Source of the DNA: Elusimicrobiota bacterium
GTDB taxonomy: Bacteria; Elusimicrobiota; Elusimicrobia; UBA1565; UBA9628
Direction of reading: 5' to 3'
Assembly: GCA_028871595.1 (NCBI GenBank)
Contig: JAGWMT010000001.1
Span: forward strand, 1 to 64,000
DNA: 64,000 bases
The notes under the pieces were generated by a model. It saw only the letters and a program-made list of their open reading frames with translations, had not been told where the DNA came from and searched no databases. Positions 1-64,000 of this stretch are shown here, in pieces. Within the stretch, counting starts at the first letter, position 1, and each line of letters starts with the position of its first letter. Position numbers and translations under genes: made by a program.

Positions 1-197
1 CCCATGCCGACGACGAAGCCCGTGAAGTAGGTCATCGCCCCCAGGCCCACCGAGGCGATGGCCGCCGGGCCCAGCCGGCCGACGAACAGCATGTCCACCG
101 TGCCGTACAGCACCATCCCGATCTGGGTCAGCGCGATCGGCGCGGCCAGGCGCAGGATGGAGCGGGCCTCGGGCCAGGGGAGCTCGTCAAGCCCCAT
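1..197 (-). CDS. MATE-family efflux transporter, N-terminal part
   Basis: Only the first 65 codons are in the window; the gene runs off the left edge. The translation begins MGLDELPWPEARSILRLAAP and continues into a hydrophobic helix containing the pattern ALTQIGMVLYGTVDMLFVGR, which is the typical first transmembrane helix of multidrug and toxic compound extrusion (MATE) antiporters. These use Na+ or H+ gradients to expel organic cations. The ATG at 197 lies inside the end of the upstream UPF0016 gene (11-bp overlap), so the two are probably co-transcribed and translationally coupled. Substrate cannot be inferred. Confidence 0.8.
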   Translation of the reverse strand, partial: MGLDELPWPEARSILRLAAPIALTQIGMVLYGTVDMLFVGRLGPAAIASVGLGAMTYFTGFVVGM

Positions 198-789
198 GGG
201 AGCTCAGCAGGAAATACAGGCCGACGATGGCGAACAGCACGGCCGCGACCTTGGAGAGTTTCTCGGGATGAATCCGTCCTTTCAGGTTGTGTCCCAACGC
301 CACCGCCAAAGCCGACACCGAGATCAACGCCGCCGCCGCGCCCAGGAAAATCGTCAGAGGGCGCCCGTGCTTGGCGACCAAGGCCGCCGTCGCCAATTGG
401 CTCAGGTCCCCCCATTCGGCCAGGAAAATCACCAGGAAGGACGACGTGGCGGCGTGCGTGAAGCTCGACGCGCGCCAGCCCTCCACGCCCTCGACGGGCT
501 CCTCCTCGACCTGGTTCCACATCTTCCAGGCGAAGAACAGGAACAGGACGCCGGCGCCCACCCGCACCCACTGCGGCGAGAACAGGTTCAACAGGCTGCC
601 GAACAGGACGGCGACCGCCGTCTGCACCAGGAAGGCCGCCGTCACTCCGGCGAACACCGCGACGGGGTGACGCCGCGCGGCCATCAAGGTCGTCGCGAAG
701 GCCGTTTTGTCGGGAAGCTCCGACAGGAAGATCAAACCGAACGTGGACAGGAACAGGGCCGGCTCGAAGCTTCCGCGCGCGGGGTTCAT
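187..789 (-). CDS. UPF0016/GDT1-family cation (Mn2+/Ca2+) transporter
   Basis: A 200-aa integral membrane protein with two homologous halves of three helices each, the normal size and layout of UPF0016 (GDT1/TMEM165, MneA) proteins. The family signature E-x-G-D-K/R-T/S appears twice: ELPDKTAF near residue 24 (with Pro where Gly is usual) and EWGDLSQLAT near residue 125. Family members export Mn2+ or exchange Ca2+/H+. A charged loop (EEEPVEGVEG) separates the halves. The gene lies 3 bp after a PAP2 phosphatase and overlaps the MATE gene, suggesting a three-gene membrane operon. Ion specificity is inferred from the family only. Confidence 0.85.
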   Translation of the reverse strand: MNPARGSFEPALFLSTFGLIFLSELPDKTAFATTLMAARRHPVAVFAGVTAAFLVQTAVAVLFGSLLNLFSPQWVRVGAGVLFLFFAWKMWNQVEEEPVEGVEGWRASSFTHAATSSFLVIFLAEWGDLSQLATAALVAKHGRPLTIFLGAAAALISVSALAVALGHNLKGRIHPEKLSKVAAVLFAIVGLYFLLSSHGA

Positions 790-792
790 CGG

Positions 793-1602
793 CTACTCGA
801 AGCGGTACGCGACGGCCGCTCCGGCGCCGCGCGGCAGGGGGTACGCCCGGAAGCTCCAGCGTCCGTCCTTGTCGGCGTGCGCCCGGGCCACCGACTTCGC
901 GGTGAAATAGCCCAACGCCCCGCCCACGAACACGTCCGACGCCCAATGCTGGTCGTTGTAGATGCGCGACAGGCCGGTCAGGACCGCCAACGCGTAGGCC
1001 GCCGGGGCCGCGCCCGGCACGTCGCCGTACTCCGTGGCGAAGGTCGTGGCCACGGCGAAGGCGTCCGCCGAATGCCCCGAAGGAAACGAGTAATGCGCGT
1101 TGCCCGATCCGGGCCCGTTCCAGGTCCCGCGCCCGTCGCCCACGTAGGGCCGGTCCCGCCCCGCGAGCACCTTCGTTCCCGTGACGAACAGTCCCGCGAT
1201 GGCCAGGCTTTCCACCGCGTCCAAGGACGCCCGCCGCAAACGGCGGTCACGAACCGCCTCGCCGGCCAGGTAGAACGCCCCCAGCGCCGGCACCGTGTAA
1301 AATCCGTTCCCGAAACCGCGGCCGACGTCGGCGAAGCCGTCCGCCACGCGGCTTTGATTGCGCCGCGCGGCGTGCTGGGCGGCCACGTCGGCGCCTACGT
1401 AGAGGACCCCGGCGCCGCCCACGACCGCCCCGGCCTCCAGCCAGTCGCCGCCGTCCCAATGGACCGGCGAGGCGGCGATCGTCCCCGCGTCCCGCGCGAC
1501 GGTTTTCACGTATTCCGTGTCGGCATGGTCCGGCGCCGCGGCCGCATGGATCGGAAGCAGCGCGGCGGACAGCAGGGCGACAAGGAGGGTCCGCCTCATC
1601 AT
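793..1602 (-). CDS. PAP2-superfamily phosphatase, secreted or membrane-facing
   Basis: 269 aa with an N-terminal signal peptide (MMRRTLLVALLSAALLPIHA). All three PAP2 phosphatase motifs are visible: K-x6-RP as KVLAGRDRP (about residue 145), PSGH as SFPSGHSADAF (about 172), and SR-x5-H-x3-D as SRIYNDQHWASD (about 217). These form the vanadium-haloperoxidase-type active site that hydrolyses lipid phosphates such as undecaprenyl pyrophosphate or phosphatidate. The active site would face the periplasm. A TAGAAT hexamer at 1611-1616 stands 8 nt before the ATG. The real substrate is unknown. Confidence 0.85.
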   Translation of the reverse strand: MMRRTLLVALLSAALLPIHAAAAPDHADTEYVKTVARDAGTIAASPVHWDGGDWLEAGAVVGGAGVLYVGADVAAQHAARRNQSRVADGFADVGRGFGNGFYTVPALGAFYLAGEAVRDRRLRRASLDAVESLAIAGLFVTGTKVLAGRDRPYVGDGRGTWNGPGSGNAHYSFPSGHSADAFAVATTFATEYGDVPGAAPAAYALAVLTGLSRIYNDQHWASDVFVGGALGYFTAKSVARAHADKDGRWSFRAYPLPRGAGAAVAYRFE

Positions 1603-1618
1603 GGAGCCCTATTCTACC

Positions 1619-2812
1619 CTATCGGAGGTTCGCCGCCAGGGCCGAGGCCAGCCCGGCGTCGGACGACGCCACGGTTTCCGCGCCGAGAAACCGCGCCAAC
1701 GACCGCAGGGCCCCGGCCGCCCCCGCCAGGGCCGAATCGTCCGGCGGCGCGGCGAAATGGACGGACCGGACCTCCAGCCGCTTCTCCTCCCGGTGATTTT
1801 TCGGATCCAGGCGGCCGATGAGGCGGCCGTCATGCAGGATGGGCAAGGAGTAATAGCCGTGCACGCGCTTGGCCGCGGGGACGTACACCTCGATCTTATA
1901 ATCGAAGCCGAACAGGGTCTTCGCGCGGCCGCGATGCCACAGCAGGGAGTCGAACGGGGAGATCAACGTCGTCCCCCGAGGCGCCGGTGGAGACGCCAGC
2001 GCGGGCAGGTCCTCGGTCAACGCGTACCAACGGCCGCTCGTCCCCTCCACGGAGATCTCCTCCGCCTCCCCGCTCCCGAGCAGGGCCTTCAGCGCCCGCC
2101 GGCGCTCCGCCGCGTCCATTTTCGGGTAGGTCAGATAACGCGACAGGTCCGCCTCCGCCGCGGCCCCCAGCGCGCGCATCGTCTTGCGCAGGTGCCACGC
2201 CGGGAACGCGCCGCGCGCAAGCGGCTCCGCCGGAGGAAGCACGCGCTCGGCCAGGTCGTAGCTTTTCTGGAAATGACGCCGCGAATGCACGGCCAGGCGT
2301 CCGCTCATCCACAGGTAATGAAGCGCGTGGTGCGCCGGCTTCCAGTCCCACCAGCCCGCCGACTTCCCCCGGGCGGCGGGACGTTCGAAATCCGACGAGG
2401 ACAGCGGGCCGCGGGCGCGGATCTCGCCCTCGACGCGGCTCAGCACGCGGGGATGCGCCTTCAGCCAGCCCGACCAGCCGGTGTGGCGGCGGCGGTAGTC
2501 CGCCATGGCCCGCGTCCACGCGGGACGGTCCTCCTCGGCGATGAGGCAGGCGGCGTGCGCCCAGTACTCGAACAGGGCGCGTCCGCCGTACACCAGGCGG
2601 TCCAGCGCGGCGCGGTCGTAGGGGCCGAAACGGCTCCACAGCGTCAATTCGTGGGCTCGGGCGACGACGTTGATCGAATCGAGCTGCAGGCCGCCGGTCC
2701 CGGCCACGAAGTTCGCCAGGCTCCGCGCGTCGAGCGCGCGGCTCATGGGCCGGTCCAACTGCTGGCGGGCCAGGAAGAGGCGGGCGGCCGCCTCCCGTGA
2801 AAACGTCCTCAC
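1619..2812 (-). CDS. YcaQ/AlkX-like winged-helix DNA glycosylase (HTH_42)
   Basis: 397 aa, the usual length of the YcaQ-type family. The N-terminal portion carries the Q-x-D motif in LQLDSINVV (about residue 40), which in E. coli YcaQ is the catalytic motif for unhooking DNA interstrand cross-links; further family blocks include RAHELTLWSRFG, ALFEYWAHAACL and the C-terminal SPFDSLLWHRGR and YKIEVYVP. The family uses tandem winged helices to bind DNA. The stop overlaps nothing downstream; upstream the gene overlaps the preceding ORF by 4 bp (ATGA), so both are likely one transcript. The specific lesion repaired is inferred from the family. Confidence 0.8.
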   Translation of the reverse strand: MRTFSREAAARLFLARQQLDRPMSRALDARSLANFVAGTGGLQLDSINVVARAHELTLWSRFGPYDRAALDRLVYGGRALFEYWAHAACLIAEEDRPAWTRAMADYRRRHTGWSGWLKAHPRVLSRVEGEIRARGPLSSSDFERPAARGKSAGWWDWKPAHHALHYLWMSGRLAVHSRRHFQKSYDLAERVLPPAEPLARGAFPAWHLRKTMRALGAAAEADLSRYLTYPKMDAAERRRALKALLGSGEAEEISVEGTSGRWYALTEDLPALASPPAPRGTTLISPFDSLLWHRGRAKTLFGFDYKIEVYVPAAKRVHGYYSLPILHDGRLIGRLDPKNHREEKRLEVRSVHFAAPPDDSALAGAAGALRSLARFLGAETVASSDAGLASALAANLR

Positions 2813-3915
2813 GGCGTCGCGGGACCGTGCGGGCGAAGCTCGAAGCGGAACGCCATGGAGTCAATCCACGGGCGGCGACCGGGCCCCTGGTTGCCCAGTT
2901 CGAGGCGGACGATGGTGAAGGTCGCGCGTTCGGCCTCCGCCTCCGCGCGCTCGTGGGCGGCGGCCGCGGCGTCGGTCTCCTTCCACGTGGCGCCGTCGGT
3001 CCACAGCACCTCGCGCAGGGCCTTGTCGGCGTCGGCCTGTTGGGACCTCTTGGCCAGGCAGCGGAACCGCCGTGTCACGCCCGGCGAGTTTCCGAAGATC
3101 GTCAAGGCGTTGGTCCCCCGGTAGGGCGCGGTGACGACCGAACAGTAATCGTTGCCGTCCTTGTCCTTGAGCTCGATGGTCCAGCCCTCGGAGAACGGTT
3201 TGAGGCGGAAGGTGCGCAGGGCGTCGACGCGCGCCTCGAAGGCCTCTCCGCGCCGGACCTCGCCCTCCACGGAAAACAGGGCGGCGGAGCGCAAGGTCAT
3301 GAGGCGCGCCCCCAGGAAGCGCCCGTCGCCGTTGAAATCGAACGCGACGTGGGCGGCGGCCAAGTCCGCGCAGGCATGGCAGACGCGCACGGGAAATTCG
3401 AAGAGAAAGCGTTGTCCGCCCCCCGGCCGTTCGACGACGTCGGGCTTGGCCGGATCAGAAGCCCAAATGGCCGCGCCCGGGGAAGTACGCCGGACGGCGG
3501 CGACGCGTTCGTCGTCCGAGAACGGCGCCAGCGGGGTCGGCGAAGAGACGTCCACCAAGGGCGGATCGCCGTTGACCAAGATGATCCCGGCGTTGGCGTT
3601 CGCGCGGAACGGGCGCAGCACCTCGGCGACGCTCACGCGTCCGCGCGGAGTGAACGCGGTCATCCAGCCGTCGTCCTCCAGCACGCGGGTGAACTCCAGA
3701 GCCTCCGCGGAGGCGCCGGAGGCCGCCATGAAGCGCAGCAGGCAGACGCGCACGTCGGGCACCGGCTGGGCGACGCAGGCGTCGCGCAGCGCCGCTTCCT
3801 GGGCCGCGGTCGGGGTCCAGACCGCGCCGGGGCCGTAGGCGGGCGGGTCCGCCACAGCGGCCGCCGGAATCAGCGCGACGGCCAGGATCAGTCCGCTCCT
3901 CATGGCTCCACTCAA
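2809..3915 (-). CDS. Secreted hypothetical protein
   Basis: 368 aa, starting with a clear signal peptide (MSGAMRSGLILAVALIPAAAVAD). No domain is recognised. The mature part has five or so cysteines, including a C-x2-C-type pair in VRVCHACADLAA, and the segment VAFDFNGDGRFLGARL, which resembles the calcium-binding-like D-x-N-x-D-G pattern seen in secreted proteins but occurs once only. It overlaps the start of the YcaQ-like gene by 4 bp. It is divergent from the serine hydrolase at 3979, with 63 bp between. Function unknown. Confidence 0.7.
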   Translation of the reverse strand: MSGAMRSGLILAVALIPAAAVADPPAYGPGAVWTPTAAQEAALRDACVAQPVPDVRVCLLRFMAASGASAEALEFTRVLEDDGWMTAFTPRGRVSVAEVLRPFRANANAGIILVNGDPPLVDVSSPTPLAPFSDDERVAAVRRTSPGAAIWASDPAKPDVVERPGGGQRFLFEFPVRVCHACADLAAAHVAFDFNGDGRFLGARLMTLRSAALFSVEGEVRRGEAFEARVDALRTFRLKPFSEGWTIELKDKDGNDYCSVVTAPYRGTNALTIFGNSPGVTRRFRCLAKRSQQADADKALREVLWTDGATWKETDAAAAAHERAEAEAERATFTIVRLELGNQGPGRRPWIDSMAFRFELRPHGPATP

Positions 3916-3978
3916 TCAAATCTCGGCCGCGAAAGGAATGACTCCCCGCCGCCGCGATTGGTATCCTGTCGTCTCCCG

Positions 3979-5322
3979 ATGAAAGTCCTGTCCGCTGTCG
4001 TCTTCATCATCGTCGTCGCGGCCTTCCGCCGCTTCCTGCGCGTCGCCGGAGTCGGCGCGGCTTACAAGGCCAAAGCGTTGTGTTCCGCGCTTTTCGTCTC
4101 GGGACTGGAATTGGACCCAAACACGGCCGACGAGGTCTCCGCCGGAGCCTATCGGCTGATGCGTTTGTTCCCGGCCCGCGTGGACCGGGACGCGAAGTCG
4201 GTCACGGCTTCTTTCTTCGGTCTGCGGGCGCGCACGGCGCGGTTCCGCCCGGGCTTGGGCGCGGCGCTGGAATTCAGACCTCTTCCGCCGGCGCCCATTT
4301 TTCCTCCGTTCCCTTCCATTGAACCGTCTCTCCCTTGGCCCGAGGGCGAAAAAGCTTCGCCGCGCCCATCATCCTCCTTGGCGCGCATTGTCGATGCGGC
4401 CTTCACCGAACCGAATCCGAAGAAGCTCCGCCGCACCCGCGCCGTCGTGATCGTCAAGGACGGCCGCCTCCTCGCGGAGCGCTATGCCCCCGGGTTCACC
4501 GCGTCCACGCCGCTCAACGGCTGGTCCATGACGAAAAGCGCGATGGGCGCCCTCATCGGAACGTTGATCGGCGCGGGCCGCCTTTCGTTGGCGGACAAGA
4601 ATCTCCTGGCCGAATGGAACGGCGACCCGCGCGCGGAAATCGCGCTGGAAGATCTCTTGCGAATGCGCGGCGGATTGCGGTTCGGCGAGGTGTACGCCGA
4701 TCCGTTGTCCGACGTGACCCGCATGCTGTTCGACGGGCCCGACGCCGGCGGCTTCGCCGCGTCCCGCCCCCTCGCCCACGCGCCGGGGTCCCATTGGCAG
4801 TACGCCAGCGGCACCTCCAACATCCTGTCGTTGATCGCGCGCCGCACGCTCGGCGAGGCGGACTATCCGTTTTGGCCGCGCCGCGCGCTGTTCGACCCGT
4901 TGGGCATGCGCTCGGCGGTGCTCGAGACCGACGCCTCGGGGACCTTCGTGGGCTCCTCCTTCTTATTCGCGACGGCGCGCGACTGGGCGCGCTTCGGCGA
5001 GCTCCACCGGCTGGACGGGGTCTGGGCGGGGCGGCGCATCCTCCCCGAAGGTTGGGTGACGCTCGTCACCACGCCCACCCCGCAGGCGCCGAACGAACGC
5101 TACGGCGCGCATTGGTGGCTGAAGCTGTCCAAGGACCTGGGCGGCGAGACCGCCGCCGCGAAGAAGCTCCCCCCGGACGCGTTCCACGCCCTCGGCCACG
5201 AAGGCCAATGCGTGAGCGTGATCCCGTCACGGGGGCTGGTTGTGGTGCGGCTGGGCCTGTCCATCGACATCACCGCCTGGGACCACGCGGCGTTCCTGGC
5301 CTGCGTCCTCGACGCGGTTTAA
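3979..5322 (+). CDS. Class C beta-lactamase-like serine hydrolase
   Basis: 447 aa from the ATG at 3979; a hydrophobic N-terminus (MKVLSAVVFIIVVAAFRR) acts as anchor or signal. The penicillin-binding/class C fold motifs are present: S-x-x-K as SMTKS near residue 183, Y-x-S/N as YASGTSN near 275, and a C-terminal GHEGQ motif in place of KTG. This pattern is typical of the widespread family of periplasmic serine hydrolases (EstB/6-aminohexanoate hydrolase-like) rather than true beta-lactamases. Longer in-frame extension upstream is antisense to the neighbouring gene and rejected. A TATCCT hexamer at 3962-3967 precedes the start. Its stop codon shares the TTAA at 5319-5322 with the convergent gene. 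Confidence 0.85.
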   Translation: MKVLSAVVFIIVVAAFRRFLRVAGVGAAYKAKALCSALFVSGLELDPNTADEVSAGAYRLMRLFPARVDRDAKSVTASFFGLRARTARFRPGLGAALEFRPLPPAPIFPPFPSIEPSLPWPEGEKASPRPSSSLARIVDAAFTEPNPKKLRRTRAVVIVKDGRLLAERYAPGFTASTPLNGWSMTKSAMGALIGTLIGAGRLSLADKNLLAEWNGDPRAEIALEDLLRMRGGLRFGEVYADPLSDVTRMLFDGPDAGGFAASRPLAHAPGSHWQYASGTSNILSLIARRTLGEADYPFWPRRALFDPLGMRSAVLETDASGTFVGSSFLFATARDWARFGELHRLDGVWAGRRILPEGWVTLVTTPTPQAPNERYGAHWWLKLSKDLGGETAAAKKLPPDAFHALGHEGQCVSVIPSRGLVVVRLGLSIDITAWDHAAFLACVLDAV

Positions 5323-5732
5323 CCTCGGAACGAAACGAAGTTGTTCTCCGTCTCGATCAGGCGCACCTCGTGGAGCATCCCCTTGGGCAGCCTCTTCTCG
5401 ATCAGCCCCCACAGCACGGCCGCGATGTTCTCCGCCGTCGGGTTCAGGTTCTTGAACGCGGGGACGTCCACGTTGAGGTTCTTGTGGTCGATGTCGTGCT
5501 CGATCACGTCGGTCATCACCTGCTTGAGCTCGGTCAGGTTGAAGACCATGCCGGTGGTCGGGTCGATGGGGCCGGCGACGGTGACCTCCAGCGTGTAATT
5601 GTGGCCGTGTCCGTTGGAATGGTTGCACTTGCCGAACACGCGGCGGTTCTCCTCGGCGCTCAGCTTGTCGCTGTGCAGGCGGTGGGCGGCCGAGAAGGTG
5701 AGGCGGCGGGTGATGAAGGCGTTTTTCTTCAT
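5319..5732 (-). CDS. queD: 6-pyruvoyl-tetrahydropterin synthase / QueD family protein
   Basis: 137 aa, normal PTPS length. Zinc ligands are seen in SAAHRLH (residues 15-20) and GHGH (41-44), with the catalytic Cys at residue 36 in [14 protein letters not shown]. That spacing, with an insertion between Cys and HGH, looks like eukaryotic-type PTPS rather than the compact E. coli QueD form. The later HDIDHKNLN and PTAENIA motifs are also family hallmarks. The protein either converts dihydroneopterin triphosphate to 6-pyruvoyl- or 6-carboxy-tetrahydropterin (queuosine or pterin pathway). The ATG overlaps the stop of the SDR gene by 4 bp. SDRs act on pterins in some pathways, which makes a pterin reductase partnership possible but unproven. 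Confidence 0.85.
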
Positions 5733-6448
5733 AGATTGGTGTCCAGCGGGATGGCGGCGCCGCTCAGGAAGGCCGTGGAACCGTTGACCAGCCCCGCGAT
5801 CACGTCCGCCACGTCGCGCGGCACGGCGGCCGGCTTCAAATGCGGCGCCGCGCGCCGGAGCATGTCGGTGCGGACCGCGCCCGGCGCCACCGTGAGCGCG
5901 TCCACGCCCAACGGCTTTCCCTCCACCGCCAGCGCCTCGGTCAGGCCGCAAATCCCGAACTTGCTCACCACGTAGGCCGACATCCCCGGAAATTTCTGCG
6001 TCCCGGGCAGGCCGCCCAGGGAGCTGATGTTCACGATCACCCGCCGGCGCCCGGCGGCGGGACGGCGGAATTGACGGAAGAACTCGCGGCTGCACAGGAA
6101 CGGACCGCGGAGATTCGACGCCATGGTCAGGTCCCAGTCCGCCCGAGTCACATCCGAGAACGGAGCGCCGACGAACACCGCGGCGTTGTTGATCAGCACC
6201 TCGACGGAGCCGAACGCGCGGCGTGCCGCCGTGAAGGCGCCCTGGACGAACGTCTCGTCGGACACGTCGCCGTTCAAGGCGAGGATGCGCCGGGAACGCC
6301 CGCCCGATGCGATTCGCTTCGCCGTCGCGTCCAAAACGGACTTCGCGCGGCTCAACAGGACGACCGGATGCCCGTCGGCCGCGAACCGTTCCGCGCAGGC
6401 CGCGCCGATGCCGCGCCCGGCGCCGGTGACCAGCACCACGCGCTTCAT
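5729..6448 (-). CDS. Short-chain dehydrogenase/reductase (SDR)
   Basis: 239 aa. The NAD(P) binding motif TGAGRGIG is at residues 8-15, NNAA near 87, and the catalytic Ser and Tyr-x3-Lys in SSLGG and YVVSK near 135-155. The start at 6448 is chosen because GAGGAAC lies just before this ATG; an earlier in-frame ATG at 6478 would overlap the glycosyltransferase end. It sits 8 bp after the GT2 gene and overlaps the PTPS gene, so GT2-SDR-PTPS probably form one operon. Sepiapterin-reductase-like activity would fit the PTPS neighbour, but the sequence alone does not show it. Confidence 0.85.
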
Positions 6449-6456
6449 GTTCCTCG

Positions 6457-7227
6457 TCACAGGAATTCGGCCTCCCAAGGGGCGATGGACGCCGGCGCCA
6501 GCCCGTGGCGGCGGTTCACTTCGCGGATCGCGCTCAAGATTTCGGGCCGGAACGACGGCGCGCCGGAATTCGCCGCGGCCAGCGACAGGTTCGCGCCGTG
6601 CAGGCGGCGATCGAAGGTCGGGACCTTGAGCACCGGGATCGCCCCCAATGCCAGCACGCGGAAATGGAAATCCGCGTCGGGCGCGGCGGCCAAGGACTCG
6701 TCATACGGCCCCGCCCGCTCGAACGCCTCCCGCCGGTAGAGGTAAAGCGATGCCGACACCGGAAAAAAATCGTCGGCGCGGTAGCGCTCCAACGTCAAAC
6801 TCAACGGAAACACCAGCTTCTCCGCCATCCGATCAAACACCGGAGCGATCACCGCGCCGCGTTCGTCGATCAGGGCGGACGGGAGGCCGCCCACGTCCAG
6901 GATTTTCGGATGATTCTCCAGATACTCCAGGCGCGCCGCCAGGCCGGAGGGGATCAGGAGGTCGTCGCCGTCCAGGAAGGTCACGAACCCTCCGCGGGAC
7001 GCCCGCACGCCGGCGTTCCGGGCGGAAGCCTCGCCCGCGTTCGCCTGGCGCACGACGCGCGCGTCCAGGCCGTCCAGCGACTCCACGCTGCCGTCGGTGG
7101 AGCCGTCGTCCGCCACCACGACCTCCAGGCCCTCGATCCCGGACTCCAGGACGCTCAGCACCGCCGGGCGTAAAAACGCGCCGGCGTTGAAAGCGGGCAC
7201 GACGACGGAGAGTCGGGGCGAGGGCAC
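6457..7227 (-). CDS. GT2-family glycosyltransferase
   Basis: 256 aa, GT-A fold. The N-terminus [13 protein letters not shown], the nucleotide-binding DDGSTDGS (about residue 40) and the metal-binding DGDD (about residue 90) are diagnostic of family 2 inverting glycosyltransferases, which transfer sugars from UDP- or GDP-sugars to polysaccharides or lipids. No transmembrane segment follows, so it is cytosolic or peripheral. Translation starts with GTG at 7227, 7 nt after a TATCAT hexamer at 7235-7240. First gene of the likely GT2-SDR-PTPS operon. Acceptor unknown. Confidence 0.85.
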
Positions 7228-7254
7228 CTCACGAATGATAACAGAATGCGGCGC

Positions 7255-7662
7255 TCAGCGCCGCACGCGCCAAGGACGGCCCGGGTTGTCGTCCGCGACG
7301 GCGTCCAGACCGGCCAACCGCCGGATGTCGCCGCACAAAGTGGAGGGATCGAAGGGCTTGGTGACGTAGGCGCGCGCGCCCGCGTCGAGCGCGCGCCGCG
7401 CGGTGTTCAGGTCCAATTCCCCCGTCAGCATCAGGACGATGAGCTTCGGATCGATGGAGAGCGCGTCCGTGAGCACGGTGAGGCCGTCCATCACGGGCAT
7501 GGACACGTCCAACAGCATCAGGGAGGGCTTCTCGTCGCGCACGAGGATCAGAGCCTCGGCGCCGCCCGCCGCCTCCAGGACGGTTCCCAACGGCGTCAGT
7601 ATCCCGCGCAAGACCCGACGGATATCCGCGTCGTCGTCCACGATGAGCAGCTTCGTTCCCAT
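7255..7662 (-). CDS. Single-domain response regulator (CheY-like receiver)
   Basis: 135 aa, one receiver domain and no output domain. Acidic pocket residues DDD at 9-11, phosphoacceptor Asp in LLDVSMP near 54, conserved Thr in LTGE and Lys in TKPFD complete the active site. There is a 15-residue C-terminal tail with several Arg. No histidine kinase lies nearby, so it likely receives phosphate from an orphan kinase. TACACT at 7671-7676 is 8 nt before the ATG. Confidence 0.85.
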   Translation of the reverse strand: MGTKLLIVDDDADIRRVLRGILTPLGTVLEAAGGAEALILVRDEKPSLMLLDVSMPVMDGLTVLTDALSIDPKLIVLMLTGELDLNTARRALDAGARAYVTKPFDPSTLCGDIRRLAGLDAVADDNPGRPWRVRR

Positions 7663-7755
7663 CTACGGGAAGTGTAGCTCCGGGGGACCCAAAATGAAAG
7701 GACTTTCTCTGCGAGGAGCCTTGATGCCGCCCGCGGCGGTTCGTAGAATGACGCC

Positions 7756-8409
7756 ATGACCATGCATTTGGATGACATCGAGGCGCGCGTGCTGGGCTCG
7801 CTCGTGGAGAAGTCCCTGACCACTCCGGAACAGTACCCGCTGTCCATGAACGCTCTGGTGAACGCCTGCAACCAGAGAACCAGCCGGGAGCCGGTGATGA
7901 ACCTGGACGAGGCCGCCGTCGGCCGCGGCCTCCATTCCCTGCTGGAGAAAAGCCTGGCCGGCCGCCTGCATGAGCCGGGCGCCCGGGTGCCCAAGTTCAT
8001 GCATCACATCGAGATGCTGCTGACCGGCGCCGACGCCAAGGCGATCGCCGCGATTTGCGTCCTGCTCCTGCGCGGCCCCCAGACGCCCGGGGAGATCAAG
8101 ACCCGCACCGACCGACTGTGCGAGTTCGCGAGCACCGCGGAGGTCGAGACTTTGCTCCAGGAGATGCTCCTGCGCGAGGATCCCTGGGTCGCGAAGCTCC
8201 CCCGCCAGCCCGGGCAGAAGGAGCAGCGCTACCGGCACGTGTTCTCGGGAGAAACGGCCCCGTCGGATTCCCCGCCTTCCGCCTCCTCGGCCGCCGTCGC
8301 CGCGCCAACGCCGGCCGCGCCCGACCGCCTGGCCGAGTTGGAGAAACGGGTCGAGGCCCTGGAAGCCTTGGTCCGGAATCTGACGGCGAAACCGCCCGAA
8401 GCCGCCTAG
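7756..8409 (+). CDS. yceH: UPF0502 family protein YceH (DUF480)
   Basis: 217 aa. The opening LDDIEARVLGSLVEKSLTTP followed by YPLSMNALVNACNQ, then RGPQTPGEIKTRTDRL and LPRQPGQKEQRYRHVF, is the characteristic YceH sequence: two winged-helix domains of the DUF480 family. The C-terminus ends in a Pro/Ala-rich linker and a short coiled coil (ELEKRVEALEALVRNL), also family-typical. Molecular role is not firmly established. TAGAAT at 7744-7749 lies 6 nt upstream of the ATG. It is convergent with, and its stop overlaps, the shrunken aldo/keto reductase. Confidence 0.9.
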   Translation: MTMHLDDIEARVLGSLVEKSLTTPEQYPLSMNALVNACNQRTSREPVMNLDEAAVGRGLHSLLEKSLAGRLHEPGARVPKFMHHIEMLLTGADAKAIAAICVLLLRGPQTPGEIKTRTDRLCEFASTAEVETLLQEMLLREDPWVAKLPRQPGQKEQRYRHVFSGETAPSDSPPSASSAAVAAPTPAAPDRLAELEKRVEALEALVRNLTAKPPEAA

Positions 8410-8552
8410 GCCAGGGCCGCGGCGTTTTCCGCGACCTGCGCGGGCTTCGTCGCCCCGATGATCGCCGAGGACCCCTCCGGACGGCGCAGCACCCAGGCGA
8501 GCGCCAGTTTCGGCAAGGTCAGCCCGCTCGCGCCCAGCTTTCGGTAGTTCAT
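8406..8552 (-). pseudogene. Internally deleted aldo/keto reductase (48 aa remnant)
   Basis: The 48 codons read as the first dozen residues of an aldo/keto reductase (MNYRKLGASGLT) joined directly to its C-terminal region (LALAWVLRRPEGSSAIIGAT, then KPAQVAENAAAL). Family members are normally about 310-330 aa, so roughly 270 codons, including the catalytic Tyr, Asp, Lys and His, are missing while the frame is kept. A strong AAAGGAGG sits just before the ATG. The product cannot be an active reductase. Either a deletion pseudogene or a very small residual protein. Confidence 0.75.
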
Positions 8553-8618
8553 GCCTCCTTTCTATCGAATCGCTCCTGGGTCTGGCGCGGGACCGCGCCC
8601 GCGGCTATGCTTGCGGTC

Positions 8619-9290
8619 ATGGACGAGGAAATCGCCCTGGGCTCGGTCCGCGTGCCCGGCGAGGGCGGGACGCTGAAGCTGTCCAAGCGCGGGGAACTGT
8701 TCACCCTGAGCGTGCACGACACCGAGCTGATGAGCAGCGGTGTCCACGACTCCGAGGACGCCTTGGCCAAGCTGGTCTGCGACCGTCTGACCGCCCTCCC
8801 CGCGCCCGTGATCCTGATCGGAGGCCTGGGGATGGGGTACACATTGGCCGCGGCCCTGCAAGGCTGCGGTCCGGCGGCGAAGGTGATCGTGGCCGAGTTG
8901 ATTCCCGCGGTCGTGGAATGGAACCGCGGGCCGCTCTCCCACCTGGCCGGCCATCCGCTCAGAGACCCGCGCGTGACCGTCCGGATCCAGGACATCGCGC
9001 TCAGCCTGCAGACCGAACTGCAGGAATACGACGGGATTCTCCTGGACGTGGACAACGGACCCGAAGGCCTCACGCGCGATTCCAACAACTGGCTGTACTC
9101 CCCCGACGGGCTGACGGCCGCCTACACGGCCCTGCGGACCGGCGGAATACTGGCGGTCTGGTCGTCCACGCCGGACCGGACCTTCTCCATGCGCCTGCGC
9201 AAGATGGGCTTCAATGCCGAGGAGGTCCGGATTTCCTCGAACGCCCACGACGACCGGCACACCATCTGGCTGGCGACCCGCCGCGGCTAG
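8619..9290 (+). CDS. Spermidine synthase-like SAM-dependent methyltransferase-fold protein
   Basis: 223 aa. The Rossmann motif VILIGGLGMGYTLAAAL near residue 65, followed by KVIVAELIPAVVEWNRG and later YDGILLDVDNGPEGL, matches the spermidine-synthase-like group; the acidic VDNGP block corresponds to the D-P loop. The N-terminal tetramerisation strand region of true SpeE is short here, so a methyltransferase or non-catalytic role is equally possible. The start at 8619 is preferred: an in-frame ATG at 8607 lies inside a TATGCT hexamer (8606-8611). Ends overlap by 4 bp with the convergent gene. Confidence 0.75.
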   Translation: MDEEIALGSVRVPGEGGTLKLSKRGELFTLSVHDTELMSSGVHDSEDALAKLVCDRLTALPAPVILIGGLGMGYTLAAALQGCGPAAKVIVAELIPAVVEWNRGPLSHLAGHPLRDPRVTVRIQDIALSLQTELQEYDGILLDVDNGPEGLTRDSNNWLYSPDGLTAAYTALRTGGILAVWSSTPDRTFSMRLRKMGFNAEEVRISSNAHDDRHTIWLATRRG

Positions 9291-9811
9291 GCGAAGCGCG
9301 CCTTGAGGCGCCGGATACCCATGGGGATCAGGATCATGGCCAGGAGCACCACCACCATGGTCCGGTTCGGGTCGCCGATCAAGGCGTTCAGCTTCAGGGT
9401 CGAGACCGCGATGACCCCGTAGTACATCATGTCTCCGGCGATGGCGATGGCCCAACCCGCCACGAAGCCGTGCCCCGCCGCCGCCGCCGCGGCGCGGCCG
9501 GTCATGGGATCCACGCCGAACGCGATCATGACCAAGGTGAAGGGCCCCGCGCCGGAGCCGCCGTAGAAGGCGGCGCTGCGCGCCATCGCCCGGCGCATCG
9601 CCTCCACGACCTTCGCCAGGCGCTCGCTGCGGCGGCCCGCCGCAATGACCAGGCGCAGCACCGGCTCGAACAGGAAGGCCAGGATCACGTCGGAAACGAA
9701 ATAGAGAAAGGCGGTCACGGGCCACGCCAGGCCGTGGGCGCGCGCCAGCAGGACGCCGGCGGGGATGCCGCCCCCCACGGGAATCAGGAACAGCATCAGC
9801 ACCGGGAACAT
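9287..9811 (-). CDS. Integral membrane protein, possible small multidrug-export-like
   Basis: 174 aa with about four hydrophobic helices. The opening PVLMLFLIPVGGGIPAGVLLAR resembles the glycine-rich helix of the COG2426 putative small multidrug export family, and the rest (YFVSDVILAFLFEPV, GWAIAIAGDMMYYGVIAVSTL) is compatible, but I would not name the family firmly. TAAACT at 9818-9823 is 6 nt before the ATG. Convergent with the spermidine synthase-like gene and divergent from the Nudix-RsmH fusion, so it is a single-gene unit. Confidence 0.65.
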   Translation of the reverse strand: MFPVLMLFLIPVGGGIPAGVLLARAHGLAWPVTAFLYFVSDVILAFLFEPVLRLVIAAGRRSERLAKVVEAMRRAMARSAAFYGGSGAGPFTLVMIAFGVDPMTGRAAAAAAGHGFVAGWAIAIAGDMMYYGVIAVSTLKLNALIGDPNRTMVVVLLAMILIPMGIRRLKARFA

Positions 9812-9872
9812 GGGAGAAGTTTAGCTCATCCCGGCCGGACGTGTCGCCCGCCCCTTTTGTTAAAATCCCGCC

Positions 9873-11279
9873 GTGCCCAACACGATTCCGGTCTGCGCGG
9901 CGGTGATCCTGCGCTCGGGCATGGTGCTGCTCGCCCGCCGGGGTCCGGGCCGCACGCACGCGGGGCTGTGGGAGTTCCCCGGCGGCCGCATCGAGCCGGG
10001 CGAGACGCCCGCGTCCGCGCTGGCCCGCGAACTCCGCGAGGAGCTGGGCATCGAAGCCGAGGTCGGCGCCGAGCTGGCCCGCTCCCGTCACGTCTACGAC
10101 TTCGGCGAGATCGAGTTGATCGGCCTGCTGGTGCCGAAATTCACCGGAGAGATCAAGCTCGTCGATCACGACGAGATCGCCTGGGTCGAGGCGCGGCGCC
10201 TCCTGGAGTTCGACCTGGCCCCCGCCGACGTTGCCATCGCGAAGGTCGTCGCCGCGCACAAGCGCCGGAGCCGGTACAAAAGCACGCATCCGCGCGCCTT
10301 CGAGGAGAAATATAAAGAGCTCGCCGCCGATCCGGACGCCCTGGCCAAGGCGAAGGCCCGCGGCTCCACGCCCGCGGGGACGCACGTGCCCATCATGGTC
10401 AAGGAAATCCTGAGCGCCTTGGCGCCGCTCGGCGGAAGCACGATACTCGACTGCACGCTCGGCTGGGGCGGCCACGCCGCGGAATTGGCGCGCGCCGCCG
10501 GGCCCAGCGGCAAGGTCATCGGCCTGGACCGGGACGGGGAGGAATTGGCGCGAACCGCCGAGCGCCTTCGCGCGGCCGGACTGCCGATCATCACGCGCCA
10601 AACCGATTACGCCGGCGCCCGCGGCGTTCTCAAGGAACTCGCGCACGGCGGGGTGGACGCGCTTTTGGCGGACCTGGGCGTCTCCTCCATGCAGTTGGAC
10701 CGCCCCGAGCGCGGGATGTCGTTCAAGAACGACGGACCGCTGGACATGCGTATGGACCGCTCGTCCGGCCGCACCGCCGCGCAATGGTTGGCGACGGCGT
10801 CCGAGCCCGAAATCGCCGACGCCTTGCTCCGCTACGGGGACGAGCCCGACGCCGCGAGGATCGCCGCGGAACTGGCCGCGCGGGCCCGCGCGGGAAATAC
10901 GCCGAAAACCACCTTCGAGCTGGCGAGCGCCGTCGGCGTCGCCAAAGGCCTGGGGCCGGAACGTTTCGTCAAGAAGGACGCCTCGTCAAGGCATCCGGCG
11001 GCGCGCACCTTCCAGGCCCTGCGGATCGCGGTCAATTCCGAGCGCGAGTCGTTGACCGCCTTGCTTCGCGACCTGCCGTCGTTGATGCGCTCAGGCGGGC
11101 GCGTCGCCTTGCTCACCTTCCACTCCGGAGAGGAGGCGTTGGTGAAGGACGCTTTGGACGAGCAGGCGGCCGCGGGCCTCTGGACGGCGCCGCCGCTCCC
11201 GCTCAAGGCGTCGCCCGAGGAAGTGCGCGAGAATCCCCGCGCCCGTTCGGCCCGCCTCTGGCACGTCGTCCGCGCCTAA
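9873..11279 (+). CDS. rsmH: Nudix hydrolase - RsmH fusion (16S rRNA m4C1402 methyltransferase)
   Basis: 468 aa with two complete enzymes. Residues 1-130 are a MutT-like Nudix domain: GGRIEPGETPASALARELRE followed by ELGI is the full Nudix box, suited to 8-oxo-dGTP or related substrates. Residues about 135-468 are RsmH (MraW): a KRRSRYKSTHPRAFEEKYKE extension, HVPIMVKEIL, the SAM motif DCTLGWGGHA, DLGVSSMQLDRPERGMSF, DGPLDMRMD and HPAARTFQALRIAVN. RsmH N4-methylates C1402 of 16S rRNA. It usually heads the division/cell-wall cluster with mraZ and ftsL; here none of these is adjacent. GTG start at 9873, 6 nt after TAAAAT (9861-9866). No internal stop or start suggests a true fusion. Confidence 0.9.
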   Translation: MPNTIPVCAAVILRSGMVLLARRGPGRTHAGLWEFPGGRIEPGETPASALARELREELGIEAEVGAELARSRHVYDFGEIELIGLLVPKFTGEIKLVDHDEIAWVEARRLLEFDLAPADVAIAKVVAAHKRRSRYKSTHPRAFEEKYKELAADPDALAKAKARGSTPAGTHVPIMVKEILSALAPLGGSTILDCTLGWGGHAAELARAAGPSGKVIGLDRDGEELARTAERLRAAGLPIITRQTDYAGARGVLKELAHGGVDALLADLGVSSMQLDRPERGMSFKNDGPLDMRMDRSSGRTAAQWLATASEPEIADALLRYGDEPDAARIAAELAARARAGNTPKTTFELASAVGVAKGLGPERFVKKDASSRHPAARTFQALRIAVNSERESLTALLRDLPSLMRSGGRVALLTFHSGEEALVKDALDEQAAAGLWTAPPLPLKASPEEVRENPRARSARLWHVVRA

Positions 11280-11827
11280 GACTTGCGGAACGGCATCAAC
11301 GCGCGCAGGCGCGGTTCGCGCAGCCACAAGCCCGCCCAGACGATCACGCCGACGACGACGGCCATGGTCGGCGCCTCGCCGGCGCGGAGATGGGTGGCCA
11401 CCGCCCCGCCCAGATAGCCGGTCAGCAGAACGGCGCCGAGCACGGCGGTCTGCGGGATCAAATAGAGAATCAAACTTCCCAGTTCGAGGGCGGCGATCGT
11501 CGAGATCGCGGATGCGGGCCAGCCGTACTTGGCCATGCCTTCCAGCGCCTGGGGGTTCTTCGTGATCATCATGACGGCGCCCATCAGGAACAGGGGCACG
11601 CACAACGTCGTCAGCACTCGGCCGGTCCAGACCAGCTTCGAGGGCGGAACGACCTCCCGGTAGACGCCGGTGAACGGATGCTCCTGGCCCTCCGGGGAGC
11701 GCATCGCCATGCGGAAGGTCCCGCCCGGGCGGAAGTCCATCTCGCAGCGCGGCAAGGTGTACGGCCGCGGCGCGTCGATGAGGCGCGTGAGGATCAGCTC
11801 GAACGCGGGCTTGCCGTCGGTCTTCAT
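11276..11827 (-). CDS. Chimera: truncated SRPBCC (AHSA1) domain fused to DoxX-like membrane domain
   Basis: 183 aa. Residues 1-65 read as an AHSA1/SRPBCC domain that has lost an inner segment: LTRLIDAPR is followed at once by PRCEMDFRPGGTFRMAM, skipping the usual RVWRAWTDPE-WWGP stretch, and it stops after PPSKLVWTG. From there the sequence becomes a complete DoxX-like four-helix membrane protein (LLTGYLGGAVATHLRAG and VIVWAGLWLREPRLRALMPF). AHSA1 and DoxX genes are commonly neighbours, so two deletions probably welded them. The ATG overlaps the stop of the SRPBCC didomain gene by 4 bp, third gene of the ArsR operon. The stop overlaps rsmH. Confidence 0.75.
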   Translation of the reverse strand: MKTDGKPAFELILTRLIDAPRPYTLPRCEMDFRPGGTFRMAMRSPEGQEHPFTGVYREVVPPSKLVWTGRVLTTLCVPLFLMGAVMMITKNPQALEGMAKYGWPASAISTIAALELGSLILYLIPQTAVLGAVLLTGYLGGAVATHLRAGEAPTMAVVVGVIVWAGLWLREPRLRALMPFRKS

Positions 11828-12780
11828 GCGGCCTCCTTGAGAAAGGCGTCGAGACGGTCGAATGAGCCGCCCCAGCCCTGGTTCATGCCGGGCATAGCGT
11901 CGGTGAAGGTCTTGCGTTCGACGTCCGACGGATCGATCGGATCCCAATAGAGGGAGATCAAGGTCTTTGCTCCGAACTCCTGAAGGTGCACCGTCGTGAG
12001 CAGCTGCTTCGGCCAGTTCGGCGACATCGGGTGGCGGCCCAGGCCTCGCTCTTTGTCGGAGAACTGCTGCACGAAGACGAGCTTCGCGGGCTTCTCGATC
12101 ACCCGGTACGTCGCCAGGCCCCACATCTCGACGCCGTTGAATTTATTCATGTAGTGATAGGTGCCGCCGACGCGGAGGTCCATCTTCGCGTAGCCCGTCT
12201 CGGCGCCCTTCGGCCCCATCCACGCGCCGAGCTCCTTCTCGCTCGTCCACGCCCTCCAGACGCGCTCGCGCGGCGCGTCCACGTAGCGGAAGATGACGAA
12301 CTGTCCGGCGACGTGCGCGTTGAGGCGCGAGAGGGTCTGTTGGCCGCCCTCGACCGCGTGGAACACCTCGACCGCCTGCTTCTTCATCGCGGCCGTAATG
12401 AACACCAAGCGCATGGTGAGCTCGGTCTTGCCGCCGACCGCCTTGAAGGTGATGGTTGAAACGAACCCCACGCCCTTCTCGTCGAACTCCTTGCCGCCGC
12501 CGTTCTTGACAACGATCTTCTTCTCCGGCACGATCTCGACGTACTTCGCCGTGTTGACGTAGCGCGCGCCGTCGGGGCCGATCATCACGTGCTTCCAGAT
12601 GCCCCCCTCCTTGAACTCGCGCGAGGACGTTTCATCCGAAAAGCCGTGCGGCCCCCACCACTTCACAATCTCCGCGTTGTCGGTCCACGCGCGCCACACG
12701 CGCGCCACGGACGCGTCGATGAGGCGCGTCATCACGATTTCCCGGTCCGCGGCGTTCTCCGTCTTCTTGGCGAGGGTCAT
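11824..12780 (-). CDS. Tandem SRPBCC (AHSA1/START-like) didomain protein
   Basis: 318 aa holding two consecutive AHSA1-type domains. Domain 1 (about 1-155) has IVMTRLIDASVARVWRAWTD and WWGPHGFSDET; domain 2 (about 160-318) has FVIFRYVDAPRERVWRAWTS and the C-terminal GMNQGWGGSFDRLDAFL. Such domains form a hydrophobic ligand cavity; the ligand is unknown. Usually each domain is a separate gene. It lies 1 bp after the ArsR regulator, so the operon is arsR - didomain - SRPBCC/DoxX chimera, the common ArsR-AHSA1 arrangement. Confidence 0.85.
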   Translation of the reverse strand: MTLAKKTENAADREIVMTRLIDASVARVWRAWTDNAEIVKWWGPHGFSDETSSREFKEGGIWKHVMIGPDGARYVNTAKYVEIVPEKKIVVKNGGGKEFDEKGVGFVSTITFKAVGGKTELTMRLVFITAAMKKQAVEVFHAVEGGQQTLSRLNAHVAGQFVIFRYVDAPRERVWRAWTSEKELGAWMGPKGAETGYAKMDLRVGGTYHYMNKFNGVEMWGLATYRVIEKPAKLVFVQQFSDKERGLGRHPMSPNWPKQLLTTVHLQEFGAKTLISLYWDPIDPSDVERKTFTDAMPGMNQGWGGSFDRLDAFLKEAA

Positions 12781-12781
12781 A

Positions 12782-13111
12782 TCAAGGGTTCTCCTTTAGA
12801 TAGCGCTCGAGGGAGTCGAGCTTGTCGTTCCAGAATTTTCGATGCGCTTCGATCCAATCCTGGGCTTCCTTCATCCGCTTCTGCTCCAGGCGGCAATGGT
12901 GCTGGCGCCCCGTTTTCCGGCGCGACAGGAGCCCCGCGTCCTCCAGGATGCGCATGTGCTTGGTGATCGCGGGCGCGGAGACCTTGAAGGGCTTGGCCAG
13001 TTCGGCGACCGTCGCCTCCCCCGTGGACAGACGCGCCAGGATGCCCCGGCGGATGGGATGCGCCAAGGCGCCGAAAGCGAGATCGAGACGGTGCTGATTA
13101 TAGTTAACCAC
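12782..13111 (-). CDS. ArsR-family winged-helix repressor
   Basis: 109 aa if started at GTG 13111. The helix-turn-helix region ATVAELAKPFKVSAPAITKH, then MRILEDAGLLSRRKTGRQHH, is typical of ArsR repressors paired with SRPBCC genes; no metal-binding Cys motif (ELCVCD) is present, so this is not a metal sensor of the classical type. A longer reading frame to 13147 would start inside the -35 box and is rejected. The GTG lies 7 nt after the -10 TATACT, predicting a leaderless transcript, and within the palindromic operator, so autoregulation is likely. Confidence 0.85.
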   Translation of the reverse strand: MVNYNQHRLDLAFGALAHPIRRGILARLSTGEATVAELAKPFKVSAPAITKHMRILEDAGLLSRRKTGRQHHCRLEQKRMKEAQDWIEAHRKFWNDKLDSLERYLKENP

Positions 13112-13147
13112 TTGGTTAAGTATAAACCCGGCGCGGATATTTGTCAA
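13104..13147 (-). promoter_or_regulatory. Sigma-70-type promoter with overlapping palindromic operator (ArsR operon 1)
   Basis: Reading the minus strand, TTGACA occupies 13147-13142 and TATACT 13124-13119, with exactly 17 nt between: a near-consensus promoter. An inverted repeat TTAACCA-N2-TGGTTAA covers 13104-13119, touching the -10 box and the predicted transcription start, where an ArsR dimer would block polymerase. The gene's GTG (13111) falls at the predicted +1. Confidence 0.85.
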
Positions 13148-13168
13148 GCCCCCGCGCGGGCGGGAACC

Positions 13169-14161
13169 TCAGCGGTCGATGGCCTTCATGTTCGCCGCGG
13201 CGTAGCGCTCGCCCGCGATGGCGTCCGGCGGGACGGCCTTCTCCAGCTCGGAGACCTCGGCCGGCGACAGGGCGATGTCCGCCGCGGCGGCGTTCTGCTC
13301 CAGGTATTTCCGGCGCTTCGTCCCCGGGATCGGGGAGAAATCCGCCCCCTTCGCCAGCACCCAGGCCAGCGCCAGCTGACCGGCCGTGACGCCGCGGCGC
13401 GCGGCGATCGCCTTCACGCGCTCCACCAGCGCCAGGTTCTTGTCGAAGTTCCCGTCCGCGAACCGCGGAAAGCGCTGGGAGCGGGAATCCTCGTCGCCCA
13501 GATCGGTTTTTTTCGTGATGGCGCCCGTCAGGAAGCCGCGGCCCAGAGGGCTGTAAGGCACGAACCCGATCCCCAGCTCGCGCAAGGTCGGAATGAGCTC
13601 CGCTTCGGCGTGGCGCTCCCAAAGGGAATACTCCGTCTGCAGGGCGGTGATCGGATGAACCTTGTGGGCGCGGCGGATGGTCGCCGGAGAAGCCTCCGAC
13701 AGCCCCAGATAGCGGACCTTCCCCGCCTTCACCAGCGCGGCCATCGCGCCGACCGTCTCCTCGATCGGCGTCTGCGGATCCACGCGGTGCTGGTAATAGA
13801 GATCGATGCGGTCGGTGCCCAAGCGCTTCAGCGACGCGTCGCAGGCCGCCGCCACGTACTCGGGCTTGCCGCTCACCGACCAGCGGCCCGGGTCCGCCTT
13901 CGTGCGCACGTTGGCGAACTTCGTGGCCAAGAACACCTTGTCGCGCCGCCCACGGAGGGTCTTTCCGATGAGTTCCTCGTTGTCGCCGATCCCGTACGTG
14001 TCGGCCGTGTCCAGGAAATCCACGCCCAGCTCCAGGGCCCGAAGGATCGTGGCCGCGGACTCGGCGTCGTCGCGCTCGCCGTAGAACTCGCTCATCCCCA
14101 TGCAGCCCAAACCCATGCGGGAAACGACGGCTCCTTGCGAACCCAGCTTGATCTTGTCCAT
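13169..14161 (-). CDS. Aldo/keto reductase (AKR11/YhdN-like)
   Basis: 330 aa, full length. The catalytic tetrad is visible: Asp and Tyr in [16 protein letters not shown] (about residue 50-58), Lys in FLATKF (about 83) and His in YYQHRVD (about 125). The NADPH-binding C-terminal [15 protein letters not shown] is also present. These enzymes reduce aldehydes and ketones with NADPH. The start at 14161 is supported by GGAGG 9 nt upstream; an ATG at 14182 overlaps the carbonic anhydrase stop. Seventeen bases separate it from carbonic anhydrase, so both are likely one transcript. Confidence 0.9.
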
Positions 14162-14178
14162 CCTCTTTCCTCCCCCCG

Positions 14179-14718
14179 TCATTCGCGCAGGAGCGCGACC
14201 GTGTTGTCCTCGATGCGATAGACCAGCGGAGCGACCTCGACCTTCGGATACAGGGCGCGCAGCCGCTGGGCCTCGCGCCGGACGAAGTCGCCCTCGTTTC
14301 CGATTTCGTGCTCGGGCGCGTTGCGGTCGAAATGCTCCTCGGCCGCGGCGCGGGCCCAGCCCGCGTCCACCAGCCCGTCCACGAACAGGCCTCGACGCGC
14401 GTTCAATCCGGACATGCCGCAGTTCGTGTGGCCCATCAGGGCGATGGCGCGCACGCCGCCGACGGCGATCGCGTAGGAGACGCGGAATTCCGCCAGCCGC
14501 AGGTTCGCTCCTCCGGTGCGCAGGATGAAGGCGAAGTTGTCCGGGATGCGCAGGTGCTTGCGGCTGTCCATGCACATGCCGATGAGCAGTTCCGGCTTCT
14601 CGGCCCGCCCGGGAAGAGGCACGCCCAGGTTATGGTAGCGCAGGAGCGCTCCGATCGGGGACGAGCGCCAACGCTCGGGGATGTCGGCGTCGGAAAGGAT
14701 GGTGATGAGGGAGTTCAT
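14179..14718 (-). CDS. Beta-class carbonic anhydrase
   Basis: 179 aa. Zinc ligands and the catalytic dyad are in the expected places: C-x-D-S-R as CMDSR with Cys49, and H-x2-C as HTNC with His97 and Cys100. The segment [20 protein letters not shown] is characteristic. The protein interconverts CO2 and bicarbonate in the cytosol; the short length places it with the small beta-CA subgroup (similar to mycobacterial Rv1284 type). It precedes the aldo/keto reductase. Confidence 0.9.
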
Positions 14719-14795
14719 AATGGGATACGCCTAGAACGGGCCGTCGATTTCCGGGCGCGGATAGGATAGCCGAATTTCGCCGCATTGACACCCCC

Positions 14796-15650
14796 TCACC
14801 GCCAAATCCGCCGCCGGGCGTCGGGCGCCAGCATGAAGAGGCGGCGGTCGCGCTCCGGAACGCGCCGCAGGTTCCGCTTGGAAATGACCACGCTGGGAAA
14901 TACTTCCGCCATATTCGGATCGCGGTACCAGGTCCGGGTGAAGACGAACATCAGGAGCGGGCGCGGCTCGCGGGAGACGTTCTCCAGGCCGCCGTGGAAG
15001 GTCCGGAAATCGAACAGGAACGAGCTCCCGAATTCTCCGGCCATATGGACCTCGGGGTAGCGCCGGCTGATCGCGGCCTGGCCGGGCGGGCGGGCTCGGA
15101 GCGCGGCGCGGTGGGACCCGGCCCAGACCGCGGTGGGGCCGTTCCCCTCATCCACGTCGCACAGCGGGACGCAGAGGGTGACGGCGTACGGAGGCAGGTC
15201 CGAAAGGTCGCCCGCGTAGCGGCGCTTCATCCCCGCGACGGTCCGATCGAACCGGATGGGACCGTCGATATGCTGATGCTGGCGGCCCGACAGCGGCATG
15301 GAAATGACGGTCTCCAGGCTGCCGATGCAGTGGTCATCCCCCAGCAAGGAGGAGATGATCGCGATCACGGCGGGATTCGCGTAAAAGGACCGATCCAAGA
15401 ACGGGCCCACGAACGGCAAGACCGCGGCGTAGCGGCCCGCGATGTCGCGGACCAGGCCGCGCGCGCGAAGCTGACCCGATTCGTGACGGCGCAGCACCTC
15501 GCGGCGCGCTCTCCGGAGCAACGGCAGCGGAAACAAGTTCTTGAAGGCGACGACGCCGTCGCGCTTCATGCCGGAGCGGACCTTCGACAGCGCCGCGGCG
15601 GACGGACTCTTCGCGTCGCGTTTCGTGAAACGGATGGTGGTGACGCTCAT
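14796..15650 (-). CDS. Phytanoyl-CoA dioxygenase (PhyH) family Fe(II)/2-oxoglutarate oxygenase
   Basis: 284 aa. The double-stranded beta-helix has the metal triad H-x-D as QHIDGP near residue 128 and the distal His in FHGGLEN near 219; TAVWAGSHRAAL is the conserved substrate-side block and an Arg two turns later would bind 2-oxoglutarate. PhyH-like enzymes hydroxylate or halogenate diverse small molecules; the substrate is not evident. A TACAAT hexamer at 15658-15663 lies 7 nt before the ATG. Single-gene unit. Confidence 0.85.
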   Translation of the reverse strand: MSVTTIRFTKRDAKSPSAAALSKVRSGMKRDGVVAFKNLFPLPLLRRARREVLRRHESGQLRARGLVRDIAGRYAAVLPFVGPFLDRSFYANPAVIAIISSLLGDDHCIGSLETVISMPLSGRQHQHIDGPIRFDRTVAGMKRRYAGDLSDLPPYAVTLCVPLCDVDEGNGPTAVWAGSHRAALRARPPGQAAISRRYPEVHMAGEFGSSFLFDFRTFHGGLENVSREPRPLLMFVFTRTWYRDPNMAEVFPSVVISKRNLRRVPERDRRLFMLAPDARRRIWR

Positions 15651-15683
15651 CCGTCCGATTGTAGCAAGCGGGGCGGGCGCGCC

Positions 15684-16259
15684 CTAGCGGTTTTCGTTCA
15701 GGACGGCGGCGCGCGCCGCGGCGTAAGCCCGGGCGGCGTTCGGGCCGTCCTCGACGGCCACGTCGAAGCCGCCGGTGGGGGTCGGCGCCGCGGTGATGGT
15801 CACGGCCGGCATCGCGGGCATGGCCTCCAGCTCCAGACGGACGCCGACGCCGGCATCCACGGTCAGCTTGACGCCCTTGCCGCGGGCTTCCTGGAGCTTG
15901 AGCCACGGACGCGCCAGCGCCATGAACGCGTCGTCGGTCAGTTCGCCGTCGGCGACGTGCAGAGACTGGGGGGCCCGGGGACAGCCCGCCAGATCGCGGC
16001 AAAGATCGAACGGAAGCGGCGACATGCCCGGCATGCGGTCGGCGAGCAGGCGCTTGGCCGGTCCGGACTCCGCGGCGACGGCATCGCGCAGGTCCTCGGC
16101 GCCGCCCAAAACGGCGCGCCGGGTCTCCAATGCGTGGTCCCGGCGCAGGGCCGCCAGCTTCGAAGCCAGCTCCTCCTCAACGGGCGTCGAGCGGACCGCT
16201 TTGGCGGGCGGGGCGGCGAAGGCGACGCCGGCGGCGAGCAGCAGGACCGAGAAGCTCAT
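15684..16259 (-). CDS. Secreted hypothetical protein
   Basis: 191 aa beginning with a signal peptide (MSFSVLLLAAGVAFAAPP). The start at 16259 is chosen for this signal peptide and for TATCCT at 16266-16271, 6 nt upstream; the longer frame to 16364 crosses that promoter. Two cysteines in DLCRDLAGCPRAP may form a disulphide. No known domain. Divergent from the small ORF at 16344. Confidence 0.65.
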   Translation of the reverse strand: MSFSVLLLAAGVAFAAPPAKAVRSTPVEEELASKLAALRRDHALETRRAVLGGAEDLRDAVAAESGPAKRLLADRMPGMSPLPFDLCRDLAGCPRAPQSLHVADGELTDDAFMALARPWLKLQEARGKGVKLTVDAGVGVRLELEAMPAMPAVTITAAPTPTGGFDVAVEDGPNAARAYAAARAAVLNENR

Positions 16260-16343
16260 AATCTCAGGATAGCTCCGGTCTGTTACGAATTCAAGTCCGG
16301 TCCGCTTAAGTTCCGCCAAAATCTTATAATCTCGCGTCCCAGT

Positions 16344-16463
16344 ATGGCCATTCCCGGCGATCACGACCGCGTCGTCCCGCTGCCCATCCCAGAGCCCGAC
16401 GCGGAGACGATCGACGAGGACGCCGACGTGGTGCGCCTCATGTCGCGGCGGCGGTACAAGTAG
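16344..16463 (+). CDS. Small acidic protein, 39 aa
   Basis: The frame starts MAIPGDHDRVVPLPIPEPDA, has an acidic middle (ETIDEDADVV) and ends with a basic RLMSRRRYK. TATAAT at 16325-16330 gives a believable promoter with a short leader. No family is recognised. Its support rests on the promoter, isolated position between two opposing genes, and lack of any other coding frame there. Confidence 0.45.
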   Translation: MAIPGDHDRVVPLPIPEPDAETIDEDADVVRLMSRRRYK

Positions 16464-16485
16464 GAAGCCGCCCGAGGGCGGACGC

Positions 16486-16581
16486 TCACCACCACCAGCC
16501 GTAGCTGCGAGAGCTCTTGCGCTTGAAAGCCCCGAGATAGACGAGCGCGACGACGATCACCCAATCCGGGCGCGGTTTCAT
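16486..16581 (-). CDS. Small single-helix membrane protein, 31 aa
   Basis: The sequence has a basic start (MKPRPD), one short hydrophobic helix (WVIVVALVYLGAF), a basic stretch (KRKSSRS) and ends YGWWW. Its ATG overlaps the stop of the S1-domain gene in an ATGA, the normal sign of translational coupling, which is the main reason to accept it. Positive-inside rule places the tail in the cytosol or makes the topology ambiguous. Function unknown. Confidence 0.5.
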   Translation of the reverse strand: MKPRPDWVIVVALVYLGAFKRKSSRSYGWWW

Positions 16582-17753
16582 GCGCGGTTCTTCTTCTGCA
16601 GCGCGGCGCGCAGGCCCTCTCCGAGGGCGCCCAGCGCCGGCGCGTCCGCCTGCTGGCGGCTCCGCCACTCCTCCGCGTCGGCGTCGCGCGGCAGCTGCAG
16701 GGAGATGCGGCGCTCGGACAGCTTGACCTCGGAGATCTCCACCGAGATCAGGCCTCCGACCTTCTGATTCTCCATGCGGAAGTCCGGCGCGTCCTCGGTC
16801 TTCGACTGGTGGAGCAGACCGACGACGCCGGGCTCGAGCTGGACGAACAGGCCGTAGGGCTCCTTGCGCGTGATCTTCCCCTCCAGCACTTGGCCGGCGG
16901 CGTACTTCGCCCAAGGATCGGCGACGGCGGCGGCCGGCGCGGCGACAGGCTTCTCCGACGCCTGCTTGAGCGACAGGCCGATCTTGAGGCGGCCCTCCAC
17001 GGTTTCGCGCTTCAGGAGCTTCACGGCGACCGACTGCCCGACGGTCAGAAGGTCCGACGGCGACTCGACCCGCGACCAGGCCAATTCCGAGATGTGAGCG
17101 AGACCCTCCACTCCGGGAAGCAGTTCGACGAAGGCTCCGAACTTTTCCAGGCGCGTCACGGTCCCCGTCACCACGGAACCCTCGGGATTGCGCTCGAAAT
17201 ACTCCGCGACGGAACGCGACTGCTCCTCCTCGAGCAGCTGGCGGCGGGAGAGCACGACGTTCCGCCCCTCCTCGCCCCACTCCGTGATGCGGAACGCCAA
17301 GGTCTTGCCGATGAACTCCGCGCCGGTCTCCACGCGCTTGAGGTCCAGCTGGCTGATCGGACAGAAGGCGGTTTTGCCGCGCACGCTCACGCGCACGCCT
17401 CCCTTGCAGACTTCGGAGACGCGGCCTTCGACGGGCCGGCGGGTCTCGTAGGCTTCCTTGAGATCCTGGGCGATGTTCTTGTCGGTGGGATGGATGGAGA
17501 GCCGGATTTCCTGCGGCCGGACCGAGGTCACGAACAGGTCCACGCTGTCCCCCGCCGCGCGCCCGGCCAACTCGACGGCGGCCACCACGCCCTCGCGGCC
17601 CGGGCCGAGCGCCACGAGAGCGTCCTCGCCGCCGAGCGCCAAAATTTCGGCCTTGAGGCGCTCTCCCACGGCGCAGGTCTTCTCCGCCGCCTCCAGGGAG
17701 CCCTCGAGCAGTTTGGAAAAGTCTTCCTCGGAGCCGGCGTCGTGTTCGTTCAT
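16578..17753 (-). CDS. S1 RNA-binding domain protein (ribosomal protein S1-like)
   Basis: 391 aa with four S1 OB-fold repeats, the first degenerate. Repeat 2 is seen in VEGRVSEVCKGGVRVSVRGK, repeat 3 in VVTGTVTRLEKFGAFVELLP followed by GVEGLAHISELAW, repeat 4 in LEGKITRKEPYGLFVQLEPG. This is shorter than six-domain S1 and fits the family of S1-like or compact rpsA products that help mRNA binding to the 30S subunit. If this lineage relies on leaderless mRNAs, S1 requirement may differ. Followed by a coupled 31-aa membrane protein. Confidence 0.85.
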   Translation of the reverse strand: MNEHDAGSEEDFSKLLEGSLEAAEKTCAVGERLKAEILALGGEDALVALGPGREGVVAAVELAGRAAGDSVDLFVTSVRPQEIRLSIHPTDKNIAQDLKEAYETRRPVEGRVSEVCKGGVRVSVRGKTAFCPISQLDLKRVETGAEFIGKTLAFRITEWGEEGRNVVLSRRQLLEEEQSRSVAEYFERNPEGSVVTGTVTRLEKFGAFVELLPGVEGLAHISELAWSRVESPSDLLTVGQSVAVKLLKRETVEGRLKIGLSLKQASEKPVAAPAAAVADPWAKYAAGQVLEGKITRKEPYGLFVQLEPGVVGLLHQSKTEDAPDFRMENQKVGGLISVEISEVKLSERRISLQLPRDADAEEWRSRQQADAPALGALGEGLRAALQKKNRA

Positions 17754-17768
17754 ATTTTTCCTCGATCT

Positions 17769-18059
17769 TCAGGCGCCCGAAAGGGCGCCGTGCAGCGCTT
17801 CCTCGAATGCGGCGAGGAACGCGCCGGCGGTGGGATAATCCGCGCGTCGCCCGCTCCAGCGCCCCGAGCGAACGCGGAAGGCGGCCGAGTCGTCGTCGAC
17901 GTGCACGTTCACGCGGTGGCCCCGGATCAGGCAGGACGGCGGCTCATGGGGCTCGTTCGCCTCCAGCTGCAGGTCGTCCTCGCCGATGTGATGGCGGCGC
18001 AGGATGATAAGCGCCGTGTCGCGGAGGCGGGGTTCGAGTCGTTCGACAGAGGAGGTCAT
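17769..18059 (-). CDS. Hypothetical protein, 96 aa
   Basis: A soluble protein rich in charged residues (RRHHIGEDDLQLEANEPHEP and RVNVHVDDDSAAFRVRSG). No domain is recognised. Its ATG overlaps the stop of the frameshifted lipoprotein frame (ATGA at 18056-18059), placing it in the same operon, although a TAGACT hexamer at 18067-18072 could give it an internal promoter. Confidence 0.6.
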   Translation of the reverse strand: MTSSVERLEPRLRDTALIILRRHHIGEDDLQLEANEPHEPPSCLIRGHRVNVHVDDDSAAFRVRSGRWSGRRADYPTAGAFLAAFEEALHGALSGA

Positions 18060-18311
18060 GCCGGACAGTCTAGCAAAGGCTTCACCGCGCGCAGGAGCAC
18101 GTCCACTCCTTCGGCGGACAGTTCACGCAGCCCGCCATGCAGGCGCCGCCGCACGTGGCCAGAACCTTCGGGGTCCGCCGATCGACACGGCGCGGAAGCC
18201 GCGCTGCATCAGCTCGCCGGCGAAGGCGCGATCGAAGAGACGCCCGACGGGCTTGCACCCGGCGGCCAGAACGACGAGCAGCAGCGCGAGGAAAGTCCGG
18301 CGGGCGCTCAT
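18056..18311 (-). pseudogene. Small lipoprotein gene with a probable frameshift
   Basis: From the ATG at 18311 the protein begins MSARRTFLALLLVVLAAGCK, a lipoprotein signal with lipobox LAAGC, and continues FDRAFAGELMQRGF before ending at 18123 in an unlike tail. In the +1 frame the sequence DPEGSGHVRRRLHGGLREL and SAEGVDVLLRAVKPLL, with normal codon choice, runs to a TGA at 18056-18058 that forms an ATGA overlap with the next gene. The ORF was therefore probably one lipoprotein of about 84 aa, shifted near 18180-18195, by mutation or a base-calling error. Confidence 0.5.
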
Positions 18312-18523
18312 CGCGGCTTCTCGAACGTAGGGCACGGCCCGGCGCATCGGACCGGCGAAGGGGCCATGACCAGCGAGGATGGATCGCGCGCATCGAGCGG
18401 AACGATGGTGTTCCGCGCCTTGACCTCGTCCTGCGGGGAAATCCGATGCCACGGGCCGGCCCACAGGGCGGCGGCGGCGGCGAGAAGACAGACCGGGAGC
18501 CACAGGACGAACTTTGACATCAT
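18308..18523 (-). CDS. Small secreted or anchored hypothetical protein, 71 aa
   Basis: Starts MMSKFVLWLPVCLLAAAAAL, a signal peptide or single anchor; the mature part holds a C-x3-C in RCAGPCP. GGAGG lies 5 nt before the ATG at 18523 (8 nt before the alternative ATG at 18520). The stop overlaps the lipoprotein ATG by 4 bp. First gene of a three-gene set of small envelope proteins. Function unknown. Confidence 0.5.
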   Translation of the reverse strand: MMSKFVLWLPVCLLAAAAALWAGPWHRISPQDEVKARNTIVPLDARDPSSLVMAPSPVRCAGPCPTFEKPR

Positions 18524-18601
18524 GCCCGCCTCCAGGGGACGGCGCCGCGACATGGAAGCATAGGCCGGAAGCGGCCGCTCGTCAAGTGATCGGTCCCGGC
18601 G

Positions 18602-19069
18602 CTAGCGAGGCGGTTCCGGGCCGAACAAATCCTTCGGCGGGAAGTAGCGAATGACGAGTATGTCATGATCCTTGAGATCGTTCCGCGCTTCCTTGAGGTC
18701 CCGATGCGCGTACAAGGACGTGCCGAGCGCTTGGTCACCGTATTCCTTCAGCGTCAGAATCTGGGTGTCGATGGCGGTCCCGACCGAGAAGTTCAGCGTT
18801 CCGTCGAAATTCTTCTGCTCGTACGGACCGAATTGATGCGGGAGGACGGCGCGGAACAGTGTCTCCACGGTCGCCTTCATCTTTTCATCCGGAACGACGA
18901 CCGTGGTCAAGGGCCGGTATCGGGAATCCACATGTTCGCGGATCAGCACCCGGCCTTTGTCCAAACGGCGGTCCCAATGCCCCACCGGAAGGGGGCGGGC
19001 GGCGAAGGCCCGCCCGGTCCCGGCCACGACGACGAGCGCGAACAGAAGGGCCGCAAGTGATTGTCTCAT
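18602..19069 (-). CDS. Secreted hypothetical protein, 155 aa
   Basis: Begins with a signal peptide (MRQSLAALLFALVVVAGTGRAFA). The mature domain alternates beta-like segments (RPLTTVVVPDEKMKATVETL, DTQILTLKEYGD, DILVIRYFPP). No family recognised. TATGCT at 19079-19084 is 9 nt before the ATG, so it is probably transcribed alone. Confidence 0.65.
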   Translation of the reverse strand: MRQSLAALLFALVVVAGTGRAFAARPLPVGHWDRRLDKGRVLIREHVDSRYRPLTTVVVPDEKMKATVETLFRAVLPHQFGPYEQKNFDGTLNFSVGTAIDTQILTLKEYGDQALGTSLYAHRDLKEARNDLKDHDILVIRYFPPKDLFGPEPPR

Positions 19070-19123
19070 TCGCCGATAAGCATAGCCCCGAAACGGGGAA
19101 AAAACAAACTCCTTCCGCGCGGC

Positions 19124-19590
19124 TCAGCGCTTGACGTATTCGTCGCGGCGGAGCCACCAGGCGCCCCTGTCCTCGTTGCGGCCTTTCGGGGCGCGGTCCA
19201 GCCACTGGTACATCCCCCAAAGACCGTCCAACCCGCGCGCGTACGTGGAATAGGCGTGAAAGACGTCGCCCCCTTCCTTCATGAACTCATGCCCGGCATC
19301 TCGCGCAGGTAGGTGCCCCAGTCGACGCCGCACATGGCCGCGTGTGAGGCCGCGACGGGCCGCTGTCGCGCCGACTCCGCGTTCATGGGAGGCTGGCGCC
19401 GGAAGTTGTACTCGACGCCCGTCGCGAACTCGTATTTCTTCTCCACTCGGACCCACGGCAGCGCCTGCCGCTTCAAAGACAGTTCGTCGCCGCGGCGCGT
19501 GTGAGCCTTCTCTTCCTTCAGAAGGTTCAGCCGCGCCTTCAGCCACTCCCGGCGCGTCCCGACCGGATGCTTCGCCGTTTTGGTTCCCAT
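19124..19590 (-). pseudogene. DUF899 (thioredoxin-like) gene, internally deleted and frameshifted
   Basis: The N-terminus HPVGTRREWLKARLNLLKEE and ELSLKRQALPWVRVEKKYEF matches DUF899. It then jumps to a late part of the domain (GVEYNFRRQPPMNAESARQR), omitting about 110 residues with the thioredoxin-like core, and hits a stop at 19279. In another frame the rest of the C-terminus continues: GGDVFHAYSTYARGLDGLWG, MYQWLDRAPKGRNE, to 19124. Intact proteins are about 240 aa. The gene follows an ArsR-SRPBCC pair, its usual company. Confidence 0.75.
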
Positions 19591-19602
19591 GGTCGCCCCC
19601 GC

Positions 19603-20106
19603 TCAGCAGCCCTTCTGGCCTTTCGGCAATTCGAAGGACAGAGCCTCACCCGTCTCCAGCAGGCTCTTCAGGCTGCTGATCACGATGGGCCAGCCGTTGT
19701 TGATGCCCCCGAACGAGTTCGGATCCGCGTTGACGTCGCTCGGAGCGAGGTTCTCGTGGATCAGGCGGAGCTTGACCCGGTCGCCCATAGGCGTGATCTC
19801 GTAGGTCACGCGCGAGAGGCCGTCGCGAGAGGCGTCCTTCGCGTGCGCCTCCTCCATCCAGGTGTAGGTCAGCTTCTTGTACTTCTCGCACGCCAGCACG
19901 TCGCCTCCGTGGTCGGTGCGCCCGACGCTTCCCTTCGGCGGGGCGATGCGGATGCGTCCTCCCGCCTTCTGCTCCACCTCCACGCGGAAGCCCATCCAAT
20001 ATTTCTCGCTGAAGTCGCCGTTGGTGAGGGCCTTCCAGAGCTTCTCCGGCGTGGTGCGAATGAAGGTCGCGTACACGAACGTCTCGGTCTTGGTTCTCGT
20101 GGTCAT
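19603..20106 (-). CDS. SRPBCC (AHSA1) domain protein
   Basis: 167 aa, a single intact domain: FVYATFIRTTPEKLWKALTN opens the fold, followed by EVEQKAGGRIRIAPPKGS and the final helix INNGWPIVISSLKSLLETGE. These proteins bind hydrophobic ligands in a helix-grip cavity; the ligand is unknown. It begins 1 bp after the ArsR stop and is followed by the DUF899 remnant, so the operon is arsR-AHSA1-DUF899, a widespread trio. Confidence 0.85.
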   Translation of the reverse strand: MTTRTKTETFVYATFIRTTPEKLWKALTNGDFSEKYWMGFRVEVEQKAGGRIRIAPPKGSVGRTDHGGDVLACEKYKKLTYTWMEEAHAKDASRDGLSRVTYEITPMGDRVKLRLIHENLAPSDVNADPNSFGGINNGWPIVISSLKSLLETGEALSFELPKGQKGC

Positions 20107-20107
20107 A

Positions 20108-20440
20108 TCAGCTCTCCAGTTGAGATTTCAAATTCCTCAAGGCGTCCAGTCGGCTTTCCTCGAAAGGCCGGATCCAGCGCCGCGCGATATCGTGGATGGG
20201 CACGGGGTTCAGGTAATGCAGCCGCTCGCGGCCGACGCGCCGCGTCTCCACCAGCCCCGCCTCCTCCAATTGGTCCAAGTGCTTGGTCACGGCCTGGCGG
20301 CTCATGTCCATGCCCGCGCACAGCTCGTTGAGCGTGAGCCCGCTCTTCACGCGCAGGCGGTCCAGCAGGCGGCGGCGGCCGGCGTCGGCCAAGGCCTTGA
20401 AGATCCGGTCCGCGGCGCTCACGGCGGCGAGTTTTTCCAC
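20108..20440 (-). CDS. ArsR-family winged-helix repressor
   Basis: 110 aa from GTG 20440. Winged helix: IFKALADAGRRRLLDRL, LTLNELCAGMDMSRQAVTKH, LDQLEEAGLVETRRVGRERL, ending in the family-typical HYLNPVPIHDIARRWI tail. Members with this tail repress adjacent SRPBCC genes. The GTG coincides with the predicted transcription start, 7 nt after the -10 box, so the mRNA should be leaderless. Confidence 0.85.
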   Translation of the reverse strand: MEKLAAVSAADRIFKALADAGRRRLLDRLRVKSGLTLNELCAGMDMSRQAVTKHLDQLEEAGLVETRRVGRERLHYLNPVPIHDIARRWIRPFEESRLDALRNLKSQLES

Positions 20441-20446
20441 GTTCGT

Positions 20447-20476
20447 ATTATAGGCAACCTTTTAGTTGCCTGTCAA
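20447..20476 (-). promoter_or_regulatory. Consensus promoter with operator in the spacer (ArsR operon 2)
   Basis: On the minus strand TTGACA (20476-20471) and TATAAT (20452-20447) are both perfect consensus, separated by 18 nt. The spacer itself is an inverted repeat GGCAAC-N6-GTTGCC filling 20453-20470, so a bound ArsR dimer would sit exactly between the two boxes. The arms differ from those of the operon at 13104, implying distinct specificity. Confidence 0.88.
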
Positions 20477-20549
20477 GGCCTAAAATATCGTTCCTCATAC
20501 CTCGCGAACGGCTCGCACATCGAGCGGAGGCTTATGCCAAAATAGGGGA

Positions 20550-21287
20550 ATGATCGCCGCCGCGTTCGCCGTTCTTCTATCCGCCGCCGCCTGGGCCGGC
20601 CCGGCTCTCGACGCCGCCGTCGCGAAGGCCGGCCTGCGTCCGTCGGACCCGCTCGAGATAAAGGTCGAGAAGACCCTCGGCCTGCTCGTCAACCGTCATT
20701 ATTTCGCGCCTCACGGGACTCCGGACCATCTGCCTCCGCCGTACGATCAGCGCTATCATCTGGACTCGTTGCGAACGCCGGAGCAGGTCTTGACCCAGAA
20801 GATCGGCGGGTACTGCAACAACTACGCGCTCGTTTTCTCCGCCATGCTCGAACGGGCCGGAGTCCGGCCCGAGGAGATGCGCATCGTCGCCGCCGTCGAG
20901 AACGACGACCTGGCGCTCATCTGCCCCAAGGCCGGGGCCGCGCGCGTCGAACACCCGCGGACCGGCGCGAGCGGCCACGTTTTTGTCGCCGTCAAAGGGG
21001 ATTCGGGGCGCTGGCGGCTCATCAACACGGTGGGCGGGGCGAAAAGCCATCAGTGGGCGCCCTGGCCTGAGCCTTCGGACGTCGAGGCTCGGATGCGCTC
21101 CGGGCCCGTGGAGGTCCCGCGGCAAGCCGCCCACGGCGCGCCGTACAAGCCGATGACGGTCTTCGCGGTCTGGCGCGCCGACGAGGAACCGCTCCACACC
21201 TTCGAACAGCGCCTCAACCTGATCGCAAACGGCACGCTCGATGGAACGCTCTGTCGTTACGGCCCGCGGACGCCGTCGCCGCGTTGA
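20550..21287 (+). CDS. Secreted transglutaminase-like protein
   Basis: 245 aa with signal peptide ([20 protein letters not shown]). The papain-like core is seen as [20 protein letters not shown], with nucleophile Cys near residue 90, and [19 protein letters not shown] supplies the His near 142 with Asn in place of the usual Asp. This pattern fits transglutaminase-like peptidases acting in the periplasm on peptides or cell wall. A CAAAAT box is 6 nt before the ATG. Followed 26 bp later by the BNR-repeat gene. Confidence 0.75.
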
Positions 21288-21313
21288 CATCCCTTCTCCG
21301 GAGAAGCATTCAT

Positions 21314-22474
21314 ATGTCTATGAAAATACGAGTCCTGGTCGGCACCAAGAAGGGCGCGTTCATCCTGACGTCGGACGGCAAGCGCGAGTCGTGGAAGGTG
21401 AGCGGTCCGCTCTTCCACGGGTGGGAGGTCTACCACATGGCCGGCTCCCCCGCCGACCCGGACCGGATCTACGCGTCGCAGACCAGCGGCTGGTTCGGCC
21501 AGGTCATTCAGCGCTCCTCCGACGGCGGCAAGACCTGGGAGACGCCGGGCGGCGGCCCGACCGTCAAGGACGGCATGCCTCAAGGCGAGAGCAACAAATT
21601 CGTCTACGAGGGCACGGTCGGGGAGCATCTTTTCTACGACGGCACGATGCGGCCGTGGGCGTTCAAGCGCGTCTGGCACCTGGAACCCGATCTCAAGGAC
21701 GCCGATACCTGCTGGGCCGGCGTGGAAGACGCCGCCCTCTTCAAGACCACGGACGGCGGCATCACGTGGAAGGAGCTCCCCTCCCTCCGCACACACGCCA
21801 CGGCGCCCAAGTGGATGCCCGGCGCCGGCGGCCTGTGCCTGCACACGATCGTGCTCGACAAGGCCGTGCCGAAACGGATGTTCGTGGCCGTCTCGGCGGC
21901 CGGCGCCTTCCGCTCCGACGACGCCGGCCGGACCTGGCGGCCCATTAATAAGGGTCTGAAAAACGACTACCTGCCCGACAAGAACGCCGAGGTCGGCTAC
22001 TGCGTGCACCGCATCGCCCAGCATCCGGCGAAGCCCGAAGTCCTCTATATGCAGCTGCACGGCGGCGTGCTCAAGACCGAGAACGGCGGGGCGGAGTGGA
22101 AGAACATCGAGACGGGCCTTCCCAACAACTTCGGCTTCCCCATCGCGATCGACTCCAACGAACCCGACACGGTCTTCGTGATCCCGATCGATCCGGAGCA
22201 CGGCCGCATCCCGCCCGAGGGCAAGCTGCGGGTGTACCGCACCAAGGACGGCGGCAAGAGCTGGAAGGGCATGACTCAGGGACTCCCGCAGGAAAACTGC
22301 TACGTCAACGTGCTGCGCGACGCGATGGCGGCGGACTCCATGGACCCGTGCGGCGTCTACTTCGGCACGACCGGCGGCCAGGTGTACCACTCGGCGGACG
22401 GCGGCGACACGTGGCGGGCGATCGTGCGCGATCTTCCCCATGTCCTGTCGGTCTCCGTCCAGACGATCCCTTAA
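21314..22474 (+). CDS. BNR/sialidase-like beta-propeller protein
   Basis: 386 aa without signal peptide from ATG 21314. Several Asp-box (S/T-x-D-x-G-x-T/S-W) repeats are present: [45 protein letters not shown] and SADGGDTWR. This builds a six-bladed propeller like sialidases or the VPS10/Ycf48 group, but catalytic Arg triad and Asp of sialidases are not evident. Only 2 bp separate it from the MoaD-like gene, a pairing I know from other bacteria, which suggests a joint unknown role. Confidence 0.8.
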
Positions 22475-22476
22475 CG

Positions 22477-22773
22477 ATGGTGCGCGTGATCGTGCCCTCG
22501 TTCCTGCGGACGCTCGCCCGGGTGCCGGGCGTGGTGGAGCTGGACGTCGCGCCGCCGGTGACGCAGCGCTCGGTGCTGGACGCCCTGGAAGCGCGGCACC
22601 CCGCGCTGTGCGGCACCATCCGCGACCACGTCACGAAGGTCCGCCGCCCGCTGGTGCGCTTCTACGCCTGTTCCGAGGACCTCTCCAACGCGCCGATGGA
22701 CGCGCCCCTGCCCGACGACGTCGCGCGCGGCAAGGAGCCCTTCCTGATCGTGGCCTCCATCGCCGGGGGCTGA
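22477..22773 (+). CDS. MoaD/ThiS-like ubiquitin-fold protein ending in Gly-Gly
   Basis: 98 aa. Starts MVRVIVPSFLRTLARVPGVV and ends PFLIVASIAGG, the ubiquitin-like beta-grasp with the C-terminal diglycine needed for adenylation and thiocarboxylation in MoaD and ThiS. No moaE, moeB or thiF is nearby; the tight 2-bp link to the BNR-propeller gene suggests it acts with that protein rather than in cofactor synthesis. Confidence 0.8.
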   Translation: MVRVIVPSFLRTLARVPGVVELDVAPPVTQRSVLDALEARHPALCGTIRDHVTKVRRPLVRFYACSEDLSNAPMDAPLPDDVARGKEPFLIVASIAGG

Positions 22774-22888
22774 ACCGGCCGACACGGGCCCGGCATCGGC
22801 GTTCTAAAGACGGCCGTCCGAAGGCCGGGGGCGTTCGCAAAACCGGCGCACGCCCGATACCAGGACGTCTTGTCCAAGGTGTTAACAT

Positions 22889-23377
22889 CGCTCATGGGCG
22901 CGGCCCTCGATTTGCAGCGCCAAGATCGGCTGGGACCAACCGTTGCGCAAGGTTTCCTGCGCGTACCAAAGCCGTGTTTTTGCGTCGCGGAGTCGCTCGA
23001 GCAGGGCGATGTTCTGGCGCCAGGGCGTCGGGCCAGGCGGCGGCGAAGGCCCGCATGTATTTAAGGTTGCGCGGCGAGAAGCCCTTCATCTCAGGATACG
23101 CCGCGTGAAGGTCATGCGAAAGGCGGTCGATCACCTTCGAGCCCCACCCTTTCTGGTCTTGACGCTCAAGGATGGCTCGTCCGACGTCCCAGTACAAGGC
23201 GACCATGGCGACGTTCGCGGAAAAAACAACCCGCTGCCTTTCTTGCCCGATCCGCTGTTTTAGAGCGGGGAGCATTTCAGCATAGCCGCCCGGCATTTCA
23301 GACGCCGGCAGCGCGACGGGGAAAGACGCCTCGTCTCTCGAACGCCCGCGGACTCTCCGCGGATCCTTAGAAGCCAT
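22889..23377 (-). pseudogene. Truncated DUF1016/YhcG nuclease gene (copy A)
   Basis: Collinear with positions 27816-28336 of the intact DUF1016 gene, with a single 32-nt deletion (489 versus 521 bp). The deleted block is exactly the region containing the 29-nt palindrome in the intact copy, and its loss shifts the frame after AFAAAWPDA. The copy ends abruptly at 22889, so the C-terminal PD-(D/E)XK nuclease half is absent. The adjoining 22774-22888 and 23378-23476 hold no gene I can support; the 50-bp module sequence is also missing here. Confidence 0.85.
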
Positions 23378-23476
23378 GCCACCACTCGCCCGACAAACTC
23401 CACCTCGGGCCATTCTTGGTATGAGGGGCCGCCGTTGGTCTTGCTCACTTGATAGAGAACAAGGCCCTTTTGCGAA

Positions 23477-24067
23477 TCAAGCCCGGTGGCGGGCCTCGAT
23501 CTCGGCCTGCCGGCGCCGCAGCGCCAACTCTCCGCGGTCGCGGTGCGAGCGCGCGGCCGAGGCGGCCGGGCCGAAAGCGGGGGCGGCGGCCAGTTCGGCG
23601 GCGAGTTTGCTCCGCTCGGAGGCGAGCCACCCCTGGAATTGCGCGCGATCATCTTCGAGAGAGGCGCGCAGCGCCCGCCTGCGGTCGCGGCTCTCAGCCC
23701 AAAAGATACGGAGAGCCTCAGCCAAGCGCCGGCGCCGCGCCTTCTCCCCGGAATCGACGGCGAGGCGCTCCCGTCGCTTCAAGTGGTATTCGACGTGCTT
23801 GCCGAGGGGGATGTCCCGGAATTTCCTGAAGGGAACATCGACGACGCTCGCAACCTCGGCCTGCACCGTGTCGGCCTGCTCGGCGTCGACTGCGAAGACC
23901 GCCTCCTTGAGCGTCTGGTTGGCGGCGTGACGGTAGGCACGGCGTGCGCTCGCCTTGCGCAAGGGGATGGCCTTGCGCGAGGCCTTCGCGTTCTGGCCGT
24001 AGGCGTTGCGGCGGTCGCGCTTGTAGCTGAGGACTTTCTTCTGCTGGGGCGTCAGGTTCTTCGGCAT
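23477..24067 (-). CDS. Basic hypothetical protein, coiled-coil rich
   Basis: 196 aa, highly basic. The N-terminus MPKNLTPQQKKVLSYKRDRR followed by NAYGQNAKASRKAIP looks like a conserved domain of unannotated proteins of similar start; the C-terminal half is long helical, Arg/Glu/Ala rich (RRRLAEALRIFWAESRDRRR). No enzymatic motif. Basic charge suggests nucleic acid binding. It lies at the edge of the accessory region, just upstream of copy A of the nuclease. Confidence 0.55.
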   Translation of the reverse strand: MPKNLTPQQKKVLSYKRDRRNAYGQNAKASRKAIPLRKASARRAYRHAANQTLKEAVFAVDAEQADTVQAEVASVVDVPFRKFRDIPLGKHVEYHLKRRERLAVDSGEKARRRRLAEALRIFWAESRDRRRALRASLEDDRAQFQGWLASERSKLAAELAAAPAFGPAASAARSHRDRGELALRRRQAEIEARHRA

Positions 24068-24116
24068 GACACGAGCCTCCTCCGGCGGCCTGGGAGCATT
24101 GTAGCCCCGGATGATG

Positions 24117-24153
24117 AAAAAAGAAAGCCTCCCAAATTCTGAAGGGCTTTCTT
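24117..24153 (-). terminator. Rho-independent terminator-like hairpin
   Basis: Arms AAGAAAGCC (24121-24129) and GGCTTTCTT (24145-24153) pair perfectly across a 15-nt loop. Read on the minus strand the hairpin is followed by T residues (plus-strand A's at 24117-24120), so it would stop leftward transcription. It lies 50 bp ahead of the leftward gene starting at 24067. The rest of 24068-24323 has no gene I can see. Confidence 0.55.
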
Positions 24154-24323
24154 GTTTATCCCGCTGGGAGAAGAAGCGGGAGAATTATTTCGGCCTACTT
24201 CACCTTGTCTGCGCGATCATCACGATTCGCTGCGCGGGATTGTTACCGGGATAGGCTCTTAAGAAGTAAGGCCGCCCCTTTTCGCCGCGCCTGATCGCGC
24301 GGCCTCGTCCTCAGACGCTAACA

Positions 24324-24352
24324 TTGACAGTCCGAAAGAGCGGGGTTACACT
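24324..24352 (+). promoter_or_regulatory. Promoter of the toxin-immunity pair
   Basis: TTGACA at 24324-24329, 17-nt spacer, TACACT at 24347-24352. The predicted start near 24359 leaves a leader of about 9 nt containing AAGGTG before the ATG at 24368. Confidence 0.75.
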
Positions 24353-24367
24353 ACCCCAAGGTGAAGC

Positions 24368-26143
24368 ATGAGCCACTCCCTCCTATTCGCCTTGGCACTC
24401 CTGCCCACAGCACCGGGCTTCGCTCAAGACGGCTCAAGCACGAGCCGACCCGCTTCCGGCATCGAAAAGGCGACTCCCAGACCGTCCTATCCGCTTCTTG
24501 AACGCACGTTCAAGGCGGGCCTGACACCCGACCAACAGCGCGCGCTTGGCGGGCGCGCCGCGCTCGCTCAAATGGTCGCGACGATGACGCTGGAGCAAAA
24601 GACGCACGTTCGGCAGCAACTTGACGCGGCGCGTGCCGAGGCCGCGACGTCGGAAGCCCTGAAGGAGATCGCGCAGGGCTACCTTCTATTAGACGAACGC
24701 GGAGCAGAAGGCGGCCAAAACATCGTGGCCGTCGGCGCGCGTTTGCGCGAGCTTGAACCGAAGAAGCCCGATGGCTACACCATCATGGCGGAGGGCCATT
24801 ATCGCAACGGAGATTATCCCGCCGCGGCCGAACAGGCTAGAACGGCTTGGGAGATGAGCGGCCATACCGACAAGGCGGCCCTGACGATCTTGAAAATGTC
24901 GGAGGGGCGCACATCGGCGGCGCCTTCATCGGGCCAAGCGCCCACAACCGTTGCGGCTCCGGACGGCGTCACCGTCGCCGGGGCAGACTTCACCATCCCC
25001 GAGAACAACGATATCTCCCCACAAGCCCTGGCCTTCATCCACCAAGCCGCCGCCGCCCGCCGCAAAGGGGACATGACGACCACATGGAACGACGTCCAGG
25101 CCGCCATGAACGCCGATCCGACCTCGACCGAGGTCCAGAAGCTCTACGCTTTCGCGAAAGAAGACCGACTGAAGTACACGGAGACCAAGGACTACCTGCG
25201 CCGGTCAAGGGAAGCGATGGACGCGGGGCGCGGCGAAGAAGCCGTGGCCTGGGCGCAAAAGGCCGCGGACCGGTCGGGCGACCCAACGGTCCGAAAGATA
25301 GTGGATCTGGCTAAACGGGAAAGCGCGAAGCTCGCGCAAGCTCCCGCTGGACAGGAGGCGCCCAAGGACGGCATGCCGCTGTGGCCCATCGGAGCCGGCC
25401 TCGGGCTCACGGCGACGGCCTATGGGATCTACCGATCAAAGCAGACCTGGGCCTCGGAGGATGGCCTAGACCCAGAGCCGGAAGTCTCACCTGAGCAGAC
25501 GAGGGGCAACTATCTCAAGTCAGCCGCACTCGCCGGTACGGCGTTCGTCGCGCTGGCCGCCTGGGAGTTCGGCCCGGGCGCGTTCGCGGCGGCGAGGGCA
25601 TTCTTCTCCGCCGTGGGCCCAGCCGCTCCCGCAGCGCAATTGGCGACGGCCGGGGCCGGGGTTTCGGCAAACGGCGGAGGCGCAGTCATCCTTGACCATG
25701 CCGTCGTTGCGGCAGGGGCCAAGGCGATGGACACCACGGCCGTTCTCATCGGCGGCGCCGCGGTCGCGTCCGACCACTATACCTTTGCAACGGGAAGGTC
25801 TCCGACCCAAGTCTCCGGAGATGGGGGCGGCGACCATCCGAACGGGCTCTACGAAGAATCTCCCAAGCACGGAGCGACGGCGCGCGGCGGTCCGCAGGGG
25901 AAGATCAGCGCCGCCCCCCAAAACGGTCAGGACGTCCTCGATAAGGCAATCAACGTTAAGCCTACATCCACCCAGAAGGTCGGCATCGACTACGCCAACG
26001 ATGAGTACGTCGTCTTTCGAGAGCACTTGCCCGGAAGGTATCATGGCTATGTGAGCACGTGGGAGGAACTGGCCGTCGAAGCCAGAAATGCTTTGATCAA
26101 AGCCGGCAGGGCGACGGCAAGAGGTCGCATCATCAAGCTATGA
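24368..26143 (+). CDS. Polymorphic toxin-like protein with TPR-like N-part and C-terminal toxin domain
   Basis: 591 aa. Signal peptide (MSHSLLFALALLPTAPGFAQ), an alpha-helical TPR-like part (about 60-330, e.g. EGHYRNGDYPAAAEQARTAW), two hydrophobic segments (WPIGAGLGLTATAYGIYRS near 340 and AALAGTAFVALAAWEFG near 390), then an Ala/Gly-rich linker. The last ~90 residues (NGQDVLDKAINVKPTSTQKV, GIDYANDEYVVFREH, YHGYVSTWEELAVEARNALI, KAGRATARGRIIKL) match in style the C-terminal toxin modules found in contact-dependent and other polymorphic toxins. The ATGA-coupled HEAT-repeat gene is the expected immunity protein. Exact toxin activity unknown; no secretion-system partner is adjacent. Confidence 0.65.
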   Translation: MSHSLLFALALLPTAPGFAQDGSSTSRPASGIEKATPRPSYPLLERTFKAGLTPDQQRALGGRAALAQMVATMTLEQKTHVRQQLDAARAEAATSEALKEIAQGYLLLDERGAEGGQNIVAVGARLRELEPKKPDGYTIMAEGHYRNGDYPAAAEQARTAWEMSGHTDKAALTILKMSEGRTSAAPSSGQAPTTVAAPDGVTVAGADFTIPENNDISPQALAFIHQAAAARRKGDMTTTWNDVQAAMNADPTSTEVQKLYAFAKEDRLKYTETKDYLRRSREAMDAGRGEEAVAWAQKAADRSGDPTVRKIVDLAKRESAKLAQAPAGQEAPKDGMPLWPIGAGLGLTATAYGIYRSKQTWASEDGLDPEPEVSPEQTRGNYLKSAALAGTAFVALAAWEFGPGAFAAARAFFSAVGPAAPAAQLATAGAGVSANGGGAVILDHAVVAAGAKAMDTTAVLIGGAAVASDHYTFATGRSPTQVSGDGGGDHPNGLYEESPKHGATARGGPQGKISAAPQNGQDVLDKAINVKPTSTQKVGIDYANDEYVVFREHLPGRYHGYVSTWEELAVEARNALIKAGRATARGRIIKL

Positions 26144-26484
26144 AGAGAACATACGAAGAGATGCCGCCGATTTCGCGTGCCGAGGCCGCAATGGCGTTCA
26201 AGTCCGATAAGACGGACAATATTGTCCGCGCCCTGCTCCGCCTCGCCCTCAACGATTCAGATTGGCGCTGGGTCCAGGGCCATTGCCTGTCGTTCCTGAA
26301 GCACAAGGACCGATGGGTTCGCGGCGCCGCAGCCATTTCACTGGGCCACCTAGCGCGAATTCATGGGCAACTGGATCTCGATGTCGTCATTCCGGAATTG
26401 GAACGGCTTTCAACCGATCCTAAAATGGACGGCAAGGCTCAAGACGCGCTTGACGATATCCGGACTCACGTCGACAAGCGATAG
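26140..26484 (+). CDS. HEAT-repeat immunity protein (putative)
   Basis: 114 aa, all helical, without signal peptide. The pattern DNIVRALLRLALNDSDWRWV, LSFLKHKDRWVRGAAAISLG and LDLDVVIPELERLS are HEAT-like repeats, a common fold for immunity proteins of polymorphic toxins. Its ATG overlaps the toxin stop by 4 bp (26140-26143), so toxin and immunity are made together. It should bind the C-terminal toxin domain in the cytosol. Confidence 0.65.
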   Translation: MKRTYEEMPPISRAEAAMAFKSDKTDNIVRALLRLALNDSDWRWVQGHCLSFLKHKDRWVRGAAAISLGHLARIHGQLDLDVVIPELERLSTDPKMDGKAQDALDDIRTHVDKR

Positions 26485-26500
26485 ACGCCCGAAACAGCGA

Positions 26501-26599
26501 ATGAACGACGAATTCAAATGGGCGTGCTGCTTCTGCGGCAAAGAGATTTTGAAGACCAAGTTCGATCCGGGCTCGCTGTCATACACCCCCGCCTGTTGA
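26501..26599 (+). pseudogene. Truncated Cys-rich zinc-ribbon-like gene
   Basis: 32 codons: MNDEFKWACCFCGKEILKTK followed by FDPGSLSYTPAC and a stop. The start resembles small proteins with a C-x-F-C-G-x-x-I zinc knuckle that occur as orphan immunity genes after toxins; these continue for 50-100 further residues with a second Cys/His pair. Here the frame meets the DUF1016 remnant at about 26597 and stops. It appears cut by the arrival of module 1. Confidence 0.5.
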
Positions 26600-26681
26600 C
26601 GGAACGCGCCGCTCCAGTACGAGCAGACTCGATGATCTCCCGAATCCGGTCATGGAGCGTCGTCGGCTTCTTACCTTTCAT
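26595..26681 (-). pseudogene. N-terminal remnant of a DUF1016 nuclease gene (module 1)
   Basis: From ATG 26681 the leftward frame reads MKGKKPTTLHDRIREIIESA and RTGAARSVN, the standard N-terminal helix of a DUF1016/YhcG protein from a different subfamily than modules 2 and 3. Homology ends near 26595, where the Cys-rich ORF begins on the other strand. Its position relative to the 50-bp repeat (21 bp away) is as in modules 2 and 3. Confidence 0.65.
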
Positions 26682-26701
26682 AATGACTGTAGCCTACCAA
26701 T

Positions 26702-26751
26702 AAACGAAAAGCCCTCCCGAAGGAGGGCCTCGTTCTGTCCACGTCCAAATT
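26702..26751. repeat. Invariant 50-bp intermodule repeat, copy 1
   Basis: Identical base for base to 28351-28400 and 33355-33404. It contains the hairpin GCCCTCC-CGAA-GGAGGGC (26711-26728), whose minus-strand reading is a UUCG-type stem followed by TTTTCG, terminator-like. It separates the leftward DUF1016 remnant from the rightward HTH gene. Confidence 0.9.
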
Positions 26752-26753
26752 GG

Positions 26754-27071
26754 CTGCCCGAGTCGGACGCTCTTCAAAACGGGAAAGGCCTTTTATTCGA
26801 GTTTTTCTTCGGCCAGTTAAATACAGCCAAGGGCGAGAAACGCCTCTTACCGAAAGAAGATTTTGACGAAGCCGCTCGTGAAGCCTTCAATCTTCCCAGG
26901 ATGCGATCTCACAAAGACCGAATCCTCTTCGCCCAAGAGTGCCGGCAGAAACTGCTGGACTTCCCCGCTCTGACGCGCAGAGACATCGCCAAGAAACTTG
27001 GCGTGACAACGAGCCGCCTCAATCAAATCCTGCGCTCAACGCAGAAGAAGAATCCCAGTCACGACCCGTGA
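26754..27071 (+). CDS. Small HTH protein of the DUF1016 module (copy 1), CTG start proposed
   Basis: 105 aa if read from CTG 26754. Conserved core: NGKGLLFEFFFGQLNTAKG, then a C-terminal helix-turn-helix, CRQKLLDFPALTRRDIAKKL followed by GVTTSRLNQIL, similar to ParB/KorB-like or recombinase-associated HTH proteins. No ATG, GTG or TTG occurs before the conserved core in any of the three copies. An apparent longer frame from 26652 crosses the non-coding repeat and is not shared by the other copies. 27072-27250 is empty. Confidence 0.6.
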   Translation: MPESDALQNGKGLLFEFFFGQLNTAKGEKRLLPKEDFDEAAREAFNLPRMRSHKDRILFAQECRQKLLDFPALTRRDIAKKLGVTTSRLNQILRSTQKKNPSHDP

Positions 27072-27250
27072 CGGATTTATCCTGGCCCTCGTTCCCATCA
27101 AATACCCATCAAAGAAAATGGCTGTTTGGATAGCCCGCACATGTCGCGATATTTACAGGTAAATCTGATGCCCGATCACCTCCCTGGCCGCAAGAGGTCT
27201 ATGAAAAGGAGGTTCTCATCAAAGAATAGGGAGTCCGCCCATACTCACTC

Positions 27251-28336
27251 CTACTGAAGCTCTTTTTCCAGCTCTTCAACGGTGGGGAGCACGCCCTTCA
27301 GATCGGCCGGCAGGGACTCCACGAGCTTGGTCTCCCAGTGCGCGACGCCGATCGGCTTCTGGATGCCGCGCAGGGCGTACTCGACCATGAGTTTCTTCTT
27401 CTCTTTGACCAGGAGAAGGCCGATGGTCGGCTTGTCCTCTGGATGACGCAGCAGATCGTCCACGGCCGAGAGATACATGTTGATTTGGCCCACGAACTCT
27501 GGCTTGAAAGGCACGGCCTTGAGCTCGACGACCACGTAGCATCGCAACTTAAGATGGTAGAAGAGCAGGTCCACATAGAAGTCGTCGTCGCCTACTTCCA
27601 GGTGGACCTGACGGCCTACGAAGGCGAAACCCGTTCCCAGTTCCAGCAGGAACTTCTGAATGTGATCCACCAGCGACTGCTCGACCTCCCGTTCGCGGCG
27701 AGTATCGGCCGTCCCGAGAAAATCGAAAAGGTATGGGTCCTTGAAGACCTGGGCGGCCATGTCGGACTGAGCCGGCGGGAGAATTTCCTTGAAATTACTC
27801 AGCGCCTTCCCTCGCCGCTCATGGGCGCGCCCCTCGATCTGCAGCGCCAAGATCGGCTGCGACCAGCCGTTGCGCAAGGTTTCCTGCGCGTACCAAAGCC
27901 GTGTTTTTACGTCACGGAGGCGCTCGAGAAGGGCGATGTTCTGGCGCCAGGGCAATCGTGCAACGACCCGTTGCACGATTGTGGCGTCAGGCCAGGCGGC
28001 GGCGAAGGCCCGCATGTATTTGAGGTTCCGCGGCGAGAATCCCTTCATCTCGGGATACGCCTCGTGAAGGTCGTGCGAAAGGCGGTCGATCACCTTTGAG
28101 CCCCACCCTTTCCGGTCTTGACGCTCAAGGATGGCGCGTCCGATGTCCCAGTACAAGGCGACCATGGCGACGTTTGCGGAAAAAACAACCCGTTGCCTTT
28201 CTTGGCCGATCCGCCGTTTTAGAGCGGAGAGCATTTCAGCGTAGCCGCCCGGCATTTCCGACGCCGGCAACGCGGCAGGGAAAGACGCCTCGTCTCGCGT
28301 GCGTCCTCGGGCTTTCCTGACGTCCTTAGAAGCCAT
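27251..28336 (-). CDS. DUF1016/YhcG PD-(D/E)XK nuclease-like protein (module 2)
   Basis: 361 aa, normal length. N-terminal YhcG_N domain: VVFSANVAMVALYWDIGRAI, MKGFSPRNLKYMRAFAAAWP, RLPWRQNIALLERL. C-terminal nuclease domain with FVGRQVHLEVGDDDFYVDLL and CYVVVELKA, giving the D-x(n)-E-x-K active-site pattern. The family is believed to be DNA nucleases tied to mobile or defence loci, but no substrate is known. A TAGGAT hexamer is 5 nt before the ATG, placed between it and the 50-bp repeat. A 29-nt perfect palindrome lies within the coding region. Confidence 0.85.
   Translation of the reverse strand: MASKDVRKARGRTRDEASFPAALPASEMPGGYAEMLSALKRRIGQERQRVVFSANVAMVALYWDIGRAILERQDRKGWGSKVIDRLSHDLHEAYPEMKGFSPRNLKYMRAFAAAWPDATIVQRVVARLPWRQNIALLERLRDVKTRLWYAQETLRNGWSQPILALQIEGRAHERRGKALSNFKEILPPAQSDMAAQVFKDPYLFDFLGTADTRREREVEQSLVDHIQKFLLELGTGFAFVGRQVHLEVGDDDFYVDLLFYHLKLRCYVVVELKAVPFKPEFVGQINMYLSAVDDLLRHPEDKPTIGLLLVKEKKKLMVEYALRGIQKPIGVAHWETKLVESLPADLKGVLPTVEELEKELQ
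27953..27981. repeat. Perfect 29-nt palindrome inside the module 2 nuclease gene
   Basis: Arms CAATCGTGCAACG and CGTTGCACGATTG (13 bp each) flank a 3-nt centre (ACC). It encodes the conserved IVQRVVARL segment. The 32-bp block carrying it is absent from copy A at 22889-23377. Confidence 0.9.
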
Positions 28337-28350
28337 GCCGCATCCTACAA

Positions 28351-28400
28351 AAACGAAAAGCCCTCCCGAAGGAGGGCCTCGTTCTGTCCACGTCCAAATT
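28351..28400. repeat. Invariant 50-bp intermodule repeat, copy 2
   Basis: Same 50 bases as copies 1 and 3, with the hairpin at 28360-28377. It fills the gap between the DUF1016 start (28336) and the proposed CTG start of the HTH gene (28401). Confidence 0.9.
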
Positions 28401-28709
28401 CTGCCCGAACCGGACGCTCCTCAAAACGAGAAGGGCCTTTTATTCGAGTTTTCATTCGGCCAACTAAACACGACAAAGGGCCAGAAGCGCCTATTGCCTC
28501 AGGAGGCATTCACCGAGGCCGCCCGTGAAAAATTCGCTCGCCCCAAGACTCGTTCTCTCAAGGATCAAATCCTCCTCGCCCGAGAGTGCCGACAGAAGCT
28601 GTTGGATTTCCCCGCTTTGACTCGCAAGGACGCCGCCAAGCAACTAGGGATGACAACGGCCCGTCTCAATCAGATTTTACGCCTGCTGCGGCTAACGCCA
28701 AATTTTTAG
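28401..28709 (+). CDS. Small HTH protein of the DUF1016 module (copy 2), CTG start proposed
   Basis: 102 aa from CTG. Core NEKGLLFEFSFGQLNTTKGQ and C-terminal HTH DFPALTRKDAAKQLGMTTAR then LNQILRLLRL. Compared with copies 1 and 3 the non-coding sequence just before the CTG is 2 nt shorter, so any upstream reading frame differs between copies while the protein from the CTG on aligns without gaps for about 45 residues. Partner of the leftward nuclease gene. Confidence 0.6.
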   Translation: MPEPDAPQNEKGLLFEFSFGQLNTTKGQKRLLPQEAFTEAAREKFARPKTRSLKDQILLARECRQKLLDFPALTRKDAAKQLGMTTARLNQILRLLRLTPNF

Positions 28710-28741
28710 GGTCACTCCGGAGCAAGTTCGCGCGTCAAATT

Positions 28742-28770
28742 CTGCGGAACTAGGACTCGAACCTGGAAAG
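28742..28770. other. tRNA 3'-end-like footprint (candidate attachment site)
   Basis: On the minus strand this reads as a T-arm (AGGTTCGAGTCC) and acceptor 3' strand ending TTCCGCAG. It matches 25 of 29 positions of the tRNA-Gln 3' end at 60547-60575, in the same orientation, but no tRNA body is attached. The stop codon of the ATP-grasp gene lies inside it. Candidate far-end duplicate of an element integrated at tRNA-Gln, or a relic of another tRNA. Confidence 0.6.
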
Positions 28771-30159
28771 GAGCGTCCCGGCAGTGGCGGAGCCTTCGAC
28801 GAGGCCGGATGTCGTGCCGAAGACCGTGTTCGAGAACGCACGTCCCCAGTTGATCGAGCCCGATCCGGGGCTGGCGGCGTGCCGGGCCAGCATCCCGCCC
28901 GCATGGGATCCGAAGTGATGCGGCCCAAACACAACCGGGACTCGACGCACGATGACGCGACATGGATCCGGGATGAAGAACGGCATCGGCACGAGATCCG
29001 ACGGGACGTACTTCTGAGCGATGAAATTCGACTCCGCTGCTCCCCGCCTGACGAGTTCCGACCATGACGCCTGGTCCACTCCATTTCCGAAAACGATCCC
29101 CTTGCCGCCGTAGCCCGCCAACGGCTTCAGCAACAGCTGTCGTCGGTGCTTCAGGAGGAACGGAACGGTGTCGATCTCGCGCCCGCGAAACGAAGCCTTC
29201 CCGTCTCTCACCAGACACGTCCACGGCACATGCGCAGCGACGAACTCCCGCGCGTGCGGTTCAAGCAACCCGGGCTCCTGATGCAGCCATGCGAGGACGA
29301 TCTTGTTGGTGTACAGAGAGCAGCGGTCGTCGGTCACGATGATCGTCGCGCCGGCACGAGCGGCACGGGCATAAGGCTCCAGATCGATGCCCGCCTCCAA
29401 CCACTTGGGCGTCAGAAAGATGCGCACCGCGACGTCGAAACTCCGGCCGCCAGCGCTCAATCCGCCGTTCTTCAAGCGCACGTCCTCAGGTCGCACGTAG
29501 TACGCCTGCATGCCGCGCTCCCGGAGATGCTCCACCTCGACGACGATCTCCCGGATCGAGCTCTGCCCTTTTTCCCAACCGATGAGGGCGATCCGAGGCG
29601 CGCGCCGCAGCCTCAGACCGCCGACGACTTCCAGCAGTTGTCGCCGCCGAGCTTCCATGGAGTCGTGAAAAACGAAGCCGAATCCGGAGGCCTGCAAGCG
29701 CCTCGCCGCCGCCGAGCCGGCGTATATCCCGTTGAGCAGCCCGGTCGGAACGACCCCTCCGACGGCGCTGTGGAAATTGCATTCGATGAACCACGGCACG
29801 CCGCCCGACAGAATGGCGTCAGGACGGACGTTCGACGCCGACAATCGGCTCGTCGTCGGCGACATGATGCGGAGGTGATCCTGCGGATGACGGGTCAAGG
29901 CGGCCAGGCGGGCCGCGTCCCCGCCCGATTTCCGCTCACACGCGTCGACGATGATCTTCGCCAGCGTCCGGGCGCTTCGCCGCAGCGCTTCATATTCATC
30001 GAGATCGAGCAGGAGCGGACGCAACGGGACCGGCGTTTCCGCCCCGATGGAGACGATGCCGGCCATCGCCCGCGCGATGCGGCCCGCCAAGCGGCGCTGC
30101 TCGTCGACGGCTCGCGCGCGGACGACATCCCGGTTCCAGAGCCGCCCTACCGCGTTCAC
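28750..30159 (-). CDS. ATP-grasp-like ligase (circularly permuted type), paralogue 1
   Basis: 469 aa. N-terminal helical part, then VRPDAILSGGVPWFIECNFH and SAVGGVV (acidic/Asn metal-binding-like), TDDRCSLYTNKIVLAWLHQE, and the glycine-rich ATP loop LLKPLAGYGGKGIVFG near residue 350, followed by NFIAQKYV. This order resembles circularly permuted ATP-grasp enzymes related to glutathionylspermidine synthase, which form amide or peptide bonds. The last residues SATAGTLLSRFES exceed the paralogue and run into the tRNA-like footprint, so the C-terminus is a junction product. Starts in a 4-bp overlap with paralogue 2. Confidence 0.6.
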   Translation of the reverse strand: MNAVGRLWNRDVVRARAVDEQRRLAGRIARAMAGIVSIGAETPVPLRPLLLDLDEYEALRRSARTLAKIIVDACERKSGGDAARLAALTRHPQDHLRIMSPTTSRLSASNVRPDAILSGGVPWFIECNFHSAVGGVVPTGLLNGIYAGSAAARRLQASGFGFVFHDSMEARRRQLLEVVGGLRLRRAPRIALIGWEKGQSSIREIVVEVEHLRERGMQAYYVRPEDVRLKNGGLSAGGRSFDVAVRIFLTPKWLEAGIDLEPYARAARAGATIIVTDDRCSLYTNKIVLAWLHQEPGLLEPHAREFVAAHVPWTCLVRDGKASFRGREIDTVPFLLKHRRQLLLKPLAGYGGKGIVFGNGVDQASWSELVRRGAAESNFIAQKYVPSDLVPMPFFIPDPCRVIVRRVPVVFGPHHFGSHAGGMLARHAASPGSGSINWGRAFSNTVFGTTSGLVEGSATAGTLLSRFES

Positions 30160-31538
30160 TGCGCCCGCCCCCCCGCCATCACGACGCTGGCCGCCGCGCC
30201 CATCGCCCGATTCACGACGCGGCGATCAGGATCGATCGGGAACCGCGCGAAGCAGCCACCGTCATGACGCCCGAAGACGAAAGGCCCGAGCACGACCGGG
30301 ACCTTGACCACCTGGATGGCGCCGTCCACGAGGAAAGGCATCGCAGCGAGATCGGGGGCGACATAGCGTTGCGCGATGAAGCCGCCTTTTTTCACGGCGT
30401 CCGCGATGTGCCGAGTCCATCGCGACTCTGGGCAATCGCGACCGATCACGACTCCGCTGCCGCCGGATCCCCGCAAGGGCTTCAGCACGAACTCTCGACG
30501 CCGCCGGAGCAGATACGAAGGCAGATCGACTCTCTTGCCCCCCGCTCGTTCGAGAGGGCCGCCTCGGACCACGAACGTCCACGGGATATGTCGCCGGATG
30601 AACTCGCGGTCCGGCTTCCTCATCGAAGCCGCGTCCTCATGCAGCCAAGCGAACACGATCTTATTGGTGTACAGCGAGCAGAGGTCGTCGGTCAACACCA
30701 TCGTCCCATCGGCGCGCTCCGTAGCGCGGAACAACTCCATGCTCACTCCCGCGCGGGCGTATTCGCGCGTCAGGAAAATGCGCAACGCGATGTCGAAACG
30801 CCGACTCCCCGCAGCGAGCCTGCCCCCCCGAATCTTGAGCTCCTGAGGCTGAATGAACATGGTCGGGACGCCGTTCTGCGAGAGATATTCGGCTTCCTCG
30901 GTGAAGAGACGGACCGACGACGGCGGCGGGACGTCGCCTTCCCATCCGATGAGAGCGACCCGAGGCGGTCGCCTCAGGCCCATATCCCGCGCGACGTCGA
31001 GCAGCAGAAGACGACGCGCCTCCAACGAGCTACGCGCGTGGATCCCGACGCCGTCCCGCATGAGTCGGACTGCCGTCGGGGAGCGAAGGAAGAACTTGCC
31101 GACGATGCTGGAGCTCACGACGCCGCCAATGACGCTGTGCAGGTTGCATTCCAAGAAGTACGGCCTTCCGCGACTGTAGACGATGTCGGGCCGGACCATC
31201 GATGCCGCTTATTTGTTCCACGTCGGCCGGTCGGACAGCAGAGCGAGCTGCTCCCGCGGGTAGCCCATCATCTCGACCAGGCGAGTATGATCCCCGGCCG
31301 ACCGCTCGAAGCAAGTCCGCTGGATCAGGCGGACCAGATGCCGAGTGATGGCGTGGAGGCGGGCCAATTCGCTCGCGCCGATGAAGATCGGCCTCAACGG
31401 CACAGGCTGCTCGGGCGCGACGAAGCTTAATCCGCGCATCCCTCGTCGGATCTCGCGCGCGAACCGTGCCTGCTCCTCGAGAACCGCGCCGCCTCTTCGA
31501 AGGAGTGCGGCGTTCCAACGAGCGCCAAGACTATTCAC
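30156..31538 (-). pseudogene. ATP-grasp-like ligase, paralogue 2, interrupted by a TAA
   Basis: The frame 31538 to 30156 aligns end to end with paralogue 1 but carries one in-frame TAA at 31209-31211, after SDRPTWNK and just before VRPDIVYSRGRPYFLECNLH. The downstream part could restart at ATG 31199 (347 aa) and keeps all later motifs (VLTDDLCSLYTNKIVFAWLH, FVLKPLRGSGGSGVVIG). Either a fresh nonsense mutation, a split gene giving two polypeptides, or a sequencing error. Overlaps paralogue 1 by 4 bp; divergent from the MFS gene. Confidence 0.7.
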
Positions 31539-31607
31539 CGCTGACCCCGTACCCCGATGATGAAATGCGCTATTATCATATCAACATACTGAGGCTGCTG
31601 GAGGACT

Positions 31608-32321
31608 GTGAAGGCGCTTAGGAGCTTATTCTTCGTTTTCGGAGGGCAATGCGTCACGTTGCTCGGCTCCGAGACGTCCAAGTTCGCCCTATCGCTTTGG
31701 GCATGGCAGAGCACGGGCAAGGCGACCACGCTCTCCATATCACTTTTTTTCGCCTATATGCCCGGGATCATCCTCGGCCCTATAGCCGGCGCGCTGGCCG
31801 ATCGCTTCGACCGCAAGAGACTTTTGATCTTATGCGAGGCGGCCGGAGCCCTGATCAGCTGCGCCCTGCTGGTCCTGATAACGACCAAGGGTCTGATGAT
31901 ATGGCATATCTACCTGGTCACGGCGCTGTACTCGACAATCCAGGCGTTCAAGGTCCCGACGCTCGCGGCGTCAGTGCCCGCCATGGTTTCGCGCAATCAC
32001 TACATCCGGGCGAATTCCATCCATAAATTTGCCGAATCGAGCGCGACCTTCATGGGTCCCATGCTCGGCGCTCTGCTGCTGCAGATGATAGGGCTGCGAT
32101 GGATCGTCATCGTGGACGTCATCTCGTTCGTCATCGCGGGACTGGCGATCGCGGCGGCCGATCTCAGATCGCATTCCCCACGCGCTGCGTGGGGAATGCA
32201 ATTATCGGCGCCTATCTCGTACGCGTTGTACTATTGGCCCGCTTTCAATTCTGCCTCGATAGCCCTAATCGTCGGCAGTGTCCCTTTGAGCTTCTCTGGC
32301 AGGGCCTTAGTCAACTTATAA
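31608..32321 (+). pseudogene. MFS transporter, truncated at the module 3 boundary
   Basis: GTG start at 31608 with GGAGG just upstream. The N-terminal six helices of an EntS-like major facilitator are recognisable: LLGSETSKFALSLWAWQSTG, the loop motif GALADRFDRKRLLIL near 60-75, and SFVIAGLAIAAADLRS near 185. Members are about 400 aa; here the native sequence ends near 32170, where a 29-nt palindrome starts, and the frame then runs into antisense of the module 3 nuclease until 32321. It probably exported the product of the ATP-grasp pair. Confidence 0.75.
32171..32199. repeat. Perfect 29-nt palindrome at the MFS/module 3 junction
   Basis: Arms GCATTCCCCACGC and GCGTGGGGAATGC (13 bp each) flank GCT. 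Same length and arm/centre geometry as the palindrome at 27953-27981 but different arm sequence; both share an ACG...CGT core. It lies 31 bp beyond the stop of the nuclease gene. Confidence 0.9.
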
Positions 32322-33334
32322 GCAGACACGCCGATAGGCTTGTGCGTGTCTCTAAGAGCGTACTCGGCGATCAGCTTCTTTCGGGACTTACAGAGGATCA
32401 TGCCGATGGAAGGCTGATCGTCTTTATGCCGAAGACGGTCATCCACGGCTGAGAGATAGAAATTCATCTTCCCCGCATACTCCGGTTTGAAGGGGCCATT
32501 CTTCAACTCGACGACGACGTAGCAGCGCAAACGCAGATGGTAGAAGAGAAGGTCGATATAGAAATCGTCGCCTTCAACTTCCAAGTGGACCTGACGCCCG
32601 ACGAAAGCGAACCCGACGCCCAACTCGAGCAGAAATCGCTGGATATGGTCCACCAATCCCTGCTCCAGCTCGCGTTCACGCGCGTCGACGGCCAGCGTCA
32701 AGAAGTCGAACGTGTACGGGTCCTTGATGGCTTGATGGGCCAGGTCCGACTGTGCGGGCGGTAGCGTCCTCTTGAAATTAGTGACGGCCTTCCCCTGGCG
32801 ATCGAAAAGGCCCGACTCGATCTGATGGACCAAAGAAGGAAGGCTCCACCCGTTTTCTACGGTCATCTTGGCGTACCAAAGACGCCGACCAGGGTCTTTG
32901 AGCTTTTGAAGGAGCGCTATGTTCTGGCCCCACGGAATTTCTGACACGACCCGTGGCAGATTTTGGCCGTCCAATTCTGACACGGACCGTGTCAGAATTG
33001 CGGGCCGGGATCCTCCCGGCGATTGCGCGAGAACCTCCTCGGTCCAAGCCAAATAGAAAGCGCGCATCCGCCAGACGTTTCGCGGAGAAAAGCCTTCCAT
33101 CCCAGGGAAGTCGCGCTGAAGGTCGGCGGCCAGCTTGTCCACGACGGCCTTGCCCCAGCTCTCCCGCCGCTGGCGCTCGACGATACACTTGCCGAGGTCC
33201 CAGTACAGGGCAATCAACTCACGGCTAGCAGCGAGAGCAGCCTTGACCTGAGCCGAACGGATACGGGACTTGATGTCCTCAAGGAACTGGGGATAGCCGG
33301 TCGGCATTAAGGCCGCTGGCTCCTTATCTTTCAT
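32231..33334 (-). CDS. DUF1016/YhcG PD-(D/E)XK nuclease-like protein (module 3)
   Basis: 367 aa, intact. YhcG_N part: AALAASRELIALYWDLGKCI, MEGFSPRNVWRMRAFYLAWT, EIPWGQNIALLQKL. Nuclease part: FVGRQVHLEVEGDDFYIDLL and CYVVVELKNGPFKPEYAGKM. It is clearly diverged from module 2, especially in the N-terminus (MKDKEPAALMPTGYPQFLED). An insertion SRPAILTRSVSELDGQ before the conserved NLPRVVSEI segment is encoded by a palindromic repeat. A TAGTCT hexamer is 9 nt before the ATG. Confidence 0.85.
   Translation of the reverse strand: MKDKEPAALMPTGYPQFLEDIKSRIRSAQVKAALAASRELIALYWDLGKCIVERQRRESWGKAVVDKLAADLQRDFPGMEGFSPRNVWRMRAFYLAWTEEVLAQSPGGSRPAILTRSVSELDGQNLPRVVSEIPWGQNIALLQKLKDPGRRLWYAKMTVENGWSLPSLVHQIESGLFDRQGKAVTNFKRTLPPAQSDLAHQAIKDPYTFDFLTLAVDARERELEQGLVDHIQRFLLELGVGFAFVGRQVHLEVEGDDFYIDLLFYHLRLRCYVVVELKNGPFKPEYAGKMNFYLSAVDDRLRHKDDQPSIGMILCKSRKKLIAEYALRDTHKPIGVSAYKLTKALPEKLKGTLPTIRAIEAELKAGQ
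32936..33000. repeat. Two tandem palindromes inside the module 3 nuclease gene
   Basis: 32972-33000 is a perfect 29-nt palindrome with 14-bp arms (CAATTCTGACACGG and its complement) around a single base. 32936-32964 is a related imperfect version at the position homologous to the module 2 palindrome. The perfect one encodes the extra ILTRSVSEL, the imperfect one the conserved NLPRVVSEI, as if the unit had been duplicated in frame. Confidence 0.85.
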
Positions 33335-33354
33335 GCTGGCTGTAGACTACAAAA

Positions 33355-33404
33355 AAACGAAAAGCCCTCCCGAAGGAGGGCCTCGTTCTGTCCACGTCCA
33401 AATT
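33355..33404. repeat. Invariant 50-bp intermodule repeat, copy 3
   Basis: Same 50 bases as the other two copies, hairpin at 33364-33381. It lies between the module 3 nuclease start (33334) and the HTH gene. Confidence 0.9.
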
Positions 33405-33406
33405 GG

Positions 33407-33715
33407 CTGCCCGAATCCGACGCTCTTCAAAACGGGAAAGGCCTTTTATTCGAGTTTTCCTTCGGCCTCCTCAACACTACGAAGGGCGGGAAGCGAATAC
33501 TCCCGCAGGAGGCCTTTGCGGCGGCCTCGCGTGTTTCTATTCGGGGTACAAAAGTTCGTTCCGGCGAAGATCGCCTACGGTTGGCTCGACGATGCGCGCA
33601 GCTACTCCGAGAGACACCCGCGTTGACTCGCAAGTCCCTCGCCGGGCAATTGGGCATCACCACGGCGAGACTCAACCAAATCCTGGGCCTACTGCACGGC
33701 GGAAAAGGTCGCTAA
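33407..33715 (+). CDS. Small HTH protein of the DUF1016 module (copy 3), CTG start proposed
   Basis: 102 aa from CTG 33407, open to the TAA at 33713-33715. Core NGKGLLFEFSFGLLNTTKGG and HTH ETPALTRKSLAGQLGITTAR then LNQILGLL. The middle is the most diverged of the three copies, but there is no frameshift, implying selection at the protein level. 33716-33890 has no supported gene. Confidence 0.55.
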   Translation: MPESDALQNGKGLLFEFSFGLLNTTKGGKRILPQEAFAAASRVSIRGTKVRSGEDRLRLARRCAQLLRETPALTRKSLAGQLGITTARLNQILGLLHGGKGR

Positions 33716-33890
33716 ACTTCTGACCTCAACCGAAATAATTCAGCGTCTTCTTGTAGAGCTTGGCGAGCCGCCGTGCCGTAGGGTCAGACGCGATTGGAAC
33801 GCGACCTGCGAGAACCACTCGGCCCCAACCCGCTCCAAGAGCAGCCTGCTGATCCCACCTGCGTAGAACCAGCGCGCCGTCTCGCGTGAA

Positions 33891-34658
33891 TTATCTTCCC
33901 TTGTACTCGCATTCCTGGATGATGACGCCCCAAGGACGGCCGATCACGCGCCTGGCCGCCGATACCAAAGCAAGGTCCGAACGGGCCACCGCCGTCTGGG
34001 TCAGGTCCAGGCCCATCCGCATCCGGAGCCTGATTCGTCGCAGAACCTCTTCCTTCGTCCACTTCATTGGATGGAGGGCTCGCAGCCCTGCGGCCCGAAG
34101 AGCGTCATGCCACGAACCGAATCGGCGGGCGGCTGCGGTGCGCAGCGACTGCCAGCGCCTCTTGCCGATCTTGTCGGCGAGAACGACGCCGTTGGTGGCG
34201 CAAGCCCGCAGTTCCCGAATCAATCCGGCTCTTGTCCACGAATGCCGTTTGGCCGCCGTCGCAGGGTCTATGCCGTCCGCAGCCAGGGCTTTGCCCCAGG
34301 AGCCATAGAGCCGGACTGCCGCGGACTGAAGGTGAGGGTCGTCTTTCGCAACCGCGTTGTCATTCAAGGGCTTGCCGGCAGACCTGCGGGCATTTATCTC
34401 CTGAAGAATTCTCTCCCTGGGCCAGTGTCTATTCGCCGCCGCCAGGGAGGCGATGAAGTTGCGGACCCTCTTCTTCTCGAACGCGAGAGCGAACACGCGG
34501 GTGAGACCGAACCGCCGCTTGTAGTCCGCGACCGCCGTGGCTCTCGGGAAGCCATGCTTGGCCTCCAAGTGCGACCACCCGATGGCCACAAAGGCCCGGC
34601 CGCAGAGCTTGCAGGGGATTTCGTCATCGTAATCGTATCCGGCGTAGGCTCTTCTCAC
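33891..34658 (-). CDS. MucR/Ros-like zinc-finger protein with homing-endonuclease-associated repeats
   Basis: 255 aa. The N-terminus IPCKLCGRAFVAIGWSHLEA, KHGFPRATAVADYKRRFGL looks like the Ros/MucR zinc finger (C-x2-C...H-x4-H). It is followed by about three ~55-residue repeats of the type W-x-R/K-E/A-x-(L/I)...LYGSWGKALAADGID, RFGSWHDALRAAGL and RRVIGRPW, resembling the repeat that accompanies homing endonucleases. No HNH or GIY-YIG nuclease core is visible. A DNA-binding protein, perhaps a regulator or nuclease remnant of the accessory region. Confidence 0.55.
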   Translation of the reverse strand: MRRAYAGYDYDDEIPCKLCGRAFVAIGWSHLEAKHGFPRATAVADYKRRFGLTRVFALAFEKKRVRNFIASLAAANRHWPRERILQEINARRSAGKPLNDNAVAKDDPHLQSAAVRLYGSWGKALAADGIDPATAAKRHSWTRAGLIRELRACATNGVVLADKIGKRRWQSLRTAAARRFGSWHDALRAAGLRALHPMKWTKEEVLRRIRLRMRMGLDLTQTAVARSDLALVSAARRVIGRPWGVIIQECEYKGR

Positions 34659-34691
34659 GGTCGCTCCATCTCTTCGTTGCGATCCCCCATA

Positions 34692-35582
34692 TCACCAGCG
34701 CGAGGAGAGCGTGAAGCGGTGGGTGGAACCCAACTCGCCCATGGGCACGGCCGCGTAGTCGAGCCCCCAGGCTCCGCCGCGAAATCCCAAGCCCATCGTC
34801 AACCCGCGCGCGGCGTCGAAGTTGGAGCCGCCCGTGATCGCCGTCTGCGTCGTGTAGCCCGCGCGCAGGAACACGCCTTTGATCGCCTGATACTCGCCGC
34901 CGAAGCCCGCGTCGTTGCCCGCGCCGCGCGGGCCGTTGGTCCACTCGGCCGCCAGCGCGTGGCCGCCCGAGAGCTTGTAGGCCGCGCCGAAGGCGAGTCT
35001 CAGCGGCAGGTCGTTGCGCTGGACGTCGTATTTCATCCCCGGCCCCGCGTTGCGCAAGGCCGCGCCAAGCGTCAGGACGCCCAGCGTCTTGCGCGCGCCG
35101 AGATCGAGCGCGACGGTCACGGCCTGGGCTGAACCGATGTGCGATTGGATGTACTTCGCCGTCGCGCCGAAGTCCGCCAAGTCGGTCTTGCGGCCGTAGC
35201 CCAGGCTCAGCGCCGCGTCCGAAGCCTGAAAGCCCCCGGTCGGATGGCCCTGTGCGTCGCGGCCCTCCAACGCGGACTGACTCAAATAAGTCGCTCCGGC
35301 CGCGAAGGTGCCGAGTTGGGTCGGCTGGGCGTAGCCCAGGAAGTCGTGACGGACGGTCTGGGTCAATTCCGCATGGCTGGCGGCGGCGTCGCGCTTATCG
35401 AGCGCGGCCAAGCCCGCCGGATTCCAGTACAACGCGCTCGCGTCGTCGGCCAGCGCGGTGCCGGCGCCGCCGACGCCGAGATAGCGCGCCCCGACGCCGA
35501 CGTTCAGGAACGACACGGTCTCGGCCGCCCCGGCGACCTGGGCCAGCAAGGCGAGCGTGACGGCGAGCTTGATCGTTCTCAT
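34692..35582 (-). CDS. PorV/PorQ-like outer-membrane beta-barrel protein
   Basis: 296 aa with signal peptide (MRTIKLAVTLALLAQVAGAA). The start of the mature protein, SFLNVGVGARYLGVGGAGTA then LADDASALYWNPAGLA, is the hallmark of the UPF0164/PorV-PorQ group: FadL-like barrels that in type IX secretion bind and shuttle cargo. The end GELGSTHRFTLSSRW is a typical barrel C-terminus. The ATG overlaps the stop of the giant protein by 4 bp, so cargo and PorV-like partner are co-translated. Confidence 0.85.
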   Translation of the reverse strand: MRTIKLAVTLALLAQVAGAAETVSFLNVGVGARYLGVGGAGTALADDASALYWNPAGLAALDKRDAAASHAELTQTVRHDFLGYAQPTQLGTFAAGATYLSQSALEGRDAQGHPTGGFQASDAALSLGYGRKTDLADFGATAKYIQSHIGSAQAVTVALDLGARKTLGVLTLGAALRNAGPGMKYDVQRNDLPLRLAFGAAYKLSGGHALAAEWTNGPRGAGNDAGFGGEYQAIKGVFLRAGYTTQTAITGGSNFDAARGLTMGLGFRGGAWGLDYAAVPMGELGSTHRFTLSSRW

Positions 35583-38500
35583 TTGACGACCGCGATGCGC
35601 CCCGCCTTATGGATGTCGGACTGTCCGGACTTCTTCGCGGTGAGAACGTACTGATACACGCCCGAGCCCACGCCCGAGATATCCCAGACGTTGTCGTAGG
35701 TGTACTGCACGCCCTTCCCGTTGCCGTCGTCGAGGCCCGCGTTGAGCGAGAAATTCGAGGACGAATAGACCCTGCGCCCGGCGAGGTCGTAGACATGCAC
35801 CTCGACCGAGTCCGCCAGACCGGGCTGTATGCGGATCGTGGCCGCATTCACCCCGCGCACGGGGTTCGGGAAGGCGTAAGCGTCGTGGAACATGAAGGTC
35901 GGGTCACCGACCGCGAGCGGGCGCAGTCCAACGACCGAGGCCGTGCCTGAGAATACCTGGTACAGAGAGAAGTGCGTGGTCTTGGCCTTGACCGTGTGGG
36001 TCTTGGGATCGACGACCGAGTCCAAGTTCTCCCACTGCGCCTTGTCGCGATTCCAGTAGCGCACGGTGAGGTTCGCCTCGTCCACGCCCTCCAGCGCCAC
36101 CAGGTCCGAGCTGTAGGGCAAGGTCAACGTGACGGGTGCCGCGAACTTCGTGCCCTCGGGGCCGTACTCTACGGGCGGCGAGGCGGTCTTGAGCTGGGCC
36201 GCGTCCACCGCGCGACGGCGGTTCGACTCGTCGGCCGCGCCCTCGGTCGGCGTCGAGACCGTGACCTTCATATCTTGAGCCACGGCCCCGGGCGGGATAT
36301 TCACCGAGGCGAGGTCCTTGCGCTCGACCTTGCCGCCGTCCTCCTTGTCCACAACGTCGCGAGCCACGTGCTCGTCCTCGGGCCTGGGCGCCGGCACGAC
36401 CAGCGGCGGCTGGCCCGTGGGCAGGGCGAACTTGCGGACGCGGTCGTTGTTGCGGTCGGCCACGAACAGATTGCCCTGAGCGTCCAGGGCCAGACCCATG
36501 GGCTTGTTGAAGACGATCGCGCCGCTCGGCGCGGGAGCGTCGTCGTCGTGGACCTTGCCCTTGGCGCCGAAGTTGAGGTTCTGGCTTCCCAGGAAGTCGA
36601 ACTTAAGTATCCGGGAATATTTGCGGTCCGAGACCAGCAGGCAGTCGCCGCTGGTGCTGACAGCCACGCCGAAGGGCCGGCCCCAGGTTCCGGGCTTGTC
36701 CCCCGTGATCGGGATGGTCAGCAGAAGCTGCCCGGTCGCGGCGAACTTGAGCGCTCGCCCGCCCTTGGAGTCGGCAACGTAGATGTTCCCTGCCGCGTCG
36801 AGCGCGACGGCGAACGGCTTGCCCAGCGCCGCGACGGCCGAGTCGTCGTCATGATCGTCCTCGTCACGGTCGGGGCGGACCGGCACGGGCGGCAGATCGA
36901 ACTGGAGCGTGAACCCGCCCGTCGAGCTGAACACCTGGACGCGGCGGTTGTCCGTGTCGGCGACGAAGATGTTTTGGCTGGCGTCCACGGCCACGCCCGC
37001 CGGGTGATGGAACCGGCCGGGCAGGCGGCAGTCGTGACCCTCGGACTTGTCGTCATGCCAGTCTTCCTGGTCATGCTCGCGTCCACCCAGGCTCAACAAG
37101 ATTTGTCCTGTGGCCGAGAGCTTGAGCACGCGGTCGCGGTTGGTGTCGGCAACGTAGACGTTCCCCGCCGTGTCCACCGCCACGCCCGCGGGCTCGTCCA
37201 AGCGCAAAGTCCCCGTGGAGAGATGGTCGTCGTCATGACCGCGGACGCCGAAGGACGCCAGCAAGGCGCCGGTCGAGGAGAACACGGCGACGCGGTCATT
37301 ATCGCGGTCGGCGACATAAATCTTCCCATCGCCGCCCGCCGCCACGCCCTCGGGCATATCGAAGACCTCATGGTTGCCCAACGTCAGCAACTCGCCCGGG
37401 TCGCCCACGAAGACATTGATCGCGACCGAGGCGGTGTTGGCGACCAAGTCCGTCGCGGTGAGGCGCAAAGTGAGCCAGCCCGACATCGCCGAGGCGTCCC
37501 AGGTCCCGAGCGCGCCGGAGTTCACGGCGGCCGTTCCCGAACTGATGAACATGAAGCCCGCGGCCGCGTTCTGGCCCAGCGCGTAGTCCAGGACGTAATT
37601 GCCGAAGTGGTTGTCGCGCGCCGTACCCAGCACCGGGAACTTGCCCTTGAGCACGCGGCAGATGCCCGAGTCGCACGTCGCGGGCGAGAGCAGGGTGACC
37701 TCGGGCGGCGTCGAGTCGAGCAGGACCGCGCTCGACTTCACGACTTCCGCGTTGAGCACGTTGTCACGCGAGTAGAACTCAACGACCTTGCTCACGTCCG
37801 CGCCGGACAGGGAGAACAGCGCGGTGGAGAGCGCGAAGGGCGCGGTGCTCGGGACGACGTCCGAGATGCGGTAGTAGGTGTCCTTGACGCCCGAGGCGAC
37901 GCTGTTCGTCACGGGATCGACGACCGCGACCCCGAACGGCGTGCGCGAGCTGACCAGAAGAACGTTCGGCAGTTGGAACTGCGGCGCGCCGATGACGAGC
38001 GCGCTGACGGGCGGCGTCGCGTCGGACTGGATCGAGATCGAATGCGCGCTCTCGACGTTGCCCACGTTGTCCACGGCGCGGTAGAGGATCACGTGGCGGC
38101 CTTCGGCGAGCCTGAGCGCGGCGGCGTAAGGCGCGAACGGCGCGCCGTCGAGCGAGGTCTCGATGTGGTTGAGTCCCGAACCCGACTGTCCGGTTGGGAG
38201 GTTGGGGTCGGCGGCGGCGAACGTGACCGGCGTGGCCGTGGCGACGTAGATCGTGCCGTCGGCGGCCGTAAAGGTCGGCAAGCCGACCGATACGGTCGTG
38301 GCGGGCGGGGTCGCGTCTATCCAAACATTGGTGCTGCGCAGGACTTCCAGGTTGGCCACGTTGTCCTGGCTTTGATAGCCGAGCTTGTGCGCGCCCTCGG
38401 CGAGGGCCAAGCTGGAAATATACGTCGTGAAGGCCCCGTTGTTGTCTTGCCAGCGCGTGAAGGCGACGCCCGAGGCCACGCCGTTGACCGCGGGGTCGGT

Positions 38501-41500
38501 CGAGACGAGGACCAGGCGCGTGTCCGCGGAGGCGTAGAAGGTGACCGCATCGGGACCGGCGAACTGACGCCCGCCGGACACGAGCAAGCTGGTCTGCGGC
38601 GGCGTGGCGTCGACCAAAGCCGTCGTGCTGCGCAAGACCTCCAGGTTCGAGACGTTGTCCTGGCTTTGATAGGCCAGATGATGGACGCCTTCGGCGAGCG
38701 TGAGCGCGGAGTTGAACGGCTGGAACGCTCCGCCGTTGTCCTGCCAGCGCGTGAACGCCACGCCCGAGGCCACGTTCTTGGCGACGGGATCAACGGCCGT
38801 CAGCGAATAGCGGGTATCGGCCGAGGCGAAGAAGCTGGCCGCGTCCGGGCCCTGGAACTGGTGGCCGCCCAGCACGGCCAAGGCCGTGAGCGGCGGCGTG
38901 GCGTCGGACTGGATATTCAGCGTCCGCGCCGCCTCCACGTTGGCCACGTTGTCGATGGATCGGTAAAGGATCGTGTGACGGCCTTCGGCGAACGTCAGCG
39001 AGGCCGTGTAGACCGCGAACGGCGCGCCGTCCACGGCGACCTCGATGCGGTTGACGCCCGCTCCGGGCTGCCCCGTAGGCAGGACCGGGTCCGCCGCCGC
39101 GAACGTCAAGGGAGTGGCCGGCGTGATGTAATTCGTCCCATCCGGCGCCTGGTAGTACGGCGCGCCGAAGGCGAAGGAACTCACCGGCGGCGCGGCGTCC
39201 ACCCAGACGTTGGTGCTGCGCAGAACTTCCATGTTCTGCACCTTGTCCTGGCTCCGGTAGCCCAGCGCATGCGCGCCTTCCGCAAGCCCGAACGGCGCGG
39301 CGAAGGTCTGGAAGGCCCCGCCATTGTCCTGGTACTGCGTGAAGGCCAAGCCCGACGCGGCGCCTCCCGCGATCGGATCGACCGCCGGCAGGGCCAACCG
39401 TGTGTCTCCGGAGGCGTAGAACGTCATCGCGTCGGATCCCGGGAACTGATGCCCGCCGATGACGGTCAGTCCGGTCTGGGGCGGCGTGTTATCAAGGAAC
39501 ACGGTCGTGGCCTTGGCGAGTTCCTGGTTACCCACGTTATCGACGGCGTACCAGGCGACCGTCTTGAAGCCGTCGGGCAACGGCAACGTGAACGAGCTTG
39601 CGTACGCGGCGAAGGGATCGGCGTTGCGGCGGAAGAAGACCGAGCTGACGCCCGAGGCGACTTCCTGGACTACGGGATCGACGGCCGACAGCGACAACTG
39701 CGTCTGCACGGAGATGAACACCGCCTGCCCGCTGCCGGGATCAAACTTCGGCCCGCCGATCGCAAGGGCGGTGACGGGCGGCGTGGCGTCGACGTACACT
39801 GTCGCGGATTTCGGCAGTTCCTGGTTGCCCACGTTGTCCTGGCTCTGGAAATCCACGCGGCGGATGCCCTCGGCAAGGCTGAAACTGGCGACGAACGGCT
39901 GGAAAGCCGAGCCCGCGCGATAGCGCGTGAAGGCCAATCCCGAAGCCACGCCGCTCACGACGGGGTCGGTCGCCGGCAGCGAATAAGTGAACTGCACGGG
40001 CGCGTAGCTGCGCGGGCCTTCGGGCGCCATCACCGTGAACAAGGTCCCGCTGGGCTGGATGGCCGTGACCGGCGGAGTGTTGTCGGACTGGAGTAGCAAA
40101 GTGTGGGCGGCCTCCACGTTGCCCACACGGTCGACGGCTCGGAAGAGAACGGTGTGGCGCCCCTCGGCGAAGGTCAAAGTCGACGTGTAGGCCGTGTAGG
40201 CCGCGTAGCCCGCGCCGTCGATATTCGTCTCGATGTGGTCGACGCCGGAAGCCAGACCGTTGGCCGCGGGATCGAAAGCCGAGAGCGTGACGGGCGTCGC
40301 CGGGGTGATGTAGTTCGTTCCGTCGGCCGCGATAAAGAGAGGCGAGCCGATCGCGGCCGTGCTGACCGGCGGCGTGGCGTCGATGAGGACCGTCGTGCTG
40401 CGCAGGACCTCCGCGTTGCCCACGTTGTCCTGGCTCTGGTAGGCAAGCAGATGCGAACCCTCGGTGAGCGCGACAGGCACGGTGAAGGTCTGGAACGCGC
40501 CGCCGTTGTCCTGGTAGCGGGTGAAGGCGATGCCCGAGGCGACGTTATTGACGACGGGATCGACGGCCGGCAGGCCGAAGCGGCTGTCGGCCGAAGCGTA
40601 AAAGCTATTGGCGGCGGCAGACGCGGCCTGTTTGCCGCCGATGACGGCGAGCGCGGTCATCGGAGACGTGTTGTCGGAGCGGATGTTGAGCGTCTGCGCC
40701 GCCTCGACGTTCCCGACGTTGTCGATGGACCTGAACAGGATCGTGTGACGGCCTTCGGCGAACGTCAGCGCCGCGGAATAGGCCGCGAAGGCACCGCCGT
40801 CGATCGACGCCTCGATGCGGTTGACCCCGGAGCCCGGCGTCGTCGTGCCCGCCAGCGCCGGGTCGGCGGCCGTGAAGGTGATCGGGGTGGCCGCCGTGAT
40901 GTAGTCGGTGCCGTCCGCCGCGACGAAGAGCGGCGTCCCGATGTGCGCCGTCGTGACCGGCGGCGCTGCGTCGACCAGCACCGTCGTGCTGCGCAGCACC
41001 TCGAGGTTCGCCACCCGGTCCTGGCTCTGGTAGCCCAGCGCGTGCGCGCCCTCGGGAAGACCGAACGGCGCGGTGAAGGTCTGAAAAGCGCCGCCGTTGT
41101 CCTGATACTGCGTGAAGGCGATGCCCGAGGCCGCGCCGTTGACGACGGGGTCGACGGCCGGCAGGGCGAGGCGCGTATCCGACGAGGCGTAGAACGCGGC
41201 GGCGTTCGGCCCCGGGAATTGCCGGCCGCCGACGACGAGCAAGGACGTGAGCGGCGGCGTCGCGTCGAGTGCCACGGTCGAGATCTTCGGCGTCTCGGCG
41301 TTGCCCACGTTGTCGACCGAGAACCAGCCCACGGTCCGCAAGCCGTCGCCGGGCGTCAGCGTGAAGCTCGCGCCGTAGAGCGAGTAGGCGCCCGCGTCCA
41401 CGCGCGCCGATACCGCGCTCACGCCTGAGGCCACCCCCTGAACGACCGGGTCCTGCGCGGATAGCACGAACGTCGCGGCCGGGCCCACGAACAGCGTCCC

Positions 41501-44500
41501 GGCGGGCGAGGCGTACTGCGGCTGGCCGATGGTCAGCGCCGTCGCCGGCGGCGTGGCGTCCACGTAAACCGTCGCGGACTTCAGCAACTCCAAGTTGCCG
41601 ACGTTGTCCTGGCTTTGGAAGGCGACCTGGCGCACGCCCTCGACGAGGCCGAACGTCGAGACGTACGTCTGGAATGCGCCGCCGTCCAGCGCGTAGCGCG
41701 TGAGGGCGAGGCCTGAGGCGACGCTGTTCGAGGCGGGGTCGTTCGCGGTCAGGGTGTAGAAGAAACCCGCCGAAGCGTAGTCCCGGGAGTTCGCGGTGAA
41801 GAATGCTCCGCTGGGCGAGAGCGCCGTCATCGGCCGCGTGGCGTCGGACCGCAGGCTCAACGTCCGGGCGGGTGCGACGTTGCCGACCCTATCGACCGCG
41901 CGGTAAAAGATGGCGTGCCGGCCCTCGGCGAAGGTCAGCGCGGACGCGTAGGCCGCGTAAGAACCGCCGTCCACGGCCACCTCAATGCGGTCCACGCCGG
42001 AGCCCGCGTCCGCGGCGGTGAACGTCACCGGCGTCGCCGGGGTAACGTACAGGGTGCCGTCGGAAGCCGTGTAGGACGGAGCGCCGACGTGGGCGGCAGC
42101 GACCGGCGGCGTCTGGTCGAGTTGGAACGTCACCGACCGGACGGACTCCGTATTGCCCAGGTTGTCGGCGCTCAGATACGCGATGACGTGAGGGCCGTCC
42201 GCGCCGACGAGGCCGAAAGGCGCCGTGTAGGCGGCGAAAGCGCCGCCGTCGAGACTGTAGCGCGTCGCGGCCGCGCCCGAGGCGACGCCCCCGACCGCAG
42301 GATCGACGGCCGACAGGGAGAAGAGGGTCGCCGCGGAGACGAAGCCGCCGGAGTTCGGCGTCGAGACGGTCAGCGTCGTGACGGGCGCCGTCGCGTCCAC
42401 GCTGACCGCGAGAGAATGCGCGGGTTCGACATTCCCCGTTTGATCCACCGCGCGGTAGAGGACCGAGTGCCGCCCCGCGGCGAAAGTCAGCGGCGCGGAG
42501 TACGCGCCGTACGCCGCGCTATCGACCGACACCTCGACGCGCGCGACACCCGACCCCGCGTGTCCGCCGGGCAAAGCCGGATCGGAGGCCGTGATGCTCA
42601 CCAAAGTCGCCGTCCCGATGTAGAGCGTCCCGTCCGCAGCCGTGTAGGAGGGCGCGCCGACGCCGGCCGCGCTGTTCGGCGCCGTCGCGTCCACGAAGAT
42701 GACCGTCGAGCGCAGGACCTCCAAGTTCTGCACGTTGTCCTGGCTTTGATACGCCACGACGTGCGCGCCCTCGCTGAGGGCGATGCTCGTCCCGTAGACC
42801 TGGAACGCTCCGCCGTTATCCTGCCAGCGGGTGAGCGCGACGCCCGAAGCGGCGCCGGGCGCGCCGGGATCGAGCGTGGTCAGCGCCAAGCGCGCGTCCG
42901 CGGACACATAGACCCCATCGGGGCCGGAGAACTGCCGTCCTCCGGCGATCAGGAGCGACGTGACGGGCGCCGTCGCGTCCACGTAGACCGTGGCCGACTT
43001 CGCCGGCTCCAGGTTGCCGACATTGTCCTGGCTCTGGAAGGCGACCTGCCGCACGCCTTCGGCGAGGCTGAACGTCGAGGCGTAGGTTTGGAAGGCCCCG
43101 CCGTCCAGCGCGTAGCGCGTGGACGCGAGGCCCGAGGCGACGCTGTTGGAGACCGGGTCCGCCGCCGAGAGGGCGTAGAAGAAGCTCGCGGGAGCGTAGT
43201 TTCGGGCGCCGGCGGAAAAAAAGGCGCCGCTGGGCGTGAAGGCCGTGGCAGGCGGCGTGCCGTCGGACCTGAGCGTCAGCGCGCGCAAGGGCTCGACGTT
43301 GCCGACGTTGTCCACGGCTTGGTACAGGATCGAGTGCAGGCCCTCGGCGAAGTTCAGCGGCGCAGTCACGGTCGTATAGGGTCCGCCGTCCACCGAGACC
43401 AGGACGCGCGCCACCCCCGAGCCGGGAACTCCTGGGGCGAGGGGCGGATCGGCGGCCGTGAAGGACACCGGCGTCGTCACAGCGACATAGATCGCCCCCG
43501 ACGCCGTGAAGGACGACGCGCCGATCGACACGACGGTGACCGGCGGCGTCGCGTCCAGGAGGGCGGTCGTGCTGTGCACGACTTCCGCGTTCGACAAATT
43601 GTCCACGCTGTGATAAGAGATCGTCTTGGCTCCCTCGGGGCCGGCCAAAGTGAACGGCCCGGCATAAGCCGCGGCCGGAGCCGTGCCGAGGGAGACGAAG
43701 GTCCCGGCCACGCCCGAGGCGACGCCGGAGACGAGCGGATCGACGGCCGACAGCGAGAACACGGCGCTCGATGAGACGTATCCGGCGTACAGCGGGGTCG
43801 AGATCGCCAGCGAAGTCGCAGGCGGCGCGTCGTCGACGGCGACGGTCGACGAGCGCACGGCCTCGGCGTTCCCGACCAGGTCCACGCTGTAATACCGGAT
43901 CAGGTGGGAGCCCGCGCCGGAGATCGCGAACGAAGACGAGAAGGCGAGGAACGCGCCCCCGTCGATCGCGTAGTAGCTCCGCGCGACGCCGCCGCCCGCC
44001 CCGTCGCCCACCGTCAGCGCGTCGTCCACGGCGCTGAGCCCGAACGGCGTGGCGGAGGTCACGAGAAGCGGCGACGCTCCGTAGGCGGGCCGGCCGACGA
44101 GCAAAGTCGTGCGGGGCGGCAGGAGGTCGTTGGGACGGATCGTGAAGCTGCTGACACGCAGGGTCTCGACGTTGCCCACGTTGTCGACGCTTTGATAGGT
44201 GAGAGCGTGCGCGCCGGTCGAGAGGGCGAACGCGGCCAGGAACGCCCCCGGCGCCCCGCCGTCCACGCTGTAGAGCGTCCGCCCGACACCCGAGGCGACC
44301 CCGTGCGAGACCGGGTCCTGCGCCGCGAAGCTGAAGACGGCGCCCGGGCTCACGTAAACGACGCCTCCGCTCACGGTCTGGGTGCCTTGGATCACGAGCT
44401 GGGTCGAAGGAGGAGTGCCGTCCGTTTTCAGCGTCGCCGTCTTCGGATTCTCGATGTTGCCCACCCAGTCGCCGCTCTGGAACGTCAGCGAATGAGCCCC

Positions 44501-47500
44501 TTCGGTCAGCGTGAAGCTCGACGAATACTGCGTGAGACCGCCGCCGTCGAGCGTGTAGAACGTCACCTGCGGGCCGGCGGCGACCCCGCCGACCGCCGGG
44601 TCGACCACGGAGAGTCCGATGCTCGACGCCGGCGAGACGTAGGTCGAGCCGTCCACCGCGTAGAAGACGGGCGAGCCCGCCCCGACCTGGGTGATGGGCG
44701 GCGTATGGTCCACTCCGACCGTCGAGATATTGACCGTCTCCTGATTGCCGGCCTTGTCGACGCTGTAGAAACGGATCGAGTGGAAGCCCTCGACGGGGAT
44801 CGTGAAGGACGAGGCGTAGAGCGAGAAAGTCGAACCATCGACCGCGTAGTAAGTCGCCGCGACCCCGACGCCCGCGCTGTCACCGACGACTCGGAAGTCG
44901 TCCGCGACGGAGAAGGACAGCGGGGTGAAGGTATTGATCAACACCGGCGTCGTTCCGTGACGGGGCAGGCCGACGTTGAGGGCGGTGCGCGGAGGAAGAA
45001 CATCCGACGCTTTCGTGAAGAGGGCCCACAACGAGGTATGAGCGATGTTGGCCGTGATCCGCGAGTTCGCGGTATCCACCACCTGGTTCGTGATCCCCGT
45101 GGCCGGTCCGGTTTGCCAGGTGGTCCCGTCGTAGCGATAGACGGCGATCGCGCCCGGGTTGGTGACAACCGCCGGATCGTAGGCGAAGGAAAGGCTTGCC
45201 GCCGGGCTGAAGGCCGTGACCGGCGAAAGGTCGTAGACGTTGTTGCTGACCAAGGTCAATCCGAGCGAGGTCGCGATGGCGAGGGCGCCCGAAACGACGG
45301 GCGAGGCGGCGGGATAATTGGTGATGTTCAACTGGATGCCGGCAACCACCGCGACCTTGCTGTCGCCGCTGAGCGAGAGATAATTGATCTGACCGCCCAT
45401 GTTCGACAAAGCCGAGGCGTTATGGGCGGGCTCATCGAGCGCTTTGACCGCGAAATAATTCGCGGCTTGAATCGTGTAACCAGTCCGGCTCCCGACAGGC
45501 GTCGAATCCTGGAAGAGCGGGTGCTGCGGCAGCGAGTCGAAGACGGCCGGGCTCGTGATCGGATTCGGCCCGAATCGGATGTCGTAGGAGCGCGCCGGGG
45601 CGCCGATGCCGTCGGGGTCGCCCGGAACGGTCCAGCTTAAGAAGACCGAGCCTGGAAACGAAGCGGGCGTCACCGTCAGGTCCGTGATGGGGTTGGGCGG
45701 CATGCGGTCCGGCACCTGCCAACGGTCGGGCAAGGTGAAAGGGAAATTGTCCTGGTTGCCGGCGTTGAACACCCGGGGCGCGTCCACGACGCGGTCGCTG
45801 CCGGGCGTGCCTTGGCTCGTCCCGTAGAAATTGTCCGGGGCGGTGTAGTCGTCGAAATAATTGCCGCCGACGGGCCAGGGCAGGTTCCAGGTGTTGGGTG
45901 CCGTCGCCTGGGAGTTCACCTGAGTCTTGTTCCGGACGAAATCGTTGTGGTAAATCTGGTTCCCGCCGCCGGCGTCGATGCCGACCTTGCTGTCGGCAAT
46001 CAGGTTGTCGTGGATGACGTCGTTCGTGGCCGACAGCGCGGTGCCGTATTGCGCGCTGATCGTGTTGTAGGAGACCGTCGCGCCCCCCGGAGCCTGAATG
46101 CCCGCATACAAGCCGGTGACGATGTTGCTGCTGATAACGCTCCCGCCCAAGATTCCGACGTTGAACGCGGATGCCGTGTTGTTCGTCAATGCAACCCCAG
46201 GCACATTAATCACGTCGAAGGCGTACGTCGGATAGCCGACGACGGAATTCGACACGATCTGATCGGAACCGACGGGGAAAGCCGGATTCGTCGGCCCCAT
46301 CAAGAAAATCCCGATGCCGGGATACGGAATTGCGTTGTATTCAAAACGGTTCCCCAGCCCCTGATCGGTCAGGATGGCGATGCCGGAAGTGCCTTGCGTG
46401 TTGACGTAAAATGTGTTGCTTGAGAGCGCAATCTGCTGTCCCGTGTAATTCGCGGAACGAGTAAAGAAAAATCCCACGCCGAGGGCCGGGGGAATCAAGT
46501 AGGGGATTGATCTGGCGTCGACGGTGTTCCCGATGAATTTGAAGCCGAGGGCCTCTTGAATCGAAAAGCCGTGCAATTCGCCGAGGATGGTATTGCCCTG
46601 GAAAATATTGTCGTGATTGTAAAAGGTCGGGTCGCCGGACGGATAAACATGCATTCCGACCGTATTGACGTTCGCCGAAGAGCCGATGACGTTGCCGACG
46701 TAGACGTTGTTGATGTTGAAGCCCAGCCGGAGGTCTTCGCTGGTGTTGTTGATGAAGACGTTCGAGGAGACCGTCGCGCCATACTCCGCGTTCACGATGA
46801 GGCCGATGGAGTTGTTCGTGATCGTGCTGTGGATCACAGACGCGTTGGCCGTCATCGACATTTGGATGCCGACGGGGAAATTCTTGACGACGACGTTTCG
46901 GACGGTGATGTTGCAGCTGCCGTTGAAGTAAAAGAAAGGCGTTCCGGGCGGCCCGCTGGGACAACCTATGGGCAGGGGCTGTCCAGCGATAGCGATGCCA
47001 CCGTAGGCACCCGTTCCGGCGCCGTCAATGGCATGGCCTTTCCCGTCAAGCGTCGCGCCGCTGCGTTCGATGACGAGAGTCTCATGGAGATCCTGAGTCA
47101 GGGTGTACATGTCGCCGTTCACCGAAATGGAGGCGAGAGCCGTCGCAGGACTGACGCTCCCATCGCCGTTGATGAAAATCGTGCCCTTGTGTGCCAGAAG
47201 AACGACGTGGCGCGGCTCGCTGATGTCCTGGAGCACCGACAGCGTGCCCCCCGGGGCGACGACATAAGGCGTCTCCTGGCCTCCAGTGGGGCGATAGTAG
47301 TAAGTCGCATCCGGCTTCAGGCCGGAGAACGTCAGCGTCGCGATGCCCCCGCCGCCGGCCGGGGCCATATCGAAGCTCACATCGCCGCCCAAGGCCTGCA
47401 GCCCCATAACTTGAATCTGCTGACTGCTCGTGAGCGTGACGGTCGAGCCGCCGGGAATGACATTATTCGCCGTGAACGAAATCCCGAACCCCGAGACCAT

Positions 47501-47689
47501 CGTGCTGCTGGATAAATAGGTGAAATTGATGGAGGCCGTGGAGGGCTGGATGGTCCCGTTGACGATCGCGGATTGCGGGATGCTGAACGTGTCTAATTGG
47601 CCGCGCGCCGGGATGCGCAACGCGACAAGCCCCAAGACGGCCAATGCCGCTTTGACCAAGAAACGGCAACGCGCCCGGTTATTCGACAT
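35579..47689 (-). CDS. Giant (4036 aa) secreted multi-repeat surface protein
   Basis: Signal peptide (residues 1-31), beta-rich region, right-handed parallel beta-helix (about 210-610, NosD-like, e.g. NVYVGNVIGSSANVNTVGMH), an FN3-like domain (about 650-735), then some 40-plus OmpL47-type repeats (about 900-3330; pattern YSVDGG...F..Y..SFTL..G.H...Y.S.DNVGN.E), a six-ish-bladed NHL propeller (about 3435-3750; GKIYVADRDNDRVAVFSSTG), a ZU5-like part (VNIPPGAVAQDMKVTVSTP), and a C-terminal FlgD/type IX-like sorting domain (about 3940-4036; FPNPVRGVNAATIRI, VYDLAGRRVYSS, GVYQYVLTAK). Likely exported and surface anchored, with adhesive function. Followed by its own PorV-like gene. Confidence 0.85.
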   Translation of the reverse strand: MSNNRARCRFLVKAALAVLGLVALRIPARGQLDTFSIPQSAIVNGTIQPSTASINFTYLSSSTMVSGFGISFTANNVIPGGSTVTLTSSQQIQVMGLQALGGDVSFDMAPAGGGGIATLTFSGLKPDATYYYRPTGGQETPYVVAPGGTLSVLQDISEPRHVVLLAHKGTIFINGDGSVSPATALASISVNGDMYTLTQDLHETLVIERSGATLDGKGHAIDGAGTGAYGGIAIAGQPLPIGCPSGPPGTPFFYFNGSCNITVRNVVVKNFPVGIQMSMTANASVIHSTITNNSIGLIVNAEYGATVSSNVFINNTSEDLRLGFNINNVYVGNVIGSSANVNTVGMHVYPSGDPTFYNHDNIFQGNTILGELHGFSIQEALGFKFIGNTVDARSIPYLIPPALGVGFFFTRSANYTGQQIALSSNTFYVNTQGTSGIAILTDQGLGNRFEYNAIPYPGIGIFLMGPTNPAFPVGSDQIVSNSVVGYPTYAFDVINVPGVALTNNTASAFNVGILGGSVISSNIVTGLYAGIQAPGGATVSYNTISAQYGTALSATNDVIHDNLIADSKVGIDAGGGNQIYHNDFVRNKTQVNSQATAPNTWNLPWPVGGNYFDDYTAPDNFYGTSQGTPGSDRVVDAPRVFNAGNQDNFPFTLPDRWQVPDRMPPNPITDLTVTPASFPGSVFLSWTVPGDPDGIGAPARSYDIRFGPNPITSPAVFDSLPQHPLFQDSTPVGSRTGYTIQAANYFAVKALDEPAHNASALSNMGGQINYLSLSGDSKVAVVAGIQLNITNYPAASPVVSGALAIATSLGLTLVSNNVYDLSPVTAFSPAASLSFAYDPAVVTNPGAIAVYRYDGTTWQTGPATGITNQVVDTANSRITANIAHTSLWALFTKASDVLPPRTALNVGLPRHGTTPVLINTFTPLSFSVADDFRVVGDSAGVGVAATYYAVDGSTFSLYASSFTIPVEGFHSIRFYSVDKAGNQETVNISTVGVDHTPPITQVGAGSPVFYAVDGSTYVSPASSIGLSVVDPAVGGVAAGPQVTFYTLDGGGLTQYSSSFTLTEGAHSLTFQSGDWVGNIENPKTATLKTDGTPPSTQLVIQGTQTVSGGVVYVSPGAVFSFAAQDPVSHGVASGVGRTLYSVDGGAPGAFLAAFALSTGAHALTYQSVDNVGNVETLRVSSFTIRPNDLLPPRTTLLVGRPAYGASPLLVTSATPFGLSAVDDALTVGDGAGGGVARSYYAIDGGAFLAFSSSFAISGAGSHLIRYYSVDLVGNAEAVRSSTVAVDDAPPATSLAISTPLYAGYVSSSAVFSLSAVDPLVSGVASGVAGTFVSLGTAPAAAYAGPFTLAGPEGAKTISYHSVDNLSNAEVVHSTTALLDATPPVTVVSIGASSFTASGAIYVAVTTPVSFTAADPPLAPGVPGSGVARVLVSVDGGPYTTVTAPLNFAEGLHSILYQAVDNVGNVEPLRALTLRSDGTPPATAFTPSGAFFSAGARNYAPASFFYALSAADPVSNSVASGLASTRYALDGGAFQTYASTFSLAEGVRQVAFQSQDNVGNLEPAKSATVYVDATAPVTSLLIAGGRQFSGPDGVYVSADARLALTTLDPGAPGAASGVALTRWQDNGGAFQVYGTSIALSEGAHVVAYQSQDNVQNLEVLRSTVIFVDATAPNSAAGVGAPSYTAADGTLYIGTATLVSITASDPALPGGHAGSGVARVEVSVDSAAYGAYSAPLTFAAGRHSVLYRAVDQTGNVEPAHSLAVSVDATAPVTTLTVSTPNSGGFVSAATLFSLSAVDPAVGGVASGAAATRYSLDGGAFAAYTAPFGLVGADGPHVIAYLSADNLGNTESVRSVTFQLDQTPPVAAAHVGAPSYTASDGTLYVTPATPVTFTAADAGSGVDRIEVAVDGGSYAAYASALTFAEGRHAIFYRAVDRVGNVAPARTLSLRSDATRPMTALSPSGAFFTANSRDYASAGFFYTLTANDPASNSVASGLALTRYALDGGAFQTYVSTFGLVEGVRQVAFQSQDNVGNLELLKSATVYVDATPPATALTIGQPQYASPAGTLFVGPAATFVLSAQDPVVQGVASGVSAVSARVDAGAYSLYGASFTLTPGDGLRTVGWFSVDNVGNAETPKISTVALDATPPLTSLLVVGGRQFPGPNAAAFYASSDTRLALPAVDPVVNGAASGIAFTQYQDNGGAFQTFTAPFGLPEGAHALGYQSQDRVANLEVLRSTTVLVDAAPPVTTAHIGTPLFVAADGTDYITAATPITFTAADPALAGTTTPGSGVNRIEASIDGGAFAAYSAALTFAEGRHTILFRSIDNVGNVEAAQTLNIRSDNTSPMTALAVIGGKQAASAAANSFYASADSRFGLPAVDPVVNNVASGIAFTRYQDNGGAFQTFTVPVALTEGSHLLAYQSQDNVGNAEVLRSTTVLIDATPPVSTAAIGSPLFIAADGTNYITPATPVTLSAFDPAANGLASGVDHIETNIDGAGYAAYTAYTSTLTFAEGRHTVLFRAVDRVGNVEAAHTLLLQSDNTPPVTAIQPSGTLFTVMAPEGPRSYAPVQFTYSLPATDPVVSGVASGLAFTRYRAGSAFQPFVASFSLAEGIRRVDFQSQDNVGNQELPKSATVYVDATPPVTALAIGGPKFDPGSGQAVFISVQTQLSLSAVDPVVQEVASGVSSVFFRRNADPFAAYASSFTLPLPDGFKTVAWYAVDNVGNQELAKATTVFLDNTPPQTGLTVIGGHQFPGSDAMTFYASGDTRLALPAVDPIAGGAASGLAFTQYQDNGGAFQTFAAPFGLAEGAHALGYRSQDKVQNMEVLRSTNVWVDAAPPVSSFAFGAPYYQAPDGTNYITPATPLTFAAADPVLPTGQPGAGVNRIEVAVDGAPFAVYTASLTFAEGRHTILYRSIDNVANVEAARTLNIQSDATPPLTALAVLGGHQFQGPDAASFFASADTRYSLTAVDPVAKNVASGVAFTRWQDNGGAFQPFNSALTLAEGVHHLAYQSQDNVSNLEVLRSTTALVDATPPQTSLLVSGGRQFAGPDAVTFYASADTRLVLVSTDPAVNGVASGVAFTRWQDNNGAFTTYISSLALAEGAHKLGYQSQDNVANLEVLRSTNVWIDATPPATTVSVGLPTFTAADGTIYVATATPVTFAAADPNLPTGQSGSGLNHIETSLDGAPFAPYAAALRLAEGRHVILYRAVDNVGNVESAHSISIQSDATPPVSALVIGAPQFQLPNVLLVSSRTPFGVAVVDPVTNSVASGVKDTYYRISDVVPSTAPFALSTALFSLSGADVSKVVEFYSRDNVLNAEVVKSSAVLLDSTPPEVTLLSPATCDSGICRVLKGKFPVLGTARDNHFGNYVLDYALGQNAAAGFMFISSGTAAVNSGALGTWDASAMSGWLTLRLTATDLVANTASVAINVFVGDPGELLTLGNHEVFDMPEGVAAGGDGKIYVADRDNDRVAVFSSTGALLASFGVRGHDDDHLSTGTLRLDEPAGVAVDTAGNVYVADTNRDRVLKLSATGQILLSLGGREHDQEDWHDDKSEGHDCRLPGRFHHPAGVAVDASQNIFVADTDNRRVQVFSSTGGFTLQFDLPPVPVRPDRDEDDHDDDSAVAALGKPFAVALDAAGNIYVADSKGGRALKFAATGQLLLTIPITGDKPGTWGRPFGVAVSTSGDCLLVSDRKYSRILKFDFLGSQNLNFGAKGKVHDDDAPAPSGAIVFNKPMGLALDAQGNLFVADRNNDRVRKFALPTGQPPLVVPAPRPEDEHVARDVVDKEDGGKVERKDLASVNIPPGAVAQDMKVTVSTPTEGAADESNRRRAVDAAQLKTASPPVEYGPEGTKFAAPVTLTLPYSSDLVALEGVDEANLTVRYWNRDKAQWENLDSVVDPKTHTVKAKTTHFSLYQVFSGTASVVGLRPLAVGDPTFMFHDAYAFPNPVRGVNAATIRIQPGLADSVEVHVYDLAGRRVYSSSNFSLNAGLDDGNGKGVQYTYDNVWDISGVGSGVYQYVLTAKKSGQSDIHKAGRIAVVK
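37700..44990 (-). repeat. Array of OmpL47-type coding repeats (about 50-60 codons each)
   Basis: About 7.3 kb of imperfect tandem repeats within the giant gene. Blocks differ by a few residues and some neighbouring ones are nearly identical at the DNA level (for example the TRWQDNGGAF and TQYQDNGGAF versions). Such arrays expand and contract by recombination and are prone to assembly collapse. Confidence 0.8.
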
Positions 47690-47924
47690 GTTTGTTCAAC
47701 TCGGATCGCTTTGACATGGCCATTTGATCACGTCAGGCTACCCCCGGCGCCGCGAGGTTTCAAGACCCCCCATCCGAGGCGAGGCGCGTTGTCGTCGAGA
47801 AAATAGGCCTCGTTTTGAACGGCCTTAACCTTTTCTTAACCGCGGAGGCCCTGGCGCGAAGGGGTGCCGAGCGCGGGACAATGCGGCCTCGCCCTTGATT
47901 ATCCAGGAGTCCTCCCATACACTC
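47690..47924. promoter_or_regulatory. Divergent intergenic region between the two surface-protein operons
   Basis: 235 bp between the giant gene (leftward) and the Kelch/FN3 gene (rightward). It contains an AT-richer stretch (TTGAACGGCCTTAACC near 47815), plausible promoter material for either direction, but no confident -35/-10 pair could be fixed. Confidence 0.4.
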
Positions 47925-50900
47925 ATGAAGATGGACTGGGACTTTGGCTGCCGCCGGTTCGCGATCCGCCGGGCGGGCATGACTTATTGCCTGCCGGCGC
48001 TTCTGCTTCTCGCCGCGCCGGCTACGGCGAACGTCTGGGTGCAGGGCAATTGGCAGGGCGGGGCCGTCTCCGGCTCCACCACCAGCGTCGTCTCGGGATG
48101 GAGCCTATACGACTCCCAGGACGGCAACGCCGTGGCCCTCAGCACGGGACTCCAGACCCGTCAAGGCATCCCGGGCGCGTGGACCCAAACGGACGACGGC
48201 GCCGGCCTCAGCGGCTTCAACCTCGCCGGGAGCTCGTTCAACGTCTCTAAAATCTCCGGAACGGGCGCGGCCGCGACTTTGCAGATGGTCAACGTGGAGA
48301 CGGTGACCGCCCAGACCGCGACCATGCCAGGCGCGCAATTCGAAAATATGGGGATCGCAGCGTTTCCCGCCACCGGAAAGATTTATTTGTTTGGCAGCGC
48401 AACACCGACTGGGAGTACTAACCAGATACTGCAGTACGATCCCGCGTCGGACAATCTCTCCGTGGCGCCGACCACCCTGCGGGACGCGATACAAGGCCCT
48501 GCCGCCGCCTACCACCCGGGAAAAAACAAGATATACGTGTTCGGTGGGATTTACGGCGGTTGCGGTCTACCCTGCTCTCCAGGATTGATCCAGGAGTACG
48601 ACCCCTCCTCGGCGACCATTTCCACGAAATCCGCGACCTTCCCCACGGTCCCGACAAGCATGTCAGCTGTCTATTTTCCGCCGACGAATAAGATCTACAT
48701 TTTCGGCGGGGACAATGGGGTTTCCGTAAGCAGCGCCATCTGGGTCTATGACCCGACGGCGGACACGCTGGCGACGATGTCCGCCGTGCTTCCTTCCAGC
48801 CCGTCATGGACGTCCGCCGCCTACGATCCCGGAACGAATAAGATTTATGTTTTCGGCGGGATGCACGCGATAACTCGCGTCGTTTACAGCGACGTCATCC
48901 GTTATGATCCCATCGCCGACACCGCGACCGTCGTCGCCGCCCTCCCGAATCCGGAATGGCGCACCGCCGCGGTCTATCAACCCGCCACCGGGAAAATTGA
49001 AGTGTTCGGCGGAACGAAGGATTCCGGTCTCGTAAATAATACGATCGCGGAGTTCGATCCGGCGACCAACGCCGTCGATGTTCGTCCGACGGTACTGCCT
49101 TCGGTGGCGGTGGCATCCGGCGGCGTTGCCGGAGCCTATTTCTCGGGAACAGGCGACACATATCTCTTCACGAATACAGACTCCAACATCTTAAAATATC
49201 ACTTCAACGCCCGCGGCGCGTACACTTCGGGGGTTTTCGATGCCGGCTCGGCGTCCAATTTCTCGGCCGCATCCTGGAATCCAGTCGCGCAGGCGACATC
49301 CTCCGTCACGCTGGCGATCGGCGTCCGCGCCGGGAGCACTCCGGTCCCGGACGCCACCTGGTCCAACTCCGGGGCCTTCGCCGCGGCGGCTAACGGCGGC
49401 TCCCTGGCAAGCCTCGGCCCGAATCGCTATGCGCAGTACATCGCCACCTTTACCACCACCGATGCCTCGACAAGCCCGGTGCTGAACGACATCACAATAG
49501 GCTACACCCAGACGGCGGCCAGCGCGACCCTCGTCTCAAGCGCTTACAACAGCGGCGGTCCGCTCAACATCGTTCAGAAGATCTCCTGGCAGGGGACTTT
49601 CCCCTCCGGCACGACCGTGCAATTCCAGATCCGCACGGCCAGCGACAACGGCGGAGGTTTCCCGGCGACTTGGTCCCCCTGGCTCGGGCCTACGGCGGCG
49701 ACGGATTATTACACGGACCCCGCCGGCGGCCAGGCGATCAACCCGGCCCACTCCGACGGGATCAACGATCAATGGGTCCAGTACAAGGTCCAGATGATCT
49801 CGTCCAACACTCTCGCGGCCGCCACGCTGTCCACCGTCACCGTGACCTACGGCCTCCTTCCTGCTGCTCCTTTCCTGAATTCTCTGACCGCGAACACATC
49901 CACGCAGCTCAGCGCGAGCTGGACCGACAACTCGACCAACGAGGACGAGTTCGTCGTCTCCTCCGGAACAGTCTCGGGGCCCACAAACCTCGGCGCGACC
50001 GTCGCTACGCTGAACAAGGCCGGGACGGGAGGCGCGCAGTCCATTTCGGTCGTGGGACTAAGCCCCAACACGACATACTTCGTGCGCGTTCGCGCACACG
50101 TTTTACCCGCCGTCGATCTCTACTCCTTTTATTCCAACGAGTTGAGCTTGGCCACGTTGGCCAGTCCCCCGACAAACATGAGCGTCACGGCGGTCTACGG
50201 CTCCAGCGCCGCCGTTTCATGGAACGCCGGCGGCAACCCGGCCGGAACGCCGTTCGAGGTGTCCGTCTCCACGGACAATTTCGCGCTTAACATCTCGACC
50301 CCTGTCGCCTTTTCGTCGAACCTGACGGCGGCGGCCACGACGCTCTACAACCTCTCTTCGGGCACCACGTATTACTTCCGCGTCCGGGCGCGCAACCTCG
50401 CGGGCGTCGCCACGGCCTTCGCCGCGACCGCGTCCACGCCCACTCTGCCCGGAGCCTTGGGACCTCCGTCGGGCGCGGCCCTCGGCGTCTCGTCCATCAC
50501 CTGGTCGTGGACCAACACGGTCGGCCCGGTCGTCCAGGGCTACAACGTCTACTCCGCCGCGACCGGCCTCCTGCTCGCGGCCGCCACTTCGACCGCGTAT
50601 GTCCAAACCGGCCTGGCGGCGAACACGCCTTACGGCATCGCCGTCGTCGCCCTCGACGCCTCCGGGGCCGGGCCGCCGTCGGCCGCGGCGACGACGTACG
50701 CCCTCGCGGCACCCCCATCGGCAACCGCGTTCTCGGCCATCTATGTCTCCAGCCTGACCGTGGCCTGGAATAACGGCGGCAATCCAGCCGCGACCGTATT
50801 CGAGGTCCGCCGCGCCACCGACGGCGTCAGTTTCGCTCTCGTCAGCAGCCAGACGGCGGTCGCCTTCACGGACACCCAACTAGGGAACGCGACGTACTAC

Positions 50901-52424
50901 TACAAGATCAGGGCTCTCAACGGCAACGGCATCGCCAGCGTTTACGATGCGACGATCAGCACCTTCATGGCCGGCCAACCGCCGGCCCCTCCCAGCGGGC
51001 TGACGCTCGCCAATTCGAGCGGCACGGCCGTGACACTGACGTGGAACGCCTCGCCGGGGCCGGGGCTGATCCAATACGACATCTACTGGGATTCGGGAAC
51101 GGGCGCGGTCAACTACGCCGCGGCCTACTCGACCGTCGCCGCCTCCACGACCTCCTTCACCACGGGCCTGCTCGCGCCCGGCACTTACTACTTCGCCGTG
51201 CGCGCCAAGAACTCGATCTTCCTGGAGGAGCAGAACACCAACGTCAGGGCGTCCATCGCCGTGGTGTCCGCGGCGCCCATCGCGAACTGGATGCAGACGC
51301 GGCTCCAGTTCCCGGCGTCCGGCAAGACCGTCTGGGGCAACCGCGTCACGCTGGACGCGGGGCTTCTGCGCGGATCGCTGGCCGGGATCAGCCAAGTCCG
51401 CTTCGACTACCGCTCCGCCGCCTCCACGACGGCCCCCTGGATCGCGGTCCCGGCCACCGAGTCCAACAATCCCGTCTTGAAGCCTCCGTTTTACATCCAC
51501 TGGGACGTGACCGGCCTGGCGCCCGGCGTCTACGAGGTCCGCGCCGCGGCCGCCAACGGCTCCGGCCAGGCGGACCCTAATCCCCCCACCGCGCTCGTGA
51601 CCGTCGGCTCCGCGAGTCCCGACATCACGGAAACCCTGGTCGGCGGCTCGATTCAGCACCTGGAGACCGTCAGCAACGACGTGGACAACGCCGCGTTCGT
51701 GGGCGGACCCGCCGGCGGGCAGACTTTGCTGGTCCAGCTTCCGGTCGGCGCCCTGGGCGCCTCCACGTCCACTGTCCTCCAGATATTGAACCCGGCAGCC
51801 TCGCCGCCGACGGCCCCGGCCACGCTCGTTCCGGCCGGGATATTCGCGCAGATCACTTTGCAGAACGGACAGACGGCGCTGAACGTGCCCGCGTTGCTGA
51901 CCGCGACTTATCCGGACGCCGACGGCGACGGCGTCGTGGACGGGACCTCCGCGCGCGCCGACCGACTCGCCTTCATGGTCTACCAGGTCGCGGGCGGAAC
52001 CTGGAAGGCCGAGAATCTCAGCACGTTGGACCTCGCCGGCAAGACCGTGAGCGTCCAGACGCCGCACTTCAGCCTCTTCGGCGTCTTCGCCGCCGCCGCG
52101 TCCGCGCTGGACTCCGTGCGCGTCTATCCCAATCCCTACCGCCCCAACGGCAAGAACCCCGACCAGGGCAAGCCCTACAGTTCCGCGGACGCCACGTCCG
52201 GCGTCATCTTCGACAACCTGACCCAGGGCGCCCGCATACAGATCTTCGACGTGTCGGGCGAGTTGGTCTGGCAGGCTTCCTCCGATATCACCAGCGGCAA
52301 GATCCAATGGGACGCTCGGAACAGCCAGGGGCGAGACGTGGCCACCGGCGGCTACATCGCCGTCATCCGCGACTTGGCCACCGGCCGCAGCGTGGTGAAG
52401 AAAATTGCGATCATCCGGCACTAA
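47925..52424 (+). CDS. Large Kelch/FN3 surface protein with C-terminal sorting domain
   Basis: 1499 aa from ATG 47925; a TTG at 47895 or the ATG at 47979 are alternatives, the last lying right at the hydrophobic signal segment (MTYCLPALLLLAAPATA). Kelch-type propeller about residues 130-410 (KIYLFGSA, NKIYVFGGIYG, NKIYIFGGDNG, NKIYVFGGMHA, KIEVFGGTKD), several FN3 domains about 640-1120 (GLSPNTTYFVRVRAH, LSSGTTYYFRVRARN), a beta domain, and a FlgD/type IX-like C-terminus (VYPNPYRPNGKNP, IQIFDVSGELVWQ, GGYIAVIRD). Probably secreted through the same route as the giant protein. The next gene is a PorV-like barrel overlapping by 20 bp. Confidence 0.85.
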   Translation: MKMDWDFGCRRFAIRRAGMTYCLPALLLLAAPATANVWVQGNWQGGAVSGSTTSVVSGWSLYDSQDGNAVALSTGLQTRQGIPGAWTQTDDGAGLSGFNLAGSSFNVSKISGTGAAATLQMVNVETVTAQTATMPGAQFENMGIAAFPATGKIYLFGSATPTGSTNQILQYDPASDNLSVAPTTLRDAIQGPAAAYHPGKNKIYVFGGIYGGCGLPCSPGLIQEYDPSSATISTKSATFPTVPTSMSAVYFPPTNKIYIFGGDNGVSVSSAIWVYDPTADTLATMSAVLPSSPSWTSAAYDPGTNKIYVFGGMHAITRVVYSDVIRYDPIADTATVVAALPNPEWRTAAVYQPATGKIEVFGGTKDSGLVNNTIAEFDPATNAVDVRPTVLPSVAVASGGVAGAYFSGTGDTYLFTNTDSNILKYHFNARGAYTSGVFDAGSASNFSAASWNPVAQATSSVTLAIGVRAGSTPVPDATWSNSGAFAAAANGGSLASLGPNRYAQYIATFTTTDASTSPVLNDITIGYTQTAASATLVSSAYNSGGPLNIVQKISWQGTFPSGTTVQFQIRTASDNGGGFPATWSPWLGPTAATDYYTDPAGGQAINPAHSDGINDQWVQYKVQMISSNTLAAATLSTVTVTYGLLPAAPFLNSLTANTSTQLSASWTDNSTNEDEFVVSSGTVSGPTNLGATVATLNKAGTGGAQSISVVGLSPNTTYFVRVRAHVLPAVDLYSFYSNELSLATLASPPTNMSVTAVYGSSAAVSWNAGGNPAGTPFEVSVSTDNFALNISTPVAFSSNLTAAATTLYNLSSGTTYYFRVRARNLAGVATAFAATASTPTLPGALGPPSGAALGVSSITWSWTNTVGPVVQGYNVYSAATGLLLAAATSTAYVQTGLAANTPYGIAVVALDASGAGPPSAAATTYALAAPPSATAFSAIYVSSLTVAWNNGGNPAATVFEVRRATDGVSFALVSSQTAVAFTDTQLGNATYYYKIRALNGNGIASVYDATISTFMAGQPPAPPSGLTLANSSGTAVTLTWNASPGPGLIQYDIYWDSGTGAVNYAAAYSTVAASTTSFTTGLLAPGTYYFAVRAKNSIFLEEQNTNVRASIAVVSAAPIANWMQTRLQFPASGKTVWGNRVTLDAGLLRGSLAGISQVRFDYRSAASTTAPWIAVPATESNNPVLKPPFYIHWDVTGLAPGVYEVRAAAANGSGQADPNPPTALVTVGSASPDITETLVGGSIQHLETVSNDVDNAAFVGGPAGGQTLLVQLPVGALGASTSTVLQILNPAASPPTAPATLVPAGIFAQITLQNGQTALNVPALLTATYPDADGDGVVDGTSARADRLAFMVYQVAGGTWKAENLSTLDLAGKTVSVQTPHFSLFGVFAAAASALDSVRVYPNPYRPNGKNPDQGKPYSSADATSGVIFDNLTQGARIQIFDVSGELVWQASSDITSGKIQWDARNSQGRDVATGGYIAVIRDLATGRSVVKKIAIIRH

Positions 52425-53373
52425 CGTCGTCGTCGCCGCGTTCCTGGCGGCGCTTGCCCCCGCCCCGGCCCTCGCCGCAGGCTCGGCGGGCGCGACCCCG
52501 TTCAATTTCATCTTCCTGGACGCCGACGCCCGGCCGGTCGCCCTCGGCGGCGCCTACGCCGCCCTGGCGGGCGATGCCAACGCGCTCCTCTACAACCCCG
52601 CGGGCCTGGGCGCCCTCAAGTCGCACCAACTGACTTTGATGCACAGCCAGTATTTCCAGGGCATCACCCAGGAGTACGCCGCCTTCGCCTACAACGTCGG
52701 CGAGAGCGACCAGTACAACGAGAACCGCTTCGGCAACGGCTACACGGGCCGGCGCCAGGGCTGGGGCGTCATGATCAACACCTTGAGCTTCGGCGCCATC
52801 CAGCGGACCACTTTGTCCAATCCGGACGGGACCGGCCTTTCGAACTTCGGACTGCGCGACTCGGTCGCCGCCTTCGGCTACGGCGTGCAGGTCCGGCCGG
52901 GCTTCAGCGTCGGCGCGGCCGTCAAGGGCTTCTACGAGACGGTCGACAACGCGTCCCTCTCGGCGCCCGCCGCCGACGCGGGACTGCTCTACGCGCCCGG
53001 AGGACTGCCGCTGTCCTTCGGCTTGACCGCGCAGAACCTCGGCCCCGGCGCGCGCACCCGCGGAAGCTCGGGCGCGGAGCCGCTGCCCGCGGCCGTCCGC
53101 GCCGGCGCGGCGGTCTTCGTCGGCTCGGGAGGACTGCTGTCGTTCGACGTCGTCGAGGCCCGCGGCGGACGACCGGCCATACACGCCGGGGCGGAGTACG
53201 CGACCTTCGGCCGCTTGGCCCTGCGCGCCGGCTATGACGGCAAGAACGAGGCCGGGCCGGGAGTGACCGCGGGCCTCGGCGTCCTATTGCCCGGCGCCTC
53301 GGTTAACTACGCCTTCGTCCCCTTCGGAGTCTTGGGCGACGCCCACCGCATCAGCCTCGAGTTCCACTGGTGA
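52405..53373 (+). CDS. PorV/PorQ-like outer-membrane beta-barrel protein, second copy
   Basis: 322 aa, TTG start at 52405 inside the end of the Kelch/FN3 gene. Signal peptide, then FIFLDADARPVALGGAYAAL and AGDANALLYNPAGLGALKSH, the PorV-type N-terminal signature with NPAGL; barrel end GDAHRISLEFHW. It mirrors the first surface operon (large cargo followed by a PorV-like barrel), so each barrel may be devoted to its neighbouring cargo. The 3' end overlaps the convergent regulator gene by 23 bp. Confidence 0.85.
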   Translation: MRSSGTNVVVAAFLAALAPAPALAAGSAGATPFNFIFLDADARPVALGGAYAALAGDANALLYNPAGLGALKSHQLTLMHSQYFQGITQEYAAFAYNVGESDQYNENRFGNGYTGRRQGWGVMINTLSFGAIQRTTLSNPDGTGLSNFGLRDSVAAFGYGVQVRPGFSVGAAVKGFYETVDNASLSAPAADAGLLYAPGGLPLSFGLTAQNLGPGARTRGSSGAEPLPAAVRAGAAVFVGSGGLLSFDVVEARGGRPAIHAGAEYATFGRLALRAGYDGKNEAGPGVTAGLGVLLPGASVNYAFVPFGVLGDAHRISLEFHW

Positions 53374-54577
53374 GCAAGCGCTTGGCGGCATCGACGTCCA
53401 GGCGGTAGCCGTCCTCGCCGTTGACCGACTCGATCAACCGGGCGTCTCGCCCCAACTTCTTGCGGATGTGGCTGACGTGCACCTTGATCACCGTCGATTC
53501 CTGCCCAGGCCAAGCGCGGCAGACTTTCTTGTGAAGCGTGTCCGAGCGCACGAGCTTTCCCATGGCGGCCAAGAGCAGGGCGACGATGCCCGCCTCCGCC
53601 TTCGTCAACCCGACCGCCGCTTTGCGGCCGCGGATCGTCAGCGCGAGAGCCTCGCAGTCGAGGACGACTCCCCCGGCGCTGAGCATTCCCCTTGAATCGA
53701 TGCCGAAGCGCCGCCGCCGGATGAGCCCGCGGACACGCGCGGCCAAGCGCATCACCGGCGCGGTCTTGAGCAGGTAGTCGTCGGCGCCGAGGTCTAAGCA
53801 ATCGACTTCCTGCCGCAGACGGTCGTCGCCCGTCAGCATCAGGATCGGCAGGTAAAGGCCGCCGGCGCTCTCGTCACGCAGCCGCCGACAGACCTGTTTG
53901 CCGTCCAATCCCGGCATGTGAAGGTCCAAGATCACCAAGTCGGGCAGCTCCGTCTTGGCCAGGCTCAAGCCCGCGACGCCGTTGTCCGCCCAGAAAACCT
54001 TGTGCGCGCCGTTCTTGAACATCGTCTTCAGCAGGTCGGCCGTGTCGCTCTCGTCGTCGATGACGAGCACGGTCAAATCCAAGGGGAAGCCGTCTCGCGC
54101 ACCGGCCGCGGCCGCAGGAACCGGCGAAGCGCCGACCATAAGGCGCGCGCGGAGACTCCCGACGAAACGGTCGGCGTCGAACAACTCGGCCTTGGCGAGA
54201 AGCGCCTCGGCGCCTAAAACCCGGAAACGCGCTTCCGTCTCGACGTCGCCGCGTATGCCCGAGATGACGAAGACGGGAACGCTCCGCGTCCTGGCCGAGC
54301 TTCTCAGCCCCTTCATGACGAACTCCGCCGAGAACGTGTCCTTCGGATTCTTTCCGTCGAGGCACAAGTCGAGAAAGATCGCACCCGGCCCGCGCTCCCG
54401 CGCCAGCCGCAAGCCTTCCGTCGGACTCGCGGCCTCCACCACGCTGAAGCCCATCTTCGCGAAGAACTTGGCGAAGGCGGGACGAAAGCCGGGGTCGTCG
54501 TCTATGATCAGGATCGACGCGAACGAGCGGGGAATACGCGCAACCGGAACGGCGCTATCCGTCGATTCCAGACTCAC
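53351..54577 (-). CDS. Response regulator with two receiver domains and OmpR-type winged helix
   Basis: 408 aa. Receiver 1 (about 20-145): ILIIDDDPGF, phospho-Asp in FLDLCLDG, VISG, but the Lys region is LLAKAELF. Receiver 2 (about 168-285): VLVIDDESDT, ILDLHMPG, LTGDD, LLKTAP. C-terminal Trans_reg_C winged helix (about 300-400): GLTKAEAGIVALLLAAMGKL, VIKVHVSHIRKKLGRDARLI, GEDGYRLD. Tandem receivers suggest integration of two phospho-signals. Adjacent to the surface-protein island, it may control it; no kinase is nearby. Confidence 0.85.
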   Translation of the reverse strand: MSLESTDSAVPVARIPRSFASILIIDDDPGFRPAFAKFFAKMGFSVVEAASPTEGLRLARERGPGAIFLDLCLDGKNPKDTFSAEFVMKGLRSSARTRSVPVFVISGIRGDVETEARFRVLGAEALLAKAELFDADRFVGSLRARLMVGASPVPAAAAGARDGFPLDLTVLVIDDESDTADLLKTMFKNGAHKVFWADNGVAGLSLAKTELPDLVILDLHMPGLDGKQVCRRLRDESAGGLYLPILMLTGDDRLRQEVDCLDLGADDYLLKTAPVMRLAARVRGLIRRRRFGIDSRGMLSAGGVVLDCEALALTIRGRKAAVGLTKAEAGIVALLLAAMGKLVRSDTLHKKVCRAWPGQESTVIKVHVSHIRKKLGRDARLIESVNGEDGYRLDVDAAKRLLTSGTRG

Positions 54578-54941
54578 GGGATTCCCCTCTCATGGAAAGC
54601 GCTCGGTCATATTTCTGAGGCATCCTTGTCCGCCCCCCAGCTTGGCGCGCCAGGGAGTATTTAACAGGATAGGGAAGATTTGTCAATTGCGGCTGGTTAA
54701 ATTCGGGTTCCTTCACAACCTAGGCCCTTCGACCTCTTCCCCGACAGGACCAACGCCCCTGGAGTCCTGCCGGGGCGGGTTCTATACTGACTTGTACCTC
54801 GTGTAGTCCGGGGGATCGGCCCCGGAGCATCCACGGCTTCGCCGCAAACGAAGCGCGACCACGGGAAACGATAAGCTCGCGTCTCGTTCCGGACCCAAGC
54901 CGCATGCCTGGGGATGGAGCGAGAATCGGGCCCGTGACCCG
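54578..54941. other. Intergenic region at the left side of the mobilizable element
   Basis: No gene seen. It is AT-richer than its surroundings near 54655-54715, has a TATACT hexamer at about 54783 that could drive the rightward gene at 54942, and GC-rich short stems (CCGGGGG-N4-CCCCGG near 54810). No copy of the tRNA-Gln 3' end could be found here. Confidence 0.4.
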
Positions 54942-55688
54942 ATGGAAACCGCGATCCAAGAAGCACCTCCCGTACCGAGCCCGGCAGCCGAGAATCTGCC
55001 GGCCGAGGCGCGCGCCGTCGCCGGGGAATGGCGCCGCCACGCGCGGCACGAGCGCGTCCGAATCAAGCTGACGCTCGACCACGCCGGCCATTGCTACGAG
55101 CGGTTGTGCGGCGTCCTCGCCAATCCAGGCCGCCAGGTCCGGACCCCGTTGCGTCCCGACGCGATGATCTCCGACCCGGCCCGTCTGCTCGATATCCTGG
55201 ATAAGGGGTTGCGCAGGATGCCCCAGACCACCCCTGTCCGCGTGGGAAAACGAGGCGCCGTCAGGCTCCTTGCGCAGGTCGTGGCCCTGGAAGTCATGCC
55301 CAACGAGGCCGCCTATCTGCTCCGGATCGTCAAGAACATCAAGCGCGATCTGTGGCGGGAAACCGCACAAGAACATGCACGCTTCGCCCCCCTCGAAGCG
55401 GTCGAGATCGCCGAAGAGGAAGGCGGGCGAGGCGTGTTCTTCCCGCCTTCCCACCCCGAAAATCCTGAAGCCTCGACGCGCCAGGCCGTGATCCAGAAGG
55501 CCCTCGACGAGTTGCCGAAGCGGCTCGGGATGTCGGCTGAGGACGTGGCCGCGCTGCTCGCAGCCGTCGCCGACGCCCAGGGCAACGTGTCGGCCGCCGC
55601 GCGCCAGCTCGGCCAGCCGCAGCGCAAGACCGCCCGTCGCGTCGAGCGCATCCAGAAGCACCCCCAGCGCCGCGGCCTCGCGGCCTAA
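54942..55688 (+). CDS. Putative DNA-binding/sigma-like protein of the mobile element
   Basis: 248 aa, soluble. Layout resembles a sigma factor without clear identity: a helical part with NEAAYLLRIVKNIKRDLWRE (like a region 2 helix), an acidic linker, then ALDELPKRLGMSAEDVAALL and a C-terminal helix-turn-helix GNVSAAARQLGQPQRKTARR similar to Fis-type HTH. First gene of the element before the mobilization genes; it may regulate them. No family name can be given. Confidence 0.5.
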   Translation: METAIQEAPPVPSPAAENLPAEARAVAGEWRRHARHERVRIKLTLDHAGHCYERLCGVLANPGRQVRTPLRPDAMISDPARLLDILDKGLRRMPQTTPVRVGKRGAVRLLAQVVALEVMPNEAAYLLRIVKNIKRDLWRETAQEHARFAPLEAVEIAEEEGGRGVFFPPSHPENPEASTRQAVIQKALDELPKRLGMSAEDVAALLAAVADAQGNVSAAARQLGQPQRKTARRVERIQKHPQRRGLAA

Positions 55689-55851
55689 AAATCGCCTGTC
55701 TAAAACGCGCCCCTGGCGCGTTATTGCCTATGCGGGGGCAATGAGCGTGTTCTGTCGCCACAGAATAGGGGGCCTTCGAGTGGTACGACGAAGAAACCTC
55801 GTCCGCCACAGCGCAATCTCGCCCGCCTGACGCGCTCTGTCGAGCACTTTT

Positions 55852-55904
55852 CCTCCCAACCCCACCCCCACAACGACAAAAGATGTGGGGCTGGGGTTGG
55901 GAGG
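55852..55904. repeat. Long GC-rich inverted repeat (21-bp arms)
   Basis: Left arm 55852-55872 (pyrimidine-rich, CCTCCCAACCCCA...) and right arm 55884-55904 pair at 20 of 21 positions around an 11-nt loop (ACGACAAAAGA). It lies between the HTH gene and the mobilization genes. It could be a terminator, an origin of transfer or a replication hairpin. Confidence 0.75.
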
Positions 55905-55909
55905 CGGCG

Positions 55910-56100
55910 GGCTGGGACAAGTGGCGGACGAATGCAGCAGAGAGAATGAAGGAGAAGAAAAGGGCAACGGGAAAAACGGAAGGAAGGAGAAAAATCGGAC
56001 AAGGAACGGACAAAAAACCAAAGACAGGAGGACATGATTGGGTCAAGGAAAACAAGGACAAGACCAGGGAAAATCCGGGGCAAGACTCCAAGAAAGGGAC
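55910..56100 (+). other. Polypurine tract leading into the mobilization genes
   Basis: About 190 nt of almost entirely A and G on the plus strand, extending from the large hairpin through the first 20 codons of the relaxation gene. The N-terminal residues it encodes (GQGKQGQDQGKSGAR) look like low-complexity read-out. Composition unlike anything else in the window. Confidence 0.6.
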
Positions 56101-56877
56101 TACGAACTGCTGGCGGCACTGGAGGCGTGGGGCGTGCTGGGGCTGGGTCAAATCGACGGTTTGGTGTTCCACAAGGACCTGCCGGACGCGGCGAAGTGCG
56201 AGCGATTCTTCAACCGGAATGGGGACGATCTCTACCGGCTGTCGGGCTACAAGCGGCTGTCGGACCTGAAGAAATCGGGCTACGTAGAGGCGCATTTCTA
56301 CCATGGATTCCCGATGGTGTTCACGCTGACGAACAAGGGGCACGGCGCGTTGAAGGCAGTCGGGCGGGCTCAGCTCCCGGGGTTTCGGCGGTCGGTTTCC
56401 CCCCACTTGGTCGAGCACGAGGTCCTGGTCAACGCGGTCGGACTCGTGCTGGCCGAGGTCCTGGGACTGCGCGTGCGGACCATACGGCAGAGGACCGCCT
56501 GGAGCCCGCGCGGCGGCTGGAGCCACAACGCGAGCCGGTCGAAAGTCCCGGACTTGTGGATTGCGGACGAGCGCCAACCCAAGGCGGTCGAGGTCGAGCT
56601 GAACCAGAAATCGACCCTGCTCTACCCCGAGATCTGGGAGGCGTACCGCGAGCGCCTGCCGCGCGAGGGAGCGGTCCTCTACCTCGCCGGTTGGCCCAGG
56701 GGGGTCGCCTTCATCCAGCGCCGCGCCGCGCGCCTGGGCATGGAGTTCATCTACGCTTGCGGCCTCGAAGACTTCGCCGCGAGCTGCGGCCGGGCTCCGT
56801 TCCTCAACTGCGAAGGCAGGACCTTGCGGCTGGCCGCCGCGGGGCTGACGAATCAAACCACGGGAGGTCTCGCCTGA
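56038..56877 (+). CDS. Replication-relaxation family protein (mobilization accessory)
   Basis: 279 aa from TTG 56038; GGAGG lies 10 nt upstream. An ATG at 56034 is in another frame. The body reads LQERDYELLAALEAWGVLGL, a winged-helix start, LYRLSGYKRLSDLKKSGYVE, FTLTNKGHGALKA, then HLVEHEVLVNAVGLVLAEVL and VPDLWIADERQPKAVEVELN, typical of the replication-relaxation (MobC/TrwA-helper-like) family, with a PD-E-x-E nuclease-like strand. These assist relaxase or plasmid replication. Stop overlaps the coupling-protein start (TGATG). Confidence 0.7.
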   Translation: MGQGKQGQDQGKSGARLQERDYELLAALEAWGVLGLGQIDGLVFHKDLPDAAKCERFFNRNGDDLYRLSGYKRLSDLKKSGYVEAHFYHGFPMVFTLTNKGHGALKAVGRAQLPGFRRSVSPHLVEHEVLVNAVGLVLAEVLGLRVRTIRQRTAWSPRGGWSHNASRSKVPDLWIADERQPKAVEVELNQKSTLLYPEIWEAYRERLPREGAVLYLAGWPRGVAFIQRRAARLGMEFIYACGLEDFAASCGRAPFLNCEGRTLRLAAAGLTNQTTGGLA

Positions 56878-58622
56878 TGGAACCCCAAGTCGCCGCGCTC
56901 GTCTTCGCCGTGATCTTCTCCGTAGGTCTCGTCTTCCAGCACTACGACCGGCGCAGGGCCGCCGCCGCGGTCCAGGGCCTGGCCTTCGCCTTCGTCCTGG
57001 GCTTCATGCCCTGGAAGACCGTCGTGGCAGTCTGCCGCTTCTTGCCGGGCACCCGGCATGTCCCGCTGGCGAAAATTCGCCTTGTTTGGGGCGAGGTGTC
57101 GGCTGCGTTCGGCCTCATCGTCGCGCTGGGGCTCATCCTCCGCAAGCCCATGGGCGGGCGGCAACGCCAGTGGGACGCACCGCGCGGCGCGGGCAACACA
57201 GACAAGGACCTCGGCAAAATCCTGGGCGGCAAGCCGGCCAAAGAAGGGACGCTCATCGGCGTTTCCAACGGCCGCCGCAGGGTCTACCTGGCCGCACCGG
57301 AGCGCGAGCGGCATATGCAGGTGGTGGGGCCGACGCGCTCGGGCAAATCGCAACTCTTGTTCGCCCTGTCGGGCCAGGACATGCGCCAGGGCATGCCGGT
57401 ATTCTTCATGGAGGCCAAGGGCGATCGCTCGGACTTCGATCAGTTCCTGAAGCTGGCAGGCATGGCGGGCCGGGAGCGCGACGTGCGCTACTTCAACCCG
57501 CAGGACCCGCGCTCGATGACCTTCAACCCCATCCGCCGCCTGCCCGGCCAGGACGTCACCGAGATCACCAACCAACTCGCGCGCGCCATCGGCCGCGAGC
57601 CCACATCCAAGGGCGAGGCGCAGGACTACTACCGTTCGCTCGACTACGCGCGCATGACGAACATGGTCGAGGTCTTCTGCGCGACCGGCCGGGAGTTCAC
57701 GCTGAGGGACTGCCACGCCTACTTCAGTTCGGACAAGGCGCGGCGCAAAGCCCTCGACCTGTGTGACGACCGGCGCGCGGTCGCGGCGGCGCACGCGGAC
57801 TTCAAGGGTACCCCGGACACCTCGGGGCTCACCTCCTCGATCCGACCGTGGACGACCGGCAATCTGGGGCGGCTCCTCAACGACTACTCGCCGCAGATCA
57901 AGCTCGAAGAGGTCTTCGAGCAGGACCAGCTCGCCTACTTCGCGGTGCCGATCGGGCGCTTGCAGGTCCTCGCCAACCCGCTCGGGCGCATGGCGATCTC
58001 GGGGCTCCTGTCCGTCGCCTCGGCGCGGCAGGCGGCCTCGGTCAAGCCGGGGCCCGCGTCCGTCATCCTCGACGAGTTCGCGGAGTTCGCGACCCCGGTA
58101 TTCTCGTCCTTCATCGCCACGGTCGCGTCAGCGAGGTTCTGGACGGTCCTGTCGCATCAGGACCTGGGCCAGCTCAAGCGCATCGAGGGCCTGAACGTCG
58201 AGGCGTTCCACTCGGCGGTGTTCGCCAACACGTCAGGATGCAAGGTCTGCTTCAAGACGCCGGCGCCCGAGGACGCGGAGTTCTGGTCGGCGGCGCTCGG
58301 GACCTACAAGACCTTCAAGGACACGGAACGCTACAAGCGGAGCTTCCTGGGCACGATGGGAACGGGCGAGGTGTCGCGGCGCGAGGTCGAGGAGTTCAAG
58401 GTCCATCCGAACTTGCTCAAGAGCTTGTCGCCGGGGACGGCGCTCATCTTGTCGCAGGGCACGCACGAGTGCCTGGCGCGGACGGCGGGCGTGGCGCGGC
58501 TGCTTGAGAGCGTCGCTGTGCCGGAGCTTGCGGTGCCGAGGCCCGAACCCGCGCAGGGCCTCGACCTGGCAGCCGAGGTCCACGGAGCGCAACGCTTCAA
58601 CGTGGACGGACAGCTCGTGTAG
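56877..58622 (+). CDS. VirD4/TraG-type type IV coupling ATPase
   Basis: 581 aa. Two or three N-terminal transmembrane segments (VAALVFAVIFSVGLVFQHY, GLAFAFVLGFMPWKTVVAV, AAFGLIVALGLILR), Walker A GPTRSGKS near residue 151, Walker B SVILDEFAEFA near 394, and the TraM-binding-like C-terminal ATPase lobe (LSHQDLGQLK, FANTSGCKVCFKT). It would bring the relaxase-DNA complex to a type IV channel. No relaxase or channel genes are within the element, so transfer would need a helper system. The long frame from 56034 is only its extension. Confidence 0.85.
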   Translation: MEPQVAALVFAVIFSVGLVFQHYDRRRAAAAVQGLAFAFVLGFMPWKTVVAVCRFLPGTRHVPLAKIRLVWGEVSAAFGLIVALGLILRKPMGGRQRQWDAPRGAGNTDKDLGKILGGKPAKEGTLIGVSNGRRRVYLAAPERERHMQVVGPTRSGKSQLLFALSGQDMRQGMPVFFMEAKGDRSDFDQFLKLAGMAGRERDVRYFNPQDPRSMTFNPIRRLPGQDVTEITNQLARAIGREPTSKGEAQDYYRSLDYARMTNMVEVFCATGREFTLRDCHAYFSSDKARRKALDLCDDRRAVAAAHADFKGTPDTSGLTSSIRPWTTGNLGRLLNDYSPQIKLEEVFEQDQLAYFAVPIGRLQVLANPLGRMAISGLLSVASARQAASVKPGPASVILDEFAEFATPVFSSFIATVASARFWTVLSHQDLGQLKRIEGLNVEAFHSAVFANTSGCKVCFKTPAPEDAEFWSAALGTYKTFKDTERYKRSFLGTMGTGEVSRREVEEFKVHPNLLKSLSPGTALILSQGTHECLARTAGVARLLESVAVPELAVPRPEPAQGLDLAAEVHGAQRFNVDGQLV

Positions 58623-58719
58623 AGAAGACGTGACGTGCGGCGGTCGAGAATAACCGGGGTCAAAAATGGAAGCCCCTTAAACGAGGGCCAGGGCAGGGCC
58701 TGGTCCGCACAGGAGGTCA

Positions 58720-58950
58720 TTGGACGAACGGAACGACACGACAGAGATGCCGCATGAGCCGCACCCCGTCACCCGCCGCAGGCCGCGCTTGCGTCCGGGC
58801 CATCGCTTCATGGAGCCGGAGGAGTTGACGCCGCACGAGCGCTGGGATCGGATCATCGAACTGCTGGCCGTCATGGCGATGCCGCGAACTCCGCTCGAAA
58901 CGAGCCTGGCGGAGCCGGTTTTGACCAGTGAAATAAACAATGCGAAATGA
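58720..58950 (+). CDS. Small hypothetical protein, 76 aa
   Basis: TTG start at 58720 preceded by AGGAGG. The sequence is Arg/Pro/Glu rich (TRRRPRLRPGHRFMEPEELT) with a short helix HERWDRIIELLAVMAM. It ends 12 bp before the recombinase, so could be translated with it and act as a recombination directionality factor, but no family is recognised. Confidence 0.45.
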   Translation: MDERNDTTEMPHEPHPVTRRRPRLRPGHRFMEPEELTPHERWDRIIELLAVMAMPRTPLETSLAEPVLTSEINNAK

Positions 58951-58962
58951 TAGGATTCCGCC

Positions 58963-60558
58963 ATGGCCAACGATAAGAAGCCGGTGAAGTGGTGTGCGAT
59001 CTACACGCGCAAGTCCACAGACGAGAACCTGGGCGGAGACTTCACGTCCCTCGACTCGCAGCGCGAGTATTGCGAGGCGTTCGTGAAGAGCCGCGAGGGC
59101 GAAGGCTGGCGCGTGTTCCCCATCGAATACAGCGACCCCGGCTTCTCCGGCGGCAACATGGAGCGCCCGGCGCTCAAGCGACTGCTCTCCGACGCGCGTC
59201 AAGGGAAGTTCCAGGCCGTCGTCACCTACAAGTACGACCGCCTGAGCCGCAACACCAAGGACTTCCTGCACGTTCTCGACGTGTTCGACAAGCAGGGCAT
59301 CGCTTACGTCTCGGTGACTCAGCCCATCGACACGGGCTCCTCGGTCGGCCGGCTCATGCGCTCGATCCTGATGGACTTCGCGCAGTTCGAGCGCGAGCTG
59401 ATCGGCGAGCGCACGCGCGACAAGCGCGCCGCCATGGCGAAGAAGGGCAAGTGGCCCGGCGGCCAGCCGGTCCTCGGCTACGACATCGATGAAGAGACGA
59501 AGAAACTCAAGGTCAACGCGGCCGAGGCCAAGCAGGTCCGCGTCCTATACGAGACGTATCTGAAAACGAAGTCCCTCAGCAAGACCGCCGTCCTCCTCAA
59601 CAAGGAGGGCTTGCGAATGAAGAAGTGGATCACGCGCGGCGGCGACGTGCGCGGCGGGCGCCGCTTCAACAAGTCGAACCTGGACTACGTCCTCCGCAAC
59701 CCGGTCTACATCGGGAAAATCCGCCACAAGGAGGATGTGCACGAAGGTGAGCACAAGGCCATCCTTGACGCCGACATCTTCCAGCGCGCGGTTCGCCAGC
59801 TCGCGGCCAACGGCGAGAAGAACAAGTCCCCCAACCAGGACAAGCACCACTTCCTGCTCCGCGGCCTGGTGCGCTGCGGGACGTGCGGCAAGCAGATGAC
59901 TCCGAACTTCGCCTACTCGAAGGGCAAGAAGTATTTCTACTACAAGTGCGTCTCGGTCAATCTGCTCGACAAGACGGCCTGCACGACCAAGAGCGCCCCC
60001 GCGCGCGAGCTTGAGCGCCTGGTCCTCGACCGCATCGCGTTCCTTGGCAAGAAGAAGAGCGTCGTGGAAGAAGTCGTCGAGCGCGCCCGGCAGATGACGG
60101 GCTCGGAACTGCCCGCGAAGAAGAAGGAGAAGGTGCGGCTCGTCGCCGAGATCGGGAGGCTTGAAGCCGAGGTCGGCAACGTCACGGCGATCCTCGCCGC
60201 GCAGGGCCAGGCCGCGCCTCAGTACCGCGCTCTCATGGACAAGCTTGGCCAGGTCCAGTCGCGCCGCGAGGAGTTGGAGAAGCAGGTTCAGCGGCTGGAC
60301 TGCGAGGTCGTCGAGCTGGAGACGCGGCAGATCGATGCCGAACTCATCCGCCGCAACCTGGAGAACTTCTCGACCTTCTACACGAACCTCACGCCCCAGC
60401 AGCAGAAGGAACTGCTGGCCCTGCTCGTCGCCGAGGTCGTCTACGCCCCGGCCGTCTCCAAAATGAAACTGACCCTGCGCCCACTCCCGGACCTGGGATT
60501 CCAGGTGGTGGGCGACAGAGTCAGTTTTGACGAGCGTCTGAATTGGCTGCGGGACTAG
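58963..60558 (+). CDS. Large serine recombinase (site-specific integrase)
   Basis: 531 aa. Catalytic domain (1-150): Ser18 in CAIYTRKSTDEN, YSDPGFSGGNMERPALKRLL, YKYDRLSRNTKDF, DFAQFERELIGERTR. Recombinase domain (about 160-290): GYDIDEETKKL, YVLRNPVYIGKI. Zinc ribbon (about 300-345): RCGTCGKQM with a second Cys pair, then a coiled coil (about 380-460). The last codons (NWLRD-stop) are read from the 3' end of tRNA-Gln, so gene and attachment site overlap by 15 bp. Mediates integration and excision of the element. Confidence 0.92.
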   Translation: MANDKKPVKWCAIYTRKSTDENLGGDFTSLDSQREYCEAFVKSREGEGWRVFPIEYSDPGFSGGNMERPALKRLLSDARQGKFQAVVTYKYDRLSRNTKDFLHVLDVFDKQGIAYVSVTQPIDTGSSVGRLMRSILMDFAQFERELIGERTRDKRAAMAKKGKWPGGQPVLGYDIDEETKKLKVNAAEAKQVRVLYETYLKTKSLSKTAVLLNKEGLRMKKWITRGGDVRGGRRFNKSNLDYVLRNPVYIGKIRHKEDVHEGEHKAILDADIFQRAVRQLAANGEKNKSPNQDKHHFLLRGLVRCGTCGKQMTPNFAYSKGKKYFYYKCVSVNLLDKTACTTKSAPARELERLVLDRIAFLGKKKSVVEEVVERARQMTGSELPAKKKEKVRLVAEIGRLEAEVGNVTAILAAQGQAAPQYRALMDKLGQVQSRREELEKQVQRLDCEVVELETRQIDAELIRRNLENFSTFYTNLTPQQQKELLALLVAEVVYAPAVSKMKLTLRPLPDLGFQVVGDRVSFDERLNWLRD

Positions 60559-60617
60559 GATTCGAACCTAGAAAAGCGGATTCAGAGTCCGCTGTGATAC
60601 CATTTCACCATCCCGCA
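60544..60617 (-). tRNA. tRNA-Gln (anticodon CTG)
   Basis: 74 nt with encoded CCA (60546-60544). Acceptor stem TGCGGGA pairs with TCCCGCA; anticodon stem GCGGA/TCCGC encloses CTCTGAA, anticodon CTG; T-arm CTAGG-TTCGAAT-CCTAG is perfect. G73 discriminator and U1-A72 pair fit glutamine. TAAAAT at 60629-60634 with TTGCGA 16 nt further is its likely promoter. Its 3' end is the recombinase target. Confidence 0.95.
60547..60575. other. Attachment site at the tRNA-Gln 3' end
   Basis: The 29 bp covering discriminator, acceptor 3' strand and T-arm are repeated with 4 mismatches at 28742-28770. The element inserted at the 3' side of the tRNA, which remains intact. Confidence 0.6.
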
Positions 60618-60659
60618 ATAAGAAGGATATTTTAGCAGATTCGACGACGGTCGCAAGCC

Positions 60660-61034
60660 CTACGCGCTCCGGACCGCGTAAACCGCCAGGACCGCGATCA
60701 ACGCGGCCCAGGTGAAGGCCGGGCGGCGCAAGGCGGGAACGAAGCCCTCCGAAAAAGCCCGGCCGCGCCACGCATTGACGAATCCCCAGCCCAGCCAACC
60801 CGTCCACACCGCCAGAAGCGGCAGCCCCAGAGGGTGATACCGGAAAGAAGCGGCCCAATCGCCGCGCATCCCCGCCACCAAGGCGTGACCCATCCCGCAG
60901 CCCGGGCAGGGATGGCCCGTGAGAAGGCGGAACGGGCACAACGTTCCGCCGTATTGCGCGCCGGAGGCCGCCTGCGCGGCCAAAGCCGCGTAGGCCGCCG
61001 AGGCGACCTGAGGGAAGGACAGAGGGCGCTTCAC
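60660..61034 (-). CDS. DUF2752 membrane protein
   Basis: 124 aa from GTG 61034. The motif CPFRLLTGHPCPGCGMGHAL followed by FRYHPLGLPLL is diagnostic of DUF2752 (P-C-P-G-C-G and HP-L). Three hydrophobic segments. Family members are small membrane proteins of unknown role, often beside TM2 or DUF4234 proteins; here the start overlaps the DUF4234 stop by 4 bp. Confidence 0.85.
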   Translation of the reverse strand: MKRPLSFPQVASAAYAALAAQAASGAQYGGTLCPFRLLTGHPCPGCGMGHALVAGMRGDWAASFRYHPLGLPLLAVWTGWLGWGFVNAWRGRAFSEGFVPALRRPAFTWAALIAVLAVYAVRSA

Positions 61035-61396
61035 GTCAGTTTGTTGAGCTCGCTTTGATAGACGGCGTCGGCCAGCACCGTCAGACCGAATACGGACAAC
61101 GCCAGGCCGATGGTGGCCAGGTTCGGGTTCACCACCCGGTCGTTCTGGACCAGCCACTGGTGCAGTTCCGTGCCCATCCGGTACTCGTAGTAGATGTGGT
61201 ACAGCCCGCAGCTGAAGAGCGTCAGCAGCGCCCATTTGCCGAAGTCGAACTCATGCCGGCCCAGCAGCGCGTTCATCGCCACCATCTGCCGGTAGTTCCA
61301 GTAGATGTTATAGATCCCGCAGCTGATCACCGAGAAGATGATCCCCGCGGCCACGTCGATGCGGTGTTCGGAGGCGAGCGGCTTGGCGTCGGTCAT
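61031..61396 (-). CDS. DUF4234 membrane protein
   Basis: 121 aa. AAGIIFSVISCGIYNIYWNY and ALLTLFSCGLYHIYYEYR repeat the C-G-I/L-Y-x-I-Y motif of DUF4234; a third helix follows (ATIGLALSVFGLTVLADAVY). It starts 1 bp after the LOG-family gene and overlaps DUF2752, giving a three-gene operon. Function unknown. Confidence 0.85.
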   Translation of the reverse strand: MTDAKPLASEHRIDVAAGIIFSVISCGIYNIYWNYRQMVAMNALLGRHEFDFGKWALLTLFSCGLYHIYYEYRMGTELHQWLVQNDRVVNPNLATIGLALSVFGLTVLADAVYQSELNKLT

Positions 61397-61397
61397 T

Positions 61398-63332
61398 TTA
61401 TTTTGACTCCGCGGCGTGAGCGGCGCGGATCGCGTCCCAGGCCTGACGGGCGTTTTCCGCGTAGACGAACAGCGACAGGTCGGCGTGAGAGATCAGCCCC
61501 ATGTGGTCGAACTCGTCGAAATTCAGGATCTTGTCCCAGTACGCCTTCTCCCCCATCAGCACGATGGGCGTGCGCGCCATCTTCCCCGTCTGCATCAAGG
61601 TCAGGACTTCGAACAGCTCGTCCATGGTGCCGAACCCGCCGGGGAAGTACACCAGCCCCATCGCCCCGTGGCGAAGCGACATCTTGCGAGTCGAGAAATT
61701 CTCGAACGTGAACTCCAGCTCCGGCGTCGCGTAGGGGTTGAGCCCCTGCTCCATGGGCAGCTTGATGTTGTAGCCCACGCTGGGGCCGCCCGCCTCGAAG
61801 GCTCCGCGGTTGCCGGCCTCCATGATGCCGGGGCCGCCGCCCGTGACCACCGCCACCTTACCCGCGCCTTCCTTGGCGACCAGCGCCCCCAGCTCCCGCG
61901 CGATCCCGTAGTACTTCGACATCCGCAGCGCCTCGCGCGCCGCGGCCAGCCGCTTCTTCGCCTCGGGGCTCTTCGGCCGGCGCCCGACCTCGGCGATCAG
62001 CGCGTCGTAGGCCTTCTGCGCCTTTTCGGGGGAAGGGATGCGGGCCGAACCGTACATGGTGACCGTCGCCTCGATGCCGCGCGCGCGCAGCAGCCGCGAA
62101 GGCTCCTGGATCTCGCGCGTCACCACGTCCATGTCCGGGAGGCGCGCGCCGCGCAAAGTCTGCGGCACGAAATTCAGCGCCGCCGCGGGAACGGCGGGCG
62201 CCGCGGCGCGGGCGAAAGGGGTTTCCGCGGAGAGCCGGAAGACGCCGCCGGGACCGGCGGAGTACGTCCGCGCCCGGTCCCCGGAGAAGACGTACACGCG
62301 GTCGAAACCGATCTCATGGCTCTCCGCCACGACCTTCGCGATGCCGGCTTCCACGCGCGACGGCTCCGCGTCGGACGCCCCGCGCACGTCCAAGACCGCC
62401 GCGCCCAGGCCCAGGCCGTGGCGCCGCGCGTGGGAAACCAACTGCGCGTTGGCGTGCGCCAGCTGGACGTCCACGTCGCCGTGGTGGACGCTCTTCATCT
62501 CGGCCACCACGCCGGCCACCACCAGGTCCGGCGTGGCGCCCTCCTCGCGCACCAGGACCTGCAGGTCGGGCGTGTAGGCCATGATCTTCTTGATCGTGGA
62601 GACCTCGTGGGCCTGCAGCTCGGGCACCTTCTCCAGGTTCTCGGGGCGCTTCGACAGGTCGATGCCCGTGAAGCGGCCGCCGCGCGCGTCGCGATAGACG
62701 TAGAGATCGAACGGGATCATCCCGGGCAGGCGCGCGCGCAATTCGTCGTGCATCTCCGCGGAGTTGCCGATGCCCGGCACCAGCCGGTCCACGTCCGCGA
62801 CCGAGCGCACCGGCTCCACCTCGACCGCGCGCACCCCCGCGGGAATGGCAGGCCGCGCGCCGGCGGGCTCGCTCTCCGCTCCCGGGGCGCGTTCGGCCGC
62901 GCCGTCGAACGTCCGCGCGCCGGCGTCCGGCGCGGGCTGAGAGGAGAGGCGCGCCAGGTCCTTGAGACTGTGATAGACCGGATTCCTGCCGGCCCGACCG
63001 CGGCTGGGGGCGTGCGCGGCGGCGGCGGGGGCGGCCAGCGCCGGAGCGCCGATATACCCCGCGGCGGGCACCGCCGGCGCGGGGAGCGCGGGCAGCGCCG
63101 CGGGCGCGGCGAACGAAGGCGCCGCGGGAGAGAAGGAAGCCCCCGCCGCCAAAGGGGCCGGCGAGACGGCGGAGGCCGAAAGCGAGGGGGCCAAGGACGC
63201 GGCGGAGCCGATGGCCGCGACGGGACCGGGAGCGGAAACCGAAACGCGCGCCACTTCGGGGAGAACGCGGTATTGCGCCGCGGCGGGAGCCGCCGGCATC
63301 AAGGCGAGGAGGAGCGCGAGCATCTGCCTCAT
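61398..63332 (-). CDS. LOG-family (TIGR00730) phosphoribohydrolase-like protein with signal peptide and long N-terminal extension
   Basis: 644 aa. Signal peptide (MRQMLALLLALMPAAPAAAQ), an Ala/Pro-rich region (about 30-130), a middle alpha/beta domain (about 160-410, includes IPFDLYVYRDARGGRFTGID and YVFSGDRARTYSAGPGG), and a C-terminal LOG domain (about 420-640): VTMYGSARIP, VTGGGPGIMEAGNRGA, VYFPGGFGTMDELFEVLTLM. PGG-x-G-T-x2-E is the active-site motif of nucleoside monophosphate phosphoribohydrolases (cytokinin activators). Normal LOG proteins are cytosolic and 180-300 aa; export is unexpected. TACTAT at 63340-63345 precedes the start. Confidence 0.85.
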   Translation of the reverse strand: MRQMLALLLALMPAAPAAAQYRVLPEVARVSVSAPGPVAAIGSAASLAPSLSASAVSPAPLAAGASFSPAAPSFAAPAALPALPAPAVPAAGYIGAPALAAPAAAAHAPSRGRAGRNPVYHSLKDLARLSSQPAPDAGARTFDGAAERAPGAESEPAGARPAIPAGVRAVEVEPVRSVADVDRLVPGIGNSAEMHDELRARLPGMIPFDLYVYRDARGGRFTGIDLSKRPENLEKVPELQAHEVSTIKKIMAYTPDLQVLVREEGATPDLVVAGVVAEMKSVHHGDVDVQLAHANAQLVSHARRHGLGLGAAVLDVRGASDAEPSRVEAGIAKVVAESHEIGFDRVYVFSGDRARTYSAGPGGVFRLSAETPFARAAAPAVPAAALNFVPQTLRGARLPDMDVVTREIQEPSRLLRARGIEATVTMYGSARIPSPEKAQKAYDALIAEVGRRPKSPEAKKRLAAAREALRMSKYYGIARELGALVAKEGAGKVAVVTGGGPGIMEAGNRGAFEAGGPSVGYNIKLPMEQGLNPYATPELEFTFENFSTRKMSLRHGAMGLVYFPGGFGTMDELFEVLTLMQTGKMARTPIVLMGEKAYWDKILNFDEFDHMGLISHADLSLFVYAENARQAWDAIRAAHAAESK

Positions 63333-63446
63333 CCCCCTTATAGTAGAAGACGCGATCCGCGCGCGCTTGGGCCCTTTGGTTCCCGCGATTCCGGCAAGAG
63401 TCCTAGGCCTTGACTCCCCATGGTTGTTAAATTACAATAATGAGCA

Positions 63447-63824
63447 ATGGCGCTTCTTCTCGTCATCGACGACGACCCGGACCTTCTCGTCCTTCTGGAC
63501 GCGCATTACAGCGTGCGCGGCCACACCGTCGCCGTCGCGCTCACCTGCGAGGAAGGCCTGAGAAAGGCGTCCGCCCGCCGCCCCGACGTCGTCATTCTGG
63601 ATTTCTGCCTGCCCAAGATGGACGGCGCGCGCTTCATTGAAATCCTGCGCGCCGACGAACTCACGCGCGAGACTCCGGTGATCGTGATGAGCGCCGCCTC
63701 GCGCTCATGGGTCTCCAGCCGGTTGCCGAAGGATCCTCTGGTGAACGCCATCGAGAAGCCGTTCGACTTCGCGGCGCTCGACCCGCTGATCGACGAGCGC
63801 GTTCACGCCCGCCGCGCCGCCTGA
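63447..63824 (+). CDS. Single-domain response regulator
   Basis: 125 aa receiver: LLVIDDDPDL (acidic pair), phospho-Asp in ILDFCLPKMDG near residue 52, Ser in VMSAAS, Lys in IEKPFDF. No output domain. TACAAT at 63433-63438 is 8 nt before the ATG, predicting leaderless mRNA. Divergent from the LOG gene. Confidence 0.85.
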   Translation: MALLLVIDDDPDLLVLLDAHYSVRGHTVAVALTCEEGLRKASARRPDVVILDFCLPKMDGARFIEILRADELTRETPVIVMSAASRSWVSSRLPKDPLVNAIEKPFDFAALDPLIDERVHARRAA

Positions 63825-63930
63825 TCCGCCCCTCCGCCGGGCGCGCGATATCCGAGGTGGACGCCTACCGAAGGAATTTGATACGCTGTCCTTGTCGTCA
63901 GCCCGAATTTCCGACGAGAGGTGCCCCAAA

Positions 63931-64000
63931 ATGGCTTTCTTCATCGGTCGCGACCGCGAGGCCCGCAGGGCCTACGGATTTGACGAGATCGCGCTGGTCC
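63931..64000 (+). CDS. guaB: IMP dehydrogenase, N-terminal part
   Basis: 23 codons before the window ends: MAFFIGRDREARRAYGFDEI then ALV. The R-x-A-Y-G-F-D-E/D-I/V-A-L-V block is the conserved start of GuaB, which oxidises IMP to XMP for GTP synthesis. GAGAGGTG lies 10 nt upstream of the ATG, unlike many neighbours, so this mRNA probably has a leader. Confidence 0.7.
   Translation, partial: MAFFIGRDREARRAYGFDEIALV

Follow-up and report, generated by a model that had tools for sequence, protein, structure and literature searches.

Three identical 50-bp repeats in the genome of an Elusimicrobiota bacterium look like the left attachment sites (attL) of serine-integrase elements that form a stack at a single tRNA-Gln gene. 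The sequence analysed, here called the window, is a stretch of 64,000 nucleotides. We consider it very probable, for the tRNA-island explanation taken as a whole, that the repeats are the trailer and terminator of the tRNA-Gln gene and so supply the left, chromosomal half of an attachment site. Each repeat would then mark the insertion, at the 3' end of that gene, of an element with a large serine integrase or of a non-autonomous unit that shares its site.

The repeats lie at 26702–26751, 28351–28400 and 33355–33404 (minus strand). As the earlier note on this DNA reported, they agree without a mismatch, and each sits between the start of a leftward DUF1016 frame and a rightward HTH frame; at copy 1 the DUF1016 start is a remnant, recognized by eye from its resemblance. 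No further copy of the 48-base core of the repeat was found on the two strands of the window, and an exact 38-base pattern gave no matches in viral_contigs. The neighbouring HTH segments have diverged, as had also been observed, to 66–77% nucleotide identity with copy 1, so conservation drops sharply at the end of the invariant 50-mer. The concern that the copies might be an assembly duplication can largely be set aside, because their flanks differ and because the segment 26743–28415 recurs in another assembly (locus L026, 14865–16439) as two blocks that are 87% and 91% identical, with other flanks. The hairpin within the repeat is more stable than shuffled sequences (z −3.0 to −3.9), and Rfam gave two matches, both sub-threshold. 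The hairpin had also suggested an integron-type attC site, a candidate that we rejected when comparison by eye with the attC consensus motif revealed no such consensus.

In a relative, a homologue of the repeat forms the trailer and terminator of an uninserted tRNA-Gln gene. In locus L070 the tRNA-Gln gene is directly bordered by a homologue of the 50-mer (47 of 51 aligned columns), providing an uninserted site for an integrative element, and homologous trailers follow the tRNA-Gln genes of L047 and L048. In the window, the target gene, tRNA-Gln(CTG) at 60544–60617 (minus strand), has the 3' end of an integrase gene standing where its trailer would be, and in 5 of the 30 tRNA-Gln loci retrieved the trailer is, by eye, replaced in the same way. 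Copy 1 would then be the tRNA-Gln 3' trailer with its intrinsic terminator, left behind at the far end of the stack.

One of the two readings offered for the repeat in the earlier note was a bidirectional regulatory element or RNA. Under this explanation a selected element would tie a DUF1016 nuclease to a small HTH regulator in toxin–antitoxin style, for which one can cite the three identical copies beside HTH and DUF1016 sequences, the strong hairpin and the fact that Rfam matches stay below threshold. The L070 trailer already largely refutes it. The DUF1016 sequences of copies 2 and 3 and the HTH of copy 2 gave no tblastn match in the 30 tRNA-Gln loci (up to ~1.5 kb per side), the HTH block is also found with other left flanks, and a complete HTH gene consistently paired with DUF1016 is not what we see: HTH copy 3 has no start codon, and DUF1016 was found in 2 of 15 relative loci searched (L026 and L035). 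A change in the L026 hairpin, moreover, keeps its pair as G–U only in the leftward, tRNA-strand RNA (by eye), which fits a tRNA terminator and speaks against a bidirectional element. We regard such an element as extremely improbable.

The other end of the element, 27 kb from the 50-mer, carries the gene of a large serine integrase of 531 aa (58963–60558, plus strand), whose last codons and stop codon come from the antisense strand of the tRNA-Gln gene. The link of the repeat with this tRNA and integrase was absent from the earlier note. The protein has Pfam matches to PF00239 (4.6e-38), PF07508 and PF13408, so that Resolvase, Recombinase and zinc-ribbon domains stand together at one end of the element. 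A related integrase (E ≤ 1e-100) is present in 20 of 340 Elusimicrobiota genomes, one of the 20 loci being at a contig edge. It ends at an antisense tRNA in 17 of them: in 15 the tRNA was called by ARAGORN as a Gln, Asn or His tRNA (including L080, where the integrase stops 4 nt past the tRNA), and in two (L075 and L076) an antisense T-arm was recognized by eye at the integrase end.

The sequence AATTGGCTGC is common to both ends of the element, at 33401 and 60541, and forms the att core (plus strand) in attL 1 (26748–26757) and attL 3 (33401–33410), with predicted crossover dinucleotides TG at 26755–26756 and 33408–33409; attL 2 (28397–28404) has the core AATTCTGC, with a predicted crossover TG at 28402–28403. 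The attR site (60524–60550, plus strand) consists of the left attP arm GTTTTGACGAGCGTC (60524–60538) and the core AATTGGCTGC (60541–60550), with a predicted crossover TG at 60548–60549, and the right attP arm GACGCTCTTCAAAAC lies at attL 3 (33419–33433). When the two element halves are joined, the predicted attP is 50 bp long and near-palindromic: the HTH-side and integrase-side arms are inverted repeats at 14 of 15 bp, placed 20 bp apart around the core, and such an inverted arm pair has no occurrence in the window itself. For comparison, the expected footprint of an LI/A118 integrase dimer on its pseudo-palindromic attP is 50 bp (PMC3783163). A short core shared at a host gene and a near-palindromic attP of about 50 bp are thus both found here, as in large-serine-integrase elements.

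Two details of the core bear on the crossover. The GG that encodes the CCA end of the tRNA is absent from attL 2, as it is from the tRNA-Gln genes of L030, L031 and L070, and present in attR, which is what a crossover to the right of GG predicts. The core also varies with the target, reading CTGC at tRNA-Gln and CTCC at both ends of elements at tRNA-Asn (G006, L035). Identical 50-mers with diverged flanks can also arise between tandem repeats by gene conversion or general homologous recombination, without any site-specific recombinase. We think this very unlikely, as the core follows the target tRNA, the integrase sits at the tRNA end, and in the L026 copy of the leftmost unit each edge coincides with the att core or lies close to it.

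From the outermost trailer, ending at 26751, to the tRNA-Gln gene at 60544 there are three units, each led by an HTH segment. Unit 1 (26756–28402, 1.65 kb) holds HTH 1, a DUF1016 gene and a trailer. Unit 2 (28403–33408, 5.0 kb) holds HTH 2, a tRNA fragment, an ATP-grasp-like gene (a weak, sub-threshold match) and its neighbour, an MFS gene, a DUF1016 gene and a trailer. Unit 3 (33409–60548, 27.1 kb) comprises HTH 3, surface-protein and PorV-like genes, a response regulator and the integrase. The tRNA-Gln fragment of unit 2, 28 nt at 28742–28769 (minus strand), stands behind HTH 2, is preceded by AAATT, matches tRNA-Gln at 89% and is perhaps another old junction. Simple integration falls short as an explanation of why units 1 and 2 end on the right in a DUF1016 gene and a trailer and not in an integrase; conceivably, two attL sites recombined with each other or an integrase was deleted.

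Of the three DUF1016/YhcG nuclease genes described previously, those at copies 2 and 3 (27251–28336 in unit 1 and 32231–33334 in unit 2, both minus strand) are full genes, with Pfam YhcG_C matches at E 1.3e-64 and 6.7e-66 and PADLOC assignments to PDC-S02, whereas at copy 1 a DUF1016-start-like stretch (26594–26681, minus strand, by eye) runs for about 29 codons before its frame breaks up. The statement that their N-termini are unrelated was too strong: MKGKKP.. resembles MKDKEP.., and the proteins of copies 2 and 3 are 54–55% identical. These genes are probably cargo. The elements of relatives also carry Fic-like, AbiE and surface-protein genes, and in L030 Fic-like and PDC-S62 genes lie between the HTH and the tRNA-Gln gene. 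It is in this light that we read the suggestion of a constant site with an exchange of variable nuclease genes next to it. The constant site stands, as half of a serine-integrase attachment site with DUF1016 as cargo beside it, but it is whole elements that look to be exchanged. The narrower form of the idea, a cassette hotspot at which nuclease genes alone are swapped beside a fixed site, would account for different DUF1016 genes next to the same 50-mer; it fares poorly against the range of genes in relatives and against a pattern that looks like whole-element exchange at a tRNA gene, and we give it hardly any credence.

The small 'HTH gene' beside each repeat appears, on the evidence of reading frames and homology, to have been the end of the integrase that the element itself encodes, severed by insertion. 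The three segments lie on the plus strand at 26754–27071, 28401–28709 and 33407–33715. Copy 3 cannot be an ordinary gene, because its frame lacks ATG, GTG and TTG both over the 33 codons that precede the conserved block and over the first 58 codons within it. In the window, the integrase and the HTH are in phase across the att core, and the orphan HTH is therefore best read as a C-terminal domain of the integrase. Such fusions exist in nature: among 120 integrase homologues listed, a model of the orphan HTH matches the seven longest (E ≤ 4.6e-6), at their C-termini, and the other 113 give E ≥ 0.34. None of the 22 closest homologues of the window's own integrase (P0037–P0058, 71–93% identity, some partial) is fused, so that for this enzyme the fusion rests on the matching phase. 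The HTH segments have dN/dS of 0.13–0.41 in 11 pairs, with dS near or above 1 in some. The 11 genomes with the HTH and the 20 with the integrase overlap in 6 of the 340 (p 7e-6); 5 of the 11 have no integrase at the threshold used (E ≤ 1e-100).

Alternatively, integrase and HTH might be neighbouring genes with attP between them, the HTH being a separate factor (e.g. a directionality factor or regulator) that starts at attP. Several loci have the HTH downstream of an integrase in another frame or ORF. In L090, one of two such loci among the 20, the frames differ; in the other, L087, a different tail of 627 aa is joined to the integrase, with the HTH ~240 nt further on; and L027 has a different integrase (~22% identity to that of the window) that is out of frame with the HTH. 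The phase agreement in the window and the seven fused homologues weigh against two genes, as does L029, where the HTH is in frame with a tail that is recombinase-like by resemblance and has no Pfam match; the L026 tail (16773–17324), likewise judged by resemblance, has no Pfam match either. On balance we find the two-gene arrangement unlikely.

Searches for the fused form elsewhere gave no further example. With P0110 as query against the 340 genomes, matches stop at residue 536 or earlier, short of the HTH. The fused integrase P0105 gave seven stretches in viral_contigs, none confirmed, no match in plasmids at E 1e-60, and eight records in phages at <60% identity and ≤54% of the query, in which the HTH part was never reached. 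The HTH part of P0105 as query recovered just P0105 and P0082 at E ≤ 1e-8 among 830 candidates, and none of the 52 pattern-matching stretches for the HTH profile in viral_contigs was confirmed.

Taken as an integrase tail, the HTH suggests the following course of events. The element would insert at the 3' end of the tRNA-Gln gene and leave the trailer at the far-left attL. Its attP would lie inside the integrase reading frame, so that in the circular form translation of the integrase would continue through the HTH domain and give a protein of ~630 aa. Integration would cut this frame; the integrase would then end in the antisense tRNA at 531 aa, and the HTH domain would be left at the far end with no start codon. 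The identity of the 50-mers may reflect a common origin in the tRNA-Gln flank of a single host, and the HTHs may differ because each arrived with a different element. Integration could in this way be a built-in switch on the integrase, a proposal on which we are evenly divided: the circle form would have a C-terminal ParB-like HTH and the integrated form a short antisense-tRNA tail, and the two would differ in activity or direction. A tandem newcomer would hand its HTH to the resident integrase through an integrase–HTH-type junction, so that the stack would regain a full-length enzyme.

Among the papers listed from the open-licence PMC literature, judged by titles and the starts of abstracts, we found none on a serine integrase of bacteria that has attP inside its reading frame and an HTH on the far side. 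SCC and SCCmec elements use serine recombinases, stack in tandem at the end of one chromosomal gene and include members that lack a recombinase, as here, but their target is a protein gene, and they are not known to have attP inside the reading frame of the recombinase.

The Dehalococcoides ssrA islands come closest among the published systems compared. There, a serine integrase (DsiB) lies at the 3' end of a small-RNA gene, the 3' end of the integrase gene always overlaps att with a stop codon from outside the island, and the islands stand in tandem with att repeats between them, 15 of 31 having no integration module (PMC3146451). All of this resembles the present stack, including units with no integrase and the integrase frame through att (here in 17 of 20 loci, two of them by eye). 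The targets differ, being tRNA-Gln, -Asn and -His here and ssrA (tmRNA) there, as does the phylum, here Elusimicrobiota. The authors of that study suggested that DsiB might need the circular form, or a neighbouring island that contains the required 3' fragment, to be fully functional (PMC3146451); we identify a candidate for the missing fragment in the HTH domain at the far end.

An attP inside the integrase gene, which integration therefore splits, is also a feature of the SSV-type 'suicidal' integrases, tyrosine recombinases described as exclusively archaeal (PMC8371274). Unlike these, the enzyme here is a bacterial serine recombinase that keeps its three Pfam integrase domains after integration and would lose only a C-terminal domain. 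In mycobacteriophage BPs, attP lies inside the repressor gene, and integration shortens the C-terminus and removes a degradation tag (PMC4557955); the putative arrangement here would be alike in its internal attP and shortened product, except that the integrase itself would lose a domain. The available parts of PMC10865867 and PMC10083194 have no bearing on an integrase split.

What began as an odd repeat is now a mobile-element system laid out on a map, and its attP, attB, crossover dinucleotide and target rule, in which the core follows the tRNA, can all be tested. The HTH domain is a proposed identity for the integrase '3' gene fragment' left open in the Dehalococcoides study (PMC3146451), and the locus offers a candidate bacterial serine-recombinase case of a split said to be exclusive to archaea (PMC8371274). 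If the switch reading is true, the system would be a bacterial counterpart, among serine recombinases, of the integrases that are split in archaea, and might answer the question about DsiB. Short 'HTH proteins' with unrelated N-termini in databases may be products of att junctions, and integrases with tRNA-antisense tails may be so likewise. Finally, with candidate defence genes on board the elements (PDC-S02 here, PDC-S62 and Fic-like genes in L030), the tRNA locus may be a defence hotspot in the phylum.

Three copies of a 50-mer (26702-26751, 28351-28400 and 33355-33404) occur in the window without a mismatch, as the earlier note had claimed, and the constancy it described beside diverged HTH genes also held, since identity drops sharply to 66-77% in the adjoining HTH segments (26754-27071, 28401-28709 and 33407-33715, + strand). 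Its claims about the flanking genes were borne out in part. Copies 2 and 3 of the DUF1016 genes on the left (27251-28336 and 32231-33334, - strand) are full-length and YhcG-type, but copy 1 is, by eye, a remnant of ~29 codons. On the right, a conserved HTH block is present, starting where the 50-mer ends, but as a small gene it fails in copy 3, which has no usable start codon. Because of this, and because the reading frame through the 50-mer in copy 2 differs from that in copies 1 and 3, the HTH coding sequence does not include the 50-mer as a conserved part. The hairpin of the 50-mer gives a better fold than shuffled sequence does, on either strand.

Judging from comparative sequence, the 50-mer is tRNA-Gln trailer and terminator (the window's own tRNA-Gln lies at 60544-60617, - strand), because a homologue (47 of 51 columns identical) lies directly downstream of the uninserted tRNA-Gln of the relative locus L070, with a variant of the GCCCTCC/GGAGGGC arms. 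Two further relatives, L030 and L031, hold the same tRNA-Gln locus, 68-71% identical to the window on the right side over 1.4-2 kb; on the left, L030 2.1-5.9 kb resembles window 14.8-18.1 kb in two blocks. In both, AATTTAGAC.. comes after the tRNA, together with a hairpin (GCCCTCC/GGAGGGC) that has a run of T. A tRNA-Gln locus was matched in 177 of 340 Elusimicrobiota genomes. Among the 30 best matches, which were fetched and their trailers counted by eye, six have the exact arms (L041, L047, L048, L050, L053, L055), L070 has the variant, five have an integrase 3' end in place of the trailer (L042, L044, L051, L057, L065), and the remainder have different trailers or end early. A DUF1016 fragment at 22889-23413 (-), 93-94% identical to copy 2 in nucleotides, lacks the 50-mer, and its homology stops at about the expected trailer start.

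The window holds a stack of three units, each starting with an HTH: unit 1 (26756-28402, outermost) and unit 2 (28403-33408, middle), both ending in a leftward DUF1016 gene and trailer, and unit 3 (33409-60548, innermost), which adjoins tRNA-Gln and holds a large serine integrase of 531 aa (58963-60558, +) with Pfam domains. The integrase C-terminus runs ..VSFDERLNWLRD, ending with AATTGGCTGCGGGAC, and its TAG stop codon lies within tRNA-Gln. GTTTTGACGAGCGTC, which immediately precedes the tRNA, forms an inverted repeat (14/15 bp) with GACGCTCTTCAAAAC, which lies immediately within the HTH. Joining the element halves gives a predicted 50-bp attP in which two 15-bp arms flank 20 bp and the TG of CTGC is the centre; no second pair of such arms was found elsewhere in the window. 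In size and pseudo-symmetry this attP fits that of the A118/LI integrase (PMC3783163). The GG of the CCA end is absent from attL 2 (the HTH-side junction) and from the tRNA-Gln of L030, L031 and L070, and is present in the window tRNA-Gln (attR), the pattern expected of a crossover at the TG, right of the GG. At tRNA-Asn targets both ends have CTCC as their core (L033 and L074 in genome G006; L035), and the core therefore follows the target tRNA. L026 contains another version of unit 1, in blocks 87% and 91% identical to it; since this version is bordered by unlike DNA left and right and its edges fall on or close to the core, the unit seems to have moved whole.

A profile built from the three HTHs matched 34 proteins among 175 candidates, few of them with a name given ('hypothetical protein', one 'phage antirepressor YoqD-like', one from Elusimicrobia bacterium). 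Alignment of 26 of the 34 with copy 2 shows good conservation of the block (W)LPESDA.QNGKGLLFEF in those that have it; the sequence N-terminal to it varies protein by protein, some proteins beginning within the block. The window's own HTHs match HTH entries in Pfam, all below cutoff. In genome_contigs, 178 pattern-matching stretches yielded six confirmed HTH loci (five titled Elusimicrobia/Elusimicrobiota, one 'bacterium'), and 11 of the 340 genomes matched at E <= 1e-10. Eight copies found by motif search in 15 fetched relative regions have TGGCT(G/C)C as their first bases, and the DNA left of it differs among them. In L029 the HTH extends a frame resembling a serine-recombinase tail, itself without a Pfam match, and in L027 a serine recombinase bearing all three Pfam domains stands immediately before the HTH; these arrangements, with the varied left-hand DNA, point to an attachment site. 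The HTH segments evolve under constraint (dN/dS 0.13-0.41 across 11 pairs, of which some approach saturation), though the copy 3 orphan cannot start by itself. Perfect palindromes just left of the att core, CTGTTGGCGCCAACAG (~L026 18797-18814, ~L032 5765-5785) and ACTGTTTCCGGAAACAGT (~L030 10008-10031), are possible operators.

The window integrase and HTH share a common phase across the core. Among the 120 homologues listed of 7878 reported, close ones agree through ..SFDERLNW and then diverge, and many tails resemble antisense tRNA by eye, including several in P0059-P0089 (e.g. WDSNPQPTGYKCP or LDSNQNYRLQRAMCYRYTTRE). The orphan-HTH model matches the seven longest (673-749 aa), with no convincing match in the other 113; Pfam HTH_ParB scores above cutoff in P0082 and P0105, below it in four more of these seven, and is absent from P0101. 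A possible tandem junction is hinted at by P0110 (fused) and P0136 (which ends ..KEWLRD), as each has 364,949 bases given as the length of its longest contig. Two observations count against a split frame: the 22 closest homologues include no HTH fusion, and HTH and integrase occupy separate frames in L027, L087 and L090. In AcaML1 phage (L110), a serine recombinase is annotated as large and small subunits whose genes overlap; this may be a further case of splitting.

At E <= 1e-100, 20 integrase loci were found in the 340 genomes, one per genome. In 15 of them ARAGORN finds a tRNA where the integrase ends (11 Gln, 2 Asn, 2 His), with the L080 stop 4 nt beyond its tRNA; in two more, L075 and L076, an antisense T-arm is visible by eye without an ARAGORN call, and L088 meets a contig edge. 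The HTH family lies downstream of the integrase in the remaining two, overlapping it in a different frame in L090 and following ~240 nt after a different 627-aa tail in L087; the HTH model had no match within the fetched flanks of the other 18.

Unit 3 cargo (giant surface protein and PorV-like genes) has counterparts in G181 (L036/L114), where they too are bounded by an HTH and an integrase. In the window, very large surface-type proteins (35579-47689, -, 4036 aa; 47895-52424, +, 1509 aa) stand beside PorV-like genes and carry NHL, Kelch, fn3 and weak CHU_C domains. Two adjoining leftward gene regions at 28750-31538 (-) resemble each other over 83 nt (82% identity); the first matches circularly permuted ATP-grasp weakly, below the cutoff, and the second is seemingly split over two ORFs. 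DUF1016, which PADLOC labels PDC-S02, lies near the integrase in two of 27 integrase and tRNA regions searched (L115 in G002, L076 in G183) and also occurs in L035. SoFic and PDC-S62 matches lie between HTH and tRNA-Gln in L030, and AbiE genes in the G006 integrase region.

Split integrases of archaea are called exclusively archaeal in PMC8371274; the window system resembles these, and the BPs repressor switch (PMC4557955), and is a member of neither. The account of Dehalococcoides ssrA islands in PMC3146451 reveals the same plan: islands stacked in tandem at an RNA gene, an integrase lacking from many of them, and a stop codon of the integrase gene dsiB outside the island. Its authors suggest that full function of dsiB may require the circular form, or a neighbouring island that supplies the requisite 3' fragment, and the HTH described here offers a candidate identity for that fragment.
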